DNA of 64,000 nt from Halobacteriovorax sp. (GTDB lineage Bacteria > Bdellovibrionota > Bacteriovoracia > Bacteriovoracales > Bacteriovoracaceae): positions 1 to 64,000 of the forward strand of contig PBIO01000009.1 in NCBI GenBank assembly GCA_002720865.1, read 5' to 3'. The translations under genes and the position numbers were made by a program. Below the pieces are notes generated by a model. The model had not been told where the DNA came from, made no database searches, and saw nothing but the letters and a program-made list of their open reading frames with translations. Positions 1-64,000 of the stretch are shown one piece after another. Numbering within the stretch: position 1 is the first letter of the stretch; each line of letters starts with the position of its first letter.

Positions 1-1
1 A

Positions 2-3000
2 TATCAAGCAAATTATACAGCTCAAGCAGGAGATACTGAAGCAGCGCTAGGGTTTACCCTCGATTTTACGGATGCCACTGGAAACCCTGCAACACAAGTA
101 GTTGCTGTTACAGACGGATCTAGTGTCACCTTTGATGAGTCAGTACCAACGGCGACCTCGGTTAGCATTTACTCTAATAATGCCAACACTTCATTAGCAA
201 AAGTTGGTGACGTTGTTACTCTAAGCTTTACGGTAAGTGAACCTCTTCTTGGAAGTCCGACTGTTACTATCGATGGAAACGCCACGACTCTCGCTGGATC
301 GTATCCAACTTATCAAGCTAGTTATACCATGCAAACTGGAGATACCCAGGCCGCTCTAGGATTTACATTAGACTTTACAGACGTTGTTGGAAATAATGCT
401 GTTCAAGTAACAGCGGTAACAGATGCTTCATCAGTTACCTTTGATGAAACGGCTCCGAGCTCTACGCCTAGAACTATCTTTTCTAATAATGCTAATACGA
501 CACTGGCCAAGGTAGGGGATATTGTAACTCTTAGTTTTACAGTTAACGAAACTCTTATAGGTAATCCATCAGTAAGTATTGATGGGAACTCTGCAACTAT
601 CGGTGGAACTCATCCTGTTTATCAGGCCACATACACAATGCAGGCAGGAGATACAACTGGAGTTCTAACCTATGCAATCGATATTACAGATGCCGCTGGA
701 AATGCCGCGGGAACAATTGCAACTGTAACGGATGGAACAACGGTAACATTTGATGAAACACTACCAAGTGCAACGCCTGTAACGATCTACTCTAATAATG
801 CTAATACGGCCCTGGCTAAAGTAGGCGATGTTGTTACATTAAGTTTTACTGTAAGTGAGCCGCTTCTTGGTTCGCCAACGGTAACCATTGATGGAAAAGC
901 CGCCACTATTGCTGGAGCTTATCCAACTTATCAAGCGAACTATACGACTCAGGCCGGAGACACTGACGGGGTTCTTGCATTTACACTAGACTTTACTGAT
1001 CTTGCTGGAAATGCGGCCACACAAGTTACGGCCGTTACGGATGCTAGTTCCGTTACATTTGATGAAGTGCTACCAACGGCTACGCCAGTTACAATTGCTT
1101 CAAATAATGGTAATACTGCACTCGCCAAAATTGGGGATGTGGTAACTGTTAGCTTTACTGTGAACGAACCACTTCTTGGAAATCCAACGGTAACGATTGA
1201 TGGAAATGCAACGACTCTTGGAGGTGCGTATCCTAACTATAATGCAAGTTATACAATGCAAACTGGAGATACGCAGGCCGCTCTTAGTTTTACATTAGAT
1301 TTTACAGATGCATCAGGAAATCCAGCAACTCAGGTAACGGCGGTAACGGATGCTAGTTCAGTAACTTTTGATGAAACAGCACCGCTAGCGACTTCTGTAA
1401 CTATTTATTCTAATAATGGAAATACATCTAGAGCTAAAGTAGGTGATGTTGTTACTCTTAGCTTTACAGTAAATGAAACATTGTTAGGAAACCCATCTGT
1501 TTCAATTGATGGAAATTCAGCAACAATTGGCGGCGCTTATCCTACTTATACAGCATCTTACACAATGCAATCTGGGGATACTCAAGCTGCCTTAGGATTT
1601 GTTCTAGACTTTACTGATGCCGCTGGAAACCCAGCCGTACAAGTAACAGCTGTAACAGATGCTAGTTCAGTGACTTTTGATGAAAGTCAGCCTACGGCAT
1701 CGCCTGTTACAATTTATTCAAATAACGGAAACACGTCTCTTGCTAAAGTCGGTGATGATGTAACATTAAGTTTTACAGTAAGTGAACCACTTCTAGGTTC
1801 TCCAACTGTAACGATTGATGGAAACTCTGCTACAATTGGCGGATCCTATCCAACCTATACAGCAACTTATACGATGCAAGCCGGAGACAATGATGGAATA
1901 CTCGTCTTCACCTTAGACTTTGATGATGCTGTAGGAAATTCGGCAACACAAGTTACGGCCGTAACTGATGTTTCATCAGTTACCTTTGATGAAGTTGCTC
2001 CTACAGCTACGCCGGTCAATATTGCTTCAAATAATGTTGATCAAGTTTGGGCAAAAGTAGGTGACGTTGTTACTGTGAGTTTTACCGTAAATGAACCACT
2101 ACTTGGATCTCCAACAGTGACTATCGATGGTAATCCAGCAACTATCGGCGGAACTTACCCGAACTACTCTGCTAGCTATACAATGCAGACGGGAGATACT
2201 GAAGCCGTCCTAACATTTACTGTAGATTTTGATGATGCAGCTGGAAACTCTGCAACGCAAATTACTGCGGTAACAAATGCTTCATCTGTAACTTTCGATG
2301 AAACGGCCCCTGTACTTCAATTTGTTGATTCGTTCACAGATAATGGAACTTACAATAATCCAGACCTAATTCAAATTACAGCACATTATAATGACAATAT
2401 GAAAGTTGTTACGGCTAATCCTATTATTACTCTTGAAACGGGAGCTTCAGATGGCGAGGCAACATATTCAGGGGCGACGGCCGAGACCTTAACTTTTAAC
2501 TATACTGTAGCCGATGGTGAAAATAGTACTGACCTTACTTTTGATAATGCAACTACAATTAATTTAAATGGTGGTGTTATTTCTGACCTTGCTGGTAACG
2601 TTCCAGTATCTACTGCGCTTCCAGATAATGGGTCAGGTGATTCAATTTCAGATAGAGATCAGGTTATTATTGATACGGCAGAGCCAACAGTTCTTAGAGT
2701 ATCTGCTACAAATGCTAACGGTCTCTTTGGAATTGGTGATACCATTGATATTGAAGTTATCTTTAGTGAACCAGTTTCAGTATCTGTAGCCACTCCAAAT
2801 TTAACTATGGAAACAGGAACAACTGATCAAGTCGTTTCTTATTCAAGTGGAAGTAGCACAGACACATTAGTATTCCAGTATACCGTTCAAGTAGGGGATG
2901 ATAACGCTAATCTTGATTATGTAGCGACCAATTCACTAAATAAAAATGGAGCCAATATCCGTGATGCCGGTGACAATGATGCGGATGTCACTTTAGATAC

Positions 3001-5614
3001 TCCAATGACCGGTGGAGACTCATTAACGATACAAAAAGACCTAGATGTTGATGGTATTAGACCTACTGTTTCTCATGTACATGTAAACGACTTAGACGGT
3101 GAATATGGTATTGGTAAGCCATTTGAAATTTGGGTTGTAACCTCAGAGCCTGTATCTGTATCAGGATCACCAGTTCTGACTCTGGACTTAGATGGAACTC
3201 CAGCAACGGCTAACGCAACTTATGGAAGTGGAACGACTACGGATACCTTAAAGTTTGACTATCTTGTACTTGCTGGGCATGAAGCAGCCGACCTAGATTA
3301 TACAAATACGACAGCTCTTACAGCTGGTACATTTATTAGAGATGAACATGGAAACGACGCGACTCTTACGCTAGCAGCTCCAGGTGACCCTAACTCAATT
3401 TCGCATGATCAAGATATTGAAGTTAAAAACGTTGGACCACCAGACGCTATTGTTGATCTTGAAACAGCATCTAGATCTAAAAACTCTATTGAGCTTAACT
3501 GGACTGAGCCAGGAGATAATGGAACAGCAATTACCGATTATAGAGTTTACTATAAAATAGCCGGGGCTCCGAGCTGGACTCTCTTTAATGATGGGGTATC
3601 CCTTGACCTTAACGTTACAGTTACGGGTCTTTCAGTTAGCCAGGACTATGAGCTTATGGTTCAGGCCTATAACGGGGTTTATGCTTCATTAGATTCAAAT
3701 ATCGTGGCCGAAAGTACCTTCCCAAATAACCCATTTTTTGATGCGGATACTTTCCAGGCCTTTAATCTTGCTGGAACAACAGAATCTCAAATTGTCTCTT
3801 TTATTGATGATAATGTGATTACTGTTAGCGGGACTCCAACATTAACTCTTGATGCGGGTGAAACCGGAAGGATTACCGGTGGGCAAGGGACTATTGTAGA
3901 AGGAACCGGAGCTTTTTATCTCGCAGGAAGGTTGACTAATGGCGGAGGAGCAGGAAACACTGAAGAGGGTAATGTTGTCTGGCAAACAGCGGACTGGTCA
4001 GGAAAAGAGTTCTATTTTAATGGATCAAGAAGTCCTAGCCATAAAATTATTGTCCGCTTCTTCGAAGGATCAACCGGTGATGAAAGACAAGTTACAATCT
4101 CTGGTGGTGGACAAGCTGATGTAGTTTCAACAGGCCATGTGGCAGGAGATACGGTTGAACTTGAAGTTCTAGGAACAGGTTCTTATAGTCTTACAGCAAC
4201 GGGAACTGTTCTTGCCTACCAGTACTCAACAAATGGAACTTTTGGAACAAGGGTAGAGGATCCAAAACCTGTTGTGCCTAAGTCACTTAAAATAATTGGT
4301 GTACCATCTAGAAATGCTTATGTTTCTCCTGACGCTGATGGAACTGTAAGTTGGTGGGATTCTGCGACCAACACCGGAACTGATCCAACCTTTGCTGTTA
4401 CAGAAGGGGCGCAAAATACTCTAAACCCAGGTAGTACTCCTGATGCAAACTATACGGAGCAGGCCATGATTATTCAACATGCTTCAATTAGTGTGGCCGC
4501 TAGATCAACTGCTGACTCAGATGGTAATTGTTCAGCTCCATTTATGTCCACAGCTAGAATGAGAAGAAGTTTTGGTATTAACGTTGGAGCTCACTGGGTG
4601 AAACTTGCTTCAATTTATCCAGCAAAAGTATTTCAGCTTAATCCGGATGGAACAGTAGCAAGCTTTACTTTAAGTAGAGCAGGAACAAATGTGAACGCTC
4701 CATATGATCATTATATTGGTGCAGATGATGTGTTATCAGTTCAAGAAGGTACACTCTTTTTCTCTACTGCACGTATGCAGATGTGGTATGAACCGGATGA
4801 TGATACGAATAATGGATTTGCAAACTCTGCCAACGACGATGAAACAATTATGTTTGGCTGGGATGCTCCAGTACCGAATATGCAAAATATCGGAGCTGAC
4901 TTAATTGGTTGGTATGATTTTGACAATAAAAACTTCATGTTTACAGACTCTGCCTGTACAGATGGGAATCAGCCTACTACTGATAACGACAATATTGGTT
5001 GTGTGCGTGACCTCTCTGGTAACGGTAACGATGCCACAATTGGATCTAATTACCCTGCCTTTAAGAAGGATGTAACGGCCTTTGGTGGAAGAAATGGTAT
5101 TGAGTTTGCTGACACATTAGAGAAACTAAATATCTCTACTTCAGCGCTTGAAGGAACAGAGTATACTATCTGTGCTGCTGTCCTAAGAAAGGCTATGAGC
5201 TCCACTGTTGATAACTACTTTATTGGTATTCCTTCAACAAATACTAATGAAGGATTACAGGTTGGTTACTCAGCAGATACAACACTGATGTTCACTCAAG
5301 TAACAAATGACTTAACGAGAGGAACCGTGACTTATACTCCAACAACTCCAGCAGTTGTATGTGCTGAGCTTGATTCAACAGGAAAAGCTATTATTGAGAA
5401 ACGCGCTGGTACTGAAAGGACCACTAGCGATGCTGTAACTACACAAATTCAAGCCTCTGCTCCTAACACCCTCAATATTGGTCAAGGTAATAATGGTCAA
5501 GGCTTCGATGGTACTATCGGTGAGATCTTAATTTTCAACAATTCCATGACAGATGCTGAACGTCTAGAAGTGGAGAACTATCTCATCAAGAAATGGAATG
5601 TCTCCGGCTTCTAA
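2..5614 (+). CDS. Giant Ig-like repeat surface protein, 5' end outside window
   Basis: The reading frame is open from base 2, so the gene starts upstream of the window; 1,870 codons are visible. The visible N-terminal part is a tandem array of ~103-residue bacterial Ig-like units, each with KVGDVVTLSFTV, TVTIDG, a GDT turn, an LDFTDAAGN-type strand and a closing SSVTFDE. Three more divergent beta-sandwich units follow (about 2303-3435). Next come a fibronectin type III-like domain (about 3436-3715, with SIELNWTEPGDNG), an unassigned beta-rich stretch, and a C-terminal LamG/concanavalin-like module (about 4890-5614, with DLSGNGNDA and ENYLIKKW). No C-terminal anchor is visible. Such architecture is typical of secreted adhesins; the actual ligand cannot be read from sequence. 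A shorter version starting at ATG 329 would be an artefact, because the repeat pattern continues upstream. Confidence 0.9.
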   Translation, partial: YQANYTAQAGDTEAALGFTLDFTDATGNPATQVVAVTDGSSVTFDESVPTATSVSIYSNNANTSLAKVGDVVTLSFTVSEPLLGSPTVTIDGNATTLAGSYPTYQASYTMQTGDTQAALGFTLDFTDVVGNNAVQVTAVTDASSVTFDETAPSSTPRTIFSNNANTTLAKVGDIVTLSFTVNETLIGNPSVSIDGNSATIGGTHPVYQATYTMQAGDTTGVLTYAIDITDAAGNAAGTIATVTDGTTVTFDETLPSATPVTIYSNNANTALAKVGDVVTLSFTVSEPLLGSPTVTIDGKAATIAGAYPTYQANYTTQAGDTDGVLAFTLDFTDLAGNAATQVTAVTDASSVTFDEVLPTATPVTIASNNGNTALAKIGDVVTVSFTVNEPLLGNPTVTIDGNATTLGGAYPNYNASYTMQTGDTQAALSFTLDFTDASGNPATQVTAVTDASSVTFDETAPLATSVTIYSNNGNTSRAKVGDVVTLSFTVNETLLGNPSVSIDGNSATIGGAYPTYTASYTMQSGDTQAALGFVLDFTDAAGNPAVQVTAVTDASSVTFDESQPTASPVTIYSNNGNTSLAKVGDDVTLSFTVSEPLLGSPTVTIDGNSATIGGSYPTYTATYTMQAGDNDGILVFTLDFDDAVGNSATQVTAVTDVSSVTFDEVAPTATPVNIASNNVDQVWAKVGDVVTVSFTVNEPLLGSPTVTIDGNPATIGGTYPNYSASYTMQTGDTEAVLTFTVDFDDAAGNSATQITAVTNASSVTFDETAPVLQFVDSFTDNGTYNNPDLIQITAHYNDNMKVVTANPIITLETGASDGEATYSGATAETLTFNYTVADGENSTDLTFDNATTINLNGGVISDLAGNVPVSTALPDNGSGDSISDRDQVIIDTAEPTVLRVSATNANGLFGIGDTIDIEVIFSEPVSVSVATPNLTMETGTTDQVVSYSSGSSTDTLVFQYTVQVGDDNANLDYVATNSLNKNGANIRDAGDNDADVTLDTPMTGGDSLTIQKDLDVDGIRPTVSHVHVNDLDGEYGIGKPFEIWVVTSEPVSVSGSPVLTLDLDGTPATANATYGSGTTTDTLKFDYLVLAGHEAADLDYTNTTALTAGTFIRDEHGNDATLTLAAPGDPNSISHDQDIEVKNVGPPDAIVDLETASRSKNSIELNWTEPGDNGTAITDYRVYYKIAGAPSWTLFNDGVSLDLNVTVTGLSVSQDYELMVQAYNGVYASLDSNIVAESTFPNNPFFDADTFQAFNLAGTTESQIVSFIDDNVITVSGTPTLTLDAGETGRITGGQGTIVEGTGAFYLAGRLTNGGGAGNTEEGNVVWQTADWSGKEFYFNGSRSPSHKIIVRFFEGSTGDERQVTISGGGQADVVSTGHVAGDTVELEVLGTGSYSLTATGTVLAYQYSTNGTFGTRVEDPKPVVPKSLKIIGVPSRNAYVSPDADGTVSWWDSATNTGTDPTFAVTEGAQNTLNPGSTPDANYTEQAMIIQHASISVAARSTADSDGNCSAPFMSTARMRRSFGINVGAHWVKLASIYPAKVFQLNPDGTVASFTLSRAGTNVNAPYDHYIGADDVLSVQEGTLFFSTARMQMWYEPDDDTNNGFANSANDDETIMFGWDAPVPNMQNIGADLIGWYDFDNKNFMFTDSACTDGNQPTTDNDNIGCVRDLSGNGNDATIGSNYPAFKKDVTAFGGRNGIEFADTLEKLNISTSALEGTEYTICAAVLRKAMSSTVDNYFIGIPSTNTNEGLQVGYSADTTLMFTQVTNDLTRGTVTYTPTTPAVVCAELDSTGKAIIEKRAGTERTTSDAVTTQIQASAPNTLNIGQGNNGQGFDGTIGEILIFNNSMTDAERLEVENYLIKKWNVSGF
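140..2302 (+). repeat. Seven in-frame 309-bp tandem repeats (Ig-like units)
   Basis: The codons for the closing TFDE motif end at 139, 448, 757, 1066, 1375, 1684, 1993 and 2302 (those at 139, 448, 1684, 1993 and 2302 were read base by base), consistent with a spacing of exactly 309 bp (103 codons). A further partial unit precedes base 139. Units differ at many synonymous sites, so the array is old or diverging rather than freshly amplified. The constant length fits selection on domain fold and the potential for in-frame expansion or contraction by recombination. Confidence 0.9.
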
Positions 5615-5617
5615 AAT

Positions 5618-5642
5618 AAAAGGTTCCATGTACCTTTTGGGG
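5618..5642 (-). repeat. REP-like palindrome, copy 1 (inverted)
   Basis: Read on the minus strand this is CCCAAAAGGTACATGG followed by AACCTTTT. It lies immediately downstream of the adhesin stop codon and upstream of the transposase gene. It is 21 of 24 bases identical to the copy at 6341-6364 in the opposite orientation. It could also act as a weak hairpin terminator for the adhesin gene. Confidence 0.75.
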
Positions 5643-5729
5643 TGTGTCGCATTATTTAAAAGTGAAAAAAATTGGGATGTTTTGAAATAAAAAATGCACG
5701 AATTCTTATTTTTTTATTAAATAGCTTTT

Positions 5730-6323
5730 ATGCCGAGGAAAAACCTTATTCGAACAGATCAGTTTCCCTACCACGTAACAATTAGATGTAATAATAAAGA
5801 ATGGTTTGATCTACCGAGAGAAGATGTTTGGAGGTACTGTATTTCCTCTATTAGAATAGCCTCTAAAAAGTATCCAGTTAAGATTCAAGCATTTGTCCTA
5901 ATGGGAAATCACTATCATCTTATGATCTGGACCCCAAATTCTGATTTAGATCGTTTCATGTATGAAATGAACAGGACATTATCAAAATATTTAAGGCAAG
6001 AGACTAGGCGAATAAACAGGATTTTTGGGGATCGATACAAGTGGAGTCTTATTCAAAATGAAATATATTATCAAATTGTATTGAAATATATTTATCAAAA
6101 CCCTGTAAGGGCGGGGATTTCTAATTTTTGTGAGGAGTATAGATTCTCGACTCTTTATTATTTTTTAAACTTAGATATTCTACCATTTGAGCTTTATAAA
6201 CCGACAATAGGTGATAAAAATGAATTTCTTAAATGGGTTAATAGTGAATATGAAAACAGGGAAAGAGAGAAAATTCAAAAAGCTCTTAAAAGACCAGTGT
6301 TCAAGTGGCATAAATTTAATTAG
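5730..6323 (+). CDS. REP-associated tyrosine transposase (RAYT, Y1_Tnp family)
   Basis: The 197-residue product is a Y1 HUH-type transposase-like protein. The metal-binding HUH motif is HYH in MGNHYHLMIW (residues 61-63). The candidate nucleophile is Tyr120 in the LKYIYQNPVRAG segment, the signature of the RAYT/TnpA-REP branch rather than of IS200/IS605 elements. RAYTs are single-copy domesticated relatives thought to cut and mobilise REP palindromes in single-stranded DNA. This gene is bracketed by inverted REP-like palindromes at 5618-5642 and 6341-6364. Its last 8 bases overlap the end of the convergent giant gene. The upstream region has no obvious Shine-Dalgarno sequence and the start is ATG at 5730. 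Catalytic motifs are intact, so it may be active. Confidence 0.88.
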   Translation: MPRKNLIRTDQFPYHVTIRCNNKEWFDLPREDVWRYCISSIRIASKKYPVKIQAFVLMGNHYHLMIWTPNSDLDRFMYEMNRTLSKYLRQETRRINRIFGDRYKWSLIQNEIYYQIVLKYIYQNPVRAGISNFCEEYRFSTLYYFLNLDILPFELYKPTIGDKNEFLKWVNSEYENREREKIQKALKRPVFKWHKFN

Positions 6324-9300
6324 CCTTTGACGCGATACGGCCCAAAAGGAGCATGGAACCTTTGAGGAGGAGGAAGTAGAAAAGGAATTCGAGAAGGCCG
6401 AAGGGCCACGAAGGTCCGTTAGATCCGGTGCCATCATCTGCAACAGCAGAGCAACCTCCACCTGCGGCACTGGCCTGACTGGCCGGAGCCGGAGCAGCAG
6501 TAACTGGGGCTGAGTTAAAGACGGCCTCCGGAATTCTCATAGAAGGGTCACCAATTAGCACCATCGATTTTACTGTGTCGTTAGTAACCGCATCAGAGCT
6601 TTGCTTTAGCTTTGAGGCTAAGAACATATCACCAATAGTAGTATCTTTATCAAAATTTGTTTTTGATTCTTGGACTAGCTCATTCATAAAAGAAGTTGCT
6701 AAGTTATTTTGAGAAACAGGAGAGGATAAAGTCGTTGATCCCCAAAAAGCTACGGCCCCGCCATCTTTATTAAGTACCATCTCTTCAGCGAGAGAAGTAT
6801 TTGATCCATTGGCGTCATAGAAGTGACCATTCAGACAATTAAAGGCCATGATGATTGGAAGCTTATCATTAGTTAAGGCTTTAGCATCGGCTACTTCATA
6901 AAAAGTATTTCCATCATAACTACCCCATTCTCCTTCACCTCCATGGCCATAATAGGTAACCACTAGAGGGGAGTCATTCAATAAACTATTAATTTGAGTT
7001 TTCGTAGCAGCATCACTACCAATCTGATTTCTATCGACTATATCTGAATCAGTTGATGAGAAGTGCTGTCCTGATATACTTGAAAGGTTTGAGACGTAAC
7101 TCGAAAACCCTTCATTGTCTTCGGTACCAACAATATAAGAAGCCGTTTTTAATTTGTCTCCTAGAGGAGCTTTATCTCCAGCTTCGTAGTTTAGAAGTTT
7201 AGTAATATAATTTTCCAGAACGATAGGGTCAGAGGTTGGAATTCGACCAATACTTAATCTTGGAAGTCCCGTTATATTGTCTTCACCGAACCATTGATCA
7301 GAGCCAAAATCATTATGAAGGCCTTTTACAAGTGGCATCGGCGTTTTCTTTATGCCAGCACTTATGGCTAAGTCAGCTTTTGAGTCATAAGTGGCGTCTC
7401 CTAAAAGAAGGAGGTATTTTGGCTTAACATCGTAATTATCCAGTGTGTACTGAACAAAGTCTTTTACTGCCTGAATAGAAACTCTACCGTGGCTAAACTG
7501 AGAGTAGATTTGATCGTAACTAACCTCCATGACCTCTAGCCCCTGTGACTCTCTGGCGTCTATAAGAGGCTGAGAGATATCAATAAGACCTTGTTCGCCT
7601 ATAATGAGTAAGTCAGCTCCATTCGATGAATCTTTAAGGTCGTAAATATAACCATCCACAAGTTTAAGTGATTCAACTGAATTAAAACTATTGGCATCTT
7701 TTATCCAAAGCTTTTTACCACTCCTACCAAACTCACCTGGGTGTGTGTTAAAGAGGGTGTAATAAGTAGAACCACCATCATTAGTGTTGATGGCCTGATC
7801 TTGATATTTTAAACCTTCGTTAGAGTTAGATATGTCATAAATGGAAATCTGATTTGATGAAAAATTACCAGCATACACTTGACTATGAGCTTCTGCATTT
7901 CCAATAATTAAATTAGTTCCGTCAGATTCATTTAAGGCATTATAGGTTATCTCGACTTTATCGATATAGATCATATCGTAATCACCAGCTAGCTCTAACT
8001 TATCTCCCTGGGCCTCAAGACGTATGACATTACTTCCTTGAACAAACTGTCCACTTGGTATCTCAAAGGTATGGGCCGTTGGCATATTTGTGCTAAACTC
8101 CACCGAGTCTAATAAGTTTGACCCATTAAGCTTTAGGCCTAGGTGATGTTTTGTACTTTCGTAAGAGTAAAAGGACATTCGTCCAGTAAAATAGACTTTT
8201 ATATAAACGGTACTGCCAATATTTTGATTTAACTTATTTAGATCTGCTGTAACATCTAATCTAGAGTAAGTATTTGGAGTGCTACCTTTGACCGTAACAA
8301 GTCTTTTCCAGTAGAGATGTTCAATATTTCCGCCAATTGGCACATCAAAGAGTGCCGTTAAGTTTTTCTCGTATAGGTCAGTCCTCTCTACTGAATCTAA
8401 ATCGCGATCAGGAATGGCGTTATTATTATTAACCGGATCAAATCTTCTAGGGGAGTCCCAGTATTCAGAATCATTCTCCTCATCCATATCAAAGAGGGTT
8501 AAAACAACTTCATCTAAATTATCTTCTATTGAATACTCAAAAGGAGCGTAAAAACTAATTTTATCACCTGAATTGAAAACACCATCAGCGTCTTCAATTT
8601 CTATTGGAAGTTCCTTCCCGTGATAATAAAGTCTTAAATCAGAAGTATTTTCTAAGTGGAAAGGTCCTTCTAAATAGTCATTATAAAGATCGTCATAGCT
8701 TATTTGGTAGAAGCCTTCCGCTGTGTACTTAATCCTTAGGTTTCCTTCCCAAGCTGAGGGCTCCACAATAGAGGTATCTGCTGGAGGACTATAATCCCAA
8801 GCATCACCATCTAGTCCCACATCAAGGACAATATCATCTAACTTAGTAAGACTATTGGCGACTGGATTATATTTTAAGGGAGTTATAAAAACTTCAAGGT
8901 AATACTTATTTCCAATTTGCTTTGCAGTGTTGGAAACAGTGACAAAAGAGCTAGGTAAAACTTGATTGTTGCTATAAAAGTTAGAGTCAATTGAATATAT
9001 TGGTTCTAGAACATTACTATTATTAAGCACCCAAGAAGGAGCGGGTGCAATATCGTCGCCAGAGAGATCTCCTGATTTATCAGAAGTATTTATAGAGACT
9101 TGATTACTCGTACTGCTTGTAAAATTAACATCTACTGGGATAAGTACCGTTCTCGTTAGAAGCTCTGGCTTATCAGCCTCTATTGTTTTTGAATAACCGT
9201 TGATGGCCACATTTTTATAATTTCCATCCCAACTTGAAACTGAAGTATTAAGTGCCGCGGGGCTTATTTTAATTCTTAAAGAACTATTTGTTTGGGCCAA

Positions 9301-12300
9301 TATTGAAACACCAGCACCTAGATCTATGACAGGATTTGGACTTGGAAGTTCATTTTCACCCGCTCCAGCTGGAGGAATTGAACCATTGGCTGCATCAGTT
9401 TTTGCGCTAACCGGTCCATGGGTCTTTTTCGAACCATCGATGGCTACGTCTTCAATTTTATAGTAATAAACTTTGTCATTTGTCAGTCCTAAGTCTTCAA
9501 ATCTATAGTAACCACGAAGAGAAGAAGAGGTGAGATAGTTCCTTAGAAGAGAGCTATTGATTTGTACGTAGTTTCCATCATAAGAGTCACTTCTATAAAT
9601 ATTAAAACCAAGGTGGTCAGTTTCCATTATAGTATTCCAAGTTAGAAGAATACTCTCATCGTACCCACTGGCCATAAAGTCCTGAAGAGTAACTGGGGAT
9701 GCACCGATATCCATAACGACCTGACAGTTTGGCCCAGTATCGTCTTGGTCAAAGATTTTTGCTTCTGGATCTACTCCCTGCTGGTAAAAATCTCCAAACC
9801 ATCCGTCAAAGACTATAGTGTTGCCTCCACAGTCATTAGCGTAGACAAGATAGTAGGTATCTGAGCCACTAGGTCCACCGGGGGCAGAAGCGTTAAAATC
9901 TTGCCAGGTAAAGCCAATATTAGCAGCAATGGCAGCAGAAATAGGAGTTGTTGTGTTTAAGTTTAAGGCCTTAACAGGAGTAACATAATCTGCTTTAAGA
10001 TTGGTGAATTGTCCCCCTTGAAAAGTGGTAAGATTCGAGGTTCCATTTATTTGAAGACCGTTAACATCTATTCTATCTAAGATAAATCCTGAAAGGGAAA
10101 CTTGCCCGGAAGTAGCAACAAAACTCCAGTCATTTGAGCCTCCACCCACGGCCGTTAACTTTGCTTTATTTGTTTCACTTTGAAAACTAGGTGTTGAGTA
10201 AGTATCGTTGATACCGGTGGTTTGAAAAGTTCCGCCACTAACAGTAATTGTTTGTGCATTTCCAACTTCAACTGTTCCCTGGTTATCGATTAGAAAAGTA
10301 CCTTTGTTAATCGTCGCACCACCATTTAGGGTTAGAGTAGATGAACCTTCAACTTTAAAGGTAGAGGTGTTTGTGCCAGTAAAGGTAAGGCTTTCCATAG
10401 CAAAATCATTTGATGAATTACTAAGATTACCTCCTGCCGATTTAGAGATTTCAACATTTCCTAAATTATTAGCTGTAATAATATTTTGATCAGAAGCAAT
10501 CACTCCATCATCGGTGAATCGAAGGATTCCGTCGTTGTGAGTAAAGGTTCCTGTGTTGGTGAAATCACCATGAACTTCGAGAACGGCACTCGTAGCATTG
10601 GTCATGGTGACAACACCGGATCCGATTTGAACGTCTTTACAAATTGCTGTCCCACTAGAAATAACTGGATCGTTCGCCTTATCATCAATTATACAATCTA
10701 AATCTTTAGTGGGAACTCCGTTACTCCAGTTCGCTGGGGTAAACCAATTTGTATCTGTTGATCCAAGCCATTCCGTTGAAGTAGGTGAGATACCCCACTT
10801 AACCATTAAGTAATTCTCAACGTCTGTGACTTCTCCAGCGGTTAGGGCCCTATTAAAAATAATCAGTTCTGCTAAGTGACCACCCCAGGTTCTTCCACCA
10901 CAACATGAAATTCTATCCCTTGAAAAAGAAGATGCTGTCGTATTACCAGTCGTTACAAGAGATAAAACAGCGGGAGAAGAAGGCATTGTTGTGGTAGTTC
11001 CTGTGATAGTAACTTGATCATGCTTAAGAGTCCCGCCTGTTACATTGGCAGAGGCAGAGCCGCCAAAGATATTCCCACCGGTCGAGGCCCTAGAAAAATG
11101 TTGAGTTGCACCACTCGGATCACCGAGTAAGAAAGCCGTATCTCCTAAATTTGAGGTATCCTCCTGAATTACCCAAAAAACAGTTCGGATATCAGTCATA
11201 GAACCAAAATCTAAGAATTCATTTTGTGAGCCGTCAAAGTAAGCAGATTGAAGACCATTAAAACCAGAGGTTTTAAACTTTGGTGCGTTAGTTGTGTTAG
11301 CATTTATGGCGTGATTATCTGACCCAGACTTATCTTTTAAGCATTTAATTCTACTATCATTAGCTGAGGCAATGGAAGTACATGACGAGTCTGTGAAAAG
11401 CTGTTCGTCATCTTCTAAATCGATCCAAAGATTCAGTCCAGTTGCACTTATACCTCCCGGACTAGTAAGGGTAAAACCTGTACTTGAAATTTCCGAAGAA
11501 GAGTTGCCCGCAAGGTCAACGGCCTTCACTGTAATATAATAAGTGTCGGTATAATTAAGGTAAGGAGATAATCCTGTATATTGATAAGTCGTGCTCGTTC
11601 CAATATTTGAAAACCCTGATACCTCTGTTCCTCCTGAAGTCGTACCAAGGGCTACTTCGTAATGAGAAAAACCACATGAGTCAGTACTGGCGTTCCAGCT
11701 TAGAGTTTTTGTTTTAGTTAAACCTGGTAGTCCCGTTAGTGAAAGACTTGTAGGGTCGGTCGGGTCAGTTGTATCCGTAGCGACGCAAGTTGCTACTTGC
11801 CAGGCACTACTTGTTTTAACTCCTGATTTATTGCCTGCAGAGTCTACACCTCTTACGGAAGTATAATAGTTAGTAGCAGTCGTAAGGGCCGGTGAGATAC
11901 CTGTAAAAGTATGAGAGTTTGTATTACCTACATTAGTCCAAGATACGGCTTCATCACCGCCTGAAGTTGTACCGATCGCTACCTCATAGTGAGAAAAAGA
12001 GCATGATTCACTTGCACTTGACCAGGTAAAGATTTCACTTGTCGTGGTATTAGCTGTACCAGTTAAGGTTCCTGTCGCAGGAGTCGTTGGAGCGGTTCCA
12101 TCATAGAAAAAGGCAGTCCCTTCTGAAATAGGGGAGACAAAGGTATCTGTATCAAAGGCCTTAAGAGAAACATAATAAGGTGTACATTCTGAGGTTGAAA
12201 TACCAGTTACCGTTTTATTATTTGTTAGGCCAATATCTGTCCATCCATAAAGATCGTTAGCACTAGGGGAAGTTCCAATGGCCATCTCGTAATTATTTAA

Positions 12301-15300
12301 ATCAGGTGCAGTTGAATGTGTCCAACTTATGAGTGGTGTAGAGTTTGAGACTGAAGTATAAGTATTGGAATAAGTAATATCTGTAGGAGCATCAGGAGCG
12401 GCATCAAACCATTTATTATAAAGATAATTTTCTACATCCTCTACTTCAGTTGAAGAAAGGGCCCTAGAATAGATAATAACTTCTACAATATCACCTTGAA
12501 AGAATCTGCCCCCAACTTTTCTATCAGAAGATAAATGATCGGCATCAACATTTCCAGCAGTGACAACAGAGTAAAGTGAATATTGACCTGACTGGTTATA
12601 GTTAGAGGGATCACTTTCTGAAGAGCGGTTAACTTTCCAAGTTCCGGATATGAGGTTACTACTTGCCGTTCCATTGGCGAGAAGAGTCCCATTATTAGTG
12701 TACCAATGTTGAGTCGTAGTATCTCCTAGAAGTAATTGATGATTATTTGAGTCTGATTTATTAACTACAAAAACAGTTCTAATATTTGAAAGTCCAGTTC
12801 CAAAGTCTAAGGTGTCATTTGTTCCATCAAAACGGATGACTGGCATTCCGTTAAACTCATTAGTTTGATAGGTCGGATTGTTGGTCGCTATTGTTGCGTT
12901 GTTAGCTGAGGCTGACTTATCTTGCCAGCAAAGAACATTTTGTCCATCCGCAGTTACTGGCGTTGTACAAGCAGCATTTTGATAAAGAGTTCCAATATCA
13001 TCAGCATCATACCAGATTTCAAGACCGGTAGGATCAACTCCACCGGGTGAAGGTAGAGTCCATGGACCAGCAGAGGCAACACCGGAGGGATTCCCTGCCA
13101 AGTCAACGGCCCTAACAGAAAGGTAGTAATTCGTATTAGTGGAGAGGCTTGGGGATAGTGAGAAAAATTTATAAGAGGTCACATCACCAACATTTGTAAA
13201 AGCTACAACATCTGATGCTCCTGAACTTAATCCAATAGCAACTTCATAGTGAGATAAACCACAGGCGTCCGTACTTGCTGTCCAAGCTAAGTTCTCACTT
13301 GTTGTTGGTCCAGCAGCGCCACTTAAATTTAGTGCCGAAGGATCTGTTGGATTGGTAACGTCAGTGGCAACACAAGTATCAACTTGCCATGCGGAACTAT
13401 TAATGGCTGTACCGCGGTTACCGGCCGAGTCTACCGCCCTAAGACTAAAGTAATAGTTAGTGGCAGTTGCTAAGGTAATTCCAGTAAATTGATAACTGGT
13501 GACATTTCCAATATCCGTAAAGGAAACAGTGTCACTGGCTCCTGGGGTTGTTCCAATGGCAAGCTCATAGTGAGAAAAAGAACAAGAGTCAGTGGCTGGG
13601 TACCATGTGAATTGTTTAGAAACCGTCGTAGAGGCAGAACCTAAAACATTTGTATTGGAGGCAGAGGTAGGTGCTGTTGCATCGAACTTAAAGAAGTCCG
13701 ATGATACCACTGTAGATTCTTTAGGTTCCGTATCAACCGCTTTTACAGAGGCGAAATAATTTGTACATTCTGTTAAACTCATTCCGGTAATTGTCGTACT
13801 GGTGACATTTCCTTCGTCAGAGTAAGCATGAGTATCAGTCGCTCCTTGGCTAGTTCCTACGGCAACTTCATAGTGATCTACATCGGGGCTAATACTTGCG
13901 GTCCAACTTAAAAGAGGGGACGAACCAGATACTGAAGTATACTGAGAGGAAAGAGCGAGATTCGTTACCGGCTGAGGATCAGGCCATTTATTTACGAGGT
14001 AGTCATAAATATTTACAGCAGTTCCATCATCAATTGCTGAGTTCCACATGATAAATTCGAAAATTGAGCCGTTAAAATAGGCCCCATTCCCTGAAAGGGT
14101 TCCGTCGTCAAAGTAACTATCATTCTCCATTGCTCCCAGAGCAATTAGTCCCGCATGGGCATATAGTCGACTTGTTGTGGTTCCGAGGGCACTAAATTTT
14201 ACTCCATTTATATGTCCTCTAAGTTCTCCGTCAGGTCCCGTCGGGCCAGAGTAGTTAGAGTAGTCAAAGACTAGTGAAACATAATAATGAGTATTGGCCG
14301 CTACAGCAGTGCTTGAGGAAGTAAAGGCCTGAACTCCGTCACCATCGTTGGTATTATTCCAAACTCCAATATATAAATTACCGGCCCTAATATAAACATT
14401 AAGCCCTCTAACTGTACCACCCTCTTCGTAAATTACCTGACGAGATGTAACATCCGCGTTGGTTTTAAAAGCGATAGCAAAGGTTCTTTCATCTAGAGTT
14501 CCAAGATTTAAATCCGTATGATTTGTAAAGTCAAAATGATCATCTGTTCCATCAAATTGCATCATCTTATTAGTGGTATCAAAGTCTGGTCTTGATGCAG
14601 CCGTGGCCTGGGTAGCATTATGAATATTGGTAGAGCCAGAGACATCATTCCAGTCTTCAACATCAGTACTCGCAAAAGAAGTATCATTTGCATTTCTTGA
14701 GCTACCATCTAAGACAGATGTGAAGTCGGAACCGTCAAGATGTAGAACTTTGTTTGGGATATCATCAATATCAAAGGTCGGTATTTCGTTTGTTTTCTTT
14801 TGAATAGTTAAGTTTGCTACACCAGTAGATGTGGCCGTACCTGTTTGTGCCTCTAAAGCAGTTTCAATACGAAGAATATCGCCACTACTTATATTTGTTA
14901 AAGGCAATATCGTAGTACAGGAACTATTATTGTGACCATTTCCATTTCTCATATAATGAGTCGCACATTCGCCACCATCTAACGTAACACCATTAAGTTT
15001 AAAGTTTATATTGGGATTAATTCTTGCCGAAGTCGTAGTAAGCTCATCAGTGTAGTAGAGAAGATAGTCACCGGACTCATTAAAAGTTATCTCCTCTGAG
15101 TTAGTGGCCGTGTTATGTGAATAGGTGGTGGCATCCTTAAATCTTTGAGTATTCCACTGAAGAGCAACTCCTGCTGTAGCTGTATTCCAGTTCGTTCCAG
15201 AAGTTAGTGAGCTTGAAGTTAGGGATATTGATTCAGAGGTTGAGTCTATCCTTTCCATGTAAAGGGAAGCTTCTCTGCTACCAGGAACAGTTATTGTATT

Positions 15301-16239
15301 TAGTATTGTGGTCTCTGCCTGAACGGATACAGACAAAGTATCCGTGTTACTTAAATCAATGACCCCAAACCAGTGAATTGATGATCTCGTATGTCCTTGA
15401 GTACAGCGTATATAGCCTTGAGAAAAACTACCGCCACTAATGGGGCTACCATTAATTAGGAGCTCTCCAATTATATTTACTCTTTGATTGGTACAGGCAA
15501 CACTATGGTCTAGTGGGATATTTACAAAAACAAAATATGCGTCGGTACTAGAAACAGTTATATCTTCAGGAGTAGAACCTATATTGTGAGTATATATAGA
15601 ATCTTTAACATCGACATTTGACCACTCCATTTCAAAAGCAGTTGCTTGATTTAAATTGGTAGAATTTGTTGTCCTTGTCCCGGTGGCATAAAAAATATCT
15701 TTTGCTAAATCGACGAATTCAACAAAAAGCTTTGCTCCAGAAGTATCTAAATCGCCAGTGGCCGTTGCTTGGTTGAACTTGACTTCAATTTTATCGTTGG
15801 CCGATAAGCTTTTTAGTAAAATACCAAGATGAAGTGAAGACTCTTGATGGTCGTTTGCATTTCTAACATAACTTGACTCTGCGATGGCATGTGGAATGAC
15901 TGTACCGTTCACATAAACTTCGGCCCTAACAGAACGTCTACTTCCTGTAGTCGTCGTTAAGTAAAGGGGAACCGCTAGGGTTAGCTTATAGTCTCCCGCT
16001 TGAAGAACAGTTACTTGGTGAGAGAAGCTAGAAGTTGAGTGGTTAAAATAATTTGAATCAAATTTTGAGGAAGCCCATTTCATGGCGTAGGGGGTAGCTT
16101 GATTTAAATTATTTGGAGTTGCTGGAGCTGTTGTTTGAGTTCCAGAAAAGAACCCAACTTTTGAAATGACCGCGTAACTATTTACTGGCGCAAAAATGCA
16201 CAAAGCCAGTAATAGGAAATTTAGCCATATCGTCCTGAT
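6316..16239 (-). CDS. Giant multi-module surface protein with C-terminal gingipain-like (C25) cysteine protease
   Basis: About 3,307 residues if translated from ATC at 16239. In order: a signal peptide; three ~150-residue beta-sandwich repeats; a LamG-like module; three fibronectin III-like units; a second LamG; three more FN3-like units; a third LamG; a beta-helix-like region; one more FN3-like unit; a gingipain-like propeptide region; and a Peptidase C25 domain (nt about 7650-6540). The catalytic His lies in YYGHGGE (codon 6943-6945) and the Cys in AFNCLNGHF (codon 6835-6837), 36 residues apart, close to gingipain spacing. The C-terminus has GGGCS, a hydrophobic helix and a short basic tail, like Gly/Cys-type C-terminal sorting signals. 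Start: AAGGAG (16246-16251) precedes ATT-ATC-AGG in frame, and translation from there gives a full signal peptide ending NSYA. The first ordinary start in frame (CTG 16209, TTG 16203) would cut the signal peptide. Likely an exported, self-displayed protease. Confidence 0.88.
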   Translation of the reverse strand: MRTIWLNFLLLALCIFAPVNSYAVISKVGFFSGTQTTAPATPNNLNQATPYAMKWASSKFDSNYFNHSTSSFSHQVTVLQAGDYKLTLAVPLYLTTTTGSRRSVRAEVYVNGTVIPHAIAESSYVRNANDHQESSLHLGILLKSLSANDKIEVKFNQATATGDLDTSGAKLFVEFVDLAKDIFYATGTRTTNSTNLNQATAFEMEWSNVDVKDSIYTHNIGSTPEDITVSSTDAYFVFVNIPLDHSVACTNQRVNIIGELLINGSPISGGSFSQGYIRCTQGHTRSSIHWFGVIDLSNTDTLSVSVQAETTILNTITVPGSREASLYMERIDSTSESISLTSSSLTSGTNWNTATAGVALQWNTQRFKDATTYSHNTATNSEEITFNESGDYLLYYTDELTTTSARINPNINFKLNGVTLDGGECATHYMRNGNGHNNSSCTTILPLTNISSGDILRIETALEAQTGTATSTGVANLTIQKKTNEIPTFDIDDIPNKVLHLDGSDFTSVLDGSSRNANDTSFASTDVEDWNDVSGSTNIHNATQATAASRPDFDTTNKMMQFDGTDDHFDFTNHTDLNLGTLDERTFAIAFKTNADVTSRQVIYEEGGTVRGLNVYIRAGNLYIGVWNNTNDGDGVQAFTSSSTAVAANTHYYVSLVFDYSNYSGPTGPDGELRGHINGVKFSALGTTTSRLYAHAGLIALGAMENDSYFDDGTLSGNGAYFNGSIFEFIMWNSAIDDGTAVNIYDYLVNKWPDPQPVTNLALSSQYTSVSGSSPLLSWTASISPDVDHYEVAVGTSQGATDTHAYSDEGNVTSTTITGMSLTECTNYFASVKAVDTEPKESTVVSSDFFKFDATAPTSASNTNVLGSASTTVSKQFTWYPATDSCSFSHYELAIGTTPGASDTVSFTDIGNVTSYQFTGITLATATNYYFSLRAVDSAGNRGTAINSSAWQVDTCVATDVTNPTDPSALNLSGAAGPTTSENLAWTASTDACGLSHYEVAIGLSSGASDVVAFTNVGDVTSYKFFSLSPSLSTNTNYYLSVRAVDLAGNPSGVASAGPWTLPSPGGVDPTGLEIWYDADDIGTLYQNAACTTPVTADGQNVLCWQDKSASANNATIATNNPTYQTNEFNGMPVIRFDGTNDTLDFGTGLSNIRTVFVVNKSDSNNHQLLLGDTTTQHWYTNNGTLLANGTASSNLISGTWKVNRSSESDPSNYNQSGQYSLYSVVTAGNVDADHLSSDRKVGGRFFQGDIVEVIIYSRALSSTEVEDVENYLYNKWFDAAPDAPTDITYSNTYTSVSNSTPLISWTHSTAPDLNNYEMAIGTSPSANDLYGWTDIGLTNNKTVTGISTSECTPYYVSLKAFDTDTFVSPISEGTAFFYDGTAPTTPATGTLTGTANTTTSEIFTWSSASESCSFSHYEVAIGTTSGGDEAVSWTNVGNTNSHTFTGISPALTTATNYYTSVRGVDSAGNKSGVKTSSAWQVATCVATDTTDPTDPTSLSLTGLPGLTKTKTLSWNASTDSCGFSHYEVALGTTSGGTEVSGFSNIGTSTTYQYTGLSPYLNYTDTYYITVKAVDLAGNSSSEISSTGFTLTSPGGISATGLNLWIDLEDDEQLFTDSSCTSIASANDSRIKCLKDKSGSDNHAINANTTNAPKFKTSGFNGLQSAYFDGSQNEFLDFGSMTDIRTVFWVIQEDTSNLGDTAFLLGDPSGATQHFSRASTGGNIFGGSASANVTGGTLKHDQVTITGTTTTMPSSPAVLSLVTTGNTTASSFSRDRISCCGGRTWGGHLAELIIFNRALTAGEVTDVENYLMVKWGISPTSTEWLGSTDTNWFTPANWSNGVPTKDLDCIIDDKANDPVISSGTAICKDVQIGSGVVTMTNATSAVLEVHGDFTNTGTFTHNDGILRFTDDGVIASDQNIITANNLGNVEISKSAGGNLSNSSNDFAMESLTFTGTNTSTFKVEGSSTLTLNGGATINKGTFLIDNQGTVEVGNAQTITVSGGTFQTTGINDTYSTPSFQSETNKAKLTAVGGGSNDWSFVATSGQVSLSGFILDRIDVNGLQINGTSNLTTFQGGQFTNLKADYVTPVKALNLNTTTPISAAIAANIGFTWQDFNASAPGGPSGSDTYYLVYANDCGGNTIVFDGWFGDFYQQGVDPEAKIFDQDDTGPNCQVVMDIGASPVTLQDFMASGYDESILLTWNTIMETDHLGFNIYRSDSYDGNYVQINSSLLRNYLTSSSLRGYYRFEDLGLTNDKVYYYKIEDVAIDGSKKTHGPVSAKTDAANGSIPPAGAGENELPSPNPVIDLGAGVSILAQTNSSLRIKISPAALNTSVSSWDGNYKNVAINGYSKTIEADKPELLTRTVLIPVDVNFTSSTSNQVSINTSDKSGDLSGDDIAPAPSWVLNNSNVLEPIYSIDSNFYSNNQVLPSSFVTVSNTAKQIGNKYYLEVFITPLKYNPVANSLTKLDDIVLDVGLDGDAWDYSPPADTSIVEPSAWEGNLRIKYTAEGFYQISYDDLYNDYLEGPFHLENTSDLRLYYHGKELPIEIEDADGVFNSGDKISFYAPFEYSIEDNLDEVVLTLFDMDEENDSEYWDSPRRFDPVNNNNAIPDRDLDSVERTDLYEKNLTALFDVPIGGNIEHLYWKRLVTVKGSTPNTYSRLDVTADLNKLNQNIGSTVYIKVYFTGRMSFYSYESTKHHLGLKLNGSNLLDSVEFSTNMPTAHTFEIPSGQFVQGSNVIRLEAQGDKLELAGDYDMIYIDKVEITYNALNESDGTNLIIGNAEAHSQVYAGNFSSNQISIYDISNSNEGLKYQDQAINTNDGGSTYYTLFNTHPGEFGRSGKKLWIKDANSFNSVESLKLVDGYIYDLKDSSNGADLLIIGEQGLIDISQPLIDARESQGLEVMEVSYDQIYSQFSHGRVSIQAVKDFVQYTLDNYDVKPKYLLLLGDATYDSKADLAISAGIKKTPMPLVKGLHNDFGSDQWFGEDNITGLPRLSIGRIPTSDPIVLENYITKLLNYEAGDKAPLGDKLKTASYIVGTEDNEGFSSYVSNLSSISGQHFSSTDSDIVDRNQIGSDAATKTQINSLLNDSPLVVTYYGHGGEGEWGSYDGNTFYEVADAKALTNDKLPIIMAFNCLNGHFYDANGSNTSLAEEMVLNKDGGAVAFWGSTTLSSPVSQNNLATSFMNELVQESKTNFDKDTTIGDMFLASKLKQSSDAVTNDTVKSMVLIGDPSMRIPEAVFNSAPVTAAPAPASQASAAGGGCSAVADDGTGSNGPSWPFGLLEFLFYFLLLKGSMLLLGRIASKAN
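6341..6364 (+). repeat. REP-like palindrome, copy 2, inside a coding end
   Basis: CCCAAAAGGAGCATGG followed by AACCTTTG lies 17 bases beyond the transposase stop codon. On the minus strand it encodes KGSMLLLG near the C-terminus of the giant protease protein. It matches copy 1 in inverted orientation, with differences mainly at two central bases. Confidence 0.7.
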
Positions 16240-16242
16240 AAT

Positions 16243-16527
16243 AAACTCCTTCGTTATTCTTTTCGACGGAGCCTTATCCTTGGCTTACTCTCTATAACTA
16301 TTTTAAATTAGGAGGAAGTTATTACCTAAGGCTTTGTAAGTATCTAAATTTATTGATGTTAAATATGAGGAAATCATTAAATTATCAATATACCTGCCAA
16401 AAATCGTAATACGTGAGGAAATAGCTTTTTGGAAAAAAATTAATAAATCCATAATATCATATACTTACCTATTTTTTAATATACTAAAAAAACAGAATAG
16501 GTAGAGCTGTAAGTAATTGAAATTACT
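16243..16527. other. AT-rich intergenic stretch with one inverted repeat
   Basis: No coding frame is supported here. It holds the upstream region of the giant protease gene and the downstream region of the small membrane protein gene. The only structure seen is an inverted repeat with 8-bp arms TACCTATT (16466-16473) and AATAGGTA (16496-16503) and an internal T-tract/A-tract. Read on the minus strand this could form a hairpin after the 16528 gene, but a proper terminator U-tract after the stem is not evident. Confidence 0.35.
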
Positions 16528-16821
16528 TTAAGAGTCCGAATCATCTGTAAGTCTGATTAATTTAGTGCGCTTACGGATTGGGTGAAGAGATAGAATTATT
16601 AAAGCTGAAGAAACAAAGGCGATTTTCCATTCGAATCCAAAGTATAAACCAACCACTACTAAGACCATCATAAACCAATAGATCTCAGGGGCCGTATTCT
16701 CGCTTCTACCTAGGCCCTTTTTAATATTATAGATATCTCTGGCAAGACAGAAAAAAAGCCCTACAAGGCCAATGGCAATTGTAGGGTAAGAAATTAAGGC
16801 TAGGTCCGAGTCTTGAATCAC
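16528..16821 (-). CDS. Small three-helix membrane protein of unknown function
   Basis: The 97-residue product has three predicted membrane segments (around residues 10-26, 47-61 and 65-80) and a basic, polar C-terminal tail (HPIRKRTKL). It begins with GTG, preceded by a weak purine-rich stretch. It lies 34 bases downstream of the exported protein gene at 16856 on the same strand and is probably cotranscribed with it. I do not recognise the family. Confidence 0.6.
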   Translation of the reverse strand: MIQDSDLALISYPTIAIGLVGLFFCLARDIYNIKKGLGRSENTAPEIYWFMMVLVVVGLYFGFEWKIAFVSSALIILSLHPIRKRTKLIRLTDDSDS

Positions 16822-16855
16822 TTATCTTTTTTACTCAATATTCTCTTTCTTGTCA

Positions 16856-17578
16856 TTAGAAGGATAAGTCTCCAAATTCTAGGTATAAAATATCGAGAAC
16901 CTCTAATTCAGAAGGGGCTCTTCTTGGCGTTTCAGGAACATAAAAGTACTTCTCATTCTCATCTAGTGGTTTTTCGTTAGGAGAGAAGTGCAGTGAGAGG
17001 TGAGTAAACCCATTGGCTTCAATCTTCTTAAAAATATTGCCGCTGAACTTATCTAATTTTACCTTAGAAATTTGATCAAAGTCAGGCACAGAAACAATAG
17101 AGTGAAGATAGTAAGCTTCGGCCTTGGTTCCAATTAAAATTCCTTGATAGTTAAAAGGTTTTTGGCCTTCCTTTTTTAATTTCTTGTGGAATAGAACCTG
17201 TTTAATTTTGATCACTCCTTTTCCTATAGGAGTTCCGCCCCTTTCAAAATGACCTTTGACTAGTGTTGCCATAAACGGTTTAGGGTTTGAAATCATCTCA
17301 GGAAGTACAAAGCTCTCTGGTACGATCGTAAATAATTCCTCTCCCTTTTTAGATTCGAGGTAGGCTTTTTTAAGTTTCTGGTTGAGCTCTACTTTGAGGA
17401 TCGATTGATAATTATGCGGATTATGAAACATAGGTAAGTGACTTAAGTAGGTTTCTTCTTCTCCAAAGAGAACCATTCCGTGAACGGAGGGAGGGTCCTG
17501 GTGGTGATTGTGGTGATCATCGGCAATAACTTTTTGGCTAGTCATTAAGATAAGTAGCCCTAGAATTAGTTTTTTCAT
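16856..17578 (-). CDS. Exported protein of unknown function, His-rich N-terminus
   Basis: The 240-residue product starts with a clear signal peptide (KKLILGLLILMTSQKVIA), followed by a His-rich segment DDHHNHH and the conserved-looking stretch HGMVLFGEEETYLSHLPMFH. The remainder is a mixed alpha/beta region rich in Lys, with no catalytic motif I recognise. AAGGAG lies 7 bases before the ATG. It is divergent from the LysR-type gene at 17671, with a 92-bp gap holding two dyads, so it may be a target of that regulator. The His cluster suggests metal binding, but that is inference only. Confidence 0.7.
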   Translation of the reverse strand: MKKLILGLLILMTSQKVIADDHHNHHQDPPSVHGMVLFGEEETYLSHLPMFHNPHNYQSILKVELNQKLKKAYLESKKGEELFTIVPESFVLPEMISNPKPFMATLVKGHFERGGTPIGKGVIKIKQVLFHKKLKKEGQKPFNYQGILIGTKAEAYYLHSIVSVPDFDQISKVKLDKFSGNIFKKIEANGFTHLSLHFSPNEKPLDENEKYFYVPETPRRAPSELEVLDILYLEFGDLSF

Positions 17579-17627
17579 AAAATACTCCTTTGGTTGGTGT
17601 TGTAGGGGTTTTATCCAATTATTGTAA

Positions 17628-17672
17628 ATAAGTTAAATTACTTGTTTTAATATAGTTATAAGTTAAACTTAT
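17628..17672. promoter_or_regulatory. Candidate LysR-type operator with two dyads
   Basis: ATAAGTTAAA occurs at 17628-17637 and again at 17658-17667, exactly 30 bp apart (about three helical turns). The second copy forms the perfect palindrome ATAAGTT-A-AACTTAT (17658-17672), overlapping the start codon of the regulator gene. The first forms an imperfect dyad with TTACTT. The placement between divergent genes is typical of LysR autoregulation. Confidence 0.5.
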
Positions 17673-18528
17673 GTTTATGAGCTTATCCAACCTTTATATA
17701 GACGCCTTTATGGCCGTGGCACAAAAAGAGAATTTTTCGATTGCTGCCGAGTCACTCTTTGTGACTCAATCCGCTCTTTCTCAAAGGATAAAGAAACTTG
17801 AAGAAGAGCTAGGGCAAACATTGTTTATTAGAGAGAGTTCTGGGGCTAAGCTAACTGAGGCCGGACGAAAGTTATTAATCTATGGACAGAATAAAAAAGT
17901 TTTAGAAGAAGAAGTATTAAATTCAATGTCTGAGACTAGTCAGGATCTAGCTGGAACTATTCGAATAGCTGCTTTTTCTTCTGTGCTTCGTTCTGTAGTG
18001 ATTAAAAGTTTAGGACCATTTTTAAGAGAGAACCCAAATATTAACTGTGAATTTAAAGTAGCACAAATGAAGGATATCCCTTCTATGCTACAGAGGGCAG
18101 AGGTTGATATAGCAATTCTAGATTATCGCTTGGATAAAAATGGAATCGTCCAGGAGACTATAGGGGAGGAGGTCTATGTTCTTATCGACCAGATTAAGGG
18201 AAGTAGTTTAAAAAATACCTACCTTGATCATGACTCTGAAGATCTTGCGACGGAAGCTTATTTTTCGAAGCAAACTAAATTGCCCAAAAATTATAATAGA
18301 AAATATATGGGGGACATCTATGGTGTTATAGATGGTGTGTCAGAAGGGCTTGGCCGTGCCGTGGTTTCAAAACATTTGATTAAAGGTAGAAAGGAATTAA
18401 AAATCATTAAGGGGATGAGGCCTTTTACTAGGGAAGTGGTCCTTCATCATCATGAACAAGTTTACTATACAAAGCTTCATAAATGTATTGTTAAAGAGCT
18501 TTGCGTTCATTCTAAAAAATATCTTTAG
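17671..18528 (+). CDS. LysR-family transcriptional regulator, ArgP-like N-terminus
   Basis: The 285-residue product has an N-terminal winged helix-turn-helix with FSIAAESLFVTQSALSQRIK (from about residue 23) and LTEAGRKLL, followed by a substrate-binding-type effector domain. The HTH most resembles the ArgP/IciA group by eye. An in-frame ATG also exists at 17677; neither start has a clear Shine-Dalgarno sequence and the first overlaps a palindrome. It is divergent from the His-rich exported protein gene and overlaps the convergent downstream gene by 4 bases. It probably regulates itself and the divergent gene. The effector is unknown. Confidence 0.88.
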   Translation: MFMSLSNLYIDAFMAVAQKENFSIAAESLFVTQSALSQRIKKLEEELGQTLFIRESSGAKLTEAGRKLLIYGQNKKVLEEEVLNSMSETSQDLAGTIRIAAFSSVLRSVVIKSLGPFLRENPNINCEFKVAQMKDIPSMLQRAEVDIAILDYRLDKNGIVQETIGEEVYVLIDQIKGSSLKNTYLDHDSEDLATEAYFSKQTKLPKNYNRKYMGDIYGVIDGVSEGLGRAVVSKHLIKGRKELKIIKGMRPFTREVVLHHHEQVYYTKLHKCIVKELCVHSKKYL

Positions 18529-19553
18529 TACCAAATATTAAGAGCCTCTTCGTTATCGGTTTTGATAGAAGCTGGGGCTCTGTTTATTGAATCTATAGTG
18601 GAAACTTTTTCTTCTCGGAAAACCTCCAAAATAGTTGGAATCATCTGAGAATTCGTAAGCTTAGGATTATTAAAAACCACGCTAGCTTTTTGATAATCTA
18701 GTGAGGCTCCATGAATAAGCAGAGGGACGTTAACTTTATTCCTTTGCATACCTAAGGTTTGTGATTTTTTAGTTTGAGAAGAAGTTAAAATAATTGTTAA
18801 ATCATCTTTTAGTTTAAACTTATTTAATACATTCATCATCCCACCTAACATTAGATCGATTTTCTCTAAGCTTTTGCGGTATTCCTCTGTATAGCCAGTG
18901 CGGTTGGCGATTACACCGGGAGATTGGAGATGAATATAGCTGAACCTCGGGAGAGATTTTCTATACTTTTCTACTGACCATCTATTTTTAAAAACTAAGT
19001 AGCTTTGCCAGAATTTTCCTGGTCCTTTTCCTATAACTTCTTCTTCTAAACTATTAAATGATCTATAGGTATCGAGTTTATAATCGTACCGAGGGGTCAC
19101 GAAGGCTAAGTAGTTTACGACTCTGGAGAAGTCTTCTGTAATAGGATCATTCTCAGAAAAATAGGACTCCCAATCACTTCGTTCCATACTGCTAATTTGA
19201 TAGGATTCATCATTAGGTAAATAATTTATAATTCTTTGGACGCCATACTTATTTTCTATTCCAGACTGAATAGAAGTATAAATACCTTTTGGAACACCCT
19301 TATTATTTTTGGCCAAAAGACTATTGATATTTGGGAGTTCATTTTTTTGAAGCATATTAGAAAAGATTGCTTCACTGAGTCCGTCTATTGTAATGAAAAC
19401 GATCTTTTCGTTGGATTTGAAGCTCTCTGAGTTATGTTTCTCTGTAAGCTTATTTTTTCCACTAATTACACCTTGGGGGTCAAAAAAAACTGTGACCCCA
19501 TAAAGAACTGTGAAAAAAGATAGAAAGGACAACCAGCCCCATATATTCTTCAT
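18525..19553 (-). CDS. Membrane-anchored alkaline-phosphatase-superfamily protein, possibly inactive
   Basis: The 342-residue product has an N-terminal membrane anchor (WLSFLSFFTVLYGVTVFF). A sulfatase/phosphodiesterase-like core starts with IVFITIDGLSEAIF, the usual first metal-binding strand with Asp. Later pieces (PRFSYIHLQSPG, and LTIILTSSQTKKSQ where active enzymes often have a Asp/His pair) fit the fold, but several expected His/Asp ligands are not visible and the usual catalytic Thr/Ser/Cys segment is unclear. It may be a pseudoenzyme or a very divergent phosphotransferase. It converges with the LysR gene (4-base overlap). The start is ATG with only a weak ribosome-binding site. Confidence 0.65.
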   Translation of the reverse strand: MKNIWGWLSFLSFFTVLYGVTVFFDPQGVISGKNKLTEKHNSESFKSNEKIVFITIDGLSEAIFSNMLQKNELPNINSLLAKNNKGVPKGIYTSIQSGIENKYGVQRIINYLPNDESYQISSMERSDWESYFSENDPITEDFSRVVNYLAFVTPRYDYKLDTYRSFNSLEEEVIGKGPGKFWQSYLVFKNRWSVEKYRKSLPRFSYIHLQSPGVIANRTGYTEEYRKSLEKIDLMLGGMMNVLNKFKLKDDLTIILTSSQTKKSQTLGMQRNKVNVPLLIHGASLDYQKASVVFNNPKLTNSQMIPTILEVFREEKVSTIDSINRAPASIKTDNEEALNIWY

Positions 19554-19614
19554 AGTTTCTTATCGGAATACTGGATAAAAACTGTAGGGTATTATTGTAA
19601 GTAAAATCAGTGCC

Positions 19615-22600
19615 TTATGGGAAAGGGGCGTTTAGTTCATCTAATCCACCTTCAGACCAGCCTGGCTCAAGGCTATCTCCATGGATCATCCAGGTGGCAC
19701 TAATATCAAGGGGGTTTTGTTCACTTACTTCAGTAAAATGATGAATATCCCACTGAGAAACGCCAATATAGTTTGAAGTGGTAACAAGATTATCTGTTAC
19801 TACACCTTGGTTAAACCACAGATAAGCAAAGCCTCCTGCAGAGTCGATTGTAACTAACTCATTATAGCCGTCCTGATCAAAATCATTCGCCCCAACGACA
19901 TTACAGCTTGGGCAATCATAAATACTGTTTCCACCGAAATAAAAAGTACCTAGACCTTTAACGATTTCGACAATCCCAGAAGGCTGTTCAACTCCAATAA
20001 AATCTAAGTCACCATCTCCATTTAAGTCAGAAATAATCAGATCGTTTGGAGAACCGTTTAAATGAAAGCCTGAAGTAAAGCTTCCGTCGCCATTTCCATA
20101 ATAAAGAATTGGCTCAGAAGATGTGTTAACAATAAAGTCCATAATACCGTCTCCAGTAATATCACCCATGGCCATATCGGTGGGACCAGTATCTGTTGCA
20201 CTTGAGGTTCCTCCACTCACTATGGCAAAAGTGGCGGGTGTACCATTTAGACCAAAAGGAGCCGTATTATTTAATAGCACTTCAATTTGGTCATCACCGT
20301 AATCTGTGTAGGCAATATCGAGCATTCCATCAGAGTCAAAGTCTGCCACTTTAAAATCCCGAGTATTTCCAGCACCAACTGTTCCAATAGCTGAGCCAGC
20401 GAAGTTTTCAGCTCCATCATTATCTAGGTAATAAATATTATTGGCCCTTAGGACCACGATATCCATATCTCCATCACCATTAAAGTCGCCAAAGTCTATT
20501 TTTTTAGAAAAGCCAACAACATTATAAATTTGAGTCTGAGTAAAACTTCCTGCACCATTATTTGATAAAAAGTAAGCGGTACCATTGCCAGCTTCAGTAG
20601 TAGCCACAACAACGTCTAAATCCCCATCATCATCTAAGTCGACTACCTTGATATCAAGTACATCAGGACTACTTCCAGAAACTGCCGTAATAGCGGGAGG
20701 GTTAAAGCTTCCGGAAACGCTATTATAGGTAAAAACAGAAATACTATCGTTGGTATTGTTTCCAGTAACTAAGTCGTCATAACCGTCCCCATCAATATCT
20801 CCAAAAGCTAACGAAGTGGAGCTCGTGGCGGAGGCATGGGTAATCGGCGGGTCAAGTGCCGCCCCTTTTGTTGTTGAATAGAGAAGAGACATTTCTGAAA
20901 AGCATCCTGTAAAACTAGGCGCCGAAGGTTCTGTACAGAAAAAATCAATTGGAGCAGCCCCAGTTCCATAAGCTGTCTTAGCGGCACCGTCAGTATTATG
21001 CATGCTTCTCGCTGCCTGAATGGCACGCTCTACAGTTCCACCTGTATTATCTTTAAACAAGAGATTGGCCGTGGCAGTACCTGAAACATTAGTAAAATTA
21101 AAATCGCCTTCGCTATAAAGGTCTCGTAAGGTTCCAGAGTTATCTTCTACCATTAAGGTAAAGTCACCGGCACCTGAAGCATTATTTGTTATATTCATGC
21201 CAAGACGAGAATGAACCTTCTGCATCGTCCCGCTATTTAGGACCGCCATTCCAGAATACTTAACACCGTCTCTTGTATCATTTACACCACCAGCAGCGTT
21301 ATGACTTAAGTGACCATTGATTTCGATATTGTTGACGGTTCCTTGGTTATCAAAAACAAGCCCTCCAACTTGAAGAAGATCAGAGCTATTTACATTAGAA
21401 AGGTTGGCATTATCAATTTGAAAATCAACTTCGGCACTGATTTTATCAATACTTCCGTTGGCGTAATTGGTCCCAATTAGCCCGCCTATATTAGAAGTTT
21501 GAGTGGACTGATGTATATGGTTTACTAAAATTGAAGAGGCATCAAAATCAACATTTGTTATAGTAGCATTACTGGCACCTGCTAAAAGTCCGGCCATGAC
21601 AGCACCTGAAGGTGTTCCGCCTAAGTTGAAATTGAAATTTCCAAATTTTATATTCTCAATATTACTGCCAGTATTTAAACTTTCAAAAAATCCCATAAAT
21701 CCACTGCCACCGCCTGTTTGAGTTATTTGGTAATTATGGACTCTATGACCAAGGCCATCGACATGGTAAATTCCCGTAGCGAATTTTTTTCTATCTGCTG
21801 GACCTTCATCTCCAAGGTCAATATTATTATTTAAGACATAATGAGTACCAGTGGACATACTCATAAAGTCCGAGGCCTTACAAATTTGATAGGGGTCTGT
21901 AGAAGTCCCGCTTCCTGCCATGACGGCAAAGTTTCCAGAACAAGGTCTTTGAAGATAGGGAACTTCGTTTTCTACGATATTACCGGTATCTGGATTTGGT
22001 TGTAACTCCCAACTTAGCCTAGGGAAGTCATATCCATCATCAGAAGTTGGATGATACCAGGTTTGAGTGGTATCAGAAAAACTGATGGCCCCACTAAATG
22101 AAGTCGAAGTATAAGAGTTACTTGAAATTTGATTGACGGTAACTTGAGTTCCGCAGCCAGCAGACCCTGGATTTCCAGTATAGCTTACGTTTGTCGGAGT
22201 ACAAGCATCACCTGTGGCACCACCAATATTATTATCATTTCCTCCGCCAGTTTGACCTACTTGATAGCCAAAAGTGGCAAAGGCTCTCGTAATACTAGCA
22301 CTGTTAGGCTGTCCAACAAGGCCACCAATATTATGAGTCGTATTAAAATGATTAGACTTGATGGAGGCGGTTGAATAAACATCTTCAATTAGAAGATTGA
22401 CATCAATCTGTCCAGCAATCCCTCCAAGGTTTTGATTCCCCGTGATTAAACCGGTGGAAAAACTTTTACTAATTTTTGTTCCCGCACCAGAGCCCGTTAC
22501 ACTACCAACAAGACCGCCAACTTGATTAAAGCCACCAGCATTACTATGTAGATCAACACTAGCTGAAGACTTGTGGATAAAGTTTGCGTCATCAGGGTTT

Positions 22601-24054
22601 GTGGCAGAACCAATTAACCCCCCGAGGTTGGTTTGAGCATCACCTGAAATAGCCGCGTGGGATCTTTCTAGGGCAAAGCCGCCGGCATTAGAGATATTTC
22701 CTACAATTCCACCTACATTATCTTCACCTTTAACATGACCATGAACTTTAACATTGAGAATAGTTGTATTGGCAATAGCCTCTCCAATAACAAGACCAAT
22801 ATTATCGGATCCCGCTCCATCTGATTCAACCACAGCATTATTTAGGGTTAAGTTGGCCACCGTACCTGTTCCCATTTTTCTAATCATGCCTAGTTCACTC
22901 TTACCATTTTGCTCCATTACCATAATGCCGCTAATTTTATTATTTCTTCCGTCGTAGGTGCCGACAAAAGTAGTTGAAGCAGCACTAAAAGACTCGAGAT
23001 CGTCTCCAATAGGGACAAATGGATCAAAGGGGTTAAAGCTAAAGTTTAGGTCAGTAAGTTGAACAAAAGTATCAGCGTTATAGGTTGGAAAATTAGTAGA
23101 TCCGATTGAATTAAACTGCTCTTCTGTACAAATAGTATAGGCCCTATTATCACCGCGCCCTGAAGCGAAGGGGGAGGAGCCAAGAGTTGTATCTAGTCTT
23201 TCTCCTTGGCAAACATCTATTGTAGTTGTTAGCTGGTGAAAACGAATAAACTCAGTTCCACTATTATAGCGAATAGCCACTTGATTTTGATTAATTCCAT
23301 TTGGAAAATAATCTTCGATAAATCCTTTTTCAGGATTTGTTGTTCCGCAATCTGTAGAGTCGTAATAGCCTCTAATGATGACTCCCATAGGAGCTAGCCC
23401 ATTCCCTGGTACAGGAAGAGAAGCAAAAAATGCAGTGGGTGTAGCGTCGGCATCGGGAACCATTTGGCAATCACTAACTAATTCGTTTTCACCTAATAAG
23501 TCATTTGAAAAATCGGGGTATACAATTTCATAAGAGAGCACATAACCTTTTTTACCTTCTGAAATAGAACACTCAGTTGTATGGTCAGTTTGATTTGTGA
23601 TTCCTGAAAGTTGATTACAAGTAACAATATCAATTTGAGGAAATGTTTTTGATCCAGTTACGCCGTTTAGTGGTTGTAAAGAAAAGTCTGCTAATTCACA
23701 ATTGGCATTAGATAGGGTCAGATCTACTCCCACATCCCCGCCGTCAAGAGTGATATTGGTTTGGGCACATTTAGGAATACCCTGCATTGCCCCTGGTCCT
23801 GACCAGGCCACGGCCCAAAAACTCCAAGAGCCATTATCAAGAGTTAAAACGATTTCATCAGCAGTCGTGTCGACCACCTGACCCCAATCTTCCGTAGGTC
23901 CCTTTCCCCATAACATAAGGCCGCCATCGGCATCTGTTCCAAGGCCCGCTATCTTTGAGTGAAAGATATTTAGCTTTGTCTCAGTTTTACCTTTTTTACC
24001 TCCACAAGAAGTGGAGATGGCGGCAATCAATATTAAGAAAAGAATTTGCTTCAT
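19615..24054 (-). CDS. Large surface lipoprotein with GLUG and FG-GAP/VCBS repeats
   Basis: The 1,479-residue product starts with a lipoprotein signal (LILIAAISTSC, acylated Cys17) and a short hydrophilic linker GGKKGKTETK. The middle (about residues 370-700 and 790-1000) carries repeated IGGLVGS-like GLUG motifs, which fold as beta-solenoid turns. The C-terminal third (about 1100-1430) contains about seven FG-GAP/VCBS units with calcium-loop motifs such as DIDGDGYDD, DLDDDGDLD and DFNGDGDMD, expected to form a beta-propeller. No enzyme domain is seen. GAGGG precedes the ATG at a normal distance. Likely an outer-surface adhesion or binding lipoprotein. The calcium dependence follows from the family and is not shown here. 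Confidence 0.88.
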   Translation of the reverse strand: MKQILFLILIAAISTSCGGKKGKTETKLNIFHSKIAGLGTDADGGLMLWGKGPTEDWGQVVDTTADEIVLTLDNGSWSFWAVAWSGPGAMQGIPKCAQTNITLDGGDVGVDLTLSNANCELADFSLQPLNGVTGSKTFPQIDIVTCNQLSGITNQTDHTTECSISEGKKGYVLSYEIVYPDFSNDLLGENELVSDCQMVPDADATPTAFFASLPVPGNGLAPMGVIIRGYYDSTDCGTTNPEKGFIEDYFPNGINQNQVAIRYNSGTEFIRFHQLTTTIDVCQGERLDTTLGSSPFASGRGDNRAYTICTEEQFNSIGSTNFPTYNADTFVQLTDLNFSFNPFDPFVPIGDDLESFSAASTTFVGTYDGRNNKISGIMVMEQNGKSELGMIRKMGTGTVANLTLNNAVVESDGAGSDNIGLVIGEAIANTTILNVKVHGHVKGEDNVGGIVGNISNAGGFALERSHAAISGDAQTNLGGLIGSATNPDDANFIHKSSASVDLHSNAGGFNQVGGLVGSVTGSGAGTKISKSFSTGLITGNQNLGGIAGQIDVNLLIEDVYSTASIKSNHFNTTHNIGGLVGQPNSASITRAFATFGYQVGQTGGGNDNNIGGATGDACTPTNVSYTGNPGSAGCGTQVTVNQISSNSYTSTSFSGAISFSDTTQTWYHPTSDDGYDFPRLSWELQPNPDTGNIVENEVPYLQRPCSGNFAVMAGSGTSTDPYQICKASDFMSMSTGTHYVLNNNIDLGDEGPADRKKFATGIYHVDGLGHRVHNYQITQTGGGSGFMGFFESLNTGSNIENIKFGNFNFNLGGTPSGAVMAGLLAGASNATITNVDFDASSILVNHIHQSTQTSNIGGLIGTNYANGSIDKISAEVDFQIDNANLSNVNSSDLLQVGGLVFDNQGTVNNIEINGHLSHNAAGGVNDTRDGVKYSGMAVLNSGTMQKVHSRLGMNITNNASGAGDFTLMVEDNSGTLRDLYSEGDFNFTNVSGTATANLLFKDNTGGTVERAIQAARSMHNTDGAAKTAYGTGAAPIDFFCTEPSAPSFTGCFSEMSLLYSTTKGAALDPPITHASATSSTSLAFGDIDGDGYDDLVTGNNTNDSISVFTYNSVSGSFNPPAITAVSGSSPDVLDIKVVDLDDDGDLDVVVATTEAGNGTAYFLSNNGAGSFTQTQIYNVVGFSKKIDFGDFNGDGDMDIVVLRANNIYYLDNDGAENFAGSAIGTVGAGNTRDFKVADFDSDGMLDIAYTDYGDDQIEVLLNNTAPFGLNGTPATFAIVSGGTSSATDTGPTDMAMGDITGDGIMDFIVNTSSEPILYYGNGDGSFTSGFHLNGSPNDLIISDLNGDGDLDFIGVEQPSGIVEIVKGLGTFYFGGNSIYDCPSCNVVGANDFDQDGYNELVTIDSAGGFAYLWFNQGVVTDNLVTTSNYIGVSQWDIHHFTEVSEQNPLDISATWMIHGDSLEPGWSEGGLDELNAPFP

Positions 24055-24247
24055 TTAGCCCTCTATAGCCTATCGGCTTAACATCCATTGTAATTTAGGG
24101 TTTCTCCGTGACTAAATGAAAAAACTTTCACAATTTATATGAGTAATTTCAATAACCTAGGAGACCAGAAATAAAGGGCAGAACTTAGGCTCTTTTAAAA
24201 CTGACCACGGATTAAGGCAATTTGAGGAGAGTCCCGAAAAGGGAAGT

Positions 24248-25411
24248 GTGAGAGTTTATATTCTTTTGCTTCTATTTTTCATAGGTTGTGCCACGGACTC
24301 TAAAAATGACCGAGATTACCTACGTGCGCCTGCAAGTCAGTTTCATTGTAGTGAAATTATTGAAAATCTTTTTGGAAGTCAAAATCGAGTTTTTGAAAAA
24401 AAGTTTTTGCAAAGGATAAGAAAATCCAAACAAGCTCTAAATCAAGTTGATAAAGACTACCTCTTAGAAAAGATTGACTTTTATGCGGTTCATTTAAAGG
24501 AAAAAAGTGAAATATTAGACCTTCTAAAAAAGAAAAGGAATATACTTAATAATGAATTTCTCCTTAGAGAAATCGAGGTTCTCGAAGAAAGTTTAGGGAG
24601 AGCTCCCCCAAAGAGTAGGCTGACATCACTTCAAAATGGTTTACGTCAAAATAATGATTTAACTGAGCAAAGGAAAGAAACTCTCATAGATTTAATTGAC
24701 TATATTCTAGGAGATATTTCATTTACAAAAATTAAAAAAATCGGAAAACAAGCACCTATTAACTCGAGTTACTCAGGAAGAAAATTTCCAATGGAGAAAC
24801 TTAGTGTAGACCTACAAGAAAAGTACCCAAATGGAGTTTGGTTTAATGAGGAGGGTTTTCCCATTTTCTCACTATACGCAACTAGAGCTGTTGAGATTAA
24901 GATTACAGGGGCAGGAAGATTTGATTTTATGCGGGCCAATTTAGCTGCTGGAATTGAAAGAGTGCCAGATGATATGACCTGGCATCATCATCAAGATGGA
25001 AAGACCATGCTTTTAATGCCGAGAGATATACATGATGCCGTTAAGCATAGCGGGGGAGTTGCTTTCGTTACTAAAAAGATTAAGAGAGTTAGAGGGGCCT
25101 TACCGGCCGGAACTGAATGGGCAGGTGAGAAATATCCTCTTGAAAATCTTCCTGCTAAATTAAGAAAAAAATACCCCAATAGCGTAAGGTATAAAATAAA
25201 TGGGCATCCCGATTTAAGGAATTATTCGGAACTAGATATAGTGATTGAATCAACTGGTAAACGACAATTAGACTTTAGGCTGGCAAACACTAAGGCGGGG
25301 TTTGAAAAACTTCCTCCTGGTAAAACATGGCATTTAAAAGAGGATGGCAAAACCATGCAGTTAGTTCCTAGGGATCTTTTAAAGGCTATCCCAAATACTC
25401 CACTTTGGTAA
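24248..25411 (+). CDS. Lipoprotein with tandem WHH/HNH-type nuclease domains, second one degenerate
   Basis: The 387-residue product starts at GTG (AGGG just upstream) with a lipoprotein signal, YILLLLFFIGC. A charged helical region (about 30-170) leads into two homologous ~100-residue domains. Domain 1 (about 180-270) has FDFMRANLAAG, then TWHHHQDGKTMLLMPRDIHD, the WHH signature of the HNH/Endo VII toxin-nuclease superfamily. Domain 2 (about 290-385) aligns with it throughout (LDFRLANTKAG, then TWHLKEDGKTMQLVPRDLLK), but the catalytic His residues are replaced. WHH domains normally end polymorphic toxins. Here the protein is a lipoprotein, and no small immunity gene adjoins it. It may be a secreted DNase used on prey, with the degenerate copy as a structural or inhibitory partner; that role is inference. 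Confidence 0.78.
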   Translation: MRVYILLLLFFIGCATDSKNDRDYLRAPASQFHCSEIIENLFGSQNRVFEKKFLQRIRKSKQALNQVDKDYLLEKIDFYAVHLKEKSEILDLLKKKRNILNNEFLLREIEVLEESLGRAPPKSRLTSLQNGLRQNNDLTEQRKETLIDLIDYILGDISFTKIKKIGKQAPINSSYSGRKFPMEKLSVDLQEKYPNGVWFNEEGFPIFSLYATRAVEIKITGAGRFDFMRANLAAGIERVPDDMTWHHHQDGKTMLLMPRDIHDAVKHSGGVAFVTKKIKRVRGALPAGTEWAGEKYPLENLPAKLRKKYPNSVRYKINGHPDLRNYSELDIVIESTGKRQLDFRLANTKAGFEKLPPGKTWHLKEDGKTMQLVPRDLLKAIPNTPLW

Positions 25412-25442
25412 AAAATAAGGCAGTCTCGAAATGAAATTTAGT

Positions 25443-25525
25443 CCCTAAGTACAAGTAACTATGAGAATCCTTCAAAGTACTTAGGTATAGACCCTATAAA
25501 GCTTAAAATATAGCTGTACTTAGGG
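25443..25525 (+). promoter_or_regulatory. Leader with mutually exclusive hairpins covering the ribosome-binding site
   Basis: CCTAAGTAC occurs at 25444-25452 and its complement GTACTTAGG at 25477-25485 and again at 25516-25524. The first copy can pair with the second (9 bp), or as CCCTAAGTACA with TGTACTTAGGG at 25515-25525 (11 bp). The latter covers the AGGGTGG ribosome-binding site of the gene at 25532. The arrangement could be a translational switch or a repeated DNA operator. Confidence 0.45.
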
Positions 25526-25531
25526 TGGGCC

Positions 25532-27094
25532 ATGAAAAAATTAGTTTTACTTATATTGATCTTATCCTTAAATGTATTTGCTAATGAATACAAGTTTCCC
25601 TTCTATGAGTATGAAAAGCTTGTTCAAATAAATAAAGAGCAGTGTCGTCTCAATATCAAACATCAGCATATTATTGTTCAAAAGCACTATGAAGCAGATG
25701 TAAAACTACTGGCAATGCAGTGGATGGGAAAGATGCCTGGACTAAGAGATGGCCAACAGGTTTATAAGAATCTTCCTGGTCTCTCTCTTCAAAACAGGAT
25801 GAGGCATAGAGATATGTTTGTATTAGAGAAGATTGCCCATGAAGTCATTTCTTATGAAAAGAAGATGATTGAAGAATTAGGTGGAGATGCAGCAGGAAAT
25901 AATTGGAATAGGCTTCAAGCAAAATCTAGTTCCATTGTTGTTCAAAAGTTAAAAACTAGTCTGACTTATTTAGAAGAAATGGAAAGAACACTTCTAAATA
26001 TCTTGGGTTATCAATCAGCTCGGACAAGCGCTTATACTAATGAAGAGGACTCCTCAGAAAAAGGGAAGTACTCTAAAGGATTTAAACCAGGACTATATGA
26101 AGCTACCTATGCTTCTTCTGAATATGAAAAAAAACATAATAAATCCTGTATGTGGAATCCTGATAGGAAAATTGAAAAAAGAAGACCTTATTGTGGTTTT
26201 GTTTGGTCCCATGGTGGAAATTTTTATTTAGAGAGATGCCCTGGTGATGTCCACCCTTTTGGTAAGGGTCATGCAGAGGGGGCAGGTGTAAAGAACGTCG
26301 TCGATATATTTGATTTTAAGGAAGTCAAAAAATGTGACCCGACTCCTAATTGTAATAAGAGGTGTTTCGACTATTGTTTGAAAAAGAATCAGTTCAATAC
26401 GAAAAATCAAGAGGAGCTTGTTAAGGGAGAATGTAAGGCATTAGCGGATCCTCTTTTTCCAGCCCAAGCTCCCAATCCGTTTGGTCAAAAGGCTAAAAAG
26501 TACAGTAACCTAACGGACTGGTATCTCGACGACTTTCAAAGCTTTCCAGTTTATTACCCCAAGTTTAGTAAAAATAATAAAAATGAAAAAGATGTGACCG
26601 TAGAAATTGAACGTTATTATCTTATGACGGGTGAATACGAAAAAGAAGATTGTCGCTCTGGAAAAAGAAAATTCTTATTAGAAATCTTAGACTCTATTAA
26701 ACAGCTTATCTCACTTGAGAAAAATTTAATCGAATACTATGAGACCGCAAGCTCTTGTCATATAAAACTCGCTGAAAAAATTGAAGATGCTGCTGGTGTA
26801 GGAGTTAAGCATCATGCTCTAGATTCTCTAGGAACAAAGGCCTCAACAGGCCCTTCCGGGTTAACGGCAATTGAAAAAGGGAAGACTGAGAAAGATAAGC
26901 CAAAAGCCTTAACTGAAGAAGAGCAAAAACAAGCGGATGCTTCCTTTCTTGGCCTGAGCATTAGAGAGCAAAATGAATTGTTAAAAAAGCTAGAAAAAAG
27001 TGGCTTTAAGTTCACGGAAAATCATCTAGGTTTAATATGTAAAAGAACCATGAAAAAAGATTTTTGCGGTGGAACAAAAAATAATAAAAAATAA
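25532..27094 (+). CDS. Exported Cys-containing protein of unknown function
   Basis: The 520-residue product has a signal peptide (KKLVLLILILSLNVFA), a helical Lys-rich N-terminal half, a Cys-rich centre (about residues 210-310, including NCNKRCFDYC) and a predicted helical C-terminus with a linker rich in Lys/Glu/Thr. The Cys pairs suggest disulfides in an exported protein. AGGGTGG lies 5 bases before the ATG, within a leader that contains three copies of a 9-bp repeat. I recognise no family. It may be cotranscribed with the small exported protein at 27187. Confidence 0.7.
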   Translation: MKKLVLLILILSLNVFANEYKFPFYEYEKLVQINKEQCRLNIKHQHIIVQKHYEADVKLLAMQWMGKMPGLRDGQQVYKNLPGLSLQNRMRHRDMFVLEKIAHEVISYEKKMIEELGGDAAGNNWNRLQAKSSSIVVQKLKTSLTYLEEMERTLLNILGYQSARTSAYTNEEDSSEKGKYSKGFKPGLYEATYASSEYEKKHNKSCMWNPDRKIEKRRPYCGFVWSHGGNFYLERCPGDVHPFGKGHAEGAGVKNVVDIFDFKEVKKCDPTPNCNKRCFDYCLKKNQFNTKNQEELVKGECKALADPLFPAQAPNPFGQKAKKYSNLTDWYLDDFQSFPVYYPKFSKNNKNEKDVTVEIERYYLMTGEYEKEDCRSGKRKFLLEILDSIKQLISLEKNLIEYYETASSCHIKLAEKIEDAAGVGVKHHALDSLGTKASTGPSGLTAIEKGKTEKDKPKALTEEEQKQADASFLGLSIREQNELLKKLEKSGFKFTENHLGLICKRTMKKDFCGGTKNNKK

Positions 27095-27186
27095 AATCCG
27101 TCTCGACGAAAAAGCTAAAAAAAATTTTGATTCTAGGTCCATATCTTGGTAAAAGGGGCGTCGCACACAACCCCCCAGGAGAACAA

Positions 27187-27495
27187 ATGAAAAATCTATT
27201 AGTTTTTTTATGCGCTGTTTTAAGCTTAAATCTGTATGCAGGCGACTGTAAGAATTATGAGGCTCAGGTAATCGGAGAAATCGTTAAAGTTAGTAAAGTA
27301 CAAGATGTTTGTTTTTATAAAATTAAAGTCTCTACTATTAATGAACATGTTCTTTGTCCGTTAACTAAAGAAGAAATCGAAACTGAGTCAGTTCAATTTG
27401 AAGCAGGTTATCACGCTCATTGTCCTCATCGTTTCGGAGGTGAATTTTCTGGAATTTTAGTTAAAGGTAGAGACGGAGTTATTAACTTCGATTAA
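27187..27495 (+). CDS. Small exported protein of unknown function
   Basis: The 102-residue product starts at ATG 27187, with AGGAG ideally placed at 27178-27182; a longer reading from 27127 would bury the signal peptide. The signal peptide is KNLLVFLCAVLSLNLYAG. The mature part has four Cys (GDCKNYE, DVCFYKIKV, HVLCPL, HCPHRFGG), probably two disulfides. A short GGGG/CCCC inverted repeat lies just upstream of the ribosome-binding site. It ends 3 bases from the convergent GDPD gene. No family recognised. Confidence 0.75.
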   Translation: MKNLLVFLCAVLSLNLYAGDCKNYEAQVIGEIVKVSKVQDVCFYKIKVSTINEHVLCPLTKEEIETESVQFEAGYHAHCPHRFGGEFSGILVKGRDGVINFD

Positions 27496-27497
27496 TT

Positions 27498-28265
27498 CTA
27501 CTGATCGTAATTTGTGGAAAGCTCCATGCAAGCAGTTACTCTGTTTGTTGTTATGAAAGGAACTTTTTTCTTAAATAGTTTTTTCATGACTGAGAGCTTA
27601 TCCACAGTCCAAATGCCAACTTCTTTCTTCCACCATTTTGCCCAAAAAAGAAAATGTTTTCCTAGATAGCTTACATCTAGGCCTAGACCTCTGCCTGCGA
27701 AAGGAGAAAATACGTTTATATTTAACATCTTAATCTCTGCATATAGAGGGTATTTATCTCTTAGCTTATATGCACGTTTAAGATATCTTCTTTTAAAGCT
27801 AATAAAACGAGTCTTGTCCTCACGTCCACTTCTTGTTCTTGCGATGAGATCTAAAGTTTCAAAGGAAGGCATATCTTTAAACTCTATAAAAAGATGACCG
27901 TCATAATGATTAGTTAACTCTAGAATCTCATCTAGAGAGGGGATGTCTTCACCATTTTTTAAGATACAGTTTTGGCGAATTTTATTGAATGTTATTTTTT
28001 TGATTTTCTTCTTTAATGGACAGTTAAAACCAGGGCGGTTCATAGCGGTTCTTTCTAGTTTTTTATCATGGAAAACTAGTGCGATGCCATCCTTAGTATG
28101 TTGTAAGTCAAACTCAATTCCGTGGGCCTTGAGGTTCATGGCCCCAATAATTGACTCCTTTGAGTTTTCAAGAAAGTTTTCATTATCCCCCCTATGAGCA
28201 ATGCAGTTCTTTGCAAAAAGCTCATTGGAGAAAAGCAATAAAGTAATTATGTAGAGTTTTTTCAC
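27498..28265 (-). CDS. Exported glycerophosphodiester phosphodiesterase (GDPD family)
   Basis: The 255-residue product has a signal peptide (KKLYIITLLLFSNELFA) followed by a compact GDPD TIM barrel. CIAHRGDNENFLENS carries the catalytic His and metal-binding Glu; GIEFDLQHTKDGIALVFHD carries the second Glu-Asp pair and second His; HLFIEFKD supplies a later Glu. The family hydrolyses glycerophosphodiesters to glycerol 3-phosphate and an alcohol. Periplasmic location would fit salvage of phospholipid headgroups, perhaps from prey. It starts with GTG, whose GTGA overlaps the stop of ccsA, so it is translationally coupled to the cytochrome maturation genes although functionally unrelated. Confidence 0.9.
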   Translation of the reverse strand: MKKLYIITLLLFSNELFAKNCIAHRGDNENFLENSKESIIGAMNLKAHGIEFDLQHTKDGIALVFHDKKLERTAMNRPGFNCPLKKKIKKITFNKIRQNCILKNGEDIPSLDEILELTNHYDGHLFIEFKDMPSFETLDLIARTRSGREDKTRFISFKRRYLKRAYKLRDKYPLYAEIKMLNINVFSPFAGRGLGLDVSYLGKHFLFWAKWWKKEVGIWTVDKLSVMKKLFKKKVPFITTNRVTACMELSTNYDQ

Positions 28266-29767
28266 GCAGATGCCGAAGCTTCTTTCTTCCCATCAAAGGA
28301 AGTCCAAGTTAGGAGTGAAAAAACAATTTGAATAGCAAAGAAACTTCCTAGAAAAATAGCTCCACCTTCACTAAAACCATATGAGTGAAGACCGCTGGCA
28401 AGAATATAGTTTACACCAAACCAGGCCATCATAACTGACATAAAGGCCAAGGCAACAAGAGGGATAAATCTTTTATTAGGTATCCAGGCAGTATAGCGAC
28501 CATGCAGAATGGCCATGTAGAGACATAGGACAATTAGTGACCAAGTTTCTTTTGGATCCCATCCCCAAAACCTACCCCATGAATAATCAGCCCATACTCC
28601 TCCAAGAAGTACACCGCCCGCGAGAAGAACTACCCCTACCTTTAGGCATAAATAGATGAGATCAGCATAATATCTTTCATCTTGGGCATCAATTTTTCTT
28701 AAGCGCTTCTTAAGAAGAACAGTATTAGCAAGGACCCAACTTAAGGCAAGAGCCCCGTAACTTAAAATAATACTGGTAACATGAGTTGATAACCAAAAAT
28801 TATCTCTTAGAACAGGAACTAAAGGACTAATCGAGTCGCTTAACATACCTGTGGAAAAATTCATCATAAAAAGACAAAGGACGTTGTAAGCAAGTCCTAT
28901 AAAAACAAAAGTCTTATCTTTTTTGAAGTGCCCAAGAATAAGAGCAATAATGAGTCCTCCGTAGCCGGAGAAGAGAACAGTCTCATACATGTTCGTTATG
29001 GGTGCTCTACCGGAAAGATAGACTCTTGCCGCGATCAATCCCGTTTCTAAAAGCAGAATAAGAACACTAAAGCCAAGAGCAATATTAAACCTCTTAAAGA
29101 GTGTAAGTATGGCCAGGGCGATAAGGGTCAAAACCATTGAAATTTGAGGGAGCCTCATCTTTGCATATTTTAATTCAAAAATATGCTTAGATTTAATCTC
29201 CTTAACAAAGTTGTTATCTGCCGTCTTAAGTCCTTCTTGTAACTCTTCTTTACTAGTGAATGGAGCAGTCGCAATAGGAACCCAGTTTACTGTAGTACCC
29301 ATAACCATCGGAACTAACCAATTGCGACCTGTTTTAATTTCCTCATAAAGATGTACTCTACTAAAAAGTTTATTAAGGGCCTTTTTATAGGAGGTTTCTT
29401 CCTTTTGTCTCATTAGCTCAATTCGAATTTCTTTTTTCATATCGAGGGCTTCTTCTGCCAAAATGCGACTTTTAGACAGGTCAACTCCAAGAAACTCTTT
29501 TAACTTTACATGCTCAGCGGGGATCATCAGACCAGTAACTGCTGGAGCATTATACCTAGGGGATAGAGATAAATTACAATAGGTAAGAACCGGGTCCTGC
29601 CCATCAAAACTATTTTTTCCCGTAAGATGTCTTAAGGACTCTCTAGCATGAACATAAAGTGGTTTTGTCCTTCCGCCCTGTTGAATCGCGTGGGACTCAA
29701 AACTCTTTAAGCAAACTTCGGCTTGTACGGAAAAACAAAATAAGAAAGCTAATATTATTTTAATCAT
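28262..29767 (-). CDS. ccsA: Cytochrome c biogenesis protein CcsA (heme handling/ligation)
   Basis: The 501-residue product has a signal-like N-terminus and an extended periplasmic domain (about 20-200), then about eight membrane helices. The tryptophan-rich WWD heme-binding motif is present in SWGRFWGWDPKETWS, and conserved membrane His residues appear in LSTHVTSIILSYG and ILHGRY. System II (Ccs) CcsA and ResB together export heme and attach it to apocytochromes at CXXCH. Orientation and a 4-base ATGA overlap with the upstream resB-like gene fit this. The N-terminal periplasmic extension is longer than in simple CcsA proteins. A cytochrome c gene lies about 4 kb away (35206). Confidence 0.92.
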   Translation of the reverse strand: MIKIILAFLFCFSVQAEVCLKSFESHAIQQGGRTKPLYVHARESLRHLTGKNSFDGQDPVLTYCNLSLSPRYNAPAVTGLMIPAEHVKLKEFLGVDLSKSRILAEEALDMKKEIRIELMRQKEETSYKKALNKLFSRVHLYEEIKTGRNWLVPMVMGTTVNWVPIATAPFTSKEELQEGLKTADNNFVKEIKSKHIFELKYAKMRLPQISMVLTLIALAILTLFKRFNIALGFSVLILLLETGLIAARVYLSGRAPITNMYETVLFSGYGGLIIALILGHFKKDKTFVFIGLAYNVLCLFMMNFSTGMLSDSISPLVPVLRDNFWLSTHVTSIILSYGALALSWVLANTVLLKKRLRKIDAQDERYYADLIYLCLKVGVVLLAGGVLLGGVWADYSWGRFWGWDPKETWSLIVLCLYMAILHGRYTAWIPNKRFIPLVALAFMSVMMAWFGVNYILASGLHSYGFSEGGAIFLGSFFAIQIVFSLLTWTSFDGKKEASASA

Positions 29768-31395
29768 ACAGTCTCCAAAAGATTGTTTTGAGATTCTTTG
29801 CCGGGCTTAACTTTTTTTCTATTAAGTACATAGTGCCAAAAAGCGCCAAGAACTAACATAAGGGAGCCCAAATATTTAATAGGACGACCTTGGTCAACAT
29901 TCGCACTAAAAGTTGAAGAATATTGCCCTTCACCTAAGTCAGAATACGAGGCTTGGTAAAAAGTAAAACCTTGAGTCTTTAAGGGGTTATTCATAAAAAC
30001 ATGATGGTTACTTGGACCAGACTCTTCGTGAAGTCTAACAAAAGACTCATAAGAAGCAGGATTATTGGTTCCTGGGTCTTTATCCATTTTAAATTTTGTT
30101 AAAACAAATTCAAAAGGAAGAGTTATACTTTTCTTTGTTAAAAATACTTTAACCTGTCTTCCATTTACTAATACATTTAAAGGCTTCGAGTCTGTAACCC
30201 AGTAAGACTCATCTTTGATTTTAACTTTTACGGCCTTAGTAGCTCCCTGAACTAAACGATTGCTCATCTGTTTGGGAATAGCTGGAACTGGAGTAAGAAC
30301 TGGCATTTTATCGTTGTAAAAGTCTAATAGGTATAGCTCAAACCCCATCCACGGTAAGTCTACAGGTTGATTTTTTTCAAGTTTAGTTGTGGTCCATAAT
30401 CCATTCTCTTTTGTGTAAAAGGATGCATATTCACCAAGTAAAAACAGGGTCGGTTTTTCTTGAAATAGTGCCTGGTTAAAAAGTCTGATTGGTGAATCTT
30501 TCATGACTTTTAAATCTGCATTCATAGGCCATGGGCTAAAATCAGGAAAAAAGCTTAGGGGACCGAGCTTTTCATCTTTAATTACAAGGAAGCGATTACC
30601 TTGGCCGGTTCGCTGAATATCTGATTTCCAATCCTCTGGAATAGAGCACTTATTATTTCTTTTATCCCAAAAGATTAGACCGCTTGTACTTCCTTTTTCT
30701 AAACAAGGTACTAAAGTATCAGGAAGATAATGGACATTTAATAGACCCATGGAAAGTGTGGAGTCAAAATCTATAGCATCCGGATGTAAGCTCAATGTGA
30801 AATCTTGGCTAACATTGGGATTGCTAACCATATAACGGCCAGAATTATACTTTTCACCATCCTTAGAAAGGTCTTTCCAAGAGAACTTTTGATCTGCGTA
30901 AGGAAGGTATTCTTCAACTTTTATATCTTGATACTCGAAATCAATATCACTGGGAAAAGCGGTATAGGGGAGACTAAGATGTCCTCCTGCATTTTCTTGT
31001 GGATAACTAAGATACAACTGATCTTCATTCAAGATAACAGTTCTTGCGGGGGTATTTGGCATCAATTGAATTGACCCGTCTATCCCTGCATAAAAAGTAA
31101 TAAAAGAGCCGCAGCCAATTAAGATGAGACCAGAGTGAATCGTGTAAAAGCCATAAAGCCTTTTTTTCGGTGGCAATCTTAGGAAGGCAGCATAAAAAAT
31201 ACTTAGTAGCATAAGAAATTGGGTGAGCATGAATGGCCATCGCTTATAAATAAGCCGGTTAGCATAGTCAGCACCACCGCTACTTTCAATAAAAGTTCCA
31301 ATAATCATCATGAATGTAAAAACTAAGATAACAATAACGGCGAACTTTAAACCGCCAATTGATTTTTCAATTTTATCGAAACTAAATTTAGACAT
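29764..31395 (-). CDS. resB: Cytochrome c biogenesis protein ResB/Ccs1
   Basis: The 543-residue product has N-terminal membrane helices (LKFAVIVILVFTFMMIIGTF, FMLTQFLMLLSIFYAAFL, and a third containing HSGLILIGCGSFITFY), a long periplasmic beta-rich domain (about 120-500) and a last C-terminal helix (LGSLMLVLGAFWHYVLN). This topology and the HSG-containing helix match ResB/Ccs1, the CcsA partner that keeps apocytochrome reduced and presents it for heme attachment. It is the first gene of a resB-ccsA-GDPD unit with 4-base overlaps. Confidence 0.9.
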   Translation of the reverse strand: MSKFSFDKIEKSIGGLKFAVIVILVFTFMMIIGTFIESSGGADYANRLIYKRWPFMLTQFLMLLSIFYAAFLRLPPKKRLYGFYTIHSGLILIGCGSFITFYAGIDGSIQLMPNTPARTVILNEDQLYLSYPQENAGGHLSLPYTAFPSDIDFEYQDIKVEEYLPYADQKFSWKDLSKDGEKYNSGRYMVSNPNVSQDFTLSLHPDAIDFDSTLSMGLLNVHYLPDTLVPCLEKGSTSGLIFWDKRNNKCSIPEDWKSDIQRTGQGNRFLVIKDEKLGPLSFFPDFSPWPMNADLKVMKDSPIRLFNQALFQEKPTLFLLGEYASFYTKENGLWTTTKLEKNQPVDLPWMGFELYLLDFYNDKMPVLTPVPAIPKQMSNRLVQGATKAVKVKIKDESYWVTDSKPLNVLVNGRQVKVFLTKKSITLPFEFVLTKFKMDKDPGTNNPASYESFVRLHEESGPSNHHVFMNNPLKTQGFTFYQASYSDLGEGQYSSTFSANVDQGRPIKYLGSLMLVLGAFWHYVLNRKKVKPGKESQNNLLETV

Positions 31396-31433
31396 AAGCC
31401 CTCGAGATTAGAGGGAAATCTATCACGACGGAT

Positions 31434-32126
31434 TTAAGCCGTAAACTTATACAAGAGGGAGGCGAGGCCAAAGAGAATTGGTTGATGAATCATATAAATG
31501 ACTAAACTATGGCGACCTAAAAATTCCAAAGCTTTAAGTAAAAAGTTTTGTTTTGGGCCAAGCTTATGCCACCCTTGATGCGTAGCAAAGACCCCAAATA
31601 AAACTACTCCAACCCAAGGGAAGGGAGGGATATAGTCCATAGATTTGTGGGCCATTAGGAACCAGGGAATACTTTTACCCATAATGAGATGCGGCAAAAC
31701 AAGAACAAGCCCAAGGGTCAATGAAACTTTTGGATGTTTTAAAAAAGGCAGGGCCAGCACTGAACAAAGGGCAATGCTGTGGAGAGTTCCAAAGTAGACC
31801 CAGGTCTTAGGAAACATAAAATATGTACCAATTGTTATGCCTAGTGCGCAAAGTACCAATTTCCCCAAGCGCTTGTTAAATGAAGACCATCTTATTTGCT
31901 TGCTATGAGCTAGAGTAAGTCCACTTCCAACAGTAAACATAAAGAGGGTTACAATGACTCTTGGAAAGGCGTACCAGAATTTCTCCTTAAAGAAGTCGAT
32001 ATCTACGAATCCAAAATGATTAAGATCAAATGCACCATGGAAGATGATCATCAATACAATGGCAAAACCTCTAATATAATCAACCAAAGGATAGCGTGTT
32101 TTAGAATTTGGCAAGCTGTCGGGCAT
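31434..32126 (-). CDS. DUF1624/HGSNAT-like membrane acyltransferase
   Basis: The 230-residue product has about seven membrane helices and begins YPLVDYIRGFAIVLMIIFH, the signature start of the DUF1624/heparan-alpha-glucosaminide acetyltransferase-like family. The conserved early His lies in IIFHGAFD. Other features are TVGSGLTLAHSK, GTLHSIALCSVLAL and a final LVIYMIHQP helix. The family is thought to transfer acetyl groups across membranes to sugars; the substrate here is unknown. It is divergent from the acylase gene, with only 16 bases between the start codons. TACAAT lies 5 bases before this ATG, so the transcript may have almost no leader. Confidence 0.82.
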   Translation of the reverse strand: MPDSLPNSKTRYPLVDYIRGFAIVLMIIFHGAFDLNHFGFVDIDFFKEKFWYAFPRVIVTLFMFTVGSGLTLAHSKQIRWSSFNKRLGKLVLCALGITIGTYFMFPKTWVYFGTLHSIALCSVLALPFLKHPKVSLTLGLVLVLPHLIMGKSIPWFLMAHKSMDYIPPFPWVGVVLFGVFATHQGWHKLGPKQNFLLKALEFLGRHSLVIYMIHQPILFGLASLLYKFTA

Positions 32127-32142
32127 AGTTCATTGTATAGGG

Positions 32143-34506
32143 ATGAAGAAAAAAATCCTAGTTGGAATTCTTATTTTTGTGGTTTTACTTGGGGGAGCGG
32201 CCCTTGGAACTTACGAGTACCTCCTTAGAAGATCTGTGCCCAAATCTAGTGGAATAACAAAACTAATGATTTTAAAAGAGCCGGTTCATATTTATCGGGA
32301 CGAAAATGGGATACCTCATATCGAAGCAAATAATGAACTCGATTTGTATAGGGCCTATGGCTATGTTCATGCCAGCGAAAGATTATTTCAGTTAGACCTT
32401 TATAGAAGGGCGAGCCGGGGTCAACTCTCTGAGATTTTTGGGCCGATGGCCTTAGAAAAAGATAAACTGGTCAGAACTTTAAACTTTGAGTACCCACTAC
32501 ATAATTCTGAAAGAGTGCCTCTTACAAGAGAAGCTAAGGTTAGGCTTCGTGCCTATCTAGAGGGTCTAAATTCGTTCATAGATGAAGAAAACTTTCCCAT
32601 AGAGTTTCACCTTCTTGGATATGAGCCCGAGGATTTTAAGTTTGAGGATGTCTATGCATTTATAGGGTATATGGCCTATTTATTTGGTCATGCTCCAAAG
32701 CAAGATCCGTTATTTGAAAAATTTAGAGAGTACTATAGCGATGAGATTATTGCTCTAATGGGAAATGATCCGGCCCTAGAAAAAAAAGAATTAATTTCTT
32801 CTATCCCAAAAAATTTGGGTCATTTATATGATGAGTCTTTGTTTTACTTGCCGCCCGTTGATGGGAGTAATGCCTGGCTCGTTAGTGGTGAGCGAAGCAA
32901 TTCAGGAAAGGCCATTTTAGCAAATGATCCCCATGTGGGAGTAAGTCTTCCCGGTCTTTGGTTTGAGGCCCATTTAAAATCGCCTTCGTTTGAAATCTAT
33001 GGCCACTTTCTTCCCTTGATTCCTTTTGCCGCCCTTGGGCATAACTCCCAAAAAGCTTGGGGACTAACGATAAGTTATGTGGACGATATGGACATCTATA
33101 AAGAGAGTATCGATTGGGTAACAAAAAAAATTAAATACAGAGGTCAGTTTCAAGACCTTGAGAAAAAGACCCATATTATTAAAGTTAAAGACGCCGAGGA
33201 TGTAGAATATATTTCTTATATTGGGCCTCATGGACCATTACTTGGCAGCACCTCTGTTAAGGATTTTTCAAAACCCGAGTATGCCTTGCAATGGACTTAT
33301 CATCATAAGGAAAACCGTCCTATAGAGGCTTTCTATTCCATGAATTATGCCAAGAATATAGATGAGATGAGATTGGCCATAACCCTAGGGACAGCCCCTG
33401 GATTAAATTTTATGTACGCTGATGCTCAAAATAATATTGCCTGGTGGATGTATGGGGCTATTCCAATAAGACCAAAAGGTATGGGTGGAGAAGGTGTCTA
33501 CCCAGGTGAGTCCGGACGTTTTGATTGGCTTGGCCATTTAAATCCAGATGAGAAACCACAAATAGAAAATCCTGCTTCTGGGATTATTGTTTCGGCCAAT
33601 GGAAGACCTCCAGGGGCAGATAAAACAGTTAGAGGGTATTGGCAGCCTCAAGATAGGGCAAAAACTATACACGATACTTTGTCCAATAAAGCTAAATGGA
33701 GCTCAGCTGAGATCTCTGAGCTACAGGGATCAAGCTTTAACTCCATGGCAGAAGTTTATAGAGATCGTATGACTCTTTATATTAAACAAAATGATATTGG
33801 GGATGAAGTTGAAAAAAAATCCTTAGAAGTCTTAAGAAAGTGGGATGGAAATAGCTCATTGAACTCTACTGGTGCTCTCATATATCATGTTTTTTCTCTA
33901 AAGTTATTAAGAAATCTTTTTGATGAACCAAGCGATGAAGATTTTAATAGGTACTGTGCAGTAAACTCTAGTTGGCGGGCCCTATACCGTTTTACTGAAT
34001 TACCTGGGCATGAAGTTTGGGATATCAAAAAGACTTCTGTTAAAGAACAAATGCCGGATGTGGTCTTACTCACTTTTAAGGAAACAATTAAAGAGCTCAG
34101 GGAGAAGTATTCTGATGATGTCTCTAAGTGGACCTGGGGGAAGCTCCATCAAATTGAATTTATCCACCCTCTTGGAAGTAAAGGAGGAGTTCTGGGGAAA
34201 CTTTTTAACCTGGGACCTTTCCCTGTGGAAGGCTCCTATAATTCCGTAAATAATTTTAGAAGAATGGGTTGTGATAAAGGCTTTTCCGTTAGGGCGGGTC
34301 CATCTACAAGGGTTGTGGTTAACTTTGAAGACACAGAAAAGTCCTTAGGGGGTCTTCCCCTTGGAATCTCAGGACATTTTAGAAGTCCTTACTTTTCAAA
34401 TGAAAGAAAGCCGTTTTTAGCTGGAAAACCCAGAGAGCAATTAATGAACTGGGAAAAAATTAAAACTTACTCGGCCCTTAAGCTGGTTCCTTCTACAAAA
34501 AGATAA
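32143..34506 (+). CDS. Penicillin-acylase family N-terminal-nucleophile hydrolase
   Basis: The 787-residue product has an N-terminal membrane helix or signal (KILVGILIFVVLLGGAALGTYEYLL), then the alpha-chain motif YRDENGIPHIEA and an autocleavage region VDGSNAWLVSG, where Ser242 would become the N-terminal nucleophile of the beta chain. ANDPHVGVSLPGLWFE and the later TISYVDDMD fit the family. Members hydrolyse amide bonds of penicillins, N-acyl homoserine lactones or other acylated amines; the natural substrate cannot be inferred here. Length is usual for the family. The start codon is preceded only by AGGG immediately upstream. Its 3' end overlaps the convergent thiamine pyrophosphokinase-like gene by 40 bases. 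Confidence 0.9.
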   Translation: MKKKILVGILIFVVLLGGAALGTYEYLLRRSVPKSSGITKLMILKEPVHIYRDENGIPHIEANNELDLYRAYGYVHASERLFQLDLYRRASRGQLSEIFGPMALEKDKLVRTLNFEYPLHNSERVPLTREAKVRLRAYLEGLNSFIDEENFPIEFHLLGYEPEDFKFEDVYAFIGYMAYLFGHAPKQDPLFEKFREYYSDEIIALMGNDPALEKKELISSIPKNLGHLYDESLFYLPPVDGSNAWLVSGERSNSGKAILANDPHVGVSLPGLWFEAHLKSPSFEIYGHFLPLIPFAALGHNSQKAWGLTISYVDDMDIYKESIDWVTKKIKYRGQFQDLEKKTHIIKVKDAEDVEYISYIGPHGPLLGSTSVKDFSKPEYALQWTYHHKENRPIEAFYSMNYAKNIDEMRLAITLGTAPGLNFMYADAQNNIAWWMYGAIPIRPKGMGGEGVYPGESGRFDWLGHLNPDEKPQIENPASGIIVSANGRPPGADKTVRGYWQPQDRAKTIHDTLSNKAKWSSAEISELQGSSFNSMAEVYRDRMTLYIKQNDIGDEVEKKSLEVLRKWDGNSSLNSTGALIYHVFSLKLLRNLFDEPSDEDFNRYCAVNSSWRALYRFTELPGHEVWDIKKTSVKEQMPDVVLLTFKETIKELREKYSDDVSKWTWGKLHQIEFIHPLGSKGGVLGKLFNLGPFPVEGSYNSVNNFRRMGCDKGFSVRAGPSTRVVVNFEDTEKSLGGLPLGISGHFRSPYFSNERKPFLAGKPREQLMNWEKIKTYSALKLVPSTKR

Positions 34507-35135
34507 AGTGGATTTTTTGTCGTAAGAGTGAACTCACCATCCGTATAATTTGATAAGTACTGGCTACTTAGAACGTCTATCTCCCTCGGGGGGGCGACTT
34601 TATATTTAACCTGGCCACCAAGGGAAACCAAACCTTTCTCAAGACTTAAAAGGCTAAACACTCCTTTTTCTGTATAAATTTTCCAACTTCCGGCCCCTAC
34701 GGCCAAAATATTTTGTGAAAGATAGGCTTTTGATTTAACTTTTTTGTTCTTCAAATACTGATTGAGCTCACCAAAATTAATCAATTCATGATCTTTTCTT
34801 CCACCTAAAAAACCAAAAAGTCTTAATTCAACAACATCGTTGGGGACTAAATTTAAAGCTCCAACAAGGTCTGAAAAATCTTTTTCAGGATTAAATCGGT
34901 GGTCAATATCCTCAATGCTACTATCACCATCTCCCACTGTAAAAACGCTTCTAGAGGTATTTAGACCTAGTTTGAAGGCAACATCAGCTCCTCCATCAAC
35001 GAGAAGAAGAGGGGCATCTTTAGGAATTTGTTCCCATTCCTTTTGCCCTAATAGAGGACCTACTAGCACGGCGCACCCATAGTCCTTTACTTCATTTAAA
35101 AATTTTACTTTTTTCTTAGACATATTTGGCATCAT
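34467..35135 (-). CDS. Thiamine pyrophosphokinase homologue
   Basis: The 222-residue product carries the catalytic-domain motifs of thiamine pyrophosphokinase: LLLVDGGADVAFKLG, then TVGDGDSS (usual GDFDS), DFSDLVGALNLV (usual DKTDLxxAL) and GFLGGRKDHELINFGEL (usual GGRxDHxLxN). A short beta-rich C-terminal part would form the thiamine-binding domain. The enzyme makes thiamine diphosphate from thiamine and ATP. Changes at the metal-binding motifs (GDGDS, DFSD) are mild but leave some doubt about substrate. In-frame ATG codons at 35132 and 35123 are alternative starts. Its 3' end overlaps the acylase gene by 40 bases. Confidence 0.75.
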   Translation of the reverse strand: MMPNMSKKKVKFLNEVKDYGCAVLVGPLLGQKEWEQIPKDAPLLLVDGGADVAFKLGLNTSRSVFTVGDGDSSIEDIDHRFNPEKDFSDLVGALNLVPNDVVELRLFGFLGGRKDHELINFGELNQYLKNKKVKSKAYLSQNILAVGAGSWKIYTEKGVFSLLSLEKGLVSLGGQVKYKVAPPREIDVLSSQYLSNYTDGEFTLTTKNPLYLFVEGTSLRAE

Positions 35136-35205
35136 ACAACTCTTGCTCTCATGTAATCAATTGGTTAGAATTTTGAAAATTTAGATTTATGAGGGGAATA
35201 CACAC

Positions 35206-35511
35206 ATGAAAGTCTTCGCACTTCTGATGACAGTAACAGTACTTGTATTAGCTAGCCGAGCACAGGCCGCTGATGCCGCTCGTGGAGCAAACTTATATAA
35301 AACATGTGTGGAATGCCACGGACAAAATGGAGAGGGGATGGCCTCTCAAGAAGCACCTCGAATTGCCGGGCAGTATGACTGGTATATCTTAAGCTCACTT
35401 CAAGCATTTAAGAAAAAAGAAAGAAATAACCCTAAAATGTACCCGTTTATCAAAAACTTATCTGATCAGGACTTTGAAGACCTTGCGGCTCACGTGAGTA
35501 GGCTTAAGTAA
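35206..35511 (+). CDS. Small periplasmic cytochrome c (c5/c553-like)
   Basis: The 101-residue product has a signal peptide (FALLMTVTVLVLASRAQA), one heme site CVECH in LYKTCVECHGQNGEGM, and a likely axial Met in NPKMYPFIKNLS, followed by the usual C-terminal helix DQDFEDLAAHVS. It is a class I mono-heme electron carrier, expected between the bc1 complex or donors and terminal oxidases. GAGGGG precedes the ATG. It would depend on the ResB/CcsA system encoded nearby. It is followed 1 base later by the GNAT gene, so they are probably cotranscribed. Confidence 0.92.
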   Translation: MKVFALLMTVTVLVLASRAQAADAARGANLYKTCVECHGQNGEGMASQEAPRIAGQYDWYILSSLQAFKKKERNNPKMYPFIKNLSDQDFEDLAAHVSRLK

Positions 35512-35512
35512 T

Positions 35513-35959
35513 ATGGCCTTATCTCTAGAATTTGAATTAGTTACTAAAGAAAAAGATATACAGGCGGTATACGACCACAATATCGATGCTTTTAGCGACT
35601 CACCTGATTTCAAGTGGAATCTACAAGAAATTAAGAATGAAATTAAAGGCGGCTGGGAGCTTTATAGCGTTTCTCACGAAGGGGAAATTGTGGCTGCCCT
35701 ATTCGTAAGTGAAGTAGATAACGGGCTTTATACGAAGAATACGGGCCTTAAAATGCATCATCAGGGTAGTGGTTTCTCCCATGAAATTAAGGAGTTCTAC
35801 GAAAAACTGGCTAGAGAAAAGAAGTTAGACCGAATAGTTCATTACTGCAGAATTGATAATTTTAGAATGTATTCTCTTAATGAAAGTCATGGATATAGGA
35901 AGGCTGAAAAGCCAATCGATGAAGAGGGATTAGTGGTTGAATGGACAAAAGTCTTGTAA
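35513..35959 (+). CDS. GNAT-like acetyltransferase family protein
   Basis: The 148-residue product has the size and strand/helix order of a GNAT domain: ELYSVSHEGEIVAALFVSEV as the central strands, IKEFYEKLAREKKLDRIVHY as the acetyl-CoA helix/strand region, and FRMYSLNESHGYRKAEKP as the C-terminal helix and strand. The pyrophosphate loop normally read as Q/RxxGxG/A is replaced by MHHQGSGFS, which still offers a Gly-rich turn. The acceptor is unknown. It directly follows the cytochrome c gene with a 1-base gap and no separate ribosome-binding site, so translation is likely coupled. Confidence 0.75.
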   Translation: MALSLEFELVTKEKDIQAVYDHNIDAFSDSPDFKWNLQEIKNEIKGGWELYSVSHEGEIVAALFVSEVDNGLYTKNTGLKMHHQGSGFSHEIKEFYEKLAREKKLDRIVHYCRIDNFRMYSLNESHGYRKAEKPIDEEGLVVEWTKVL

Positions 35960-36067
35960 TAGTTGATTTTTTTCATTTACAATTGCCTAGGGCAACTAAA
36001 TAATTAGAAAGCTTTAATAATAAACAAGAATAAATATAGAAAATGAATTCTTTATTTGGAGGAAAAA

Positions 36068-36631
36068 ATGGCTAAGAAAAAAGCTACAAAAAAGAAAGCA
36101 ACTAAGAAAAAAGCTACAAAGAAAAAAGTAGCAAAGAAAAAAGCAACTAAGAAAAAAGCTGCTAAGAAAAAAGTAGCAAAGAAAAAAGCTACTAAGAAAA
36201 AAGCAACTAAGAAAAAAGCTGCTAAGAAAAAAGCAACTAAGAAAAAAGCTACTAAGAAGAAAGCTACTAAGAAAAAAGCAACTAAGAAAAAAGTAGCTAA
36301 GAAAGCAACTAAGAAAAAAGCTACTAAGAAGAAAGCAACTAAGAAAAAAGCTGCTAAGAAGAAAGCTAAGAAGAAAACTAAAAGAAAGCCAAACGCTGCT
36401 TTTATGAAGCCTCTTACTCCTTCTGCTAAACTAGCTGCTGTTATTGGATCAAAAGCTGTTCCAAGAACTCAAGCTGTTAAGCTTATCTGGAAGTATATCA
36501 AGAAGCATGATTGTCAAAACCCAAAGAACAAAAGAAACATCATTGCTGACGCTAAACTTAAGGCCGTATTTGGTAAGAACGAAGTAACAATGTTCGAACT
36601 TGCTAAGATCCTTAACAAGCACCTTTCTTAA
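36068..36631 (+). CDS. Histone H1-like Lys/Ala repeat protein with C-terminal SWIB domain
   Basis: The 187-residue product starts at ATG 36068, with GGAGG at 36058-36062. Residues 2-110 are an almost pure repeat of KKATKKKA/KKVAKK units, as in bacterial histone H1-like proteins, and would bind DNA without sequence preference. Residues ~112-187 form a SWIB/MDM2 domain (LTPSAKLAAVIGSKAVPRTQ, then KLIWKYIKKHDCQNP and VTMFELAKILNKHL). The same combination of SWIB with a Lys-rich tail is known from Chlamydiae and some other bacteria. It probably compacts or organises the nucleoid, possibly in a growth-stage-dependent way. The repeat DNA is low complexity and could vary in length between strains. 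A strong terminator follows at 36666. Confidence 0.92.
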   Translation: MAKKKATKKKATKKKATKKKVAKKKATKKKAAKKKVAKKKATKKKATKKKAAKKKATKKKATKKKATKKKATKKKVAKKATKKKATKKKATKKKAAKKKAKKKTKRKPNAAFMKPLTPSAKLAAVIGSKAVPRTQAVKLIWKYIKKHDCQNPKNKRNIIADAKLKAVFGKNEVTMFELAKILNKHLS

Positions 36632-36665
36632 GACTTAATTTATAAGACATAAGTAAGAATGAACG

Positions 36666-36687
36666 GCCCTCTTTCAAGAGGGCTTTT
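36666..36687 (+). terminator. Rho-independent terminator after the SWIB gene
   Basis: GCCCTCTT pairs with AAGAGGGC across a 2-base loop and is followed by TTTT. It lies 35 bases after the stop codon of the SWIB gene. Confidence 0.88.
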
Positions 36688-36773
36688 CTATGCCCTTTTT
36701 GACGATGATTTGGCGCGTTGGGGGTGTTTGCATTTAGGAAGTTTTTATTTATAATTTTCTTAATACGGATACA

Positions 36774-36817
36774 GGTTAAGGCAGACGATTCTCCTTAATC
36801 AGATTACACAGGAGAAT
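36774..36817 (+). promoter_or_regulatory. Cold-shock leader with alternative hairpins at the ribosome-binding site
   Basis: ATTCTCCT (36788-36795) is a perfect complement of AGGAGAAT (36810-36817), which contains the ribosome-binding site of the cold-shock gene. A second hairpin, GGTTAAGG (36774-36781) with CCTTAATC (36793-36800), uses overlapping bases and would free the ribosome-binding site. Long leaders that change fold with temperature are known for cspA-type genes. Confidence 0.55.
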
Positions 36818-36820
36818 TTT

Positions 36821-37018
36821 GTGGCAGAAGGAACAGTGAAATTTTTTAACGGTGAAAAGGGATTTGGATTTATCGAACCAGCTGATGGTGGGAAAGATAT
36901 TTTCGTTCACGTAACAGGTTTAACAGAAGGAACTCGTATTAATGACGGAGACCAAGTTGAATACGAAGTTGGTGAAGGACAAAAAGGACCTTGCGCTGTT
37001 AACGTAACTAAGAAATAA
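36821..37018 (+). CDS. cspA: Cold-shock domain protein (CspA family)
   Basis: The 65-residue product is a single cold-shock domain with RNP1 KGFGFIE and RNP2 DIFVHVT, plus the usual start GTVKFFNGEKG and end QKGPCAVNVTKK. It binds single-stranded RNA/DNA and acts as an RNA chaperone in the cytoplasm. It starts with GTG, 4 bases after AGGAGAATT. It has a leader of more than 100 bases after the upstream terminator, containing two mutually exclusive hairpins. It is followed by its own terminator and is probably monocistronic. Confidence 0.95.
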   Translation: MAEGTVKFFNGEKGFGFIEPADGGKDIFVHVTGLTEGTRINDGDQVEYEVGEGQKGPCAVNVTKK

Positions 37019-37052
37019 TTTTTATAATTTATATCAAGTTACTAAAGATAAA

Positions 37053-37074
37053 GGCTCCCAATCGGGGGCCTTTT
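37053..37074 (+). terminator. Rho-independent terminator after the cold-shock gene
   Basis: GGCTCCC (37053-37059) pairs with GGGGGCC (37064-37070) around AATC and is followed by TTTTC. It ends 13 bases before the next start codon. Confidence 0.88.
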
Positions 37075-37087
37075 CTTTATTTAAATC

Positions 37088-37459
37088 ATGGATGAAATCG
37101 AAATCGAATCAGAGATTAAAAAACTAAGGGATCAATGTGATGCCTATCTTGTGGTTCTTCCTCCTGATAACCGGGAGGCTTTAGCGGTTGTTGATCAAAT
37201 AAAATCTCAACTGGATAAGCTTCTCGATAAGTTTGAGGTAACCCAAAATATTGGTACTTCAAATCCACTTAGTCCTCGTGAACAGCAAGTTTTAAACCTG
37301 ATCGCGAAAGGGCATCCAAATAAAGAGATTGCCTTTCAGCTCTCCATTTCACCGAAGACAGTTCAATTCCATATTAAGTCCCTTTTCACTAAGTTAGAGG
37401 TGGGAAGTCGTACAGAGGCGGTCACAGCGGCCTTAAAGCTAGGTATCATCTCCCTTTGA
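37088..37459 (+). CDS. Small LuxR-type (GerE) helix-turn-helix regulator
   Basis: The 123-residue product has an N-terminal helical/coiled region (about 1-55) and a C-terminal LuxR/GerE DNA-binding domain: LSPREQQVLNLIAKGHPNKE, then ISPKTVQFHIKSLFTKLEV and SRTEAVTAALKLGII. No receiver or autoinducer domain is present, so the N-terminal helices may mediate dimerisation or partner binding. No Shine-Dalgarno sequence is visible before the ATG, which follows the T-run of the upstream terminator. It precedes the CpaF-like gene, and the dyad between them may be its site; that is a guess. Confidence 0.88.
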   Translation: MDEIEIESEIKKLRDQCDAYLVVLPPDNREALAVVDQIKSQLDKLLDKFEVTQNIGTSNPLSPREQQVLNLIAKGHPNKEIAFQLSISPKTVQFHIKSLFTKLEVGSRTEAVTAALKLGIISL

Positions 37460-37477
37460 TAACAATGACTTAAGCTT

Positions 37478-37500
37478 CACCCTAGGGAAATTCCTAGGTG
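37478..37500. promoter_or_regulatory. Dyad upstream of the CpaF-like gene
   Basis: CCTAGG occurs twice, at 37481-37486 and 37493-37498, within an imperfect dyad bounded by CAC and GTG (CACCCTAGGGAAATT, then CCTAGGTG). No U-tract follows, so it looks more like a protein-binding site than a terminator. Confidence 0.35.
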
Positions 37501-37580
37501 TTTCCAAGGGAATCTAGGGATACTCTGAGAACTGGGAATCCGGCACAATACAGGAAAGTAACCCCCAACAGGAGAGGCAA

Positions 37581-38561
37581 ATGAGCGCTTTTGGAAAACT
37601 TCAACATTTATATGAAAACAAAGATATTAGCGAAATTATCGTAGACAGGTTTGATGATGTTTATTGGGAAGAAAAAGGTAAAATTAATGAAGCTTCTGAC
37701 CTCTTTAAAGACGAAAAAGAAATATTTAAACTAATCGAATCACTGCTTGCTTCTGTGAATAGAAAAACTGACTCTATAAAAAATGGATTTGCCGATCTAC
37801 GCCTAGGCGACGGTACTAGAGTGGCCATTACCACGGCACCAATCTCAATTAATGGTCCAAGCTTAGTTATTCGTAAACTTCCTGAGAACTCAGTTAATTT
37901 TAAAAATTTAAAAGACTGGGAAGTATTAAATGAAGAAGGGCAGAGAATCTGTGAAGCGTTAATGAAAAGTGGAAAGAACGTTCTTTTGGCAGGAAATGCC
38001 GGTAGCGGAAAAACAACCATGGCCAATATTCTAATCGACGCCATCGATTCATCCTGGAGAGTTGTGACAGTAGAGAAAGTGGCTGAGCTTGATACAAAGA
38101 ATAGAAAAAGAACATTAAGGCTAGAGACTCCAACGGCCTGTCATACGGAATTAAATGATCTTATTAAAAAAGCTTCTCTAATGCGAGCTGACACTTTAGT
38201 AATCAATGAGTTTCTAGGCTCAGAAGTCTTCGAGGCCATTAAGCTAATGAGGGAAGGGTATTCTGTTCTAGGAACTATCGCCGCGGAAGGAGTAAGTGAT
38301 GCTCTTAAGAAGTGCGAGCTCTTTTGTTTAATGGGACAACTTGGTATTGGGATTAACGAAATAAAATATCATGTTCATAGTGGTATCGACGCTGTTATCT
38401 TTCAAGAACGCCTTGAGTCAGGAAAAAGAGTAATCTCTCATATTGCTACAGTTGATGGAATTTCAGATAGGGGAGAACCACTTCTAACAACTCTTTTTAG
38501 TTATGACGAAGCAGCTAAAGAGTTTTACACTACGGCCGAAGGTAAAAAGCTTATTTCTTAA
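37581..38561 (+). CDS. CpaF/TadA-like secretion ATPase, stand-alone and degenerate
   Basis: The 326-residue product matches the CpaF/VirB11 ATPase core. An N-terminal part contains NGFADLRLGDGTRVAI and the VIRKLPE linker. Walker A is GNAGSGKTTM (about residues 138-147), and the segment LNDLIKKASLMRADTLVINE replaces the usual arginine-rich LLRxALRMRPDRIxxGE. The His box normally ending TIHA reads GTIAAEG here, and Walker B GExRG reads NEFLG. The family powers type IV/Tad pilus assembly or type II/IV secretion. No other pilus gene is nearby, and the usual N-terminal extension of CpaF is short. It may be an accessory or regulatory ATPase. CAGGAGAGG precedes the ATG and a terminator follows. Confidence 0.85.
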   Translation: MSAFGKLQHLYENKDISEIIVDRFDDVYWEEKGKINEASDLFKDEKEIFKLIESLLASVNRKTDSIKNGFADLRLGDGTRVAITTAPISINGPSLVIRKLPENSVNFKNLKDWEVLNEEGQRICEALMKSGKNVLLAGNAGSGKTTMANILIDAIDSSWRVVTVEKVAELDTKNRKRTLRLETPTACHTELNDLIKKASLMRADTLVINEFLGSEVFEAIKLMREGYSVLGTIAAEGVSDALKKCELFCLMGQLGIGINEIKYHVHSGIDAVIFQERLESGKRVISHIATVDGISDRGEPLLTTLFSYDEAAKEFYTTAEGKKLIS

Positions 38562-38581
38562 GGGGTTAGGGCCCCTTTTTA
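38560..38581 (+). terminator. Rho-independent terminator after the CpaF-like gene
   Basis: AAGGGG (38560-38565) pairs with CCCCTT (38572-38577), and the stem runs into TTTTT. The left arm overlaps the stop codon region. Confidence 0.75.
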
Positions 38582-38687
38582 TTCCTCTTGTCTAAGAAAT
38601 GCTGATAGCGGTCATAGTGCACAAAGATGGTAAAATGGGGTTCTAAGTTATATAGTTTCCAGCAGTTAAAATAAATTGGAGCAAATT

Positions 38688-39713
38688 ATGAGTGGTAAAG
38701 AACGCTTTTCAGATACGATGGAACTTCCACCTGAAACGGTACAGCCAAATGTCTATCCTCTAAGTTGGGTTAGCGAAACCGAAAAGATGTAAGAGATCTT
38801 TAAGTCTTCGACTAGAGATTATTGGGACCCGGAATCACTTCCTTGGGATACCTTTGATGTCGATTCTTACTCTTGGGAAGAAAGAGAGTCTATCGCTTAC
38901 TGGTGGACAATTCTCTCTGTCTTTGATGCTTCAGCACCTCCCGTTTTCGCAGAGGCCTTAATTAAATGTTACGAGGTTCACGAAGAAGATCCTGTGAGAA
39001 GATGTTTCTTCTCTGTGGTTAGAGACGAGCAGAACCATGAAATTGTTTGCGGAAAATTCATTACAAAACTTTTAGATCATACGGACCCACTTACTTACGA
39101 GCCAAAAACTGAAATTGGTAAACGTTGTAAGAAAAATGCCCAGTGGCTTTATTTCAATGGAGGCCGTTATTGGACAGGTTATAGAAAGGCTGTTCCAAAG
39201 TATTCTTTAGCCGTACTTTTTAGTTCTTTTTTAATGGGAGAAATTGCTTCTTCAACTATTTTCCACCAGATGGCCAACGGTTGTAGTGAGCCGGTTTTTC
39301 AAGAAGCTTTTAAGAATATTGGAAAAGACGAAGGCCGCCACATGGCCATTTGTATGAGTTTAATGGAAAGAGATTATCCAAAACTTGATGTCTCTGACGT
39401 ACCCACAATCACAAAACAGATTAGGGCAGGGTACTTATTTCTCTCAGGAATTCTTTTTGAACCACCAGAAGACTTTTGGGATATCCCAAAAGACTTTATT
39501 CCTGCTCAAAGAGATGCTGAAGAGATCGCTAGAAATGCTGGCTTTGGAATTCCAACTTACGATGAAAAGAAGGAAAATTGGAGAACAGCCATTTTAAATC
39601 TTAAAGGAGTTCTTGATAAGTACAATATTCCATTCCCTGCTATTCCTGAAGTTGGTATTACAGGCGAAGAGATTAGTGATGTCGACATGGAAGACATAAT
39701 TCCAGTTTTCTAA
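38688..39713 (+). pseudogene. Ferritin-fold (R2-like) diiron oxidase, interrupted by an in-frame TAA
   Basis: Translation from ATG 38688 (GGAG 9 bases upstream) gives 34 codons, then TAA at 38790-38792. The same frame continues without a further stop to 39713, so the full gene would be 341 residues. Both sides read as one protein (PLSWVSETEKM, stop, EIFKSSTRDYWDPESLPW). The diiron ligands of the R2/ferritin-like fold are all present after the stop: FAEAL (Glu), RDEQNH (Glu and His), LMGEIAS (Glu) and KDEGRH (Glu and His). Restart at GTG 38994 would lose the first Glu. Family members use O2 at a diiron site for radical generation or oxygenation. The next gene encodes a matching electron donor. 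A single base change (TTA Leu to TAA) would explain the stop; sequencing error or readthrough are alternatives. Confidence 0.72.
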
Positions 39714-39719
39714 GAAGTT

Positions 39720-40736
39720 ATGACTAAGACTGTAAAACTTTATCCATCTGAAAAAGAAATTCCTATAGAGGAAGGGCAAACTGTTTTAACCGCTTTAGAA
39801 AAGGCTGGGCTAGTGCTTCCTAATAATTGTCGTGCCGGTGCCTGCGGTGAATGTAAAATAAAAGTTAGAAGTGGAGAGTTTGACCAGGGACTTGTTCTTG
39901 ATATGGCCTTGAGCCCGAGTGAGCGTGAAGAAGGTTATGGTCTTATGTGCATGGCCAAGCTTCAAAGCGATGTTCTTGAGATAGAGTTTAGTGATGAAGA
40001 AGGTGGGGTGAAACTTTTTCCACCGAAAGAGAATATGCGTTTTGTTCTTCTTGAAAAAAGCATGTCCACTCATAATATAGTGAAGCTTAGACTAAGACCT
40101 CTTGGTAGAGAGCCTATGAGGTTTTGGCCAGGTCAGTATATTAGTATTAACGATATTGATGGAAAAAGACCTAAACGCCATTACTCCATTGGAAATATTC
40201 CAAACTCTGATAATGAAGTCATTCTTTATATAACAAAAGTAGAAGAAGGAAAGACTAGTGGTTGGGTTCATGAAGACTTAAAGGTCGGTGAGTCCGTAGT
40301 TGTTGATGGTCCTTATGGAACTTTTATAGGCGATCCAACGGCCGATACTCCAGTTCTTTGCTTAGCTTCTGGATCAGGTCTTGCGCCAATTACTTCTCTT
40401 GCTTCAGCCGCTCTATTAAGAGGGGGCTTTAGAAAGCCGGCGACAATTTTATTTTCGGCAAGAACTGAAAATGATCTTTTTGAAACAGGGCTTTTTAAAT
40501 ATCTTTCAAGCAAGTTTAGAAACTTTAAATTTAGATACACCTTAACCGGTGATGAAAACACGGAAGGCCTAAAAGGTCGTATTCCAGAGATTCTCCCGGA
40601 GCTCTATCCGGACCTTTCAAACTATAGCGTCTATATCGCAGGCAATCCTGATTTTGTAAGGGACTGCCAGGCCAAAGTTAAGGAACTAGGTGGTAAAGAC
40701 GAACTTATCCATGTGGAAGGATTCTTTAATCAGTAA
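39720..40736 (+). CDS. Ferredoxin-FNR type oxygenase reductase (2Fe-2S, FAD, NAD(P)H)
   Basis: The 338-residue product has an N-terminal plant-type ferredoxin domain with cluster ligands in CRAGACGECKIKV and a fourth Cys in GLMCMAK. A flavin domain follows, with PGQYISIN and KRHYSIGN (the RxYS FAD motif is here RHYS), and then a nucleotide domain with LASGSGLAPITSLA. This is the architecture of reductases that pass electrons from NAD(P)H to non-heme diiron or Rieske oxygenases. It lies 6 bases after the diiron gene and is surely its partner. It ends just before a hairpin and a REP-like element. Confidence 0.92.
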   Translation: MTKTVKLYPSEKEIPIEEGQTVLTALEKAGLVLPNNCRAGACGECKIKVRSGEFDQGLVLDMALSPSEREEGYGLMCMAKLQSDVLEIEFSDEEGGVKLFPPKENMRFVLLEKSMSTHNIVKLRLRPLGREPMRFWPGQYISINDIDGKRPKRHYSIGNIPNSDNEVILYITKVEEGKTSGWVHEDLKVGESVVVDGPYGTFIGDPTADTPVLCLASGSGLAPITSLASAALLRGGFRKPATILFSARTENDLFETGLFKYLSSKFRNFKFRYTLTGDENTEGLKGRIPEILPELYPDLSNYSVYIAGNPDFVRDCQAKVKELGGKDELIHVEGFFNQ

Positions 40737-40768
40737 CCTTTTGGCCTGACTCAGTGAGTCCCAAAAGG
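40737..40768 (+). terminator. Hairpin after the reductase gene
   Basis: CCTTTTGG (40737-40744) pairs with CCAAAAGG (40761-40768), with an inner stem GACTC/GAGTC (40748-40752, 40756-40760). The right arm is the start of a REP-like element that ends in TTTTT, so the two together can terminate transcription. Confidence 0.6.
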
Positions 40769-40784
40769 TACCTGGTACCTTTTT
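40760..40784 (+). repeat. REP-like palindrome, copy 3
   Basis: CCCAAAAGGTACCTGG followed by TACCTTTTT. AAAAGGTAC and GTACCTTTT form a perfect 9-bp stem around CTG. It is 22 of 24 bases identical to copy 1 next to the transposase. Confidence 0.78.
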
Positions 40785-40882
40785 ATTTATGAAAAAACGG
40801 GGGCTTATCTTGGCATAATCCTTGCTCTTTAATGGCCTGAAACAAGTCATGGAGACTTTTAATTACTAATAAGGATATGAGA

Positions 40883-41803
40883 ATGAGAATAGGAATTATC
40901 GCAGCACTACTACTATCAGCCCCTTTATTAGGAGCAGAAAAAATTCACGAAGTAAAAAAGGGAGAGACGCTTTCTGGTATTACTAAAGAGAATTTAGGTG
41001 CACCGATTTACGGAAATGATGGAAACCTTCAAAAACTATTAACCGCCAATAAGGAAATAACCAATCCTGATTTAATCTTGATTAATCAAAAGATCGCGAT
41101 TCCTTTTCTAGGAGATACAAATACTTCTGATGAAGTTAATTTAGAATTAGCAGCGACATTGAAAAATAAATTAACTGGAACACTTCAAAGCGCTTCCGCT
41201 GAAAAATCGAAATGGGATTTTGCCTTAGATGCAAGAGCTTTTGTAACCACACTCGGAGTTCAAAAGAAAAGTACTGCGCTAACCAAAACAGTTAATTCAG
41301 ACTTAAGCTTTGGTGCTACAGGTAATATCTATTTAGAGGGAACTGATTGGTATCAGGCCCGCCTTGAGTTAGGGATAGATAAGATAAAGTATAAGCAAAA
41401 AAATATTGCCGTTAAGCAAGATGGAGAAAATCTCGCTTCCGCAATTCTTGGAAATGAGTTTCTCTATAAAAATCAAATTTTAATAGGACTCTACGGGGGT
41501 CTAAAAGAAAGATTAGTAGCGAATAAGCTAACAGATATAGAACTTAGCTTAGAAAAAAAGGCCATTGCCCAAGTGGGACTAGGGACAGCCTTTATTCTAA
41601 GTGAATTAGGCAAAAATAAAATGGCCTTAGAGTTAAGTGGGAATCTTCTTCTAGAAAACTCAGGACGAGAATTTGGAGCCGAAATTAGTATTATTAGATC
41701 ACGAACAACAATAAGTCCTTTTTTAAATTATACGACTTTCGATACTATCGCTGGACAACAGGATAATTTGGGGACTGGAATTAACTTGTCTTATCAACTT
41801 TAA
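40883..41803 (+). CDS. Exported LysM-domain protein with beta-barrel-like C-terminus
   Basis: The product is 306 residues from ATG 40883, which has AAGGAT at proper spacing; ATG 40877 is too close to it. A signal peptide (IGIIAALLLSAPLLGA) is followed by a LysM domain (about 20-75: HEVKKGETLSGITKENLG through LILINQKIAIP), which binds peptidoglycan glycan chains. The rest (about 105-306) alternates polar and hydrophobic residues with regular strands ending SYQL, resembling a small outer-membrane barrel. It may link peptidoglycan and outer membrane. It sits between two REP-like elements. Confidence 0.8.
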   Translation: MRIGIIAALLLSAPLLGAEKIHEVKKGETLSGITKENLGAPIYGNDGNLQKLLTANKEITNPDLILINQKIAIPFLGDTNTSDEVNLELAATLKNKLTGTLQSASAEKSKWDFALDARAFVTTLGVQKKSTALTKTVNSDLSFGATGNIYLEGTDWYQARLELGIDKIKYKQKNIAVKQDGENLASAILGNEFLYKNQILIGLYGGLKERLVANKLTDIELSLEKKAIAQVGLGTAFILSELGKNKMALELSGNLLLENSGREFGAEISIIRSRTTISPFLNYTTFDTIAGQQDNLGTGINLSYQL

Positions 41804-41816
41804 TGACACGATAGGT

Positions 41817-41840
41817 CCCAAAAGGTAACTGGCACCTATT
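41817..41840 (+). repeat. REP-like palindrome, copy 4, at a gene end
   Basis: CCCAAAAGGTAACTGG followed by CACCTATT, flanked by AGGT so that ATAGGT (41811-41816) can pair with ACCTAT. It lies between convergent genes and contributes the stop codon of the minus-strand gene ending at 41836. It is 20 of 24 bases identical to copy 1. Confidence 0.68.
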
Positions 41841-42945
41841 TTTTTATAGCAGAGTGCTTGATTCGAATCCTATCTTCAACGTGATTGCCAGCAAAGAGGT
41901 TATCACAATCGGGGGTAGGATTTCCATTGGCGAAAGAAACAGTTCCTTGTAAATAGTTAAGGCAAGTTTTTGAGTAATGATCAATATACTCTGGAAAATT
42001 CTTTTTAAAGTATTTAATCAAGGTGTTCTTCTTTCCATTATCAATAAGTGAAAAAAGTTTTCCCGGAAGAGGGTCTAGTTTTTTAAGTTTGTTTAAAACT
42101 TTTACTCTGCGATTAAAATTCTGCCCTAGCTCTTTAATTGTATTCCAAGAAGCATTTAGCTTATTCCCTGGAACCGGGCTTCCTAAAAAGTAAGATGTAT
42201 AATAGAAATCCATCCATTCTTGAGACAAGTCACCACGAGATTTAAGTAGGGCGAAAGCGTAATCTTGCTTAAGGCCCGGGCCTCTAATAAGAGCTTGATG
42301 AACTATGGGTCTTAATGATTTCCAGCATTCTTTTCCAACTAAGTTATTTAAAACTTTTTTGAGTTTATCCTCTTCTTCCATACGAAGAGGTTCTGTTACG
42401 AGTGAGAAAATTTCTGATTGAATCCAAGGTTTTTTACAGTGATAAAGAGCGTAGTCGTCGTGTCCAATAACTGAAAGGAATGGAGTTATATTAGATTTTG
42501 GGTCTTTTTGCCTAAGGATAATTGAAAGTTTCTTGGCCAGCTCTCCATCCTGCCTTTGAGTAGAGTACCAAAAGCCCATTAAATCCGACTTACAGGATTT
42601 TCCTAAACAGTCATCTAAGTAATGAAGTGCAAACTCTTTTCTTTTATGCTGAAAATAGGAATCTTTTTGAAGGGTGGGCCAGCGGTTAAGATTTTCAATA
42701 TAGTCAAAGTTGATCTTATTAAAGGCTTTTGTCCTAAGCTGTTCTTTAATAAAACCTACGGACATATTGTTGACCATTTCTCTCCACTGCTTCTTTCTTT
42801 CTGCGGGCCTTACATCAAGTGCATGATCTAAAAACTCTTTATAAGACTTATTCGCCTCAAGGACTTCTAAGTCTTTGATATCGTAAAGAGAAGCACTAGT
42901 ATAAGTGCAAAAGAAAAGGGAGAGAATCATCCATAATTTACCCAT
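41836..42945 (-). CDS. Exported helical protein of unknown function
   Basis: The product is 369 residues from ATG 42945. A longer reading from TTG 42981 would put the promoter -35 box inside the gene and hide the signal peptide GKLWMILSLFFCTYTSA. The mature protein is predicted almost all helical and basic, with Cys in DDCLGKSCKSD, HCKKPW, KECWKS and TPDCDNLF, possibly solenoid-like. I recognise no family. A good promoter places the transcription start at or next to the ATG. Its last two codons and stop are provided by a REP-like element. Confidence 0.72.
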   Translation of the reverse strand: MGKLWMILSLFFCTYTSASLYDIKDLEVLEANKSYKEFLDHALDVRPAERKKQWREMVNNMSVGFIKEQLRTKAFNKINFDYIENLNRWPTLQKDSYFQHKRKEFALHYLDDCLGKSCKSDLMGFWYSTQRQDGELAKKLSIILRQKDPKSNITPFLSVIGHDDYALYHCKKPWIQSEIFSLVTEPLRMEEEDKLKKVLNNLVGKECWKSLRPIVHQALIRGPGLKQDYAFALLKSRGDLSQEWMDFYYTSYFLGSPVPGNKLNASWNTIKELGQNFNRRVKVLNKLKKLDPLPGKLFSLIDNGKKNTLIKYFKKNFPEYIDHYSKTCLNYLQGTVSFANGNPTPDCDNLFAGNHVEDRIRIKHSAIKK

Positions 42946-42951
42946 GAATCT

Positions 42952-42981
42952 ATTGTAAAGGGCCAATGGACGCGTCGTCAA
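42952..42981 (-). promoter_or_regulatory. Sigma-70-type promoter giving a leaderless transcript
   Basis: On the minus strand TTGACG (42981-42976), an 18-base spacer and TACAAT (42957-42952) are followed 6 bases later by the ATG at 42945. The expected transcription start coincides with the start codon, and no Shine-Dalgarno sequence is present. Confidence 0.6.
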
Positions 42982-43029
42982 ATATTGAGTTTTATTGAAT
43001 TTATCCGATAAGTGTTACGGAGCAGAACT

Positions 43030-43317
43030 ATGGCCAATGCAGCAAAAAAGAAAAATTCTGAGGATCAGCAAAAGCGTGAGCAGCAAAGGCAAGCCGAGCG
43101 TGAGCAATGGCAGCAAGAGTTTATTGCTAGACAAAACTTTATGCAGAGTCAGATGGAGCATAGAAGAGAGCTTAGAAAGCTTCCTAAGTCAGCCCTTATT
43201 TTTATAGGTTTCTTAGCTTTAGTCTTTAGTGCTTCTGTGGTTCTTTTTTTAATGAGCTTTAATCCGGCCACAAGTTCGATAGTAGATAAAGTTATGTCAT
43301 TTTTTAAGTTTTATTAA
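43030..43317 (+). CDS. Small membrane protein with Gln/Glu/Arg-rich coiled coil
   Basis: The product is 95 residues from ATG 43030, with GGAG 9 bases upstream; the longer reading from TTG 43012 would include the ribosome-binding site. Residues 1-50 are a highly charged helical stretch (EDQQKREQQRQAEREQWQQE), likely a coiled coil. A single membrane helix follows (ALIFIGFLALVFSASVVLFLMSF) and then a short tail. It overlaps the convergent gene by 4 bases. Function unknown. Confidence 0.7.
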   Translation: MANAAKKKNSEDQQKREQQRQAEREQWQQEFIARQNFMQSQMEHRRELRKLPKSALIFIGFLALVFSASVVLFLMSFNPATSSIVDKVMSFFKFY

Positions 43318-44069
43318 ATTCTAGGCCAATTCAGCTCTTCAATTAAATTATCCCTAATTTGAATTCCTAGTTGAGAAAAAGGAATAACAATAAAATTGGC
43401 GAGCATTTGATTAAAATGTGCTGGAGTCACTTCTCCAACATCCATTCCTGTATAGTAACTGATATTTTGTTGATCAACCTGAACTTTAAGAACAGGAATT
43501 CCGTGGCAGTCATCACAAGTCAAAAGATAACTCCTATACCGAACATCATTTTGAATATCTTCGTAAATATTTATATGAAACCCTTTAATTTGTAAGAAAG
43601 AGTCAAATTTAAAGGGTAGTGTACGAAGATCATTTGTAATGGCAAAGCTAAAATGATCAAAATAGAACTCTAATTTTTGACCATGCTTATTCTCAGGTAG
43701 ATTAAAACTTAAAAATCTTTCAAGGCTAAGGGGACTTAGATTTTTACCGGTTCTAACTAACTTAAAAGAGCCAGCGAATTGATTTGAGGACTGGACTCTT
43801 AATGTTTGTGAAATCTTTCCTTCCATAATTTGGGTTTCAAGACAGAATTTTAATTCTCTTCTTGAGTGGGGAACGGATAGATTATTGAACTTAATTAACT
43901 GGCATTTTTCACTGAGCTTAAAAATCTGACTTTTTTGAAGAACTTGAAACATATAGGATTTCATTTCTCTAAAAAGGATGGAGTTTATATTTGTCTGGCT
44001 AGGAAGCTCATTTGGAATCGAAGCTGATAAAGAAGTAGAGAAGAGAAGTAAAACTAAAAAGACCTTCAT
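43314..44069 (-). CDS. Exported protein of unknown function (third gene of unit)
   Basis: The 251-residue product has a signal peptide (KVFLVLLLFSTSLSAS) and a mixed alpha/beta mature part with Cys in EKCQLIKF, KFCLETQI and LLTCDDCHG. SLERFLSFNLPE recalls TFQRFFSFSVLQ in the preceding gene, so the two may be distant relatives. It starts with ATG overlapping the upstream stop by 4 bases, implying translational coupling. No known family recognised. Confidence 0.7.
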   Translation of the reverse strand: MKVFLVLLLFSTSLSASIPNELPSQTNINSILFREMKSYMFQVLQKSQIFKLSEKCQLIKFNNLSVPHSRRELKFCLETQIMEGKISQTLRVQSSNQFAGSFKLVRTGKNLSPLSLERFLSFNLPENKHGQKLEFYFDHFSFAITNDLRTLPFKFDSFLQIKGFHINIYEDIQNDVRYRSYLLTCDDCHGIPVLKVQVDQQNISYYTGMDVGEVTPAHFNQMLANFIVIPFSQLGIQIRDNLIEELNWPRI

Positions 44070-45079
44070 TCTTTTGGCCTATTATCGATAACCTTTAATA
44101 AGCCTTCTTCAATTGATTTTATATATTCTTGTATTAGGTTTCTGACTAAGTTGAGATCCGTATTGCTAAGTAATCTTGTGAAGGTCAGCCTTAGCTCATC
44201 TAGGAACCTTGAGTTTTGAACACCGGTTGCTTGAAATTCTGTCGTTGGAAAAATCCAGTTATGCCATTTGATAAAGTCTGCCAATCTCGCAATGGTTCCT
44301 TGCAATACGCTAAAAGAAAAAAATCTTTGAAAAGTTGCCGCTGCAATAGGGGTGTTGTCGGAGTTTAAATAAACAAAAGGTGAAACACCACTATTATTGG
44401 CAATGACTTTTAAGGCATAGGACGCGCGGCCGCGGTTCATAGACCATTGAGAGTGCTTTCTGGTATAGCTAACATTGTAGCCATAAAAGGTATAGATAAC
44501 TCGGCTTTGCTCATTACTAAATGAATAAGTGGCGTTCATAAAGCGTTGTTCTCTAATAAAAAACTCGGCAATCTTACCATTCACCGTTCTTCTGATTGTT
44601 AGCCTAAATAGCTCCACATCATCCCAAGCAAGTAGTCTATAGAGTTTTGAGGTTTCATTCTTTTTAAGATCAAAACTTCTTTCACCTTTAAAGAATTGCT
44701 TTTTTGAGATGGGAGCAAGCTCTGTACCAGTTGTAACGACTAGCTCTTTTAGATTAAGCTGGTCTTTACATCCAGTATAATAGGCTGATTCAGAAAGGGT
44801 ATTTTCTGAGAGATTAAAGTTCATTTGAACTTTAGCTAAAACTTCGCCGCCAGGTATATCTGACCAAAGACAATTTACATTTGTATGACTTTTATAAGAG
44901 GCATGGTAGCCGCTCTTATGGACGATATAATTCTTTGATAGTTCTGAGATCTTTAATTGTAGTGGGCCTCTGAACTCTTTGATGAGATCATCAACTCCAA
45001 AGGCTACTCTAGGTAACTTTGGAGCAGCCAATAAGCTTGTGCTCGCAAGTAAAAATATTAAGGAGCAAAGCAGCTTCAA
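44066..45079 (-). CDS. Exported protein of unknown function (second gene of unit)
   Basis: The 337-residue product starts with TTG, preceded by AGGAG at 45083-45087, and has the signal peptide KLLCSLIFLLASTSLLA. The mature part is beta-rich (about 30-240) and ends in a long helix (LVRNLIQEYIKSIEEGLLKV). Two Cys (NVNCLWSDI, YTGCKDQ) may pair. It lies 2 bases after the secretin-like gene and overlaps the next by 4 bases, so all three are one operon and possibly one envelope complex. No known family recognised. Confidence 0.7.
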   Translation of the reverse strand: MKLLCSLIFLLASTSLLAAPKLPRVAFGVDDLIKEFRGPLQLKISELSKNYIVHKSGYHASYKSHTNVNCLWSDIPGGEVLAKVQMNFNLSENTLSESAYYTGCKDQLNLKELVVTTGTELAPISKKQFFKGERSFDLKKNETSKLYRLLAWDDVELFRLTIRRTVNGKIAEFFIREQRFMNATYSFSNEQSRVIYTFYGYNVSYTRKHSQWSMNRGRASYALKVIANNSGVSPFVYLNSDNTPIAAATFQRFFSFSVLQGTIARLADFIKWHNWIFPTTEFQATGVQNSRFLDELRLTFTRLLSNTDLNLVRNLIQEYIKSIEEGLLKVIDNRPKE

Positions 45080-45081
45080 TC

Positions 45082-46482
45082 CTACTCCTGTATAAAACTA
45101 TTGGTTCTTGGATTGTAGTATAGCTTTAGCTTTACTCTTTCCGTTCTTGAACCTCTAAAAGGCTTAAGTTCGACTTTTAGCTTTATTACTTTTTTATCTA
45201 AGTACCTAAGACCTAGGGGATTGAATTTAATTCCCGAAAGCATTAAGTTTTCTAAAGTTAAAATCGCCTCTTGTTTAATTCCGCCGCCTTTAATTGAAAC
45301 CTCAATACTCTTTTTAATATTATCTTTTCTGGCGAAACTTTTATCAATTTTCATTCCAAGGATTTTCTGTCCTGAAGGAGTTTGTAGTGAATAAGGCTTT
45401 ACCGACTTTAAAACGGTTCCCATTGAGATGCTATCTCCTGGGAAATTGTTAATCTCTAACTCACTAAAACTTCTATGTAGGTCTAGTCTTCTTAGCTTTT
45501 TTAATTGTCTGATATAGTCCTGAAAACTATAGGCCGTGGCCCTCGTGACAACCATTAGCTTAGTTCTTAGCTTATCTTTACTTCTTCCAAATAGACCTAA
45601 GCCCCATTCGCGACCGCTTTCTTCTCTCACTGTATGAGTAGAAACCACCATTGTTGACGTGTCCTTTACTAAATAAAGCTGAGGGTTTTGAATTGAAAGT
45701 AAAGTTACTGGAGCTGTTACTTCTCCATCAATGGAAGGATTGATAACACCATAGTTAAAATTATAATTTTTTAGAACAACTAGCTCTGAATCAAATTTAT
45801 TAATTGAAACTGTTCCTCCAATATTTAATCCGGCCTTAGCTTCTTTAACTATCCCTGGAGTAGGTGAAACAAATACAGTTGATCCATGAGAGTAATTAAT
45901 ATCGGCCATATTAGGTATAAGCTGAGTAACAGTTTCAACTTGAGAAACTTCTTCGCGGGCAACTCTTGTCCCAAGGACACTTCCTAAAAGATTTGAACCA
46001 AGCTTAAGGGCCAGATCAATCGTTCCTCCACCTAGAGTATTGAGAACAACATCAGTGGCGTCTCCTGTATCTGTTGTGGCAGAAGCAATTTGGGCGCTCA
46101 TATGGTTAAAGCCCTTTTCTGAAACAGAGTAAATTTCAGTGGTGAGTTGAACTAGTGCTGAAGGATTAAATTCCTCGAATGAATCAAGAAGAGGAAGTAA
46201 GGCGATAAACCTTGTTTTTAGCTCTTCATTAGTTAGCCAAAAGTTTAATTTCTTTAAGCTTTCAACATTTATATATCCTTCTTCGGGCGTAAGAATCGAA
46301 CCTGGAAACATAATAGAGTTGATGCGACTAACTAGCGCCCTTGCCGTTATATTTTGGCTCACATAGGTACATCTTTTTAGCTCCTCATTACACTTAGCTA
46401 TTGAAGGGCTATCTTCTAGGCTATCGGCGAAGCTGATGGAAATGGATGAAAGCACAATAAGTATGGGCAATAAAAACTTCAT
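45082..46482 (-). CDS. Exported protein with secretin-like region
   Basis: The 466-residue product has a signal peptide (KFLLPILIVLSSISISFA). An N-terminal part resembles secretin N-domains (ITARALVSRINSIMFPGS; ALVQLTTEIYSVSEKGFNH). A central region (about 180-340) has the order of a secretin barrel lip: VTAPVTLLSIQNPQLYLVKD, then TMVVSTHTVREESG, GLFGRSKDK and RTKLMVVTRATAY, comparable with the usual VGGLI, LGxLF and ELLIFITPR segments. Overall identity is low, so this is a tentative reading. The C-terminal 120 residues are beta-rich. GAGG precedes the ATG. It heads a three-gene unit of exported proteins. Confidence 0.6.
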   Translation of the reverse strand: MKFLLPILIVLSSISISFADSLEDSPSIAKCNEELKRCTYVSQNITARALVSRINSIMFPGSILTPEEGYINVESLKKLNFWLTNEELKTRFIALLPLLDSFEEFNPSALVQLTTEIYSVSEKGFNHMSAQIASATTDTGDATDVVLNTLGGGTIDLALKLGSNLLGSVLGTRVAREEVSQVETVTQLIPNMADINYSHGSTVFVSPTPGIVKEAKAGLNIGGTVSINKFDSELVVLKNYNFNYGVINPSIDGEVTAPVTLLSIQNPQLYLVKDTSTMVVSTHTVREESGREWGLGLFGRSKDKLRTKLMVVTRATAYSFQDYIRQLKKLRRLDLHRSFSELEINNFPGDSISMGTVLKSVKPYSLQTPSGQKILGMKIDKSFARKDNIKKSIEVSIKGGGIKQEAILTLENLMLSGIKFNPLGLRYLDKKVIKLKVELKPFRGSRTERVKLKLYYNPRTNSFIQE

Positions 46483-46598
46483 AGAATCCTCAAAACGATA
46501 ATAATTTTAAGGTTTTCTACAAATCACCACTGGTTTAGGCAACTGCGAAAGAGGCAGTGTATAACAAATATAAGCCCTATTTATGTTGCGGCGCATTT

Positions 46599-46621
46599 AA
46601 TGTCCACTATTTCTAGACATT
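46599..46621. promoter_or_regulatory. Inverted repeat upstream of the URC operon
   Basis: AATGTC (46599-46604) and GACATT (46616-46621) form a dyad with an 11-base centre, about 60 bases before the mmsA-type start codon. Candidate promoter boxes TTGCGG (46586-46591) and TATTTC overlap it, so a repressor bound here could block transcription. No regulator gene adjoins. Confidence 0.4.
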
Positions 46622-46642
46622 TGTAGAGCTTACGTCTTAAAA

Positions 46643-46675
46643 TTTCCTCTTTCCAAAATTACTATAGAGAGGAAG
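46643..46675 (+). promoter_or_regulatory. Possible ribosome-binding-site hairpin of the URC operon
   Basis: TTTCCTCTT (46643-46651) can pair with GAGAGGAAG (46667-46675), the ribosome-binding site of the first gene, giving 7 Watson-Crick pairs plus a G-U pair at each end. Purine-rich ribosome sites find pyrimidine partners fairly easily, so this may be chance. Confidence 0.35.
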
Positions 46676-46682
46676 CAAATAT

Positions 46683-48161
46683 ATGAATGATATTCAAGTC
46701 CCCGAAAAGCCGACAGAGGTTACCCACTTAATCAATGGCAAATGGGAGTCTGGGAATAGTGAAACTTATAATGTTCACAGCCCTTATTCTGGAACCATTG
46801 TTGGGGAAGGCAAAGCTGCTAATACTGAGCTTGTTGATTCGGCCATTTTGGCAGCCAATTCAGCTCAAAAAGCTTGGGCCAATACTCCTTTAAAAGAAAG
46901 AACCGGAGTTATGTTTAAGCTTCGAGAAATTCTTTTAAGAGATATCGATAAAATCTCCAGAGTCGTTTCTATAGAAAATGGAAAAACAATTGGAGAGTCA
47001 AAAGCTGGAATTCTAAAAGGAATTGAGGTTCTTGAGTATGCGATTTCTCTACAAAACTTAGATAGCGGCGCTAAAATGGAAGTTTCAAGGGGAGTCTTTT
47101 GCGAGTACAGAAGAGAACCCCTAGGAGTGATTGCGAATATTACTCCTTTTAATTTTCCGGCAATGGTTCCCATGTGGACTCTTCCGATTGCCATTACCCT
47201 GGGTAATTCTTATGTTTGGAAGCCATCTGAGAAAACACCGTTAACTAGTCTTTTGATTGGAGAGGCCTTTAAAGAAGCAGGTCTTCCAGATGGAGTTCTG
47301 ACAATTTTAAATGGCGGAGTTGAAACTGTTAATGCCATTATAGATCATCCATTAGTAAAAGCAGTTGGATTTGTTGGTTCTTCAAAAGTGGCCAAGTTGG
47401 TTTATGCTAGAGCTGCTTCCCTAGGAAAAAGAGTCCTGGCCCTCGGGGGAGCTAAAAACCATATTGTTCTCTTACCAGATGCAGACCCAGAAATAGCAGG
47501 ACGAGGAATTAGTGATTCTTTTACGGGCTGTGCTGGTCAGCGCTGCATGGCCGCTTCGGTGCTACTAGCAGTTGGTGATACTCAAAAGCAAATAGACGCT
47601 ATTGTGGCCCGAGCGAGCTCGTTGGAGCTTGGTCAAGAGATGGGGGCCATCATAACTAAAGAGCAAGTCGAGTTTTTAAACCAGGCCATTGGTCGAGCTG
47701 AAGAAGCGGGTGCTAAAATTATTCTTGATGGAAGAAAAGCAAAAGCACCTAAAGGCTTTGAAGGTGGGTATTGGCTTGGACCTACGATTCTTGATGGTGT
47801 TGATCCCGGTTCAGAAGCTTCAAAAGTTGAACTCTTTGGCCCCGTTATTTCAATAGTTCGAGTAGCTTCGATTTCTGAGGCCATGAAAATAGAAAATGAA
47901 AATGAATATGGAAATGCCTGTAGCGTTTTCACCACCAATGGCGCCTTGGCAGAAAAAGTTGTTTCGAGTGCAAGTGCAGGAATGGTGGGAGTTAATATTG
48001 GAGTACCAGTTCCTAGAGAGCCTTTTAGTTTTGGAGGAGTTAATCACTCCAAGTTCGGTCATGGAGATATTACAGGTACGAATAGTTTAAATTTTTGGAG
48101 TGACATGAAAAAAGTCACGACGAAGTGGGAATCACAAAAAGATTCTAACTGGATGAGTTAA
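46683..48161 (+). CDS. mmsA: CoA-acylating methylmalonate/malonate-semialdehyde dehydrogenase
   Basis: The 492-residue product is a full-length ALDH-superfamily enzyme of the MmsA branch. It has ITPFNFPAMVPMWTLP, the NAD-binding region GFVGSSKVAKLVY, catalytic Cys288 in GCAGQRCMA, and the branch-specific end GMVGVNIGVPVPREPFSFGG. MmsA enzymes convert methylmalonate or malonate semialdehyde to propionyl- or acetyl-CoA with NAD and CoA. Here it leads an operon of uracil-catabolic genes. It would therefore finish the pathway by oxidising the C3 semialdehyde left after the ring is opened. The role in valine breakdown is an alternative, but no branched-chain genes are nearby. GAGAGGAAG precedes the ATG. 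Confidence 0.92.
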   Translation: MNDIQVPEKPTEVTHLINGKWESGNSETYNVHSPYSGTIVGEGKAANTELVDSAILAANSAQKAWANTPLKERTGVMFKLREILLRDIDKISRVVSIENGKTIGESKAGILKGIEVLEYAISLQNLDSGAKMEVSRGVFCEYRREPLGVIANITPFNFPAMVPMWTLPIAITLGNSYVWKPSEKTPLTSLLIGEAFKEAGLPDGVLTILNGGVETVNAIIDHPLVKAVGFVGSSKVAKLVYARAASLGKRVLALGGAKNHIVLLPDADPEIAGRGISDSFTGCAGQRCMAASVLLAVGDTQKQIDAIVARASSLELGQEMGAIITKEQVEFLNQAIGRAEEAGAKIILDGRKAKAPKGFEGGYWLGPTILDGVDPGSEASKVELFGPVISIVRVASISEAMKIENENEYGNACSVFTTNGALAEKVVSSASAGMVGVNIGVPVPREPFSFGGVNHSKFGHGDITGTNSLNFWSDMKKVTTKWESQKDSNWMS

Positions 48162-48170
48162 GGAAATATT

Positions 48171-49439
48171 ATGAAAGAAGAAATCAAAAGAACAAATCAT
48201 GTGGTTCTAACCAGCCATTCAAATCAAATCTACAAAGAAAGTATTCCTGTTCACTGGGGTGCTAAGAACCCAAAAGAAAGAGGGCCTATCGTTGCAACTA
48301 TTTCAGACAAAGGAAATAGAAATGCAATTGGTACTCATAGTGGGTCGTATACGGTTTATAGAGCTCTTTCTATTGCCACAGGAAATTTTCCTCAAGACCA
48401 TGTTGCCGATCTTGTGAACACTCACGCGACGACTGTCATTGGACCTCATGATTCATGGAAAGACCCCGAAAAATTAGTATCTATCGATCCTTGGGGAGCT
48501 CAAATTAATGAGCACTATAAGGATTATATAGATAAAGGGATCGATGTAAGACCAACTATCGCCGTTACCCAGGCCCGCTTAGGGATTATGGAGATTAAAG
48601 AGGCTATTGAAAAAGGTCGTCTGCCGGTTGATGGAAAAATAGTGACTAAAGAAGGCGATATCAAAGTGACGAAAGTCGCCATTGAACCGGTTTGGTACCT
48701 TCCTGGAATCGCTAAACGATTTAATATGGAAGAGGGAGAACTTAGAAAGGTTCTCTTCCAAGAGACTGGGGGAATGTTTCCAGAGCTAGTCACAAGACCA
48801 GATTTAAAAGTCCTTCTTCCCCCAATTGGTTCAAGTACGGCCTATGTTTTTGGAAACCCAGATGATCTGGCCAACCCAGACGTAGAACTTACTTGTAGAG
48901 TACATGATGAGTGTAATGGATCAGACGTATTTGGTTCTGATATTTGTACTTGCCGTCCTTACCTAACTCATGGAATTGAAGATGCGGCAAGAACTGCTCA
49001 AAGAGGTGGCGTTGGGCTTATTGTTTACTTTAGAAAAGAAGGACGTGCCCTTGGTGAAGTTACTAAGTTTTTAGTTTATAACGCCAGAAAAAGACAAGAG
49101 GGTGGTGATTCGGCCTCAAATTATTTTTATAGAACCGAATGTGTTGCTGGAGTTGAGGATGCAAGATTTCAAGAATTTATGCCTGACGTTCTTAACTGGT
49201 TTGGAATTAAGAAAATTCATAATCTTCATTCAATGAGTAATATGAAATACGATGCCATCGTCGGTTCAGGAATTGAAGTCGTTAATAGACTTTCAATCCC
49301 AAAAGAATTGGTACCTGCTGATGCCCAAGTTGAAATCGAAGCAAAAAAAGCAGCAGGTTACTTCACTGAAGAAGAAGTTATGGACGATAAGGGGCTTGAT
49401 AAAGTGCAAGGTCGTGAACTTGAAGATGGTGAAGAATAG
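48171..49439 (+). CDS. GTP cyclohydrolase II-like protein (URC1 family, uracil catabolism)
   Basis: The 422-residue product contains a RibA-type core in its C-terminal half (from about residue 235). CRVHDECNGSDVFGSDICTC carries the zinc-binding Cys residues, and FRKEGRALGEVTKFLVYNAR corresponds to the catalytic HRQEGRNIGL helix. SNMKYDAIVGSGIEV replaces TNNPKK, which reads GTP in true cyclohydrolase II, suggesting another substrate. The long N-terminal region and the neighbour DUF1688 gene match the URC1 type known from the URC uracil-degradation pathway of yeasts and some bacteria. The 10-base gap after mmsA and 1-base overlap with the next gene show one operon. A riboflavin role is unlikely: no other rib gene is present. 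Confidence 0.88.
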   Translation: MKEEIKRTNHVVLTSHSNQIYKESIPVHWGAKNPKERGPIVATISDKGNRNAIGTHSGSYTVYRALSIATGNFPQDHVADLVNTHATTVIGPHDSWKDPEKLVSIDPWGAQINEHYKDYIDKGIDVRPTIAVTQARLGIMEIKEAIEKGRLPVDGKIVTKEGDIKVTKVAIEPVWYLPGIAKRFNMEEGELRKVLFQETGGMFPELVTRPDLKVLLPPIGSSTAYVFGNPDDLANPDVELTCRVHDECNGSDVFGSDICTCRPYLTHGIEDAARTAQRGGVGLIVYFRKEGRALGEVTKFLVYNARKRQEGGDSASNYFYRTECVAGVEDARFQEFMPDVLNWFGIKKIHNLHSMSNMKYDAIVGSGIEVVNRLSIPKELVPADAQVEIEAKKAAGYFTEEEVMDDKGLDKVQGRELEDGEE

Positions 49440-50674
49440 TGAGCTTTGAATATACAAATGAAGATATAGACTTTCTTCTTAGTCCTAAGGCCATTAGGGA
49501 GAGAACTTCAAAATTATATAATCGCGCCCTGAGCGGAGAAGGCTATTTTGAGCTTGATGAATCTAAGATTGAAGAGACTGCTATGTTCGTTATGGAAGTT
49601 ATTCAAGATAACTACCCAGACTTAGATATTCCATTTCACTCAAGATGGGGTCACTTTAATGTTGGCGGTCATCATAGGGTCGCAGCGCTAAACGATAAGA
49701 TTATATCTTTGGATAAATTAGAAAAAGCTAGGTTGAAGCTCGATCTTGTTATTTCCTCCGTCCTTCTTGATGCCGGAGCAGGTATGGGTTGGCGATACAA
49801 TGAAGAGCCCTCATCCGGAATCGGAGGCGGGGAATACTCACGCTCAGAAGGACTGGCTATCGCTTCACTTGATATGTTTAACGCGGGACTTTTCTCTAGT
49901 GAAGATTCTCCTTACCGGGTCGATGGAGAAAAACTTTTAAGTTTGACTACTGATGACCTAGTAAAAGGTTTTCAGGTTACAGATTCTAATCCAATTATAG
50001 GTTTAGAAGGAAGATTGAGTCTTCTTAAAAGCCTAGGAAAAACCTTAGTTGAAAATAAGGAATTCTTTAAGGATGCCAGACCTGGAAATATTCTTGATTA
50101 CTTAATTGATAAGCATGGAATGAAGTTTAAAGCAGAAGATTTACTTAAGGCTGTTCTGCTGGGACTCGGTCCTATTTGGCCTGGTCGAATTCACCTTGGG
50201 AAAGTTAATCTTGGTGATGTTTGGCATCACTCAGCTCTTGGTTCTTCAGAGTCACTAGATTCCTTAGTAGCCTTTCATAAGCTTTCTCAGTGGTTAACCT
50301 ATTCAATGGTAGAACCGATTCTAGAGGCAGAAGTTGATGTTTGGGGAGCTGAAGAATTGACGGGACTCGCTGAATACAGAAATGGTGGACTCTTTTTAGA
50401 TAAGGAAGTTATCAAGCTAAAAGATCCAGAGTTGTTAAAAGTAGAGCATGAACCAGGAAGCGAACTTATTATTGAGTGGAGAGCTTTAACAGTTCAGCTT
50501 CTTGATCGAGTTGGAACTCATGTGCAAAAGGCCCTCGGGAAAAAGCCATTTGAGTTTCCGTTAGCTAAAGTTTTGGAAGGCGGAACCTGGTGGGCAGGAA
50601 GAAGAACAGCAAAAGAGTTAAGACAAGATGGCGGACCGCCACTTAATCTCAAATCAGATGGAACAGTATTTTAA
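49439..50674 (+). CDS. DUF1688 protein (URC4 family, uracil catabolism)
   Basis: The 411-residue product starts with GTG overlapping the previous stop codon by one base. It matches the URC4/DUF1688 family by overall length and segments such as FHSRWGHFNVGGHHR, VLLDAGAGMGWRYNEEPSS, GEYSRSEGLAIASLDMFN and the C-terminal GTWWAGRRTAKELRQDGGPP. The biochemical role of URC4 is not settled; genetics ties it to uracil use through a nucleotide intermediate. Conserved His/Asp/Arg clusters suggest an enzyme acting on a phosphorylated ring or its open product. Its presence between URC1-like and UPRT genes is the strongest pathway marker in the operon. Confidence 0.88.
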   Translation: MSFEYTNEDIDFLLSPKAIRERTSKLYNRALSGEGYFELDESKIEETAMFVMEVIQDNYPDLDIPFHSRWGHFNVGGHHRVAALNDKIISLDKLEKARLKLDLVISSVLLDAGAGMGWRYNEEPSSGIGGGEYSRSEGLAIASLDMFNAGLFSSEDSPYRVDGEKLLSLTTDDLVKGFQVTDSNPIIGLEGRLSLLKSLGKTLVENKEFFKDARPGNILDYLIDKHGMKFKAEDLLKAVLLGLGPIWPGRIHLGKVNLGDVWHHSALGSSESLDSLVAFHKLSQWLTYSMVEPILEAEVDVWGAEELTGLAEYRNGGLFLDKEVIKLKDPELLKVEHEPGSELIIEWRALTVQLLDRVGTHVQKALGKKPFEFPLAKVLEGGTWWAGRRTAKELRQDGGPPLNLKSDGTVF

Positions 50675-50686
50675 AGGAAAGAAGAT

Positions 50687-51313
50687 ATGAAGAATTTTCA
50701 CTTAGTAGAACATCCAATTTTAAAACATAAGTTAGGATATTTACGAGATAAAGAGACAAGATCATCAGAGTTTAGATCGATTATCAAAGAAATGAGTCGA
50801 TTGATAGCCTATGAAGCCACAAGAGAAATGAATACAAGTAGCACTACAGTTGAAACTCCAATGGCCACGGCCAACGTTGATAGGATTGAAGAAAAACCAA
50901 TTATCGTATCAATTATGAGAGCAGGAAACGGTATGTTAGATGGATTATTATCTATGCTGCCATTTGCCTCCGCTGGTCATATAGGAATTTACAGAGATAA
51001 ATTTATTCAAAACACTGTTGAATATTACTTTAAGCTTCCTGACGACTGTAAAAGTAGACCAATTCTTTTGGCCGACCCGCTATTGGCCACGGCAGATACC
51101 GCCATTGCCTGTGTTGATCGACTAAAGCAATATGAGGTTGGTCCAATAAAGATGCTTTGTATTCTTGTATCTAATGAGGGGCTAGAGCGACTTCATCATT
51201 TTCATCCTGACGTGGAAGTTTATGCTGTAGCTAAGGAAGAAGGCCTTACAAAAGATGGATATTTATTACCTGGACTAGGGGACGCTGGAAGTCGTCTATA
51301 CCAGACTTCTTAG
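50687..51313 (+). CDS. upp: Uracil phosphoribosyltransferase (URC6-like)
   Basis: The 208-residue product is a UPRT. It has HKLGYLRDKETRSSEFR at the start, SIMRAGNGMLDGLLSMLP, the uracil-loop region HIGIYRDKF and the PRPP motif region LADPLLATADTAI, and it ends GDAGSRLYQT like other UPRTs. The usual DPMLATGGS reads DPLLATADT, a change in the phosphate-binding turn typical enough of the URC6 branch to note but not proven to matter. It converts uracil and PRPP to UMP, the entry step of the URC route as well as salvage. Its ribosome-binding site AAAGGAAAGAAG is good and it lies 12 bases after URC4. Confidence 0.92.
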   Translation: MKNFHLVEHPILKHKLGYLRDKETRSSEFRSIIKEMSRLIAYEATREMNTSSTTVETPMATANVDRIEEKPIIVSIMRAGNGMLDGLLSMLPFASAGHIGIYRDKFIQNTVEYYFKLPDDCKSRPILLADPLLATADTAIACVDRLKQYEVGPIKMLCILVSNEGLERLHHFHPDVEVYAVAKEEGLTKDGYLLPGLGDAGSRLYQTS

Positions 51314-51325
51314 AGAGGAAAAATT

Positions 51326-51937
51326 ATGAGTGCCTGCACTATAATTGCTATTGCTGGAGGGTCCGGAAGTGGAAAAACTACTTTCGCTAGGGAGCTTCAA
51401 AAAGAATTAGGTGATCATAACTGCGGGCTTATTTATCAGGACTCATACTATATCGATCAATCTGATAAATTTGATAAAGATGGAGGGTCAGTTAATTTTG
51501 ATCACCCAGACTCATTAGATTTTGATTTATTAGCAAAGCATCTTGGTGAGTTAAAAAAAGGCAAGGCCGTAGATGTTCCAATCTACGAGTTTTCTACTCA
51601 CTCAAGAAAGGTTGAGTCGATCTTGTTTCCCTGCCGAAAAATCATAATCGTCGACGGTATCTTACTATTGAGTCAAGAAGTGCTAAGACCTCTTTTTGAT
51701 AGGTCTTACTTTATTGATTGCCCTGAAGATATACGCTTTGAGAGAAGACTTAACCGTGATGTCGTAGAAAGAGGCAGGACCCCAGAAGGGGTTAAGGCCC
51801 AATTTGATAGTCAGGTTAAGCCTATGCATGACCAGTTTGTAGAAACCTCTAGAGTTCATGCAACGAGGACAGTGAATCAGGACGACTTCGGGGATGCCTT
51901 AGAAATTCTTGCTGAAAAGCTAAGAGACGAAATTTAA
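51326..51937 (+). CDS. udk: Uridine/cytidine kinase
   Basis: The 203-residue product has the P-loop AGGSGSGKTTFA near residues 8-19. The nucleoside-binding stretch QDSYYID is followed by FDHPDSLDFDLL, the VPIYEFSTHSR segment and a lid with RDVVERGRTPEGV, all as in Udk. It phosphorylates uridine and cytidine to UMP/CMP. In this operon it feeds nucleosides into the same UMP pool as UPRT, so that RNA breakdown products can enter the URC route. AGAGGAAAAATT precedes the ATG. It is the last gene of the operon by spacing. Confidence 0.93.
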   Translation: MSACTIIAIAGGSGSGKTTFARELQKELGDHNCGLIYQDSYYIDQSDKFDKDGGSVNFDHPDSLDFDLLAKHLGELKKGKAVDVPIYEFSTHSRKVESILFPCRKIIIVDGILLLSQEVLRPLFDRSYFIDCPEDIRFERRLNRDVVERGRTPEGVKAQFDSQVKPMHDQFVETSRVHATRTVNQDDFGDALEILAEKLRDEI

Positions 51938-51977
51938 CTGCCTAATTTCAGGGCCTTATCTTAATGTTTTCATCCCT

Positions 51978-52006
51978 TTGTCGTTACAAATGACCTCTCT
52001 TGTAGT
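51978..52006 (+). promoter_or_regulatory. Possible promoter before putA
   Basis: TTGTCG (51978-51983) and TGTAGT (52001-52006) are spaced by 17 bases, 35 bases before the putA start codon. Both boxes are imperfect. Confidence 0.3.
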
Positions 52007-52040
52007 ACTAATCTAGCCATTAACTTTATAAGGTTTGGTA

Positions 52041-55000
52041 ATGAGCTTTTCTCCCATAATTGATTCTTGCGACCTAGATGATCGCGGTTGGAAAATATTT
52101 TTTCCTAAAAGTTTTTCTGATATTTTTCTAAAAGACCAAGGAGTTATTGATCCAGTAATTTTAGAATTATTAACTCCACAAATTGAATCTGATTTCTCTG
52201 ATTATAGGGAGCAGCTTTCAATTAAAGCGACTCCTTTTTTAGTAGGTTTCTTTTTTAAAGATAAAGAGGTGAGGGTATATACTCCAAGGTTAAATGAGGA
52301 ACTATTTCTTCTTCAATATGGTGAGCCCAGTGAGTTGGTAGAGCTTAGAGAGCACGCTGAAAAAGTGGCTTTTTTAAACCCTCAAGACTTTCCCAGTATA
52401 TACGAATGGATAACATACAAGGGTGCTCTGCCAGACTTATTAAAAGATGAACGGTTTAAAACAGTTGAAAATGAATCGAATGCGCTAGTTGAAAAACTTT
52501 TAATTAAAGTTAATAAGTATAGACCAAGCCTATTTGAAAAATTTTCAGATTATGGACTTGGTCTAACTGCTCAATACGCTCTTCTTAGAATACATTTACT
52601 AAAGTTTTTGGCCATACTCCCATCTCTTGATCATGACCTAACTGGTAATGAGGTAAAAAGGATTTTGTTGGAAGCCTTAAGGAGACTTCTGACGGATAAT
52701 GAAAAAGCAAGACTCCTTGAAAAGAGCGGGCAAGAGAGCCCTCTTCCAGGTTATCTTTATTGGCTTATAAAGTTTAAGTTTTACCTATTAAAGCTAATTC
52801 CAGCAGGACCACTAGCTTGGTCTGTAAGAACAGCGGTTAAGTTTATGGCAAAACGTTTTATTGCCGGAGAGACAATAGAAAGAGCTGAAGCTGGGTTTAA
52901 AGAGCTTTTTAGAACCAAAAGAGACGTGACATTAGACCAGCTAGGTGAACTGGTTGTTTCTGAAAAAGAAGCTGATCATTACAAAGATGAAGTTCTTAAG
53001 CTTATTCGTGGTTTTGGAATGCATATTATTAAGGGCTCTAAGAATGACGCCGGGATTGAGCGCGCCCATGTGTCCATAAAAGTCTCGGCCCTATGTAGTG
53101 ACTTTAAACCTGAGGCCTTTGATTACACTTACAAATTGGTGGCCCCTAGACTAAAGGAAATTTTATTAGTTGCTAGACAAAATCAAGTTTTTATCAATAT
53201 CGATGCTGAACATTATCATTACCGAGATATTGTTTTTAAAATTTATAGTAAGGTCCTACTCGATACAAGTGACCTTCACAACTATTCAGCAACGGGAATT
53301 GTTGTCCAGGCCTATTTGAGAGATGCTTATAAACACCTTTTAGAAATCGTAGAGTTGGCCAAGAAACGCGGCCTTCCAATGCCTATCAGATTAGTTAAGG
53401 GCGCTTATTGGGATGCTGAAACGGTCGAGGCCGATGCTCATAGTTTTAATGCGCCAGAGTTTTTAAATAAAGAAGAAACGGACCTTCATTTTCGTCAACT
53501 TATAGTTAAAACGATGGAGCATCATCCCCATATTCAGCTATGTCTGGCCTCTCATAATTTCTCAGATCATTGTTTCGCAGAAGTTTTGAGAGGTAGGTAC
53601 TATAAAGATACCCCCACGATTGAACATCAATGTTTGCATATGACTTATGAAGCCTTATCTACGGCCATGGCAGAGATGGGTTGGGTTGTGAGAAATTATG
53701 TCCCTATTGGATCTTTAATTGTTGGAATGGCTTACTTGGTTAGAAGGATAATGGAAAACTCCTCACAAGTTGGTGTTCTTACTATTATGCGTTCCCATAA
53801 AAAAGTATCAAAGATTAAATCACCAATGAGCATTCACCTTGAGAAGAAAGAATATGGTTCTTTAACTCGAGATAAGTCGCAGCAAGCATTAACTAAAGAC
53901 TATTTTAATATCCCTCCTGTACTTACTTATCTTGATAGTGAAAGAAAGTGGATGAGTGGTAGCTTAGAAGATTTTAAAGATAGGTTACTTGGAAAAACTT
54001 ACGTAAATTCCTTTGTTAAATCTTCAGATAGAAAAAAGATTCTTTCAACTTCCGACTCTTCCCTCGTTGTTGGTGAGATTGATTTCGCAAACAAAGAAGA
54101 TGCCTTAAATGCAGTAAAAGTTTCAGATGAAACCTATACTGCAGGAGAATGGGCGGGACTACCTTGGATAAAAAGGTCTGCCGTTCTAACCAAAGCTGCA
54201 GATATTTTACTGGCAAGAAGACTAGAGCTTTCCTCCTTAATCGTTTATGAAGCCGGTAAATCAATACCAGAGGCTCTAGGAGATGTAGACGAGGCCATTG
54301 ATTTCCTGAACTTTTATGCCAGAGAAGAAGCATGGATTCATAGAGGTGAAGAGAAATTTGGAAGTAGAGGAGTCATTGCCATTATTTCTCCTTGGAATTT
54401 TCCATTGGCCATTCCATGTGGAATGGTAAGTGCAGCCTTAGTTGCTGGGAATACCGTGATTTTAAAATCAGCAGAACAAACTCCACTGATATCCCAAGTC
54501 TTAACAGATATTTTTTACGAAGCAGGATTACCTGAAAACGTCCTTATCCATACTCCTGGAATGGGAGAAACCGTGGGTGCGGCCTTAGTAGAACATGAAA
54601 GAGTTGCGGGAATAGTTTTTACCGGTTCCAAGCAAGTCGGGATGATGATTTCCAATATTGCAGGTAAAAGAATTTATCACAACCGACTCTATGATCTTAA
54701 AATTCCAGTTAAAGTAATAACTGAGATGGGTGGTAAAAATGCAGTTGTCGTAACCGCCAATGCGGAGTTAGACGAAACAGTATCAGGAATTTTATATTCG
54801 GCATTTGGTCACGGAGGTCAAAAATGCTCGGCATGTTCTCGCGTAATCGTGGATAACTCAGTTAAAGATCGACTTATTGAAAGACTCAAAGAAGCCTGTC
54901 ATGACCTAAAAGTAGGGGTTGCCTGGAATTTTTCTACAGCAGTAAATCCTATTATCACGCTAGAAGATAGAGATAGACTTAGAACTCAAGTTGCAAAAGC

Positions 55001-56165
55001 CGGAAGTGAACCCGGGGCAATTGTCCACGTGGATAGAACTAATGAAGACCTTCCCGGCTATTGTGTAGGTCCCGCCTTGATAGAAGTGCCCTATAAAAGG
55101 GCCATGGAGCCAGAGTCATTCGCAGTCAAAGAGCTTTTTGGACCAGTCGTCCATGTGATTGGTTACGATACAGTAGAAGAAGCTGTTAAGCTTTTTAACT
55201 CAACTGAGTACGCATTGACTGGAGGAATCTTTTCTCAATCTCAAGATGATATAGACTGGCTGGCCGAACGACTAGAATGTGGGAATTTATATATCAATAG
55301 GACTATAACAGGTGCCCGAGTTGCTATCGAACCTTTTGGAGGCTTTAAGCTAAGTGGTACAGGGCCTAAGGCCGGAAGTAAATCTTATCTACAAGCTTTT
55401 CATTCCAAAGTTAAAACTCCACTCTACTCTTCTTTAACTCCGGATGAAGAAGCCGGGAATGAAAAAATAAAGTTAGCTGGAAGGTCTCAAATTGATAATC
55501 AACTTAGAGCAAAGGTCATCTATAAAGGAACAGGACTTCTGATTGAAAATTTTGAGTCGCTATACCAAGGGATTTATGGAGACGATAAAGTCATTCTAAA
55601 CCGTTTCCATAAGTGGATGAGAAAAAGTCTTCCTAACTTTCAAGAAAAAGAGCATAAAAATAGAATTATACCTGGGCAGCTTAGTTATAACGACTATTCT
55701 CTGGTTCAAGAGCATGTTGTTGTAACGGCCTATGAAAGAAGAACTTACTTTCCTAATCTATTAAATGTTCTTGGTGCTCTTTGTGTTGGTTCTGGAGTGA
55801 CTGTTTTTGCGAGGAATAAGGTTGCTGCCAAATGGTGGCAAAAAGTTCAAGGCTTCTTTGTTCAGAGTGGATTAGATCCAAATCAGTTTCAAGTTCATTT
55901 CGTTGGTAGAGAAACTCTATTAGAGTCTTTAAAAGATCCCTATATTGGTAGTTTAATTTTTGATGGACCTTTAGAAACCTTAGAAGAAATGCTTGAGATC
56001 CTTCATGCTGAAGATGTTGATGAAAAACGAATTAGACAAGTGCTTACTCCATTTGATTCCCCCGAACAGGAAAATTTCAAAAGAATTTGTGAGCAGTTTG
56101 TTTGGGTAAGGGCCTTTGCAGTTAATACAATGAGGCATGGAGCGCCATTGGATCTAAACTTATGA
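52041..56165 (+). CDS. putA: Bifunctional proline dehydrogenase / P5C dehydrogenase (PutA)
   Basis: The product is 1,374 residues from ATG 52041 (AAGG at 52030). An N-terminal helical part (1 to ~330) shows no ribbon-helix-helix DNA-binding domain, so this is a catalytic-only PutA. The FAD-dependent proline dehydrogenase barrel follows, with NIDAEHYHYRDIV (~387), PIRLVKGAYWDAE (~450) and LASHNFSDH (~503). The aldehyde dehydrogenase domain has SPWNFPLAIPCG (~783), TEMGGKNAVVV with the catalytic Glu, and Cys929 in GGQKCSACS. A C-terminal region of about 230 residues after the ALDH domain fits the longer PutA types. It oxidises proline to glutamate, passing electrons to quinone and NAD. Overlap of 4 bases with proC shows tight coupling. 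Confidence 0.95.
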   Translation: MSFSPIIDSCDLDDRGWKIFFPKSFSDIFLKDQGVIDPVILELLTPQIESDFSDYREQLSIKATPFLVGFFFKDKEVRVYTPRLNEELFLLQYGEPSELVELREHAEKVAFLNPQDFPSIYEWITYKGALPDLLKDERFKTVENESNALVEKLLIKVNKYRPSLFEKFSDYGLGLTAQYALLRIHLLKFLAILPSLDHDLTGNEVKRILLEALRRLLTDNEKARLLEKSGQESPLPGYLYWLIKFKFYLLKLIPAGPLAWSVRTAVKFMAKRFIAGETIERAEAGFKELFRTKRDVTLDQLGELVVSEKEADHYKDEVLKLIRGFGMHIIKGSKNDAGIERAHVSIKVSALCSDFKPEAFDYTYKLVAPRLKEILLVARQNQVFINIDAEHYHYRDIVFKIYSKVLLDTSDLHNYSATGIVVQAYLRDAYKHLLEIVELAKKRGLPMPIRLVKGAYWDAETVEADAHSFNAPEFLNKEETDLHFRQLIVKTMEHHPHIQLCLASHNFSDHCFAEVLRGRYYKDTPTIEHQCLHMTYEALSTAMAEMGWVVRNYVPIGSLIVGMAYLVRRIMENSSQVGVLTIMRSHKKVSKIKSPMSIHLEKKEYGSLTRDKSQQALTKDYFNIPPVLTYLDSERKWMSGSLEDFKDRLLGKTYVNSFVKSSDRKKILSTSDSSLVVGEIDFANKEDALNAVKVSDETYTAGEWAGLPWIKRSAVLTKAADILLARRLELSSLIVYEAGKSIPEALGDVDEAIDFLNFYAREEAWIHRGEEKFGSRGVIAIISPWNFPLAIPCGMVSAALVAGNTVILKSAEQTPLISQVLTDIFYEAGLPENVLIHTPGMGETVGAALVEHERVAGIVFTGSKQVGMMISNIAGKRIYHNRLYDLKIPVKVITEMGGKNAVVVTANAELDETVSGILYSAFGHGGQKCSACSRVIVDNSVKDRLIERLKEACHDLKVGVAWNFSTAVNPIITLEDRDRLRTQVAKAGSEPGAIVHVDRTNEDLPGYCVGPALIEVPYKRAMEPESFAVKELFGPVVHVIGYDTVEEAVKLFNSTEYALTGGIFSQSQDDIDWLAERLECGNLYINRTITGARVAIEPFGGFKLSGTGPKAGSKSYLQAFHSKVKTPLYSSLTPDEEAGNEKIKLAGRSQIDNQLRAKVIYKGTGLLIENFESLYQGIYGDDKVILNRFHKWMRKSLPNFQEKEHKNRIIPGQLSYNDYSLVQEHVVVTAYERRTYFPNLLNVLGALCVGSGVTVFARNKVAAKWWQKVQGFFVQSGLDPNQFQVHFVGRETLLESLKDPYIGSLIFDGPLETLEEMLEILHAEDVDEKRIRQVLTPFDSPEQENFKRICEQFVWVRAFAVNTMRHGAPLDLNL

Positions 56166-56938
56166 AAATAGCAGTCTTAGGATGTGGGAATTTAGCTACC
56201 GCAGTCGTCTCAAAGTTAGAAGGATTTGAATTTCATACCTATACCCCAAGCTACATTCGAGCAGAAGAGCTTGCTAAGTTAAAGAACGGAACGGCATATA
56301 AGGAATTAAAAAATATTCCTTTAACTGACTTTGTCATTTTAGGGATGAAGCCACAGCAATTTGAAGAATTTGCAAAAGTTTATAAAGATTTTTTTGATGA
56401 CTCTTCTGTGGTTATTTCACTCTTAGCGGGAACAAGTACAGACACTATTAAAAAAGCTTTAGGGGCAAAGTCTGTTGCAAGAGTTATGTCTAATACACCA
56501 GCAATTATAGGAAAAGGGCTTCATGCTCTATACTTTAGTAATGTCGACCAGAGCTCAGTAGTAGAAAGTATGTTTAAAGTATCTGGGGAGACCATCGTCT
56601 TAGATTCTGAAGATAAAATAGACGGCATCACTCATTTTAGTGGCTCAGGACCCGCCTATTTATTCGACTTAGCAAGAATTCTAACATCGGAATTAGAAAA
56701 ACGAGGACTAACAAATGAGCAGGCTAACATGGCCATTAAACAAACCTTGCTTGGTTCTGCGGAACTTTTAAAAAACTCAGAACTCCCAGCCATAGAGTTA
56801 AGAAAACAAGTAACCTCAAAGGCTGGGGTAACAGAAAAAGTACTGGAGTCTCTTTGGGATTTCGGAATAGATAATGCATATGAAAAGGCTCTCATCGCAG
56901 GTGATGAAAGAATCGCGCAACTTAAGGGAATAATATGA
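56162..56938 (+). CDS. proC: Pyrroline-5-carboxylate reductase
   Basis: The 258-residue product has the N-terminal Rossmann motif KIAVLGCGNLATAVV, then FVILGMKPQQFE, the conserved RVMSNTPAIIGKG and the C-terminal dimer signature HFSGSGPAYLF with VTSKAGVTEKVLES (usually VTSPGGTT). It reduces P5C to proline with NAD(P)H. Its start ATGA overlaps the stop of putA, which catalyses the reverse direction, and its own end overlaps the next gene by 4 bases. Pairing in one operon may form a proline-P5C cycle or recycle leaked P5C. The replacement of the Pro-Gly-Gly-Thr turn with Lys-Ala-Gly-Val is mildly unusual. Confidence 0.92.
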   Translation: MKIAVLGCGNLATAVVSKLEGFEFHTYTPSYIRAEELAKLKNGTAYKELKNIPLTDFVILGMKPQQFEEFAKVYKDFFDDSSVVISLLAGTSTDTIKKALGAKSVARVMSNTPAIIGKGLHALYFSNVDQSSVVESMFKVSGETIVLDSEDKIDGITHFSGSGPAYLFDLARILTSELEKRGLTNEQANMAIKQTLLGSAELLKNSELPAIELRKQVTSKAGVTEKVLESLWDFGIDNAYEKALIAGDERIAQLKGII

Positions 56939-57465
56939 AAGATACGGTAACGAAAAATGTAAATAAATTGGTAGGTACCTTTATGGACCAAGTGCCTGAT
57001 CAGCTAAAGGATACTGCTTTAATTAGATTTTTTGGATTAACAAAAATTCCACTTCTTTGGTTTATCAAACCGACTGTTCAGAAAATGACCGATGAGGTTT
57101 GTGAGATTAAAGTTCCTTTGAATCGAAGAACTAAAAACCACCTCAATTCAATGTATTTTGGAGTCTTATGTGCAGCAGCCGATTGCGCCGGCGGGTTAAC
57201 TGCAATGAAGCATATTAGAAAAAGTGGAAAACCTATCGCTCTTTCCTTTAAAGACTTTCATGCAGAGTTTTTAAAAAGAGCTGAAGGAGATACGATCTTT
57301 ACTAACACTCAAGGAAAAGAAATTGAGAAGTTTGTTCAAGAAGTTGCTGCTTCTGGGGAAAGGATGAATATGCCTGTCGAAGTGATTGCTACTGTACCAA
57401 GCAAAGAGGGAGATGAGCCTGTTGCAAAGTTTACTCTTACCTTGTCTCTTAAGTTAAAAGGATAG
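56935..57465 (+). CDS. DUF4442 hotdog-fold protein (thioesterase-like)
   Basis: The 176-residue product resembles DUF4442, a hotdog-fold family near the PaaI/YiiD thioesterases. It has VPLNRRTKNHLNSMYFGVLC, with Asn and His residues at the usual active-site strand-helix junction, a long central helix, and AKFTLTLSLKLK as the last strand. It overlaps proC by 4 bases and precedes the LysR gene by 6 bases, so it belongs to the proline operon. It may act on an acyl-CoA; the substrate is unknown and the link to proline is by position only. Confidence 0.78.
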   Translation: MKDTVTKNVNKLVGTFMDQVPDQLKDTALIRFFGLTKIPLLWFIKPTVQKMTDEVCEIKVPLNRRTKNHLNSMYFGVLCAAADCAGGLTAMKHIRKSGKPIALSFKDFHAEFLKRAEGDTIFTNTQGKEIEKFVQEVAASGERMNMPVEVIATVPSKEGDEPVAKFTLTLSLKLKG

Positions 57466-57471
57466 TTTTAA

Positions 57472-58377
57472 ATGATAATTGATAATTTAAATCTTAATTT
57501 GTTAAGAGTTTTTGAGTGCGTTTATAGAACAAAATCTATGACTAAAGCAGCTGGTGAGCTGCATATGACTCAATCAGGAGTTTCACAAAATATCAAAAAT
57601 CTTGAAGAAATTCTTGAGGTCAAACTATTTGATAGAGTTAAACAAAGACCTGTCCCAACTCATAAAGCGCACGAACTTTTTAAGGGTTCGAGCTCTTGTT
57701 TATATGATATTGAAAAGATTCTAGCAGATATTAAAAATACAGACCCTAGCCTAAAGGGGAATGTCATCATTGGTGTACCTATTGAATATGGCAATAACGT
57801 GATTTTACCCCTTCTTGCGAAATGGGGAGCAAAGCAGCCTGGTATAACTTTTAAAATGGTTTATGGACATGCTAGTGCTATGAACTCACTTATATTAAAA
57901 GGGCAGCTCGATTTTGCCTTTGTTGATACCTTTGGTCTCGATAAACAGATTCGATCTCAAAAAGTAGCTGATGAAACTTTAAATTTATGTGCTTCTAAAG
58001 ATTATGTTAAGGCCCATGGACCTGTTTCTGGAAATAAAAAATATTTCGAAGAGTTAGATTTTATCGCTTATATTGATGATGCTCCAGTTTTAAAGTCTTG
58101 GTTTAAACATCATTTAAAAATTCAAAATTTCCAAGGAAGAGTAAAAGCGTCACTAATGGATGTTCAAGGAATGGCCCAAATGATCTCAGCAGGTTTTGGT
58201 GTAGGCATTTTACCAACCCATGTTCTTACAAGATTCAAAGAAATGGGGCATCAGTTTCACGTATACAAAGGAAGCGGAAAACCACTTCAAAATGCGATTT
58301 CAGTGGCCTATTTAGAAAGTAGGACCCAGTCCCCGGCCGTAGATGCGACTTTAGAGTATTTGATTTCGGAGCTATAG
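57472..58377 (+). CDS. LysR-family transcriptional regulator in the proline operon
   Basis: The 301-residue product has the N-terminal HTH NLLRVFECVYRTKSMTKAAG, with MTQSGVSQNIKNLEEIL as the recognition region. A substrate-binding domain follows (GNVIIGVPIEYGNNVILPLLA, ISAGFGVGILPTHVL). It lies 6 bases after the DUF4442 gene and is cotranscribed with putA-proC, so it probably senses proline or P5C and controls the operon. The catalytic PutA here lacks its own DNA-binding domain, which makes a separate regulator plausible. The effector is inferred, not shown. Confidence 0.9.
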   Translation: MIIDNLNLNLLRVFECVYRTKSMTKAAGELHMTQSGVSQNIKNLEEILEVKLFDRVKQRPVPTHKAHELFKGSSSCLYDIEKILADIKNTDPSLKGNVIIGVPIEYGNNVILPLLAKWGAKQPGITFKMVYGHASAMNSLILKGQLDFAFVDTFGLDKQIRSQKVADETLNLCASKDYVKAHGPVSGNKKYFEELDFIAYIDDAPVLKSWFKHHLKIQNFQGRVKASLMDVQGMAQMISAGFGVGILPTHVLTRFKEMGHQFHVYKGSGKPLQNAISVAYLESRTQSPAVDATLEYLISEL

Positions 58378-58485
58378 TTAAGTTGCTGAAATCTAAGAGT
58401 TAAATACTGTAAGTCTTACAAACTCTCTTTTATCTTATCCCTCTACTTGATAGTTAATCTTAGCTAATTATTAAAGGAGAGAGAA

Positions 58486-58899
58486 ATGAAGAATCTAGTT
58501 GTTGTGGCTTTTTTGGCCCTAATTTCAGGAGCTGTTCAAGCTGAGGTTTTAAATTGTGGTGGAACTGAGCCATTTTGGAGCCTAACTATTAATGAAGAAG
58601 ATAAGACCGTTGTTTATAATGATTTTAATGGTGAAGAAAATCTAAAAACATTTAAAAATCTTAAAGTAGCAAAACCAATTAATGATACTTCAGTCAGAAG
58701 TATTACAGCTGAAAGAGGATTTCGTGGAAGAAAAAAACTTAGTGCTGTGGTTCTATTAACTGATGGTGACTACAGAACTTATTGTTCTGACGGAATGTCT
58801 GATTTTCAATATCAGTACGAAATTATTTTGAATCTAGATGGGCAACCACTTCAAGGTTGTTGTGAGTCTTCACAGAGACCTCGTAGAGGTGATGAATAA
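58486..58899 (+). CDS. Small exported protein with CGGTEPFWSL motif
   Basis: The 137-residue product has a signal peptide (KNLVVVAFLALISGAVQA) and begins its mature part with LNCGGTEPFWSLTINEE, a motif found in a group of uncharacterised exported bacterial proteins. Further Cys residues (YCSDG, GCCESS) may form disulfides. The C-terminal QRPRRGDE tail is basic then acidic. AAAGGAGAGAG precedes the ATG. It lies 108 bases after the LysR gene and probably has its own promoter. Function unknown. Confidence 0.8.
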   Translation: MKNLVVVAFLALISGAVQAEVLNCGGTEPFWSLTINEEDKTVVYNDFNGEENLKTFKNLKVAKPINDTSVRSITAERGFRGRKKLSAVVLLTDGDYRTYCSDGMSDFQYQYEIILNLDGQPLQGCCESSQRPRRGDE

Positions 58900-58942
58900 T
58901 TCTTAAGTAGCAGCTTTTCTTGGAATAGGTTAAAATTATTCC

Positions 58943-60679
58943 ATGGAGAAACTCTTAAGAATTTGGTGCTTCGGACTGCTGGCAATTTCATTCGTTATAT
59001 ATAACGGGGTCACAGTCCGCTTTATTTATCCCAAAATTTTCTTTATGCAGGCTTGGCTTGGGCTAGGTCTTATTGCCTTCTCGTTAAAAGTTTCAAAAAG
59101 CAGAGCCCTCCAGTTGGGTAATATCAGCTTGTCAGTGTTAGCTCTTCTTGCTGTTGGGTTTTCTTCCTTATTTTATAGTCCGGATTTAATGCTCTCACTT
59201 TTTGGGCCGTTTTGGAGAGGTACTGGTCTTGTCTTTTATTTAGGTTGTTTCCTTTGCTTTATGCTTCTAAAAGAACTTTTAGGGGAGGACAAAACTAATT
59301 TTTCACTTGGTGTTATCTATAGTGGCTATGCAATAGCATCAATTGTCTTTTTAAATTTTCTTTTTTCTTTAAATATAAATGAATCAATTTTTTATGTGAT
59401 TGGTAATGTTAACCCTTTATCTTTCTGGTTAGGGATGACTATTCTCTTAAGCTATCTTTACCGAAAAAAATTCTCTGATAAAAAATGGATCATAATTGGA
59501 TTTGGAGCTATTTCTCTTTTAATAATTTTACTACTTGGTTCTCGTTCTGCTATCGGAGGACTTTTCTTTTGCGCCCTACTCGTAGGAATTAGTAAAGGAA
59601 GAAAGATCTTAAAAATCACTATAGGCCTTTTTCTTTTGGGAGCGATTGGGCTAATCGCTCAATATATTTTAAGTGAAAACTCAGTCTTAGCTGATATAAT
59701 TGTTCGCTCTAAAAACTTTAGTCGCTTAGGGATTTGGCAAGGGGCCTTCGAATCGTTTCTAGAAAAACCTATAACAGGTTATGGTTTTCATGGTCTAATT
59801 CAAGGTTACTGGGAGAATTACACTAGCTATCTAAGTAAAGGACATGCCTGGAACGAAAATGCTCATTCGATTGTTTTAAATATTGCAGGGGAACTTGGTT
59901 TACTAGGATTGATTCCTTTCTTTGCCCTAATCTACTTTGTTGTTAAAAGAGTTAGAACATTTGAGGATCAGATTGGTTGGTGGGCCATTCTTATTTATAT
60001 AACATTGTATTGCTTAACTCAGCCCTTTTTCGTGGACACAGTATTCCTTCTTTTGTTTTTCTTTCTCCTATTTGGAGAAGAAAAAAAGCTTGTCATAAAT
60101 TCAAAAAATATGGCCTATCGGATCGGTAAAGTTTTAATAGGAATTATTTTTCTTTTCATTACATTTGAGCAGTTTTCCCAAGTGAATTTACTTAATAAAA
60201 CAAGAAAAATGATTGGTGCCCATGGAAACTATAGAAAAGTGTGGAAAACACTTGAGGCTAAACCTCCTTTTATCGATCATGTTGGTGCTTTCTTTGAAAT
60301 AAACACTTTGCTGATTAATAGTTTTGCTCATGTTAAGCCCGGCGAAACAGAAATGGATAAAGAAATAAGGGCTCGATCAAGAAAGTTTATTAAAGAAAGC
60401 TTAGAATCTTTAATGGAAAAATATTCTCATCGTCCTAGGCTGTTAAGAACTTATGCCTTGACCTTAATTCAGGAGAATGAGCTTTCTAAGGCCGAAGAAG
60501 TTATTGATAGAATATTAAGCCGGTCAGATCAGGTAACAGAAATGTATTATTACAAGGCCGTAATATATGCAAAACAAAGAAAAAATAAAGAAGCTAAAAC
60601 CATGCTTTTAAAAGTAAAGTCTCTTAACCCACAGTATATTGGTATAGATGCCCAACTTGAAAAACTCAAAAATTATTAA
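58943..60679 (+). CDS. O-antigen ligase/polymerase (Wzy_C domain) with C-terminal TPR
   Basis: The 578-residue product has about ten membrane helices. The Wzy_C/O-antigen ligase core includes LGSRSAIGGLFFCALLVG, LGIWQGAFESFLEKPITGYG and the large periplasmic loop with WNENAHSIVLNIAGELGLLG, whose His is conserved in WaaL-type ligases. The soluble C-terminus (about 440-578) contains TPR-like helices (AEEVIDRILSRSD; YYYKAVIYAKQRKNKEAK). It attaches polysaccharide to lipid A-core or a related acceptor in the inner membrane, periplasmic face. No Shine-Dalgarno sequence is seen; instead TGGAATA and TATTCCA (58921-58927, 58937-58943) form an inverted repeat ending at the start codon. Its end overlaps the convergent Nif3-like gene by 4 bases. 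Confidence 0.88.
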   Translation: MEKLLRIWCFGLLAISFVIYNGVTVRFIYPKIFFMQAWLGLGLIAFSLKVSKSRALQLGNISLSVLALLAVGFSSLFYSPDLMLSLFGPFWRGTGLVFYLGCFLCFMLLKELLGEDKTNFSLGVIYSGYAIASIVFLNFLFSLNINESIFYVIGNVNPLSFWLGMTILLSYLYRKKFSDKKWIIIGFGAISLLIILLLGSRSAIGGLFFCALLVGISKGRKILKITIGLFLLGAIGLIAQYILSENSVLADIIVRSKNFSRLGIWQGAFESFLEKPITGYGFHGLIQGYWENYTSYLSKGHAWNENAHSIVLNIAGELGLLGLIPFFALIYFVVKRVRTFEDQIGWWAILIYITLYCLTQPFFVDTVFLLLFFFLLFGEEKKLVINSKNMAYRIGKVLIGIIFLFITFEQFSQVNLLNKTRKMIGAHGNYRKVWKTLEAKPPFIDHVGAFFEINTLLINSFAHVKPGETEMDKEIRARSRKFIKESLESLMEKYSHRPRLLRTYALTLIQENELSKAEEVIDRILSRSDQVTEMYYYKAVIYAKQRKNKEAKTMLLKVKSLNPQYIGIDAQLEKLKNY

Positions 60680-61446
60680 GCGGGATTACTCGAGTCGATA
60701 TAAAAAACTTCTAACCCCGAATGATCATCTCTAATTTTTTCCATAAGGGCCTGAATTCCAAATTGCTCGGTTGCATGGTGTCCACCGGCAAAGAAGTGAA
60801 TTCCGCCCTCACTCGCTTCATGCCAATCATGTTCTGAAATTTCACCTGTTATATAGGCATCGAGTCCTTGGCCTAGGGCCTGTACCCATTCACTATTAGC
60901 ACCGCCAGTGATAATGCCCATAGAAGAAATTTCTGGAGAGTTTTCAGGACAAGAGTGAATTACTTCATGATTTAAGACTTCAGCTAATTTTGATTTGATA
61001 TCTAACGCTTTGACCGGCTTAGAGAAAACCCCTTTAACACCTGTAGGAGAGCCTTTATAATCGCCGAAAGGCTCAAGTAAGCTCAATCCGAGCTTTCTTG
61101 CCAGAGTGGCTGCGTTTCCGACGACCATATTTGCGTCGAGAGGAAGATGATAACCAAATAGATTAATATCATTTCTGACCAAGGGAATAACCCGCTTGGC
61201 AAAGGTTCCGGTTAGAGTTCTTGTCCCATGAAATTTCCAAAATAATCCATGGTGAACTATAAGAGCATCAGCTTTTTTCTCTACTGCCTTTTGAACCGAG
61301 TCTTTTGTTGCAGATACGGCAAAAGCTATCTTCTTAATTTCTTGCTTGCCTTCGATTTGCAATCCATTAGGTCCATAATCAGAAAACTCCCCAGGTATGA
61401 GGAGTTCGTTCAAATAGGTGCTAAGGGCACTTGTCTCTATAGACAT
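60676..61446 (-). CDS. Nif3-like dinuclear metal centre protein (DUF34 family)
   Basis: The 256-residue product contains the expected metal ligands: LIVHHGLFWK, LFGYHLPLDAN and FFAGGHHATEQFG. It also has the SDYGPNGLQIEG start and the GIITGGANSEW loop. Members form hexameric rings with a di-metal site; a GTP cyclohydrolase IB-type activity was proposed for some, but the cellular role is uncertain. It lies 9 bases after the TPR gene stop on the same strand, in a likely two-gene unit. Confidence 0.92.
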   Translation of the reverse strand: MSIETSALSTYLNELLIPGEFSDYGPNGLQIEGKQEIKKIAFAVSATKDSVQKAVEKKADALIVHHGLFWKFHGTRTLTGTFAKRVIPLVRNDINLFGYHLPLDANMVVGNAATLARKLGLSLLEPFGDYKGSPTGVKGVFSKPVKALDIKSKLAEVLNHEVIHSCPENSPEISSMGIITGGANSEWVQALGQGLDAYITGEISEHDWHEASEGGIHFFAGGHHATEQFGIQALMEKIRDDHSGLEVFYIDSSNPA

Positions 61447-61455
61447 AAAACCTTC

Positions 61456-62655
61456 TTAGTTTAAACTCCCAGGATTTTCTTGTTCCCTGTTTCCATCTAT
61501 CGTTTGAAGAGTAGGTGGTAATTTAGGTTTATTCAAGAGAGCGGCCTGGTTTATTTTGTCGGTTGATTTGTGAATTGATTTTTTTAGTTTCTCTACTGTT
61601 GAATGCAACTCTTCATTATAGGGCGCTAAACTTAGGGCCTTAGAGAATTCATCTAGTGCACGAGTTAAGTTTTTCTTGAGCATCCATGCTCGACCGGCAT
61701 TGATATAGGGATACTCGCGATTTTGGTAATTGATAGCCTTCTTAGCTAAATCAAACCACTTTAAACTTTCATCAATTTGTCCGTCATTAAGTAGATAAGT
61801 CCCAAGGTCATTGTATGGAGGTCCGTAATTTTCATCAACTTGAATGGCCCTTAGGCAATAGCTTTTAGCTTGCTCGAGATCTTCCATTAGCGAATAAGTC
61901 CAACCAAGGAGAGTTAGTACCTCAGCCGTTTCAACATAATTTAAGGCACGATTAAAAAGGTTAAGGGCCTTATGAAACTCTTTATCAAAAATAGCTTGAT
62001 GACCTGCATGAAGCAGCTCAGAGTATTTCTTTTTTCTTTGTTGAATCAAAGATGAAAGCATTCCATTTTTAGTAAAACCAAATTCTTTAACTGATTCAAG
62101 GGGAAGAGTAAAAAGTTGATAAGAAAATTCTTCTTCCTCTTCTTCCTCGTCTGTAAAGTCAGTATGAATAAGAGTTAGTGAACTTTTTGTGTAATTCTCT
62201 TTTTTCTCTTTTGTTATCGCCGGAATTTCTTCCATTTCTAAAATATTAAGTCTTGGTAGTTGGACGTCAATTTCAGTCGTATCCTTCAAGAATTTATGCA
62301 TATGAAAGGCAAGTTGATAGCTTGAGTTAATAAAGGTTGTTGTTTTTTCTACCCAAGGACTATGATTACCAACTGAATTCAATAAGAGGGGAAGAGCTGT
62401 AAAGATTCTGTCCACGGCCACGCGGGCCGAGGCACTACTTTCGATCTCTAGACTATTTTGGGAGCAGTCCTGTGATAGAAATGTACGAGCGAACTGATCG
62501 TTTAGCTGTTCAACTTTTACTAAGAGATCATGCTTGAAGTCTTTATTTTGACCAGCATCACCAACTTCGAAAAGGGCATGAAATAGGCGGTCTATATAAG
62601 CGCCTGTTTGGGATAGCTCTGCACAGAGCATGTTCTTTAGATTTTGGTTCATCAT
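61456..62655 (-). CDS. TPR-repeat protein
   Basis: The 399-residue product is soluble. The helical N-terminal part (about 1-150) has no known domain. An acidic stretch (DEEEEEEEF, near 170) comes next, then about four TPR units (about 215-360: HQAIFDKEFHKALNLFNRAL, EVLTLLGWTYSLMEDLEQAK, PPYNDLGTYLLNDGQ, NAGRAWMLKKNLTRALDEF). The tail is basic and polar. TPRs bind partner proteins; no partner is evident. AAGGATG lies directly before tandem ATG codons. It lies downstream of the 38-residue membrane protein gene, with a hairpin between them. Confidence 0.82.
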   Translation of the reverse strand: MMNQNLKNMLCAELSQTGAYIDRLFHALFEVGDAGQNKDFKHDLLVKVEQLNDQFARTFLSQDCSQNSLEIESSASARVAVDRIFTALPLLLNSVGNHSPWVEKTTTFINSSYQLAFHMHKFLKDTTEIDVQLPRLNILEMEEIPAITKEKKENYTKSSLTLIHTDFTDEEEEEEEFSYQLFTLPLESVKEFGFTKNGMLSSLIQQRKKKYSELLHAGHQAIFDKEFHKALNLFNRALNYVETAEVLTLLGWTYSLMEDLEQAKSYCLRAIQVDENYGPPYNDLGTYLLNDGQIDESLKWFDLAKKAINYQNREYPYINAGRAWMLKKNLTRALDEFSKALSLAPYNEELHSTVEKLKKSIHKSTDKINQAALLNKPKLPPTLQTIDGNREQENPGSLN

Positions 62656-62709
62656 CCTTGAATCGCCTTTTTTTGATTAATGTCTTCCTGACTTTAATCC
62701 TACGGGTCA

Positions 62710-62737
62710 GGTAGCTTCAGGACAAGCTACCTTTTTT
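62710..62737 (+). terminator. Plus-strand intrinsic terminator without an assigned gene
   Basis: GGTAGCTT (62710-62717) pairs with AAGCTACC (62724-62731) and TTTTTT follows at 62732-62737, all on the plus strand. Both flanking genes are on the minus strand. An upstream dyad CCTGAC/GTCAGG lies next to it. It could end an unannotated plus-strand RNA or simply be structure in the minus-strand leader of the TPR gene. Confidence 0.6.
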
Positions 62738-62745
62738 AAAAAAGT

Positions 62746-62862
62746 CTAACTCCACATAAGTAAGAATAGACCTACGATTACAAAGCCTTCCAGGGCCATA
62801 TAAAGATCTTTTCTGTCGAATACTAGAGTTACTGACTCTGACTTTGTTATTGTCTTTTTCAT
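62746..62862 (-). CDS. 38-residue single-helix membrane protein
   Basis: The product is 38 residues, with a hydrophilic, basic N-terminus (KKTITKSESVTLVFDRKDLY) and one membrane helix (MALEGFVIVGLFLLMW) ending in Ser. GGAGG lies 5 bases before the ATG (62867-62871), a better ribosome-binding site than that of most genes here. The overlapping 76-residue reading in another minus frame has no such signals. Function unknown; small membrane proteins of this kind often bind larger membrane partners. Confidence 0.7.
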   Translation of the reverse strand: MKKTITKSESVTLVFDRKDLYMALEGFVIVGLFLLMWS

Positions 62863-62976
62863 AATGCCTCCACTGCATTCCCTGAAAAAGGGTTTCCTGC
62901 CTTTTAATAATACAAAAGGCCTGCCAACTTATTCTATCAAATTTCAAAGGGTTAGGGTGGAGTCTAAATATTTTAA

Positions 62977-62994
62977 GGGGCCCAGAAAGGCCCC
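62977..62994 (-). terminator. Hairpin after the exported protein gene
   Basis: GGGGCC (62977-62982) and GGCCCC (62989-62994) form a 6-bp GC stem about 24 bases beyond the stop codon of the gene ending at 63018. On the minus strand it is followed by TTAAAATATTT, a weak U-rich tail. Confidence 0.6.
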
Positions 62995-63017
62995 AGTGTC
63001 TTGTTGGGAGAGACTAA

Positions 63018-64000
63018 TTAAGGTCTAAACCCAGTTTTAGCTTCTACCTTCTCAGGTGTTAATCTCATGTATTCTTCAAACTTCATTTTAGGTCTATTTC
63101 TATGCCCTTCAACATTGATAAGAAAGGCAGAGTATTTTCCATATTTCTTCCAAACGGCTCTGAGTTTTTTCTTATTCATAGGGCAGCTATGATCAATTCC
63201 AGTATCTCTAGAGAGCTCTTTTAAACGGGCCTTAATTTTTACTACTAGTTTTTCACCATTAAATGCTGAACAGTTAATTCCTTCATCAAAGGCAGCGTCG
63301 ATATAGTTAGAAAAATCAATTGGGTTTTCTTCAACTTTCTTCCACTGATTATTTTCGCATCTAATATATGGTCCAACGTTTTTACCAAGGATGTCTTCTC
63401 TTTGCTGAAGCATATGATTCCAAAAACGCATTCCATTAAAGTTTGCCGTTAGGTCGCCGTAGGCCATTACTCCAGTAGTCGTTGCACCCATATAGCCTGT
63501 TTCAGCTCTAAAACCGTGCTTAAGAGCTTCAGCTAAGCCCTTTTTCTTTAAGTAATTCTTTTTAAAATAGGCAAAACCACTTCCAAAGAAGTGCTCAAAT
63601 TTATCATCACCAATATACTCACCATTAACTAAAAGCATCGATGCAGAGGGGTCTTTGACCCATCTGGCCCAGCCGCCTGGAACGGGGGCTTGAGCTGCTG
63701 TCCAGTCACGGTAGATACTTTTTGTGACAGGAGTAATTATTCGATCTAGTTCCGGGGTCTGGTAGGCCCACTCAGAAAACTCATCAGTATACTTATTTCT
63801 AAACCTTTTTCTCAATACCTTATAAAGTCTTTTTTCATCACAGCCTTTTCCTTCCTCATTTGCGAGGCGGATCCCTTTTTTAAGGAGGTCGTTGGCTTTG
63901 ATATTAACTTTCTCAAGAGAATCTTCTAGAGGCTCAAATCTTCCAGTAAAACTATCTACTTCACTGGCCATTACTCCAGAAGAAAGAGTGAGCACAATTA
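63018..64000 (-). CDS. Exported protein of unknown function, 5' end cut by window
   Basis: The frame stays open to the window edge. GTG at 63995 would start the protein inside its signal peptide (VLTLSSGVMAS), so the true start is probably beyond 64000. About 315 mature residues are visible, rich in Lys and aromatic residues. A conserved-looking stretch is IGDDKFEHFFGSGFAYFKKN, and Cys lies in GKGCDEKR, YIRCENN, INCSAF and DHSCPMN. The MEEYMRL-type end (KFEEYMRLTPEKVEAK) is helical. No family recognised. A hairpin terminator follows. Confidence 0.72.
   Translation of the reverse strand, partial: IVLTLSSGVMASEVDSFTGRFEPLEDSLEKVNIKANDLLKKGIRLANEEGKGCDEKRLYKVLRKRFRNKYTDEFSEWAYQTPELDRIITPVTKSIYRDWTAAQAPVPGGWARWVKDPSASMLLVNGEYIGDDKFEHFFGSGFAYFKKNYLKKKGLAEALKHGFRAETGYMGATTTGVMAYGDLTANFNGMRFWNHMLQQREDILGKNVGPYIRCENNQWKKVEENPIDFSNYIDAAFDEGINCSAFNGEKLVVKIKARLKELSRDTGIDHSCPMNKKKLRAVWKKYGKYSAFLINVEGHRNRPKMKFEEYMRLTPEKVEAKTGFRP

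What the first reader, a model, noticed from the sequence alone, without database searches (positions are those of the whole stretch)
24248..25411. Lipoprotein with two tandem WHH nuclease domains, one active-looking and one degenerate
Domain 1 keeps TWHHHQDGKT while the aligned domain 2 reads TWHLKEDGKT. WHH domains usually end polymorphic toxins and need an immunity protein. Here the protein is a lipoprotein with no adjacent immunity gene and carries its own degenerate copy. That copy could dimerise with or hold the active domain in check until export, or bind DNA.
Basis: partly seen in the sequence, partly recalled or inferred. Interest (0 to 1): 0.62.

Follow-up and report, generated by a model that had tools for sequence, protein, structure and literature searches.

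The report
Lipoprotein nuclease with dead tandem twin
A bacterium of the predatory Halobacteriovorax lineage carries a predicted envelope lipoprotein with an intact-looking DNA-cutting domain of a toxin family, followed by a second copy that has lost its cutting residues but is still conserved, and without the antidote gene that usually accompanies this toxin; the second copy probably helps hold DNA, but this is untested.

Summary
The 387-aa ORF 24248-25411 (+) has a predicted lipoprotein signal, a helical N-domain and two tandem WHH (PF14414) domains. Domain 1 keeps every family-invariant catalytic residue (W-H-H, H, HxG), and its model matches the crystal structure of the RhsP WHH DNase (Z 12.7). 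Domain 2 loses three of four histidines and the HxG glycine. Both orthologs show the same losses, yet domain 2 is under purifying selection: a retained non-catalytic domain. The gene occurs in all three genomes of its genus searched and nowhere else in about 370 genomes of the phylum. Nearly all other WHH proteins checked end in one WHH domain, usually followed directly by a SUKH immunity gene; no SUKH gene was found in this genome. The nearest characterised analogue is the Myxococcus lipoprotein SitA1. Most likely it is an exported envelope DNase whose dead copy adds DNA-binding surface. New variant of a known kind, moderate interest.

The parts
24248..24289 (+). Predicted type II (lipoprotein) signal, residues 1-14, lipobox FIGC with Cys14; Ala at +2
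   Evidence: Sequence; the lipobox residue pattern matches in all three orthologs; Cys14 invariant
24290..24742 (+). Helical N-terminal domain, residues 15-165; no known family, fast-evolving; invariant Cys34
   Evidence: No reliable Pfam or NCBIfam match; helices in the AF2 model at low confidence; 65% and 30% identity to orthologs; profile search of the order finds it convincingly only in the 3 genomes of the genus
24743..25057 (+). WHH domain 1, residues 166-270, catalytic set intact (W245 H246 H247 ... H262 ... H267xG269)
   Evidence: PF14414 / PF12639; all family-invariant residues present; structure match 8bd1_A Z 12.7, 106 aligned residues
24977..25006 (+). Motif TWHHHQDGKT
25058..25099 (+). 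Basic linker VAFVTKKIKRVRGA, residues 271-284 (net +5; +5 and +4 in the orthologs)
   Evidence: the model around it (residues 269-293) has pLDDT under 50
25100..25408 (+). WHH domain 2, residues 285-387, non-catalytic (W361 H362 L363 ... L378 ... N383, no HxG), net +6
   Evidence: PF14414 29 bits on its own; the same residues lost in both orthologs; conserved 85% and 59%; charge
25325..25354 (+). Motif TWHLKEDGKT

Best explanation
It is an exported, lipid-anchored, probably outer-membrane DNase. The protein leaves the cytoplasm by Sec as a lipoprotein precursor (inferred from the signal). Domain 1 is a metal-dependent HNH/Endo VII-type WHH nuclease (inferred from complete catalytic residues and the structural match to the RhsP DNase). 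Domain 2 is a second WHH copy that was in place before the three species split, has lost catalysis and is kept as a basic non-catalytic domain which, with the basic linker, adds DNA-binding surface near domain 1 (inferred). No immunity protein is needed because the enzyme works outside the cytoplasm (inferred). The likely role is digestion of prey or environmental DNA at the cell envelope (inferred from the lineage's lifestyle only).
For: Domain 1 keeps W, H, H, L, H, HxG, invariant in the 14-sequence alignment, and matches the solved RhsP WHH DNase 8bd1. Domain 2 lost the equivalents of H247, H262, H267 and G269 in all three orthologs, yet has pN/pS of about 0.14 (domain 1 0.10, N-domain 0.31) for the window/L002 pair, so it looks functional but not catalytic. 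Domain 2 net charge is +6, +5, +7 and the linker +5, +5, +4 in the three species, against -1 to 0 for domain 1. Lipobox in all three. No SUKH gene in the genome and no T6SS sheath gene. Single-copy, genus-conserved gene, unlike mobile multi-allele toxins. Exported nucleases are established in Bdellovibrio (PMC7925074).
Against: No activity, localisation or DNA binding has been measured. Net charge is a crude guide: single WHH domains with a complete signature range from -7 to +21. WHH domains are described as largely restricted to polymorphic toxins (PMC3482391), and a lipoprotein WHH protein that is a toxin exists (SitA1). The named orthologs come from metagenome-assembled genomes, so predation is inferred from lineage. 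L024 and several other relatives also lacked a detected SUKH gene in the DNA fetched, so absence of SUKH alone is not diagnostic.
Confidence: 0.5

Rival explanations
1. Intramolecular restraint: domain 2 packs on domain 1, or forms a pseudo-dimer with it, and keeps the nuclease off until export or release, acting as a built-in immunity module.
For: No immunity gene found; fixed 1:1 tandem conserved in three species with domain 2 lacking the catalytic residues in each; in RhsP the immunity protein masks the DNA-binding site, and dimerisation (through another region) is needed for action.
Against: Linker residues 269-293 have pLDDT under 50 and pTM is 0.52, so no fixed contact is predicted. Domain 2 is basic, whereas the nine SUKH-type antidotes checked are net -7 to -20. 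A Sec-exported protein crosses unfolded and needs no restraint in the cytoplasm (general knowledge).
Confidence: 0.17
2. A SitA-like delivered toxin: an outer-membrane lipoprotein with an escort N-domain passed into neighbours or prey, where WHH domain 1 cuts DNA; domain 2 helps delivery or entry.
For: SitA1 is an outer-membrane lipoprotein with a PF12639/WHH DNase C-terminal domain that is toxic after transfer (PMC5562445); same order of lipoprotein signal, N-domain and WHH domain here.
Against: sitAI genes are always found together (PMC8546572) and no SUKH gene is here; one conserved copy, not a polymorphic set; domain 1 is not at the C-terminus as in the relatives. The test for the TraA repeat was uninformative because no control rang.
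Confidence: 0.2
3. Domain 2 is a decaying remnant without function.
For: It lacks the catalytic residues and evolves somewhat faster than domain 1.
Against: 85% and 59% identity against 65% and 30% for the N-domain, low pN/pS, and 59 invariant columns of 102; full length in all three species.
Confidence: 0.04

Closest known systems
SitA1 of Myxococcus xanthus (lipoprotein toxin delivered by outer membrane exchange)
   Same: Outer-membrane lipoprotein with an N-terminal domain and a PF12639/WHH DNase domain (PMC5562445)
   Different: SitA1 has a downstream SUKH immunity gene sitI1 and needs TraAB exchange; no SUKH gene was found here. No tandem degenerate WHH copy is mentioned in the passages read
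RhsP (VP1517) of Vibrio parahaemolyticus, WHH domain (PDB 8bd1, 8h8a-c)
   Same: WHH nuclease fold, 33% identity over 106 aligned residues, Z 12.7; same WHH...H...HxG residues
   Different: RhsP is a T6SS Rhs effector with one C-terminal WHH domain and the RhsPI immunity protein; the present protein is a predicted lipoprotein with two WHH domains and no antidote found
Tox-WHH polymorphic toxins of Zhang et al. 2012 (PMC3482391)
   Same: Domain 1 has the family signature
   Different: Domain 1 is not C-terminal, there is no Imm-SUKH gene, and a catalytically dead second copy follows
Secreted nucleases of Bdellovibrio bacteriovorus (Bd0934, Bd3507; PMC7925074)
   Same: Exported DNases of bacteria from the same phylum; no immunity protein is mentioned in that paper
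   Different: Secreted out of the cell; 'lipoprotein' does not occur in that paper; relation to WHH not tested here

Membership tests
Tox-WHH / PF14414 nuclease domain (domain 1) | Signature WHH, L, H, HxG (PMC3482391) and profile score above cut-off | tested here: met
   (55 bits)
Tox-WHH / PF14414 nuclease domain (domain 1) | HNH/Endo VII nuclease fold | tested here: met
   8bd1_A Z 12.7, rmsd 3.1, 106 residues; Foldseek E 2.6e-6
Tox-WHH / PF14414 nuclease domain (domain 2) | Catalytic signature WHH, H, HxG | tested here: not met
   WHL or WHM, L, N/V; HxG absent in all three orthologs; homologous by profile only (29 bits)
Polymorphic toxin system (Tox-WHH + Imm-SUKH) | Adjacent immunity gene | tested here: not met
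   No SUKH near or in the genome with PF09346 and PF14568; other or unknown immunity families not excluded
Polymorphic toxin system (Tox-WHH + Imm-SUKH) | Toxin domain at the extreme C-terminus | tested here: not met
   Domain 1 is followed by linker and domain 2; relatives end 0-9 residues after the domain in nearly all cases
SitA lipoprotein toxins | Lipoprotein signal | tested here: met
   Lipobox residue pattern matched in three orthologs; Cys at 14, one short of the range in the rule as recalled; prediction only
SitA lipoprotein toxins | Cognate sitI gene in an operon | tested here: not met
   (SUKH-type only)
SitA lipoprotein toxins | TraA/TraB outer membrane exchange machinery | tested here: inconclusive
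   TIGR04201 gave no hit but no control rang
T6SS effector (RhsP-like) | T6SS in the genome | tested here: not met
   No VipB/TssC (PF05943); E. coli control rang
Active exported DNase | DNase activity and envelope location | not testable with these tools
   Needs purified protein and fractionation

The most novel reading that the evidence does not exclude
A toxin-family nuclease that replaced its antidote gene with a dead copy of itself fused in the same chain: the degenerate WHH domain acts as a built-in regulator (a pseudo-dimer partner or cap) that controls the active domain after export.
Probability: 0.13. Interest if true: 0.72.

Novelty: new variant of a known kind. Interest (0 to 1): 0.42.

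Why it matters
WHH domains are described as largely confined to polymorphic toxins with antidotes. A genus-conserved, single-copy lipoprotein WHH nuclease without SUKH, carrying a conserved catalytically dead twin, looks like a domesticated toxin domain. If true it would show how a conflict toxin can become an envelope enzyme in a predatory lineage, and how a dead enzyme copy is reused. It gives a small testable system: one protein, two domains, clear deletions.

Tried and rejected
First AF2 job on the full protein with 3 sequences gave pLDDT 56 and pTM 0.31, not usable for domain placement; the second, on the two domains with 14 sequences, was good within domains but not between them. Coordinates and an error matrix were not available, so contact between the domains could not be measured. 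Searching viral contigs with the domain 1 sequence, the domain 2 sequence, or a domain 2 profile found no relatives. Weak N-domain hits (E 0.003-0.01) in four genomes of the same family cover only parts of the profile and were taken as chance. Pfam WASH_WAHD and the NCBIfam hits to the helical N-domain are below cut-off and rejected. The second weak WHH hits in L028 and L034 (domain E 0.006-0.01) were not followed up and not counted as tandem copies. PADLOC gave nothing. The tree does not show whether domains 1 and 2 are each other's closest relatives: each is a clade at 100/100, but their join is unresolved, so a tandem made by duplication within the gene is likely but not proven.

Full report
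WHAT IS THERE. The ORF at 24248-25411 (+) codes for 387 aa from a GTG start. It reads: a 14-residue signal ending in a lipobox Cys, a helical domain of about 150 residues, and two WHH domains joined by a 14-residue basic linker. The two WHH domains align over 99 columns without gaps at 39 identities; the score of 208 compares with a shuffle mean of 25 and maximum of 43 in 1000. Pfam WHH and Colicin-DNase both match well above cut-off, and each domain passes the WHH cut-off on its own (55 and 29 bits).

DOMAIN 1. In an alignment of 14 sequences (three species plus eleven relatives from viral contigs) the invariant residues include W, H, H, L, H, H and G of the WHH...L...H...HxG signature. Domain 1 has all of them: W245, H246, H247, H262, H267, G269. 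The published signature is WHH, L, H, HxG (PMC3482391). The third His of the HHH run is Tyr in L002, so it is dispensable. By sequence the nearest solved structures are the RhsP WHH DNase entries. In 8h8a the HxG histidine reads Ala while it is His in 8bd1, which looks like an inactivating change made by the depositors (inference). The AF2 model of the two domains matches 8bd1_A at Z 12.7 over 106 residues, with HNH domains of Cascade variants as weak further matches to either half. Domain 1 therefore has a nuclease fold and a complete site; activity is inferred.

DOMAIN 2. It reads WHL (WHM in L003); the residue aligned to H262 is Leu, and the one aligned to H267 is Asn or Val; HxG is gone. 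It keeps one histidine of four and is not expected to carry the usual metal site. Yet it is full length in all three species and 85% and 59% identical to the orthologs, against 65% and 30% for the N-domain; pN/pS for the window/L002 pair is about 0.14, against 0.10 for domain 1 and 0.31 for the N-domain (synonymous sites are near saturation, so these are rough). It is being kept for something other than catalysis. The tree has all domain 1s as one clade and all domain 2s as another (100/100 each), so the tandem and the degeneration predate the split of the three species.

DISTRIBUTION. Full-length relatives occur only in the three genomes of the same genus (named Halobacteriovorax in the public records of the two MAGs). 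A WHH profile over 369 genomes of the phylum finds over-cut-off matches only in these three. A domain 2 profile over 358 genomes of the phylum finds domain 2 and domain 1 of the same three, and otherwise two chance-level hits. In L003 the gene lies next to the same large FG-GAP gene as in the window, with the cytochrome c assembly genes nearby; in L002 the downstream genes are the same as in the window. So it is a stable chromosomal gene.

THE ANTIDOTE. Of five relatives read from plasmids and a phage, four have an annotated SMI1/KNR4 gene directly downstream and the fifth (L017) a protein that reads like one. So do L018-L021 and most further viral relatives; some, such as L024, L028, L029, L031, L034, L045 and L046, had none detected in the DNA fetched. 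In nearly all relatives the WHH domain ends within 10 residues of the C-terminus. The window has no such gene and the genome none by PF09346 or PF14568. Other immunity families are not excluded.

HOW IT LIKELY WORKS. Three facts bear on domain 2. First, the linker region (residues 269-293) is modelled below pLDDT 50, and the two-domain model has pTM 0.52, so no fixed packing is predicted; this does not prove the domains never touch. Second, domain 2 is net +5 to +7 and the linker +4 to +5 in all three species, while domain 1 is near zero and nine SUKH-type antidotes are -7 to -20. That speaks for contact with DNA and against an acidic mask like SUKH, although single WHH domains vary widely in charge. 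Third, the protein has a lipoprotein signal, so domain 1 would fold only outside the cytoplasm and a cytoplasmic antidote is not needed (general knowledge of Sec export; inferred here). The best-supported account is an exported envelope DNase with a dead twin kept as DNA-binding surface. Shown: sequence, homology, conserved loss, conservation, charge, no SUKH. Inferred: export, activity, DNA binding, role in prey or environmental DNA digestion.

COMPARISON. The closest characterised analogue is SitA1 of Myxococcus xanthus, an outer-membrane lipoprotein with a PF12639/WHH DNase domain and a SUKH immunity gene (PMC5562445). The present protein resembles it in layout but fails the cognate sitI test; sitAI genes are always together (PMC8546572). 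It has no T6SS for an RhsP-like route. Bdellovibrio has exported nucleases made in sequence during predation (PMC7925074), which makes an exported DNase ordinary for the lifestyle. What is not ordinary is the use of a toxin-family domain with a conserved dead copy.

VERDICT. Observation confirmed; interpretation partly supported; new variant of a known kind; interest 0.42.

Noticed in passing
window 6316-16203 (-): A 3295-aa protein with a C25 (gingipain-type) peptidase domain and C25 propeptide plus fn3 and laminin-G-like regions: a very large, probably secreted protease.
   Followed up: partly
window 329-5614 (+): A 1761-aa surface-type protein made of near-identical repeats and an fn3 domain.
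   Followed up: partly
window 5730-6323 (+): A Y1 (IS200-like) transposase-family protein between the two giant surface genes.
   Followed up: partly
window 36056-36631 (+): A SWIB/MDM2 domain protein with a long histone-H1-like KKATKKK run at its N-terminus.
   Followed up: partly
window 24347-24349 (+), residue 34 of the lipoprotein: A lone cysteine (C34) besides the lipobox Cys is invariant in the three orthologs; role unknown.
   Followed up: no
window 25532-27094 (+): A 520-aa protein with a signal-like start and no family match, next to the lipoprotein gene; kept downstream in L002 but not in L003.
   Followed up: no
L024 2057-2767: A single-domain WHH protein on a 290-kb viral contig with no SUKH gene detected in the DNA fetched.
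   Followed up: no
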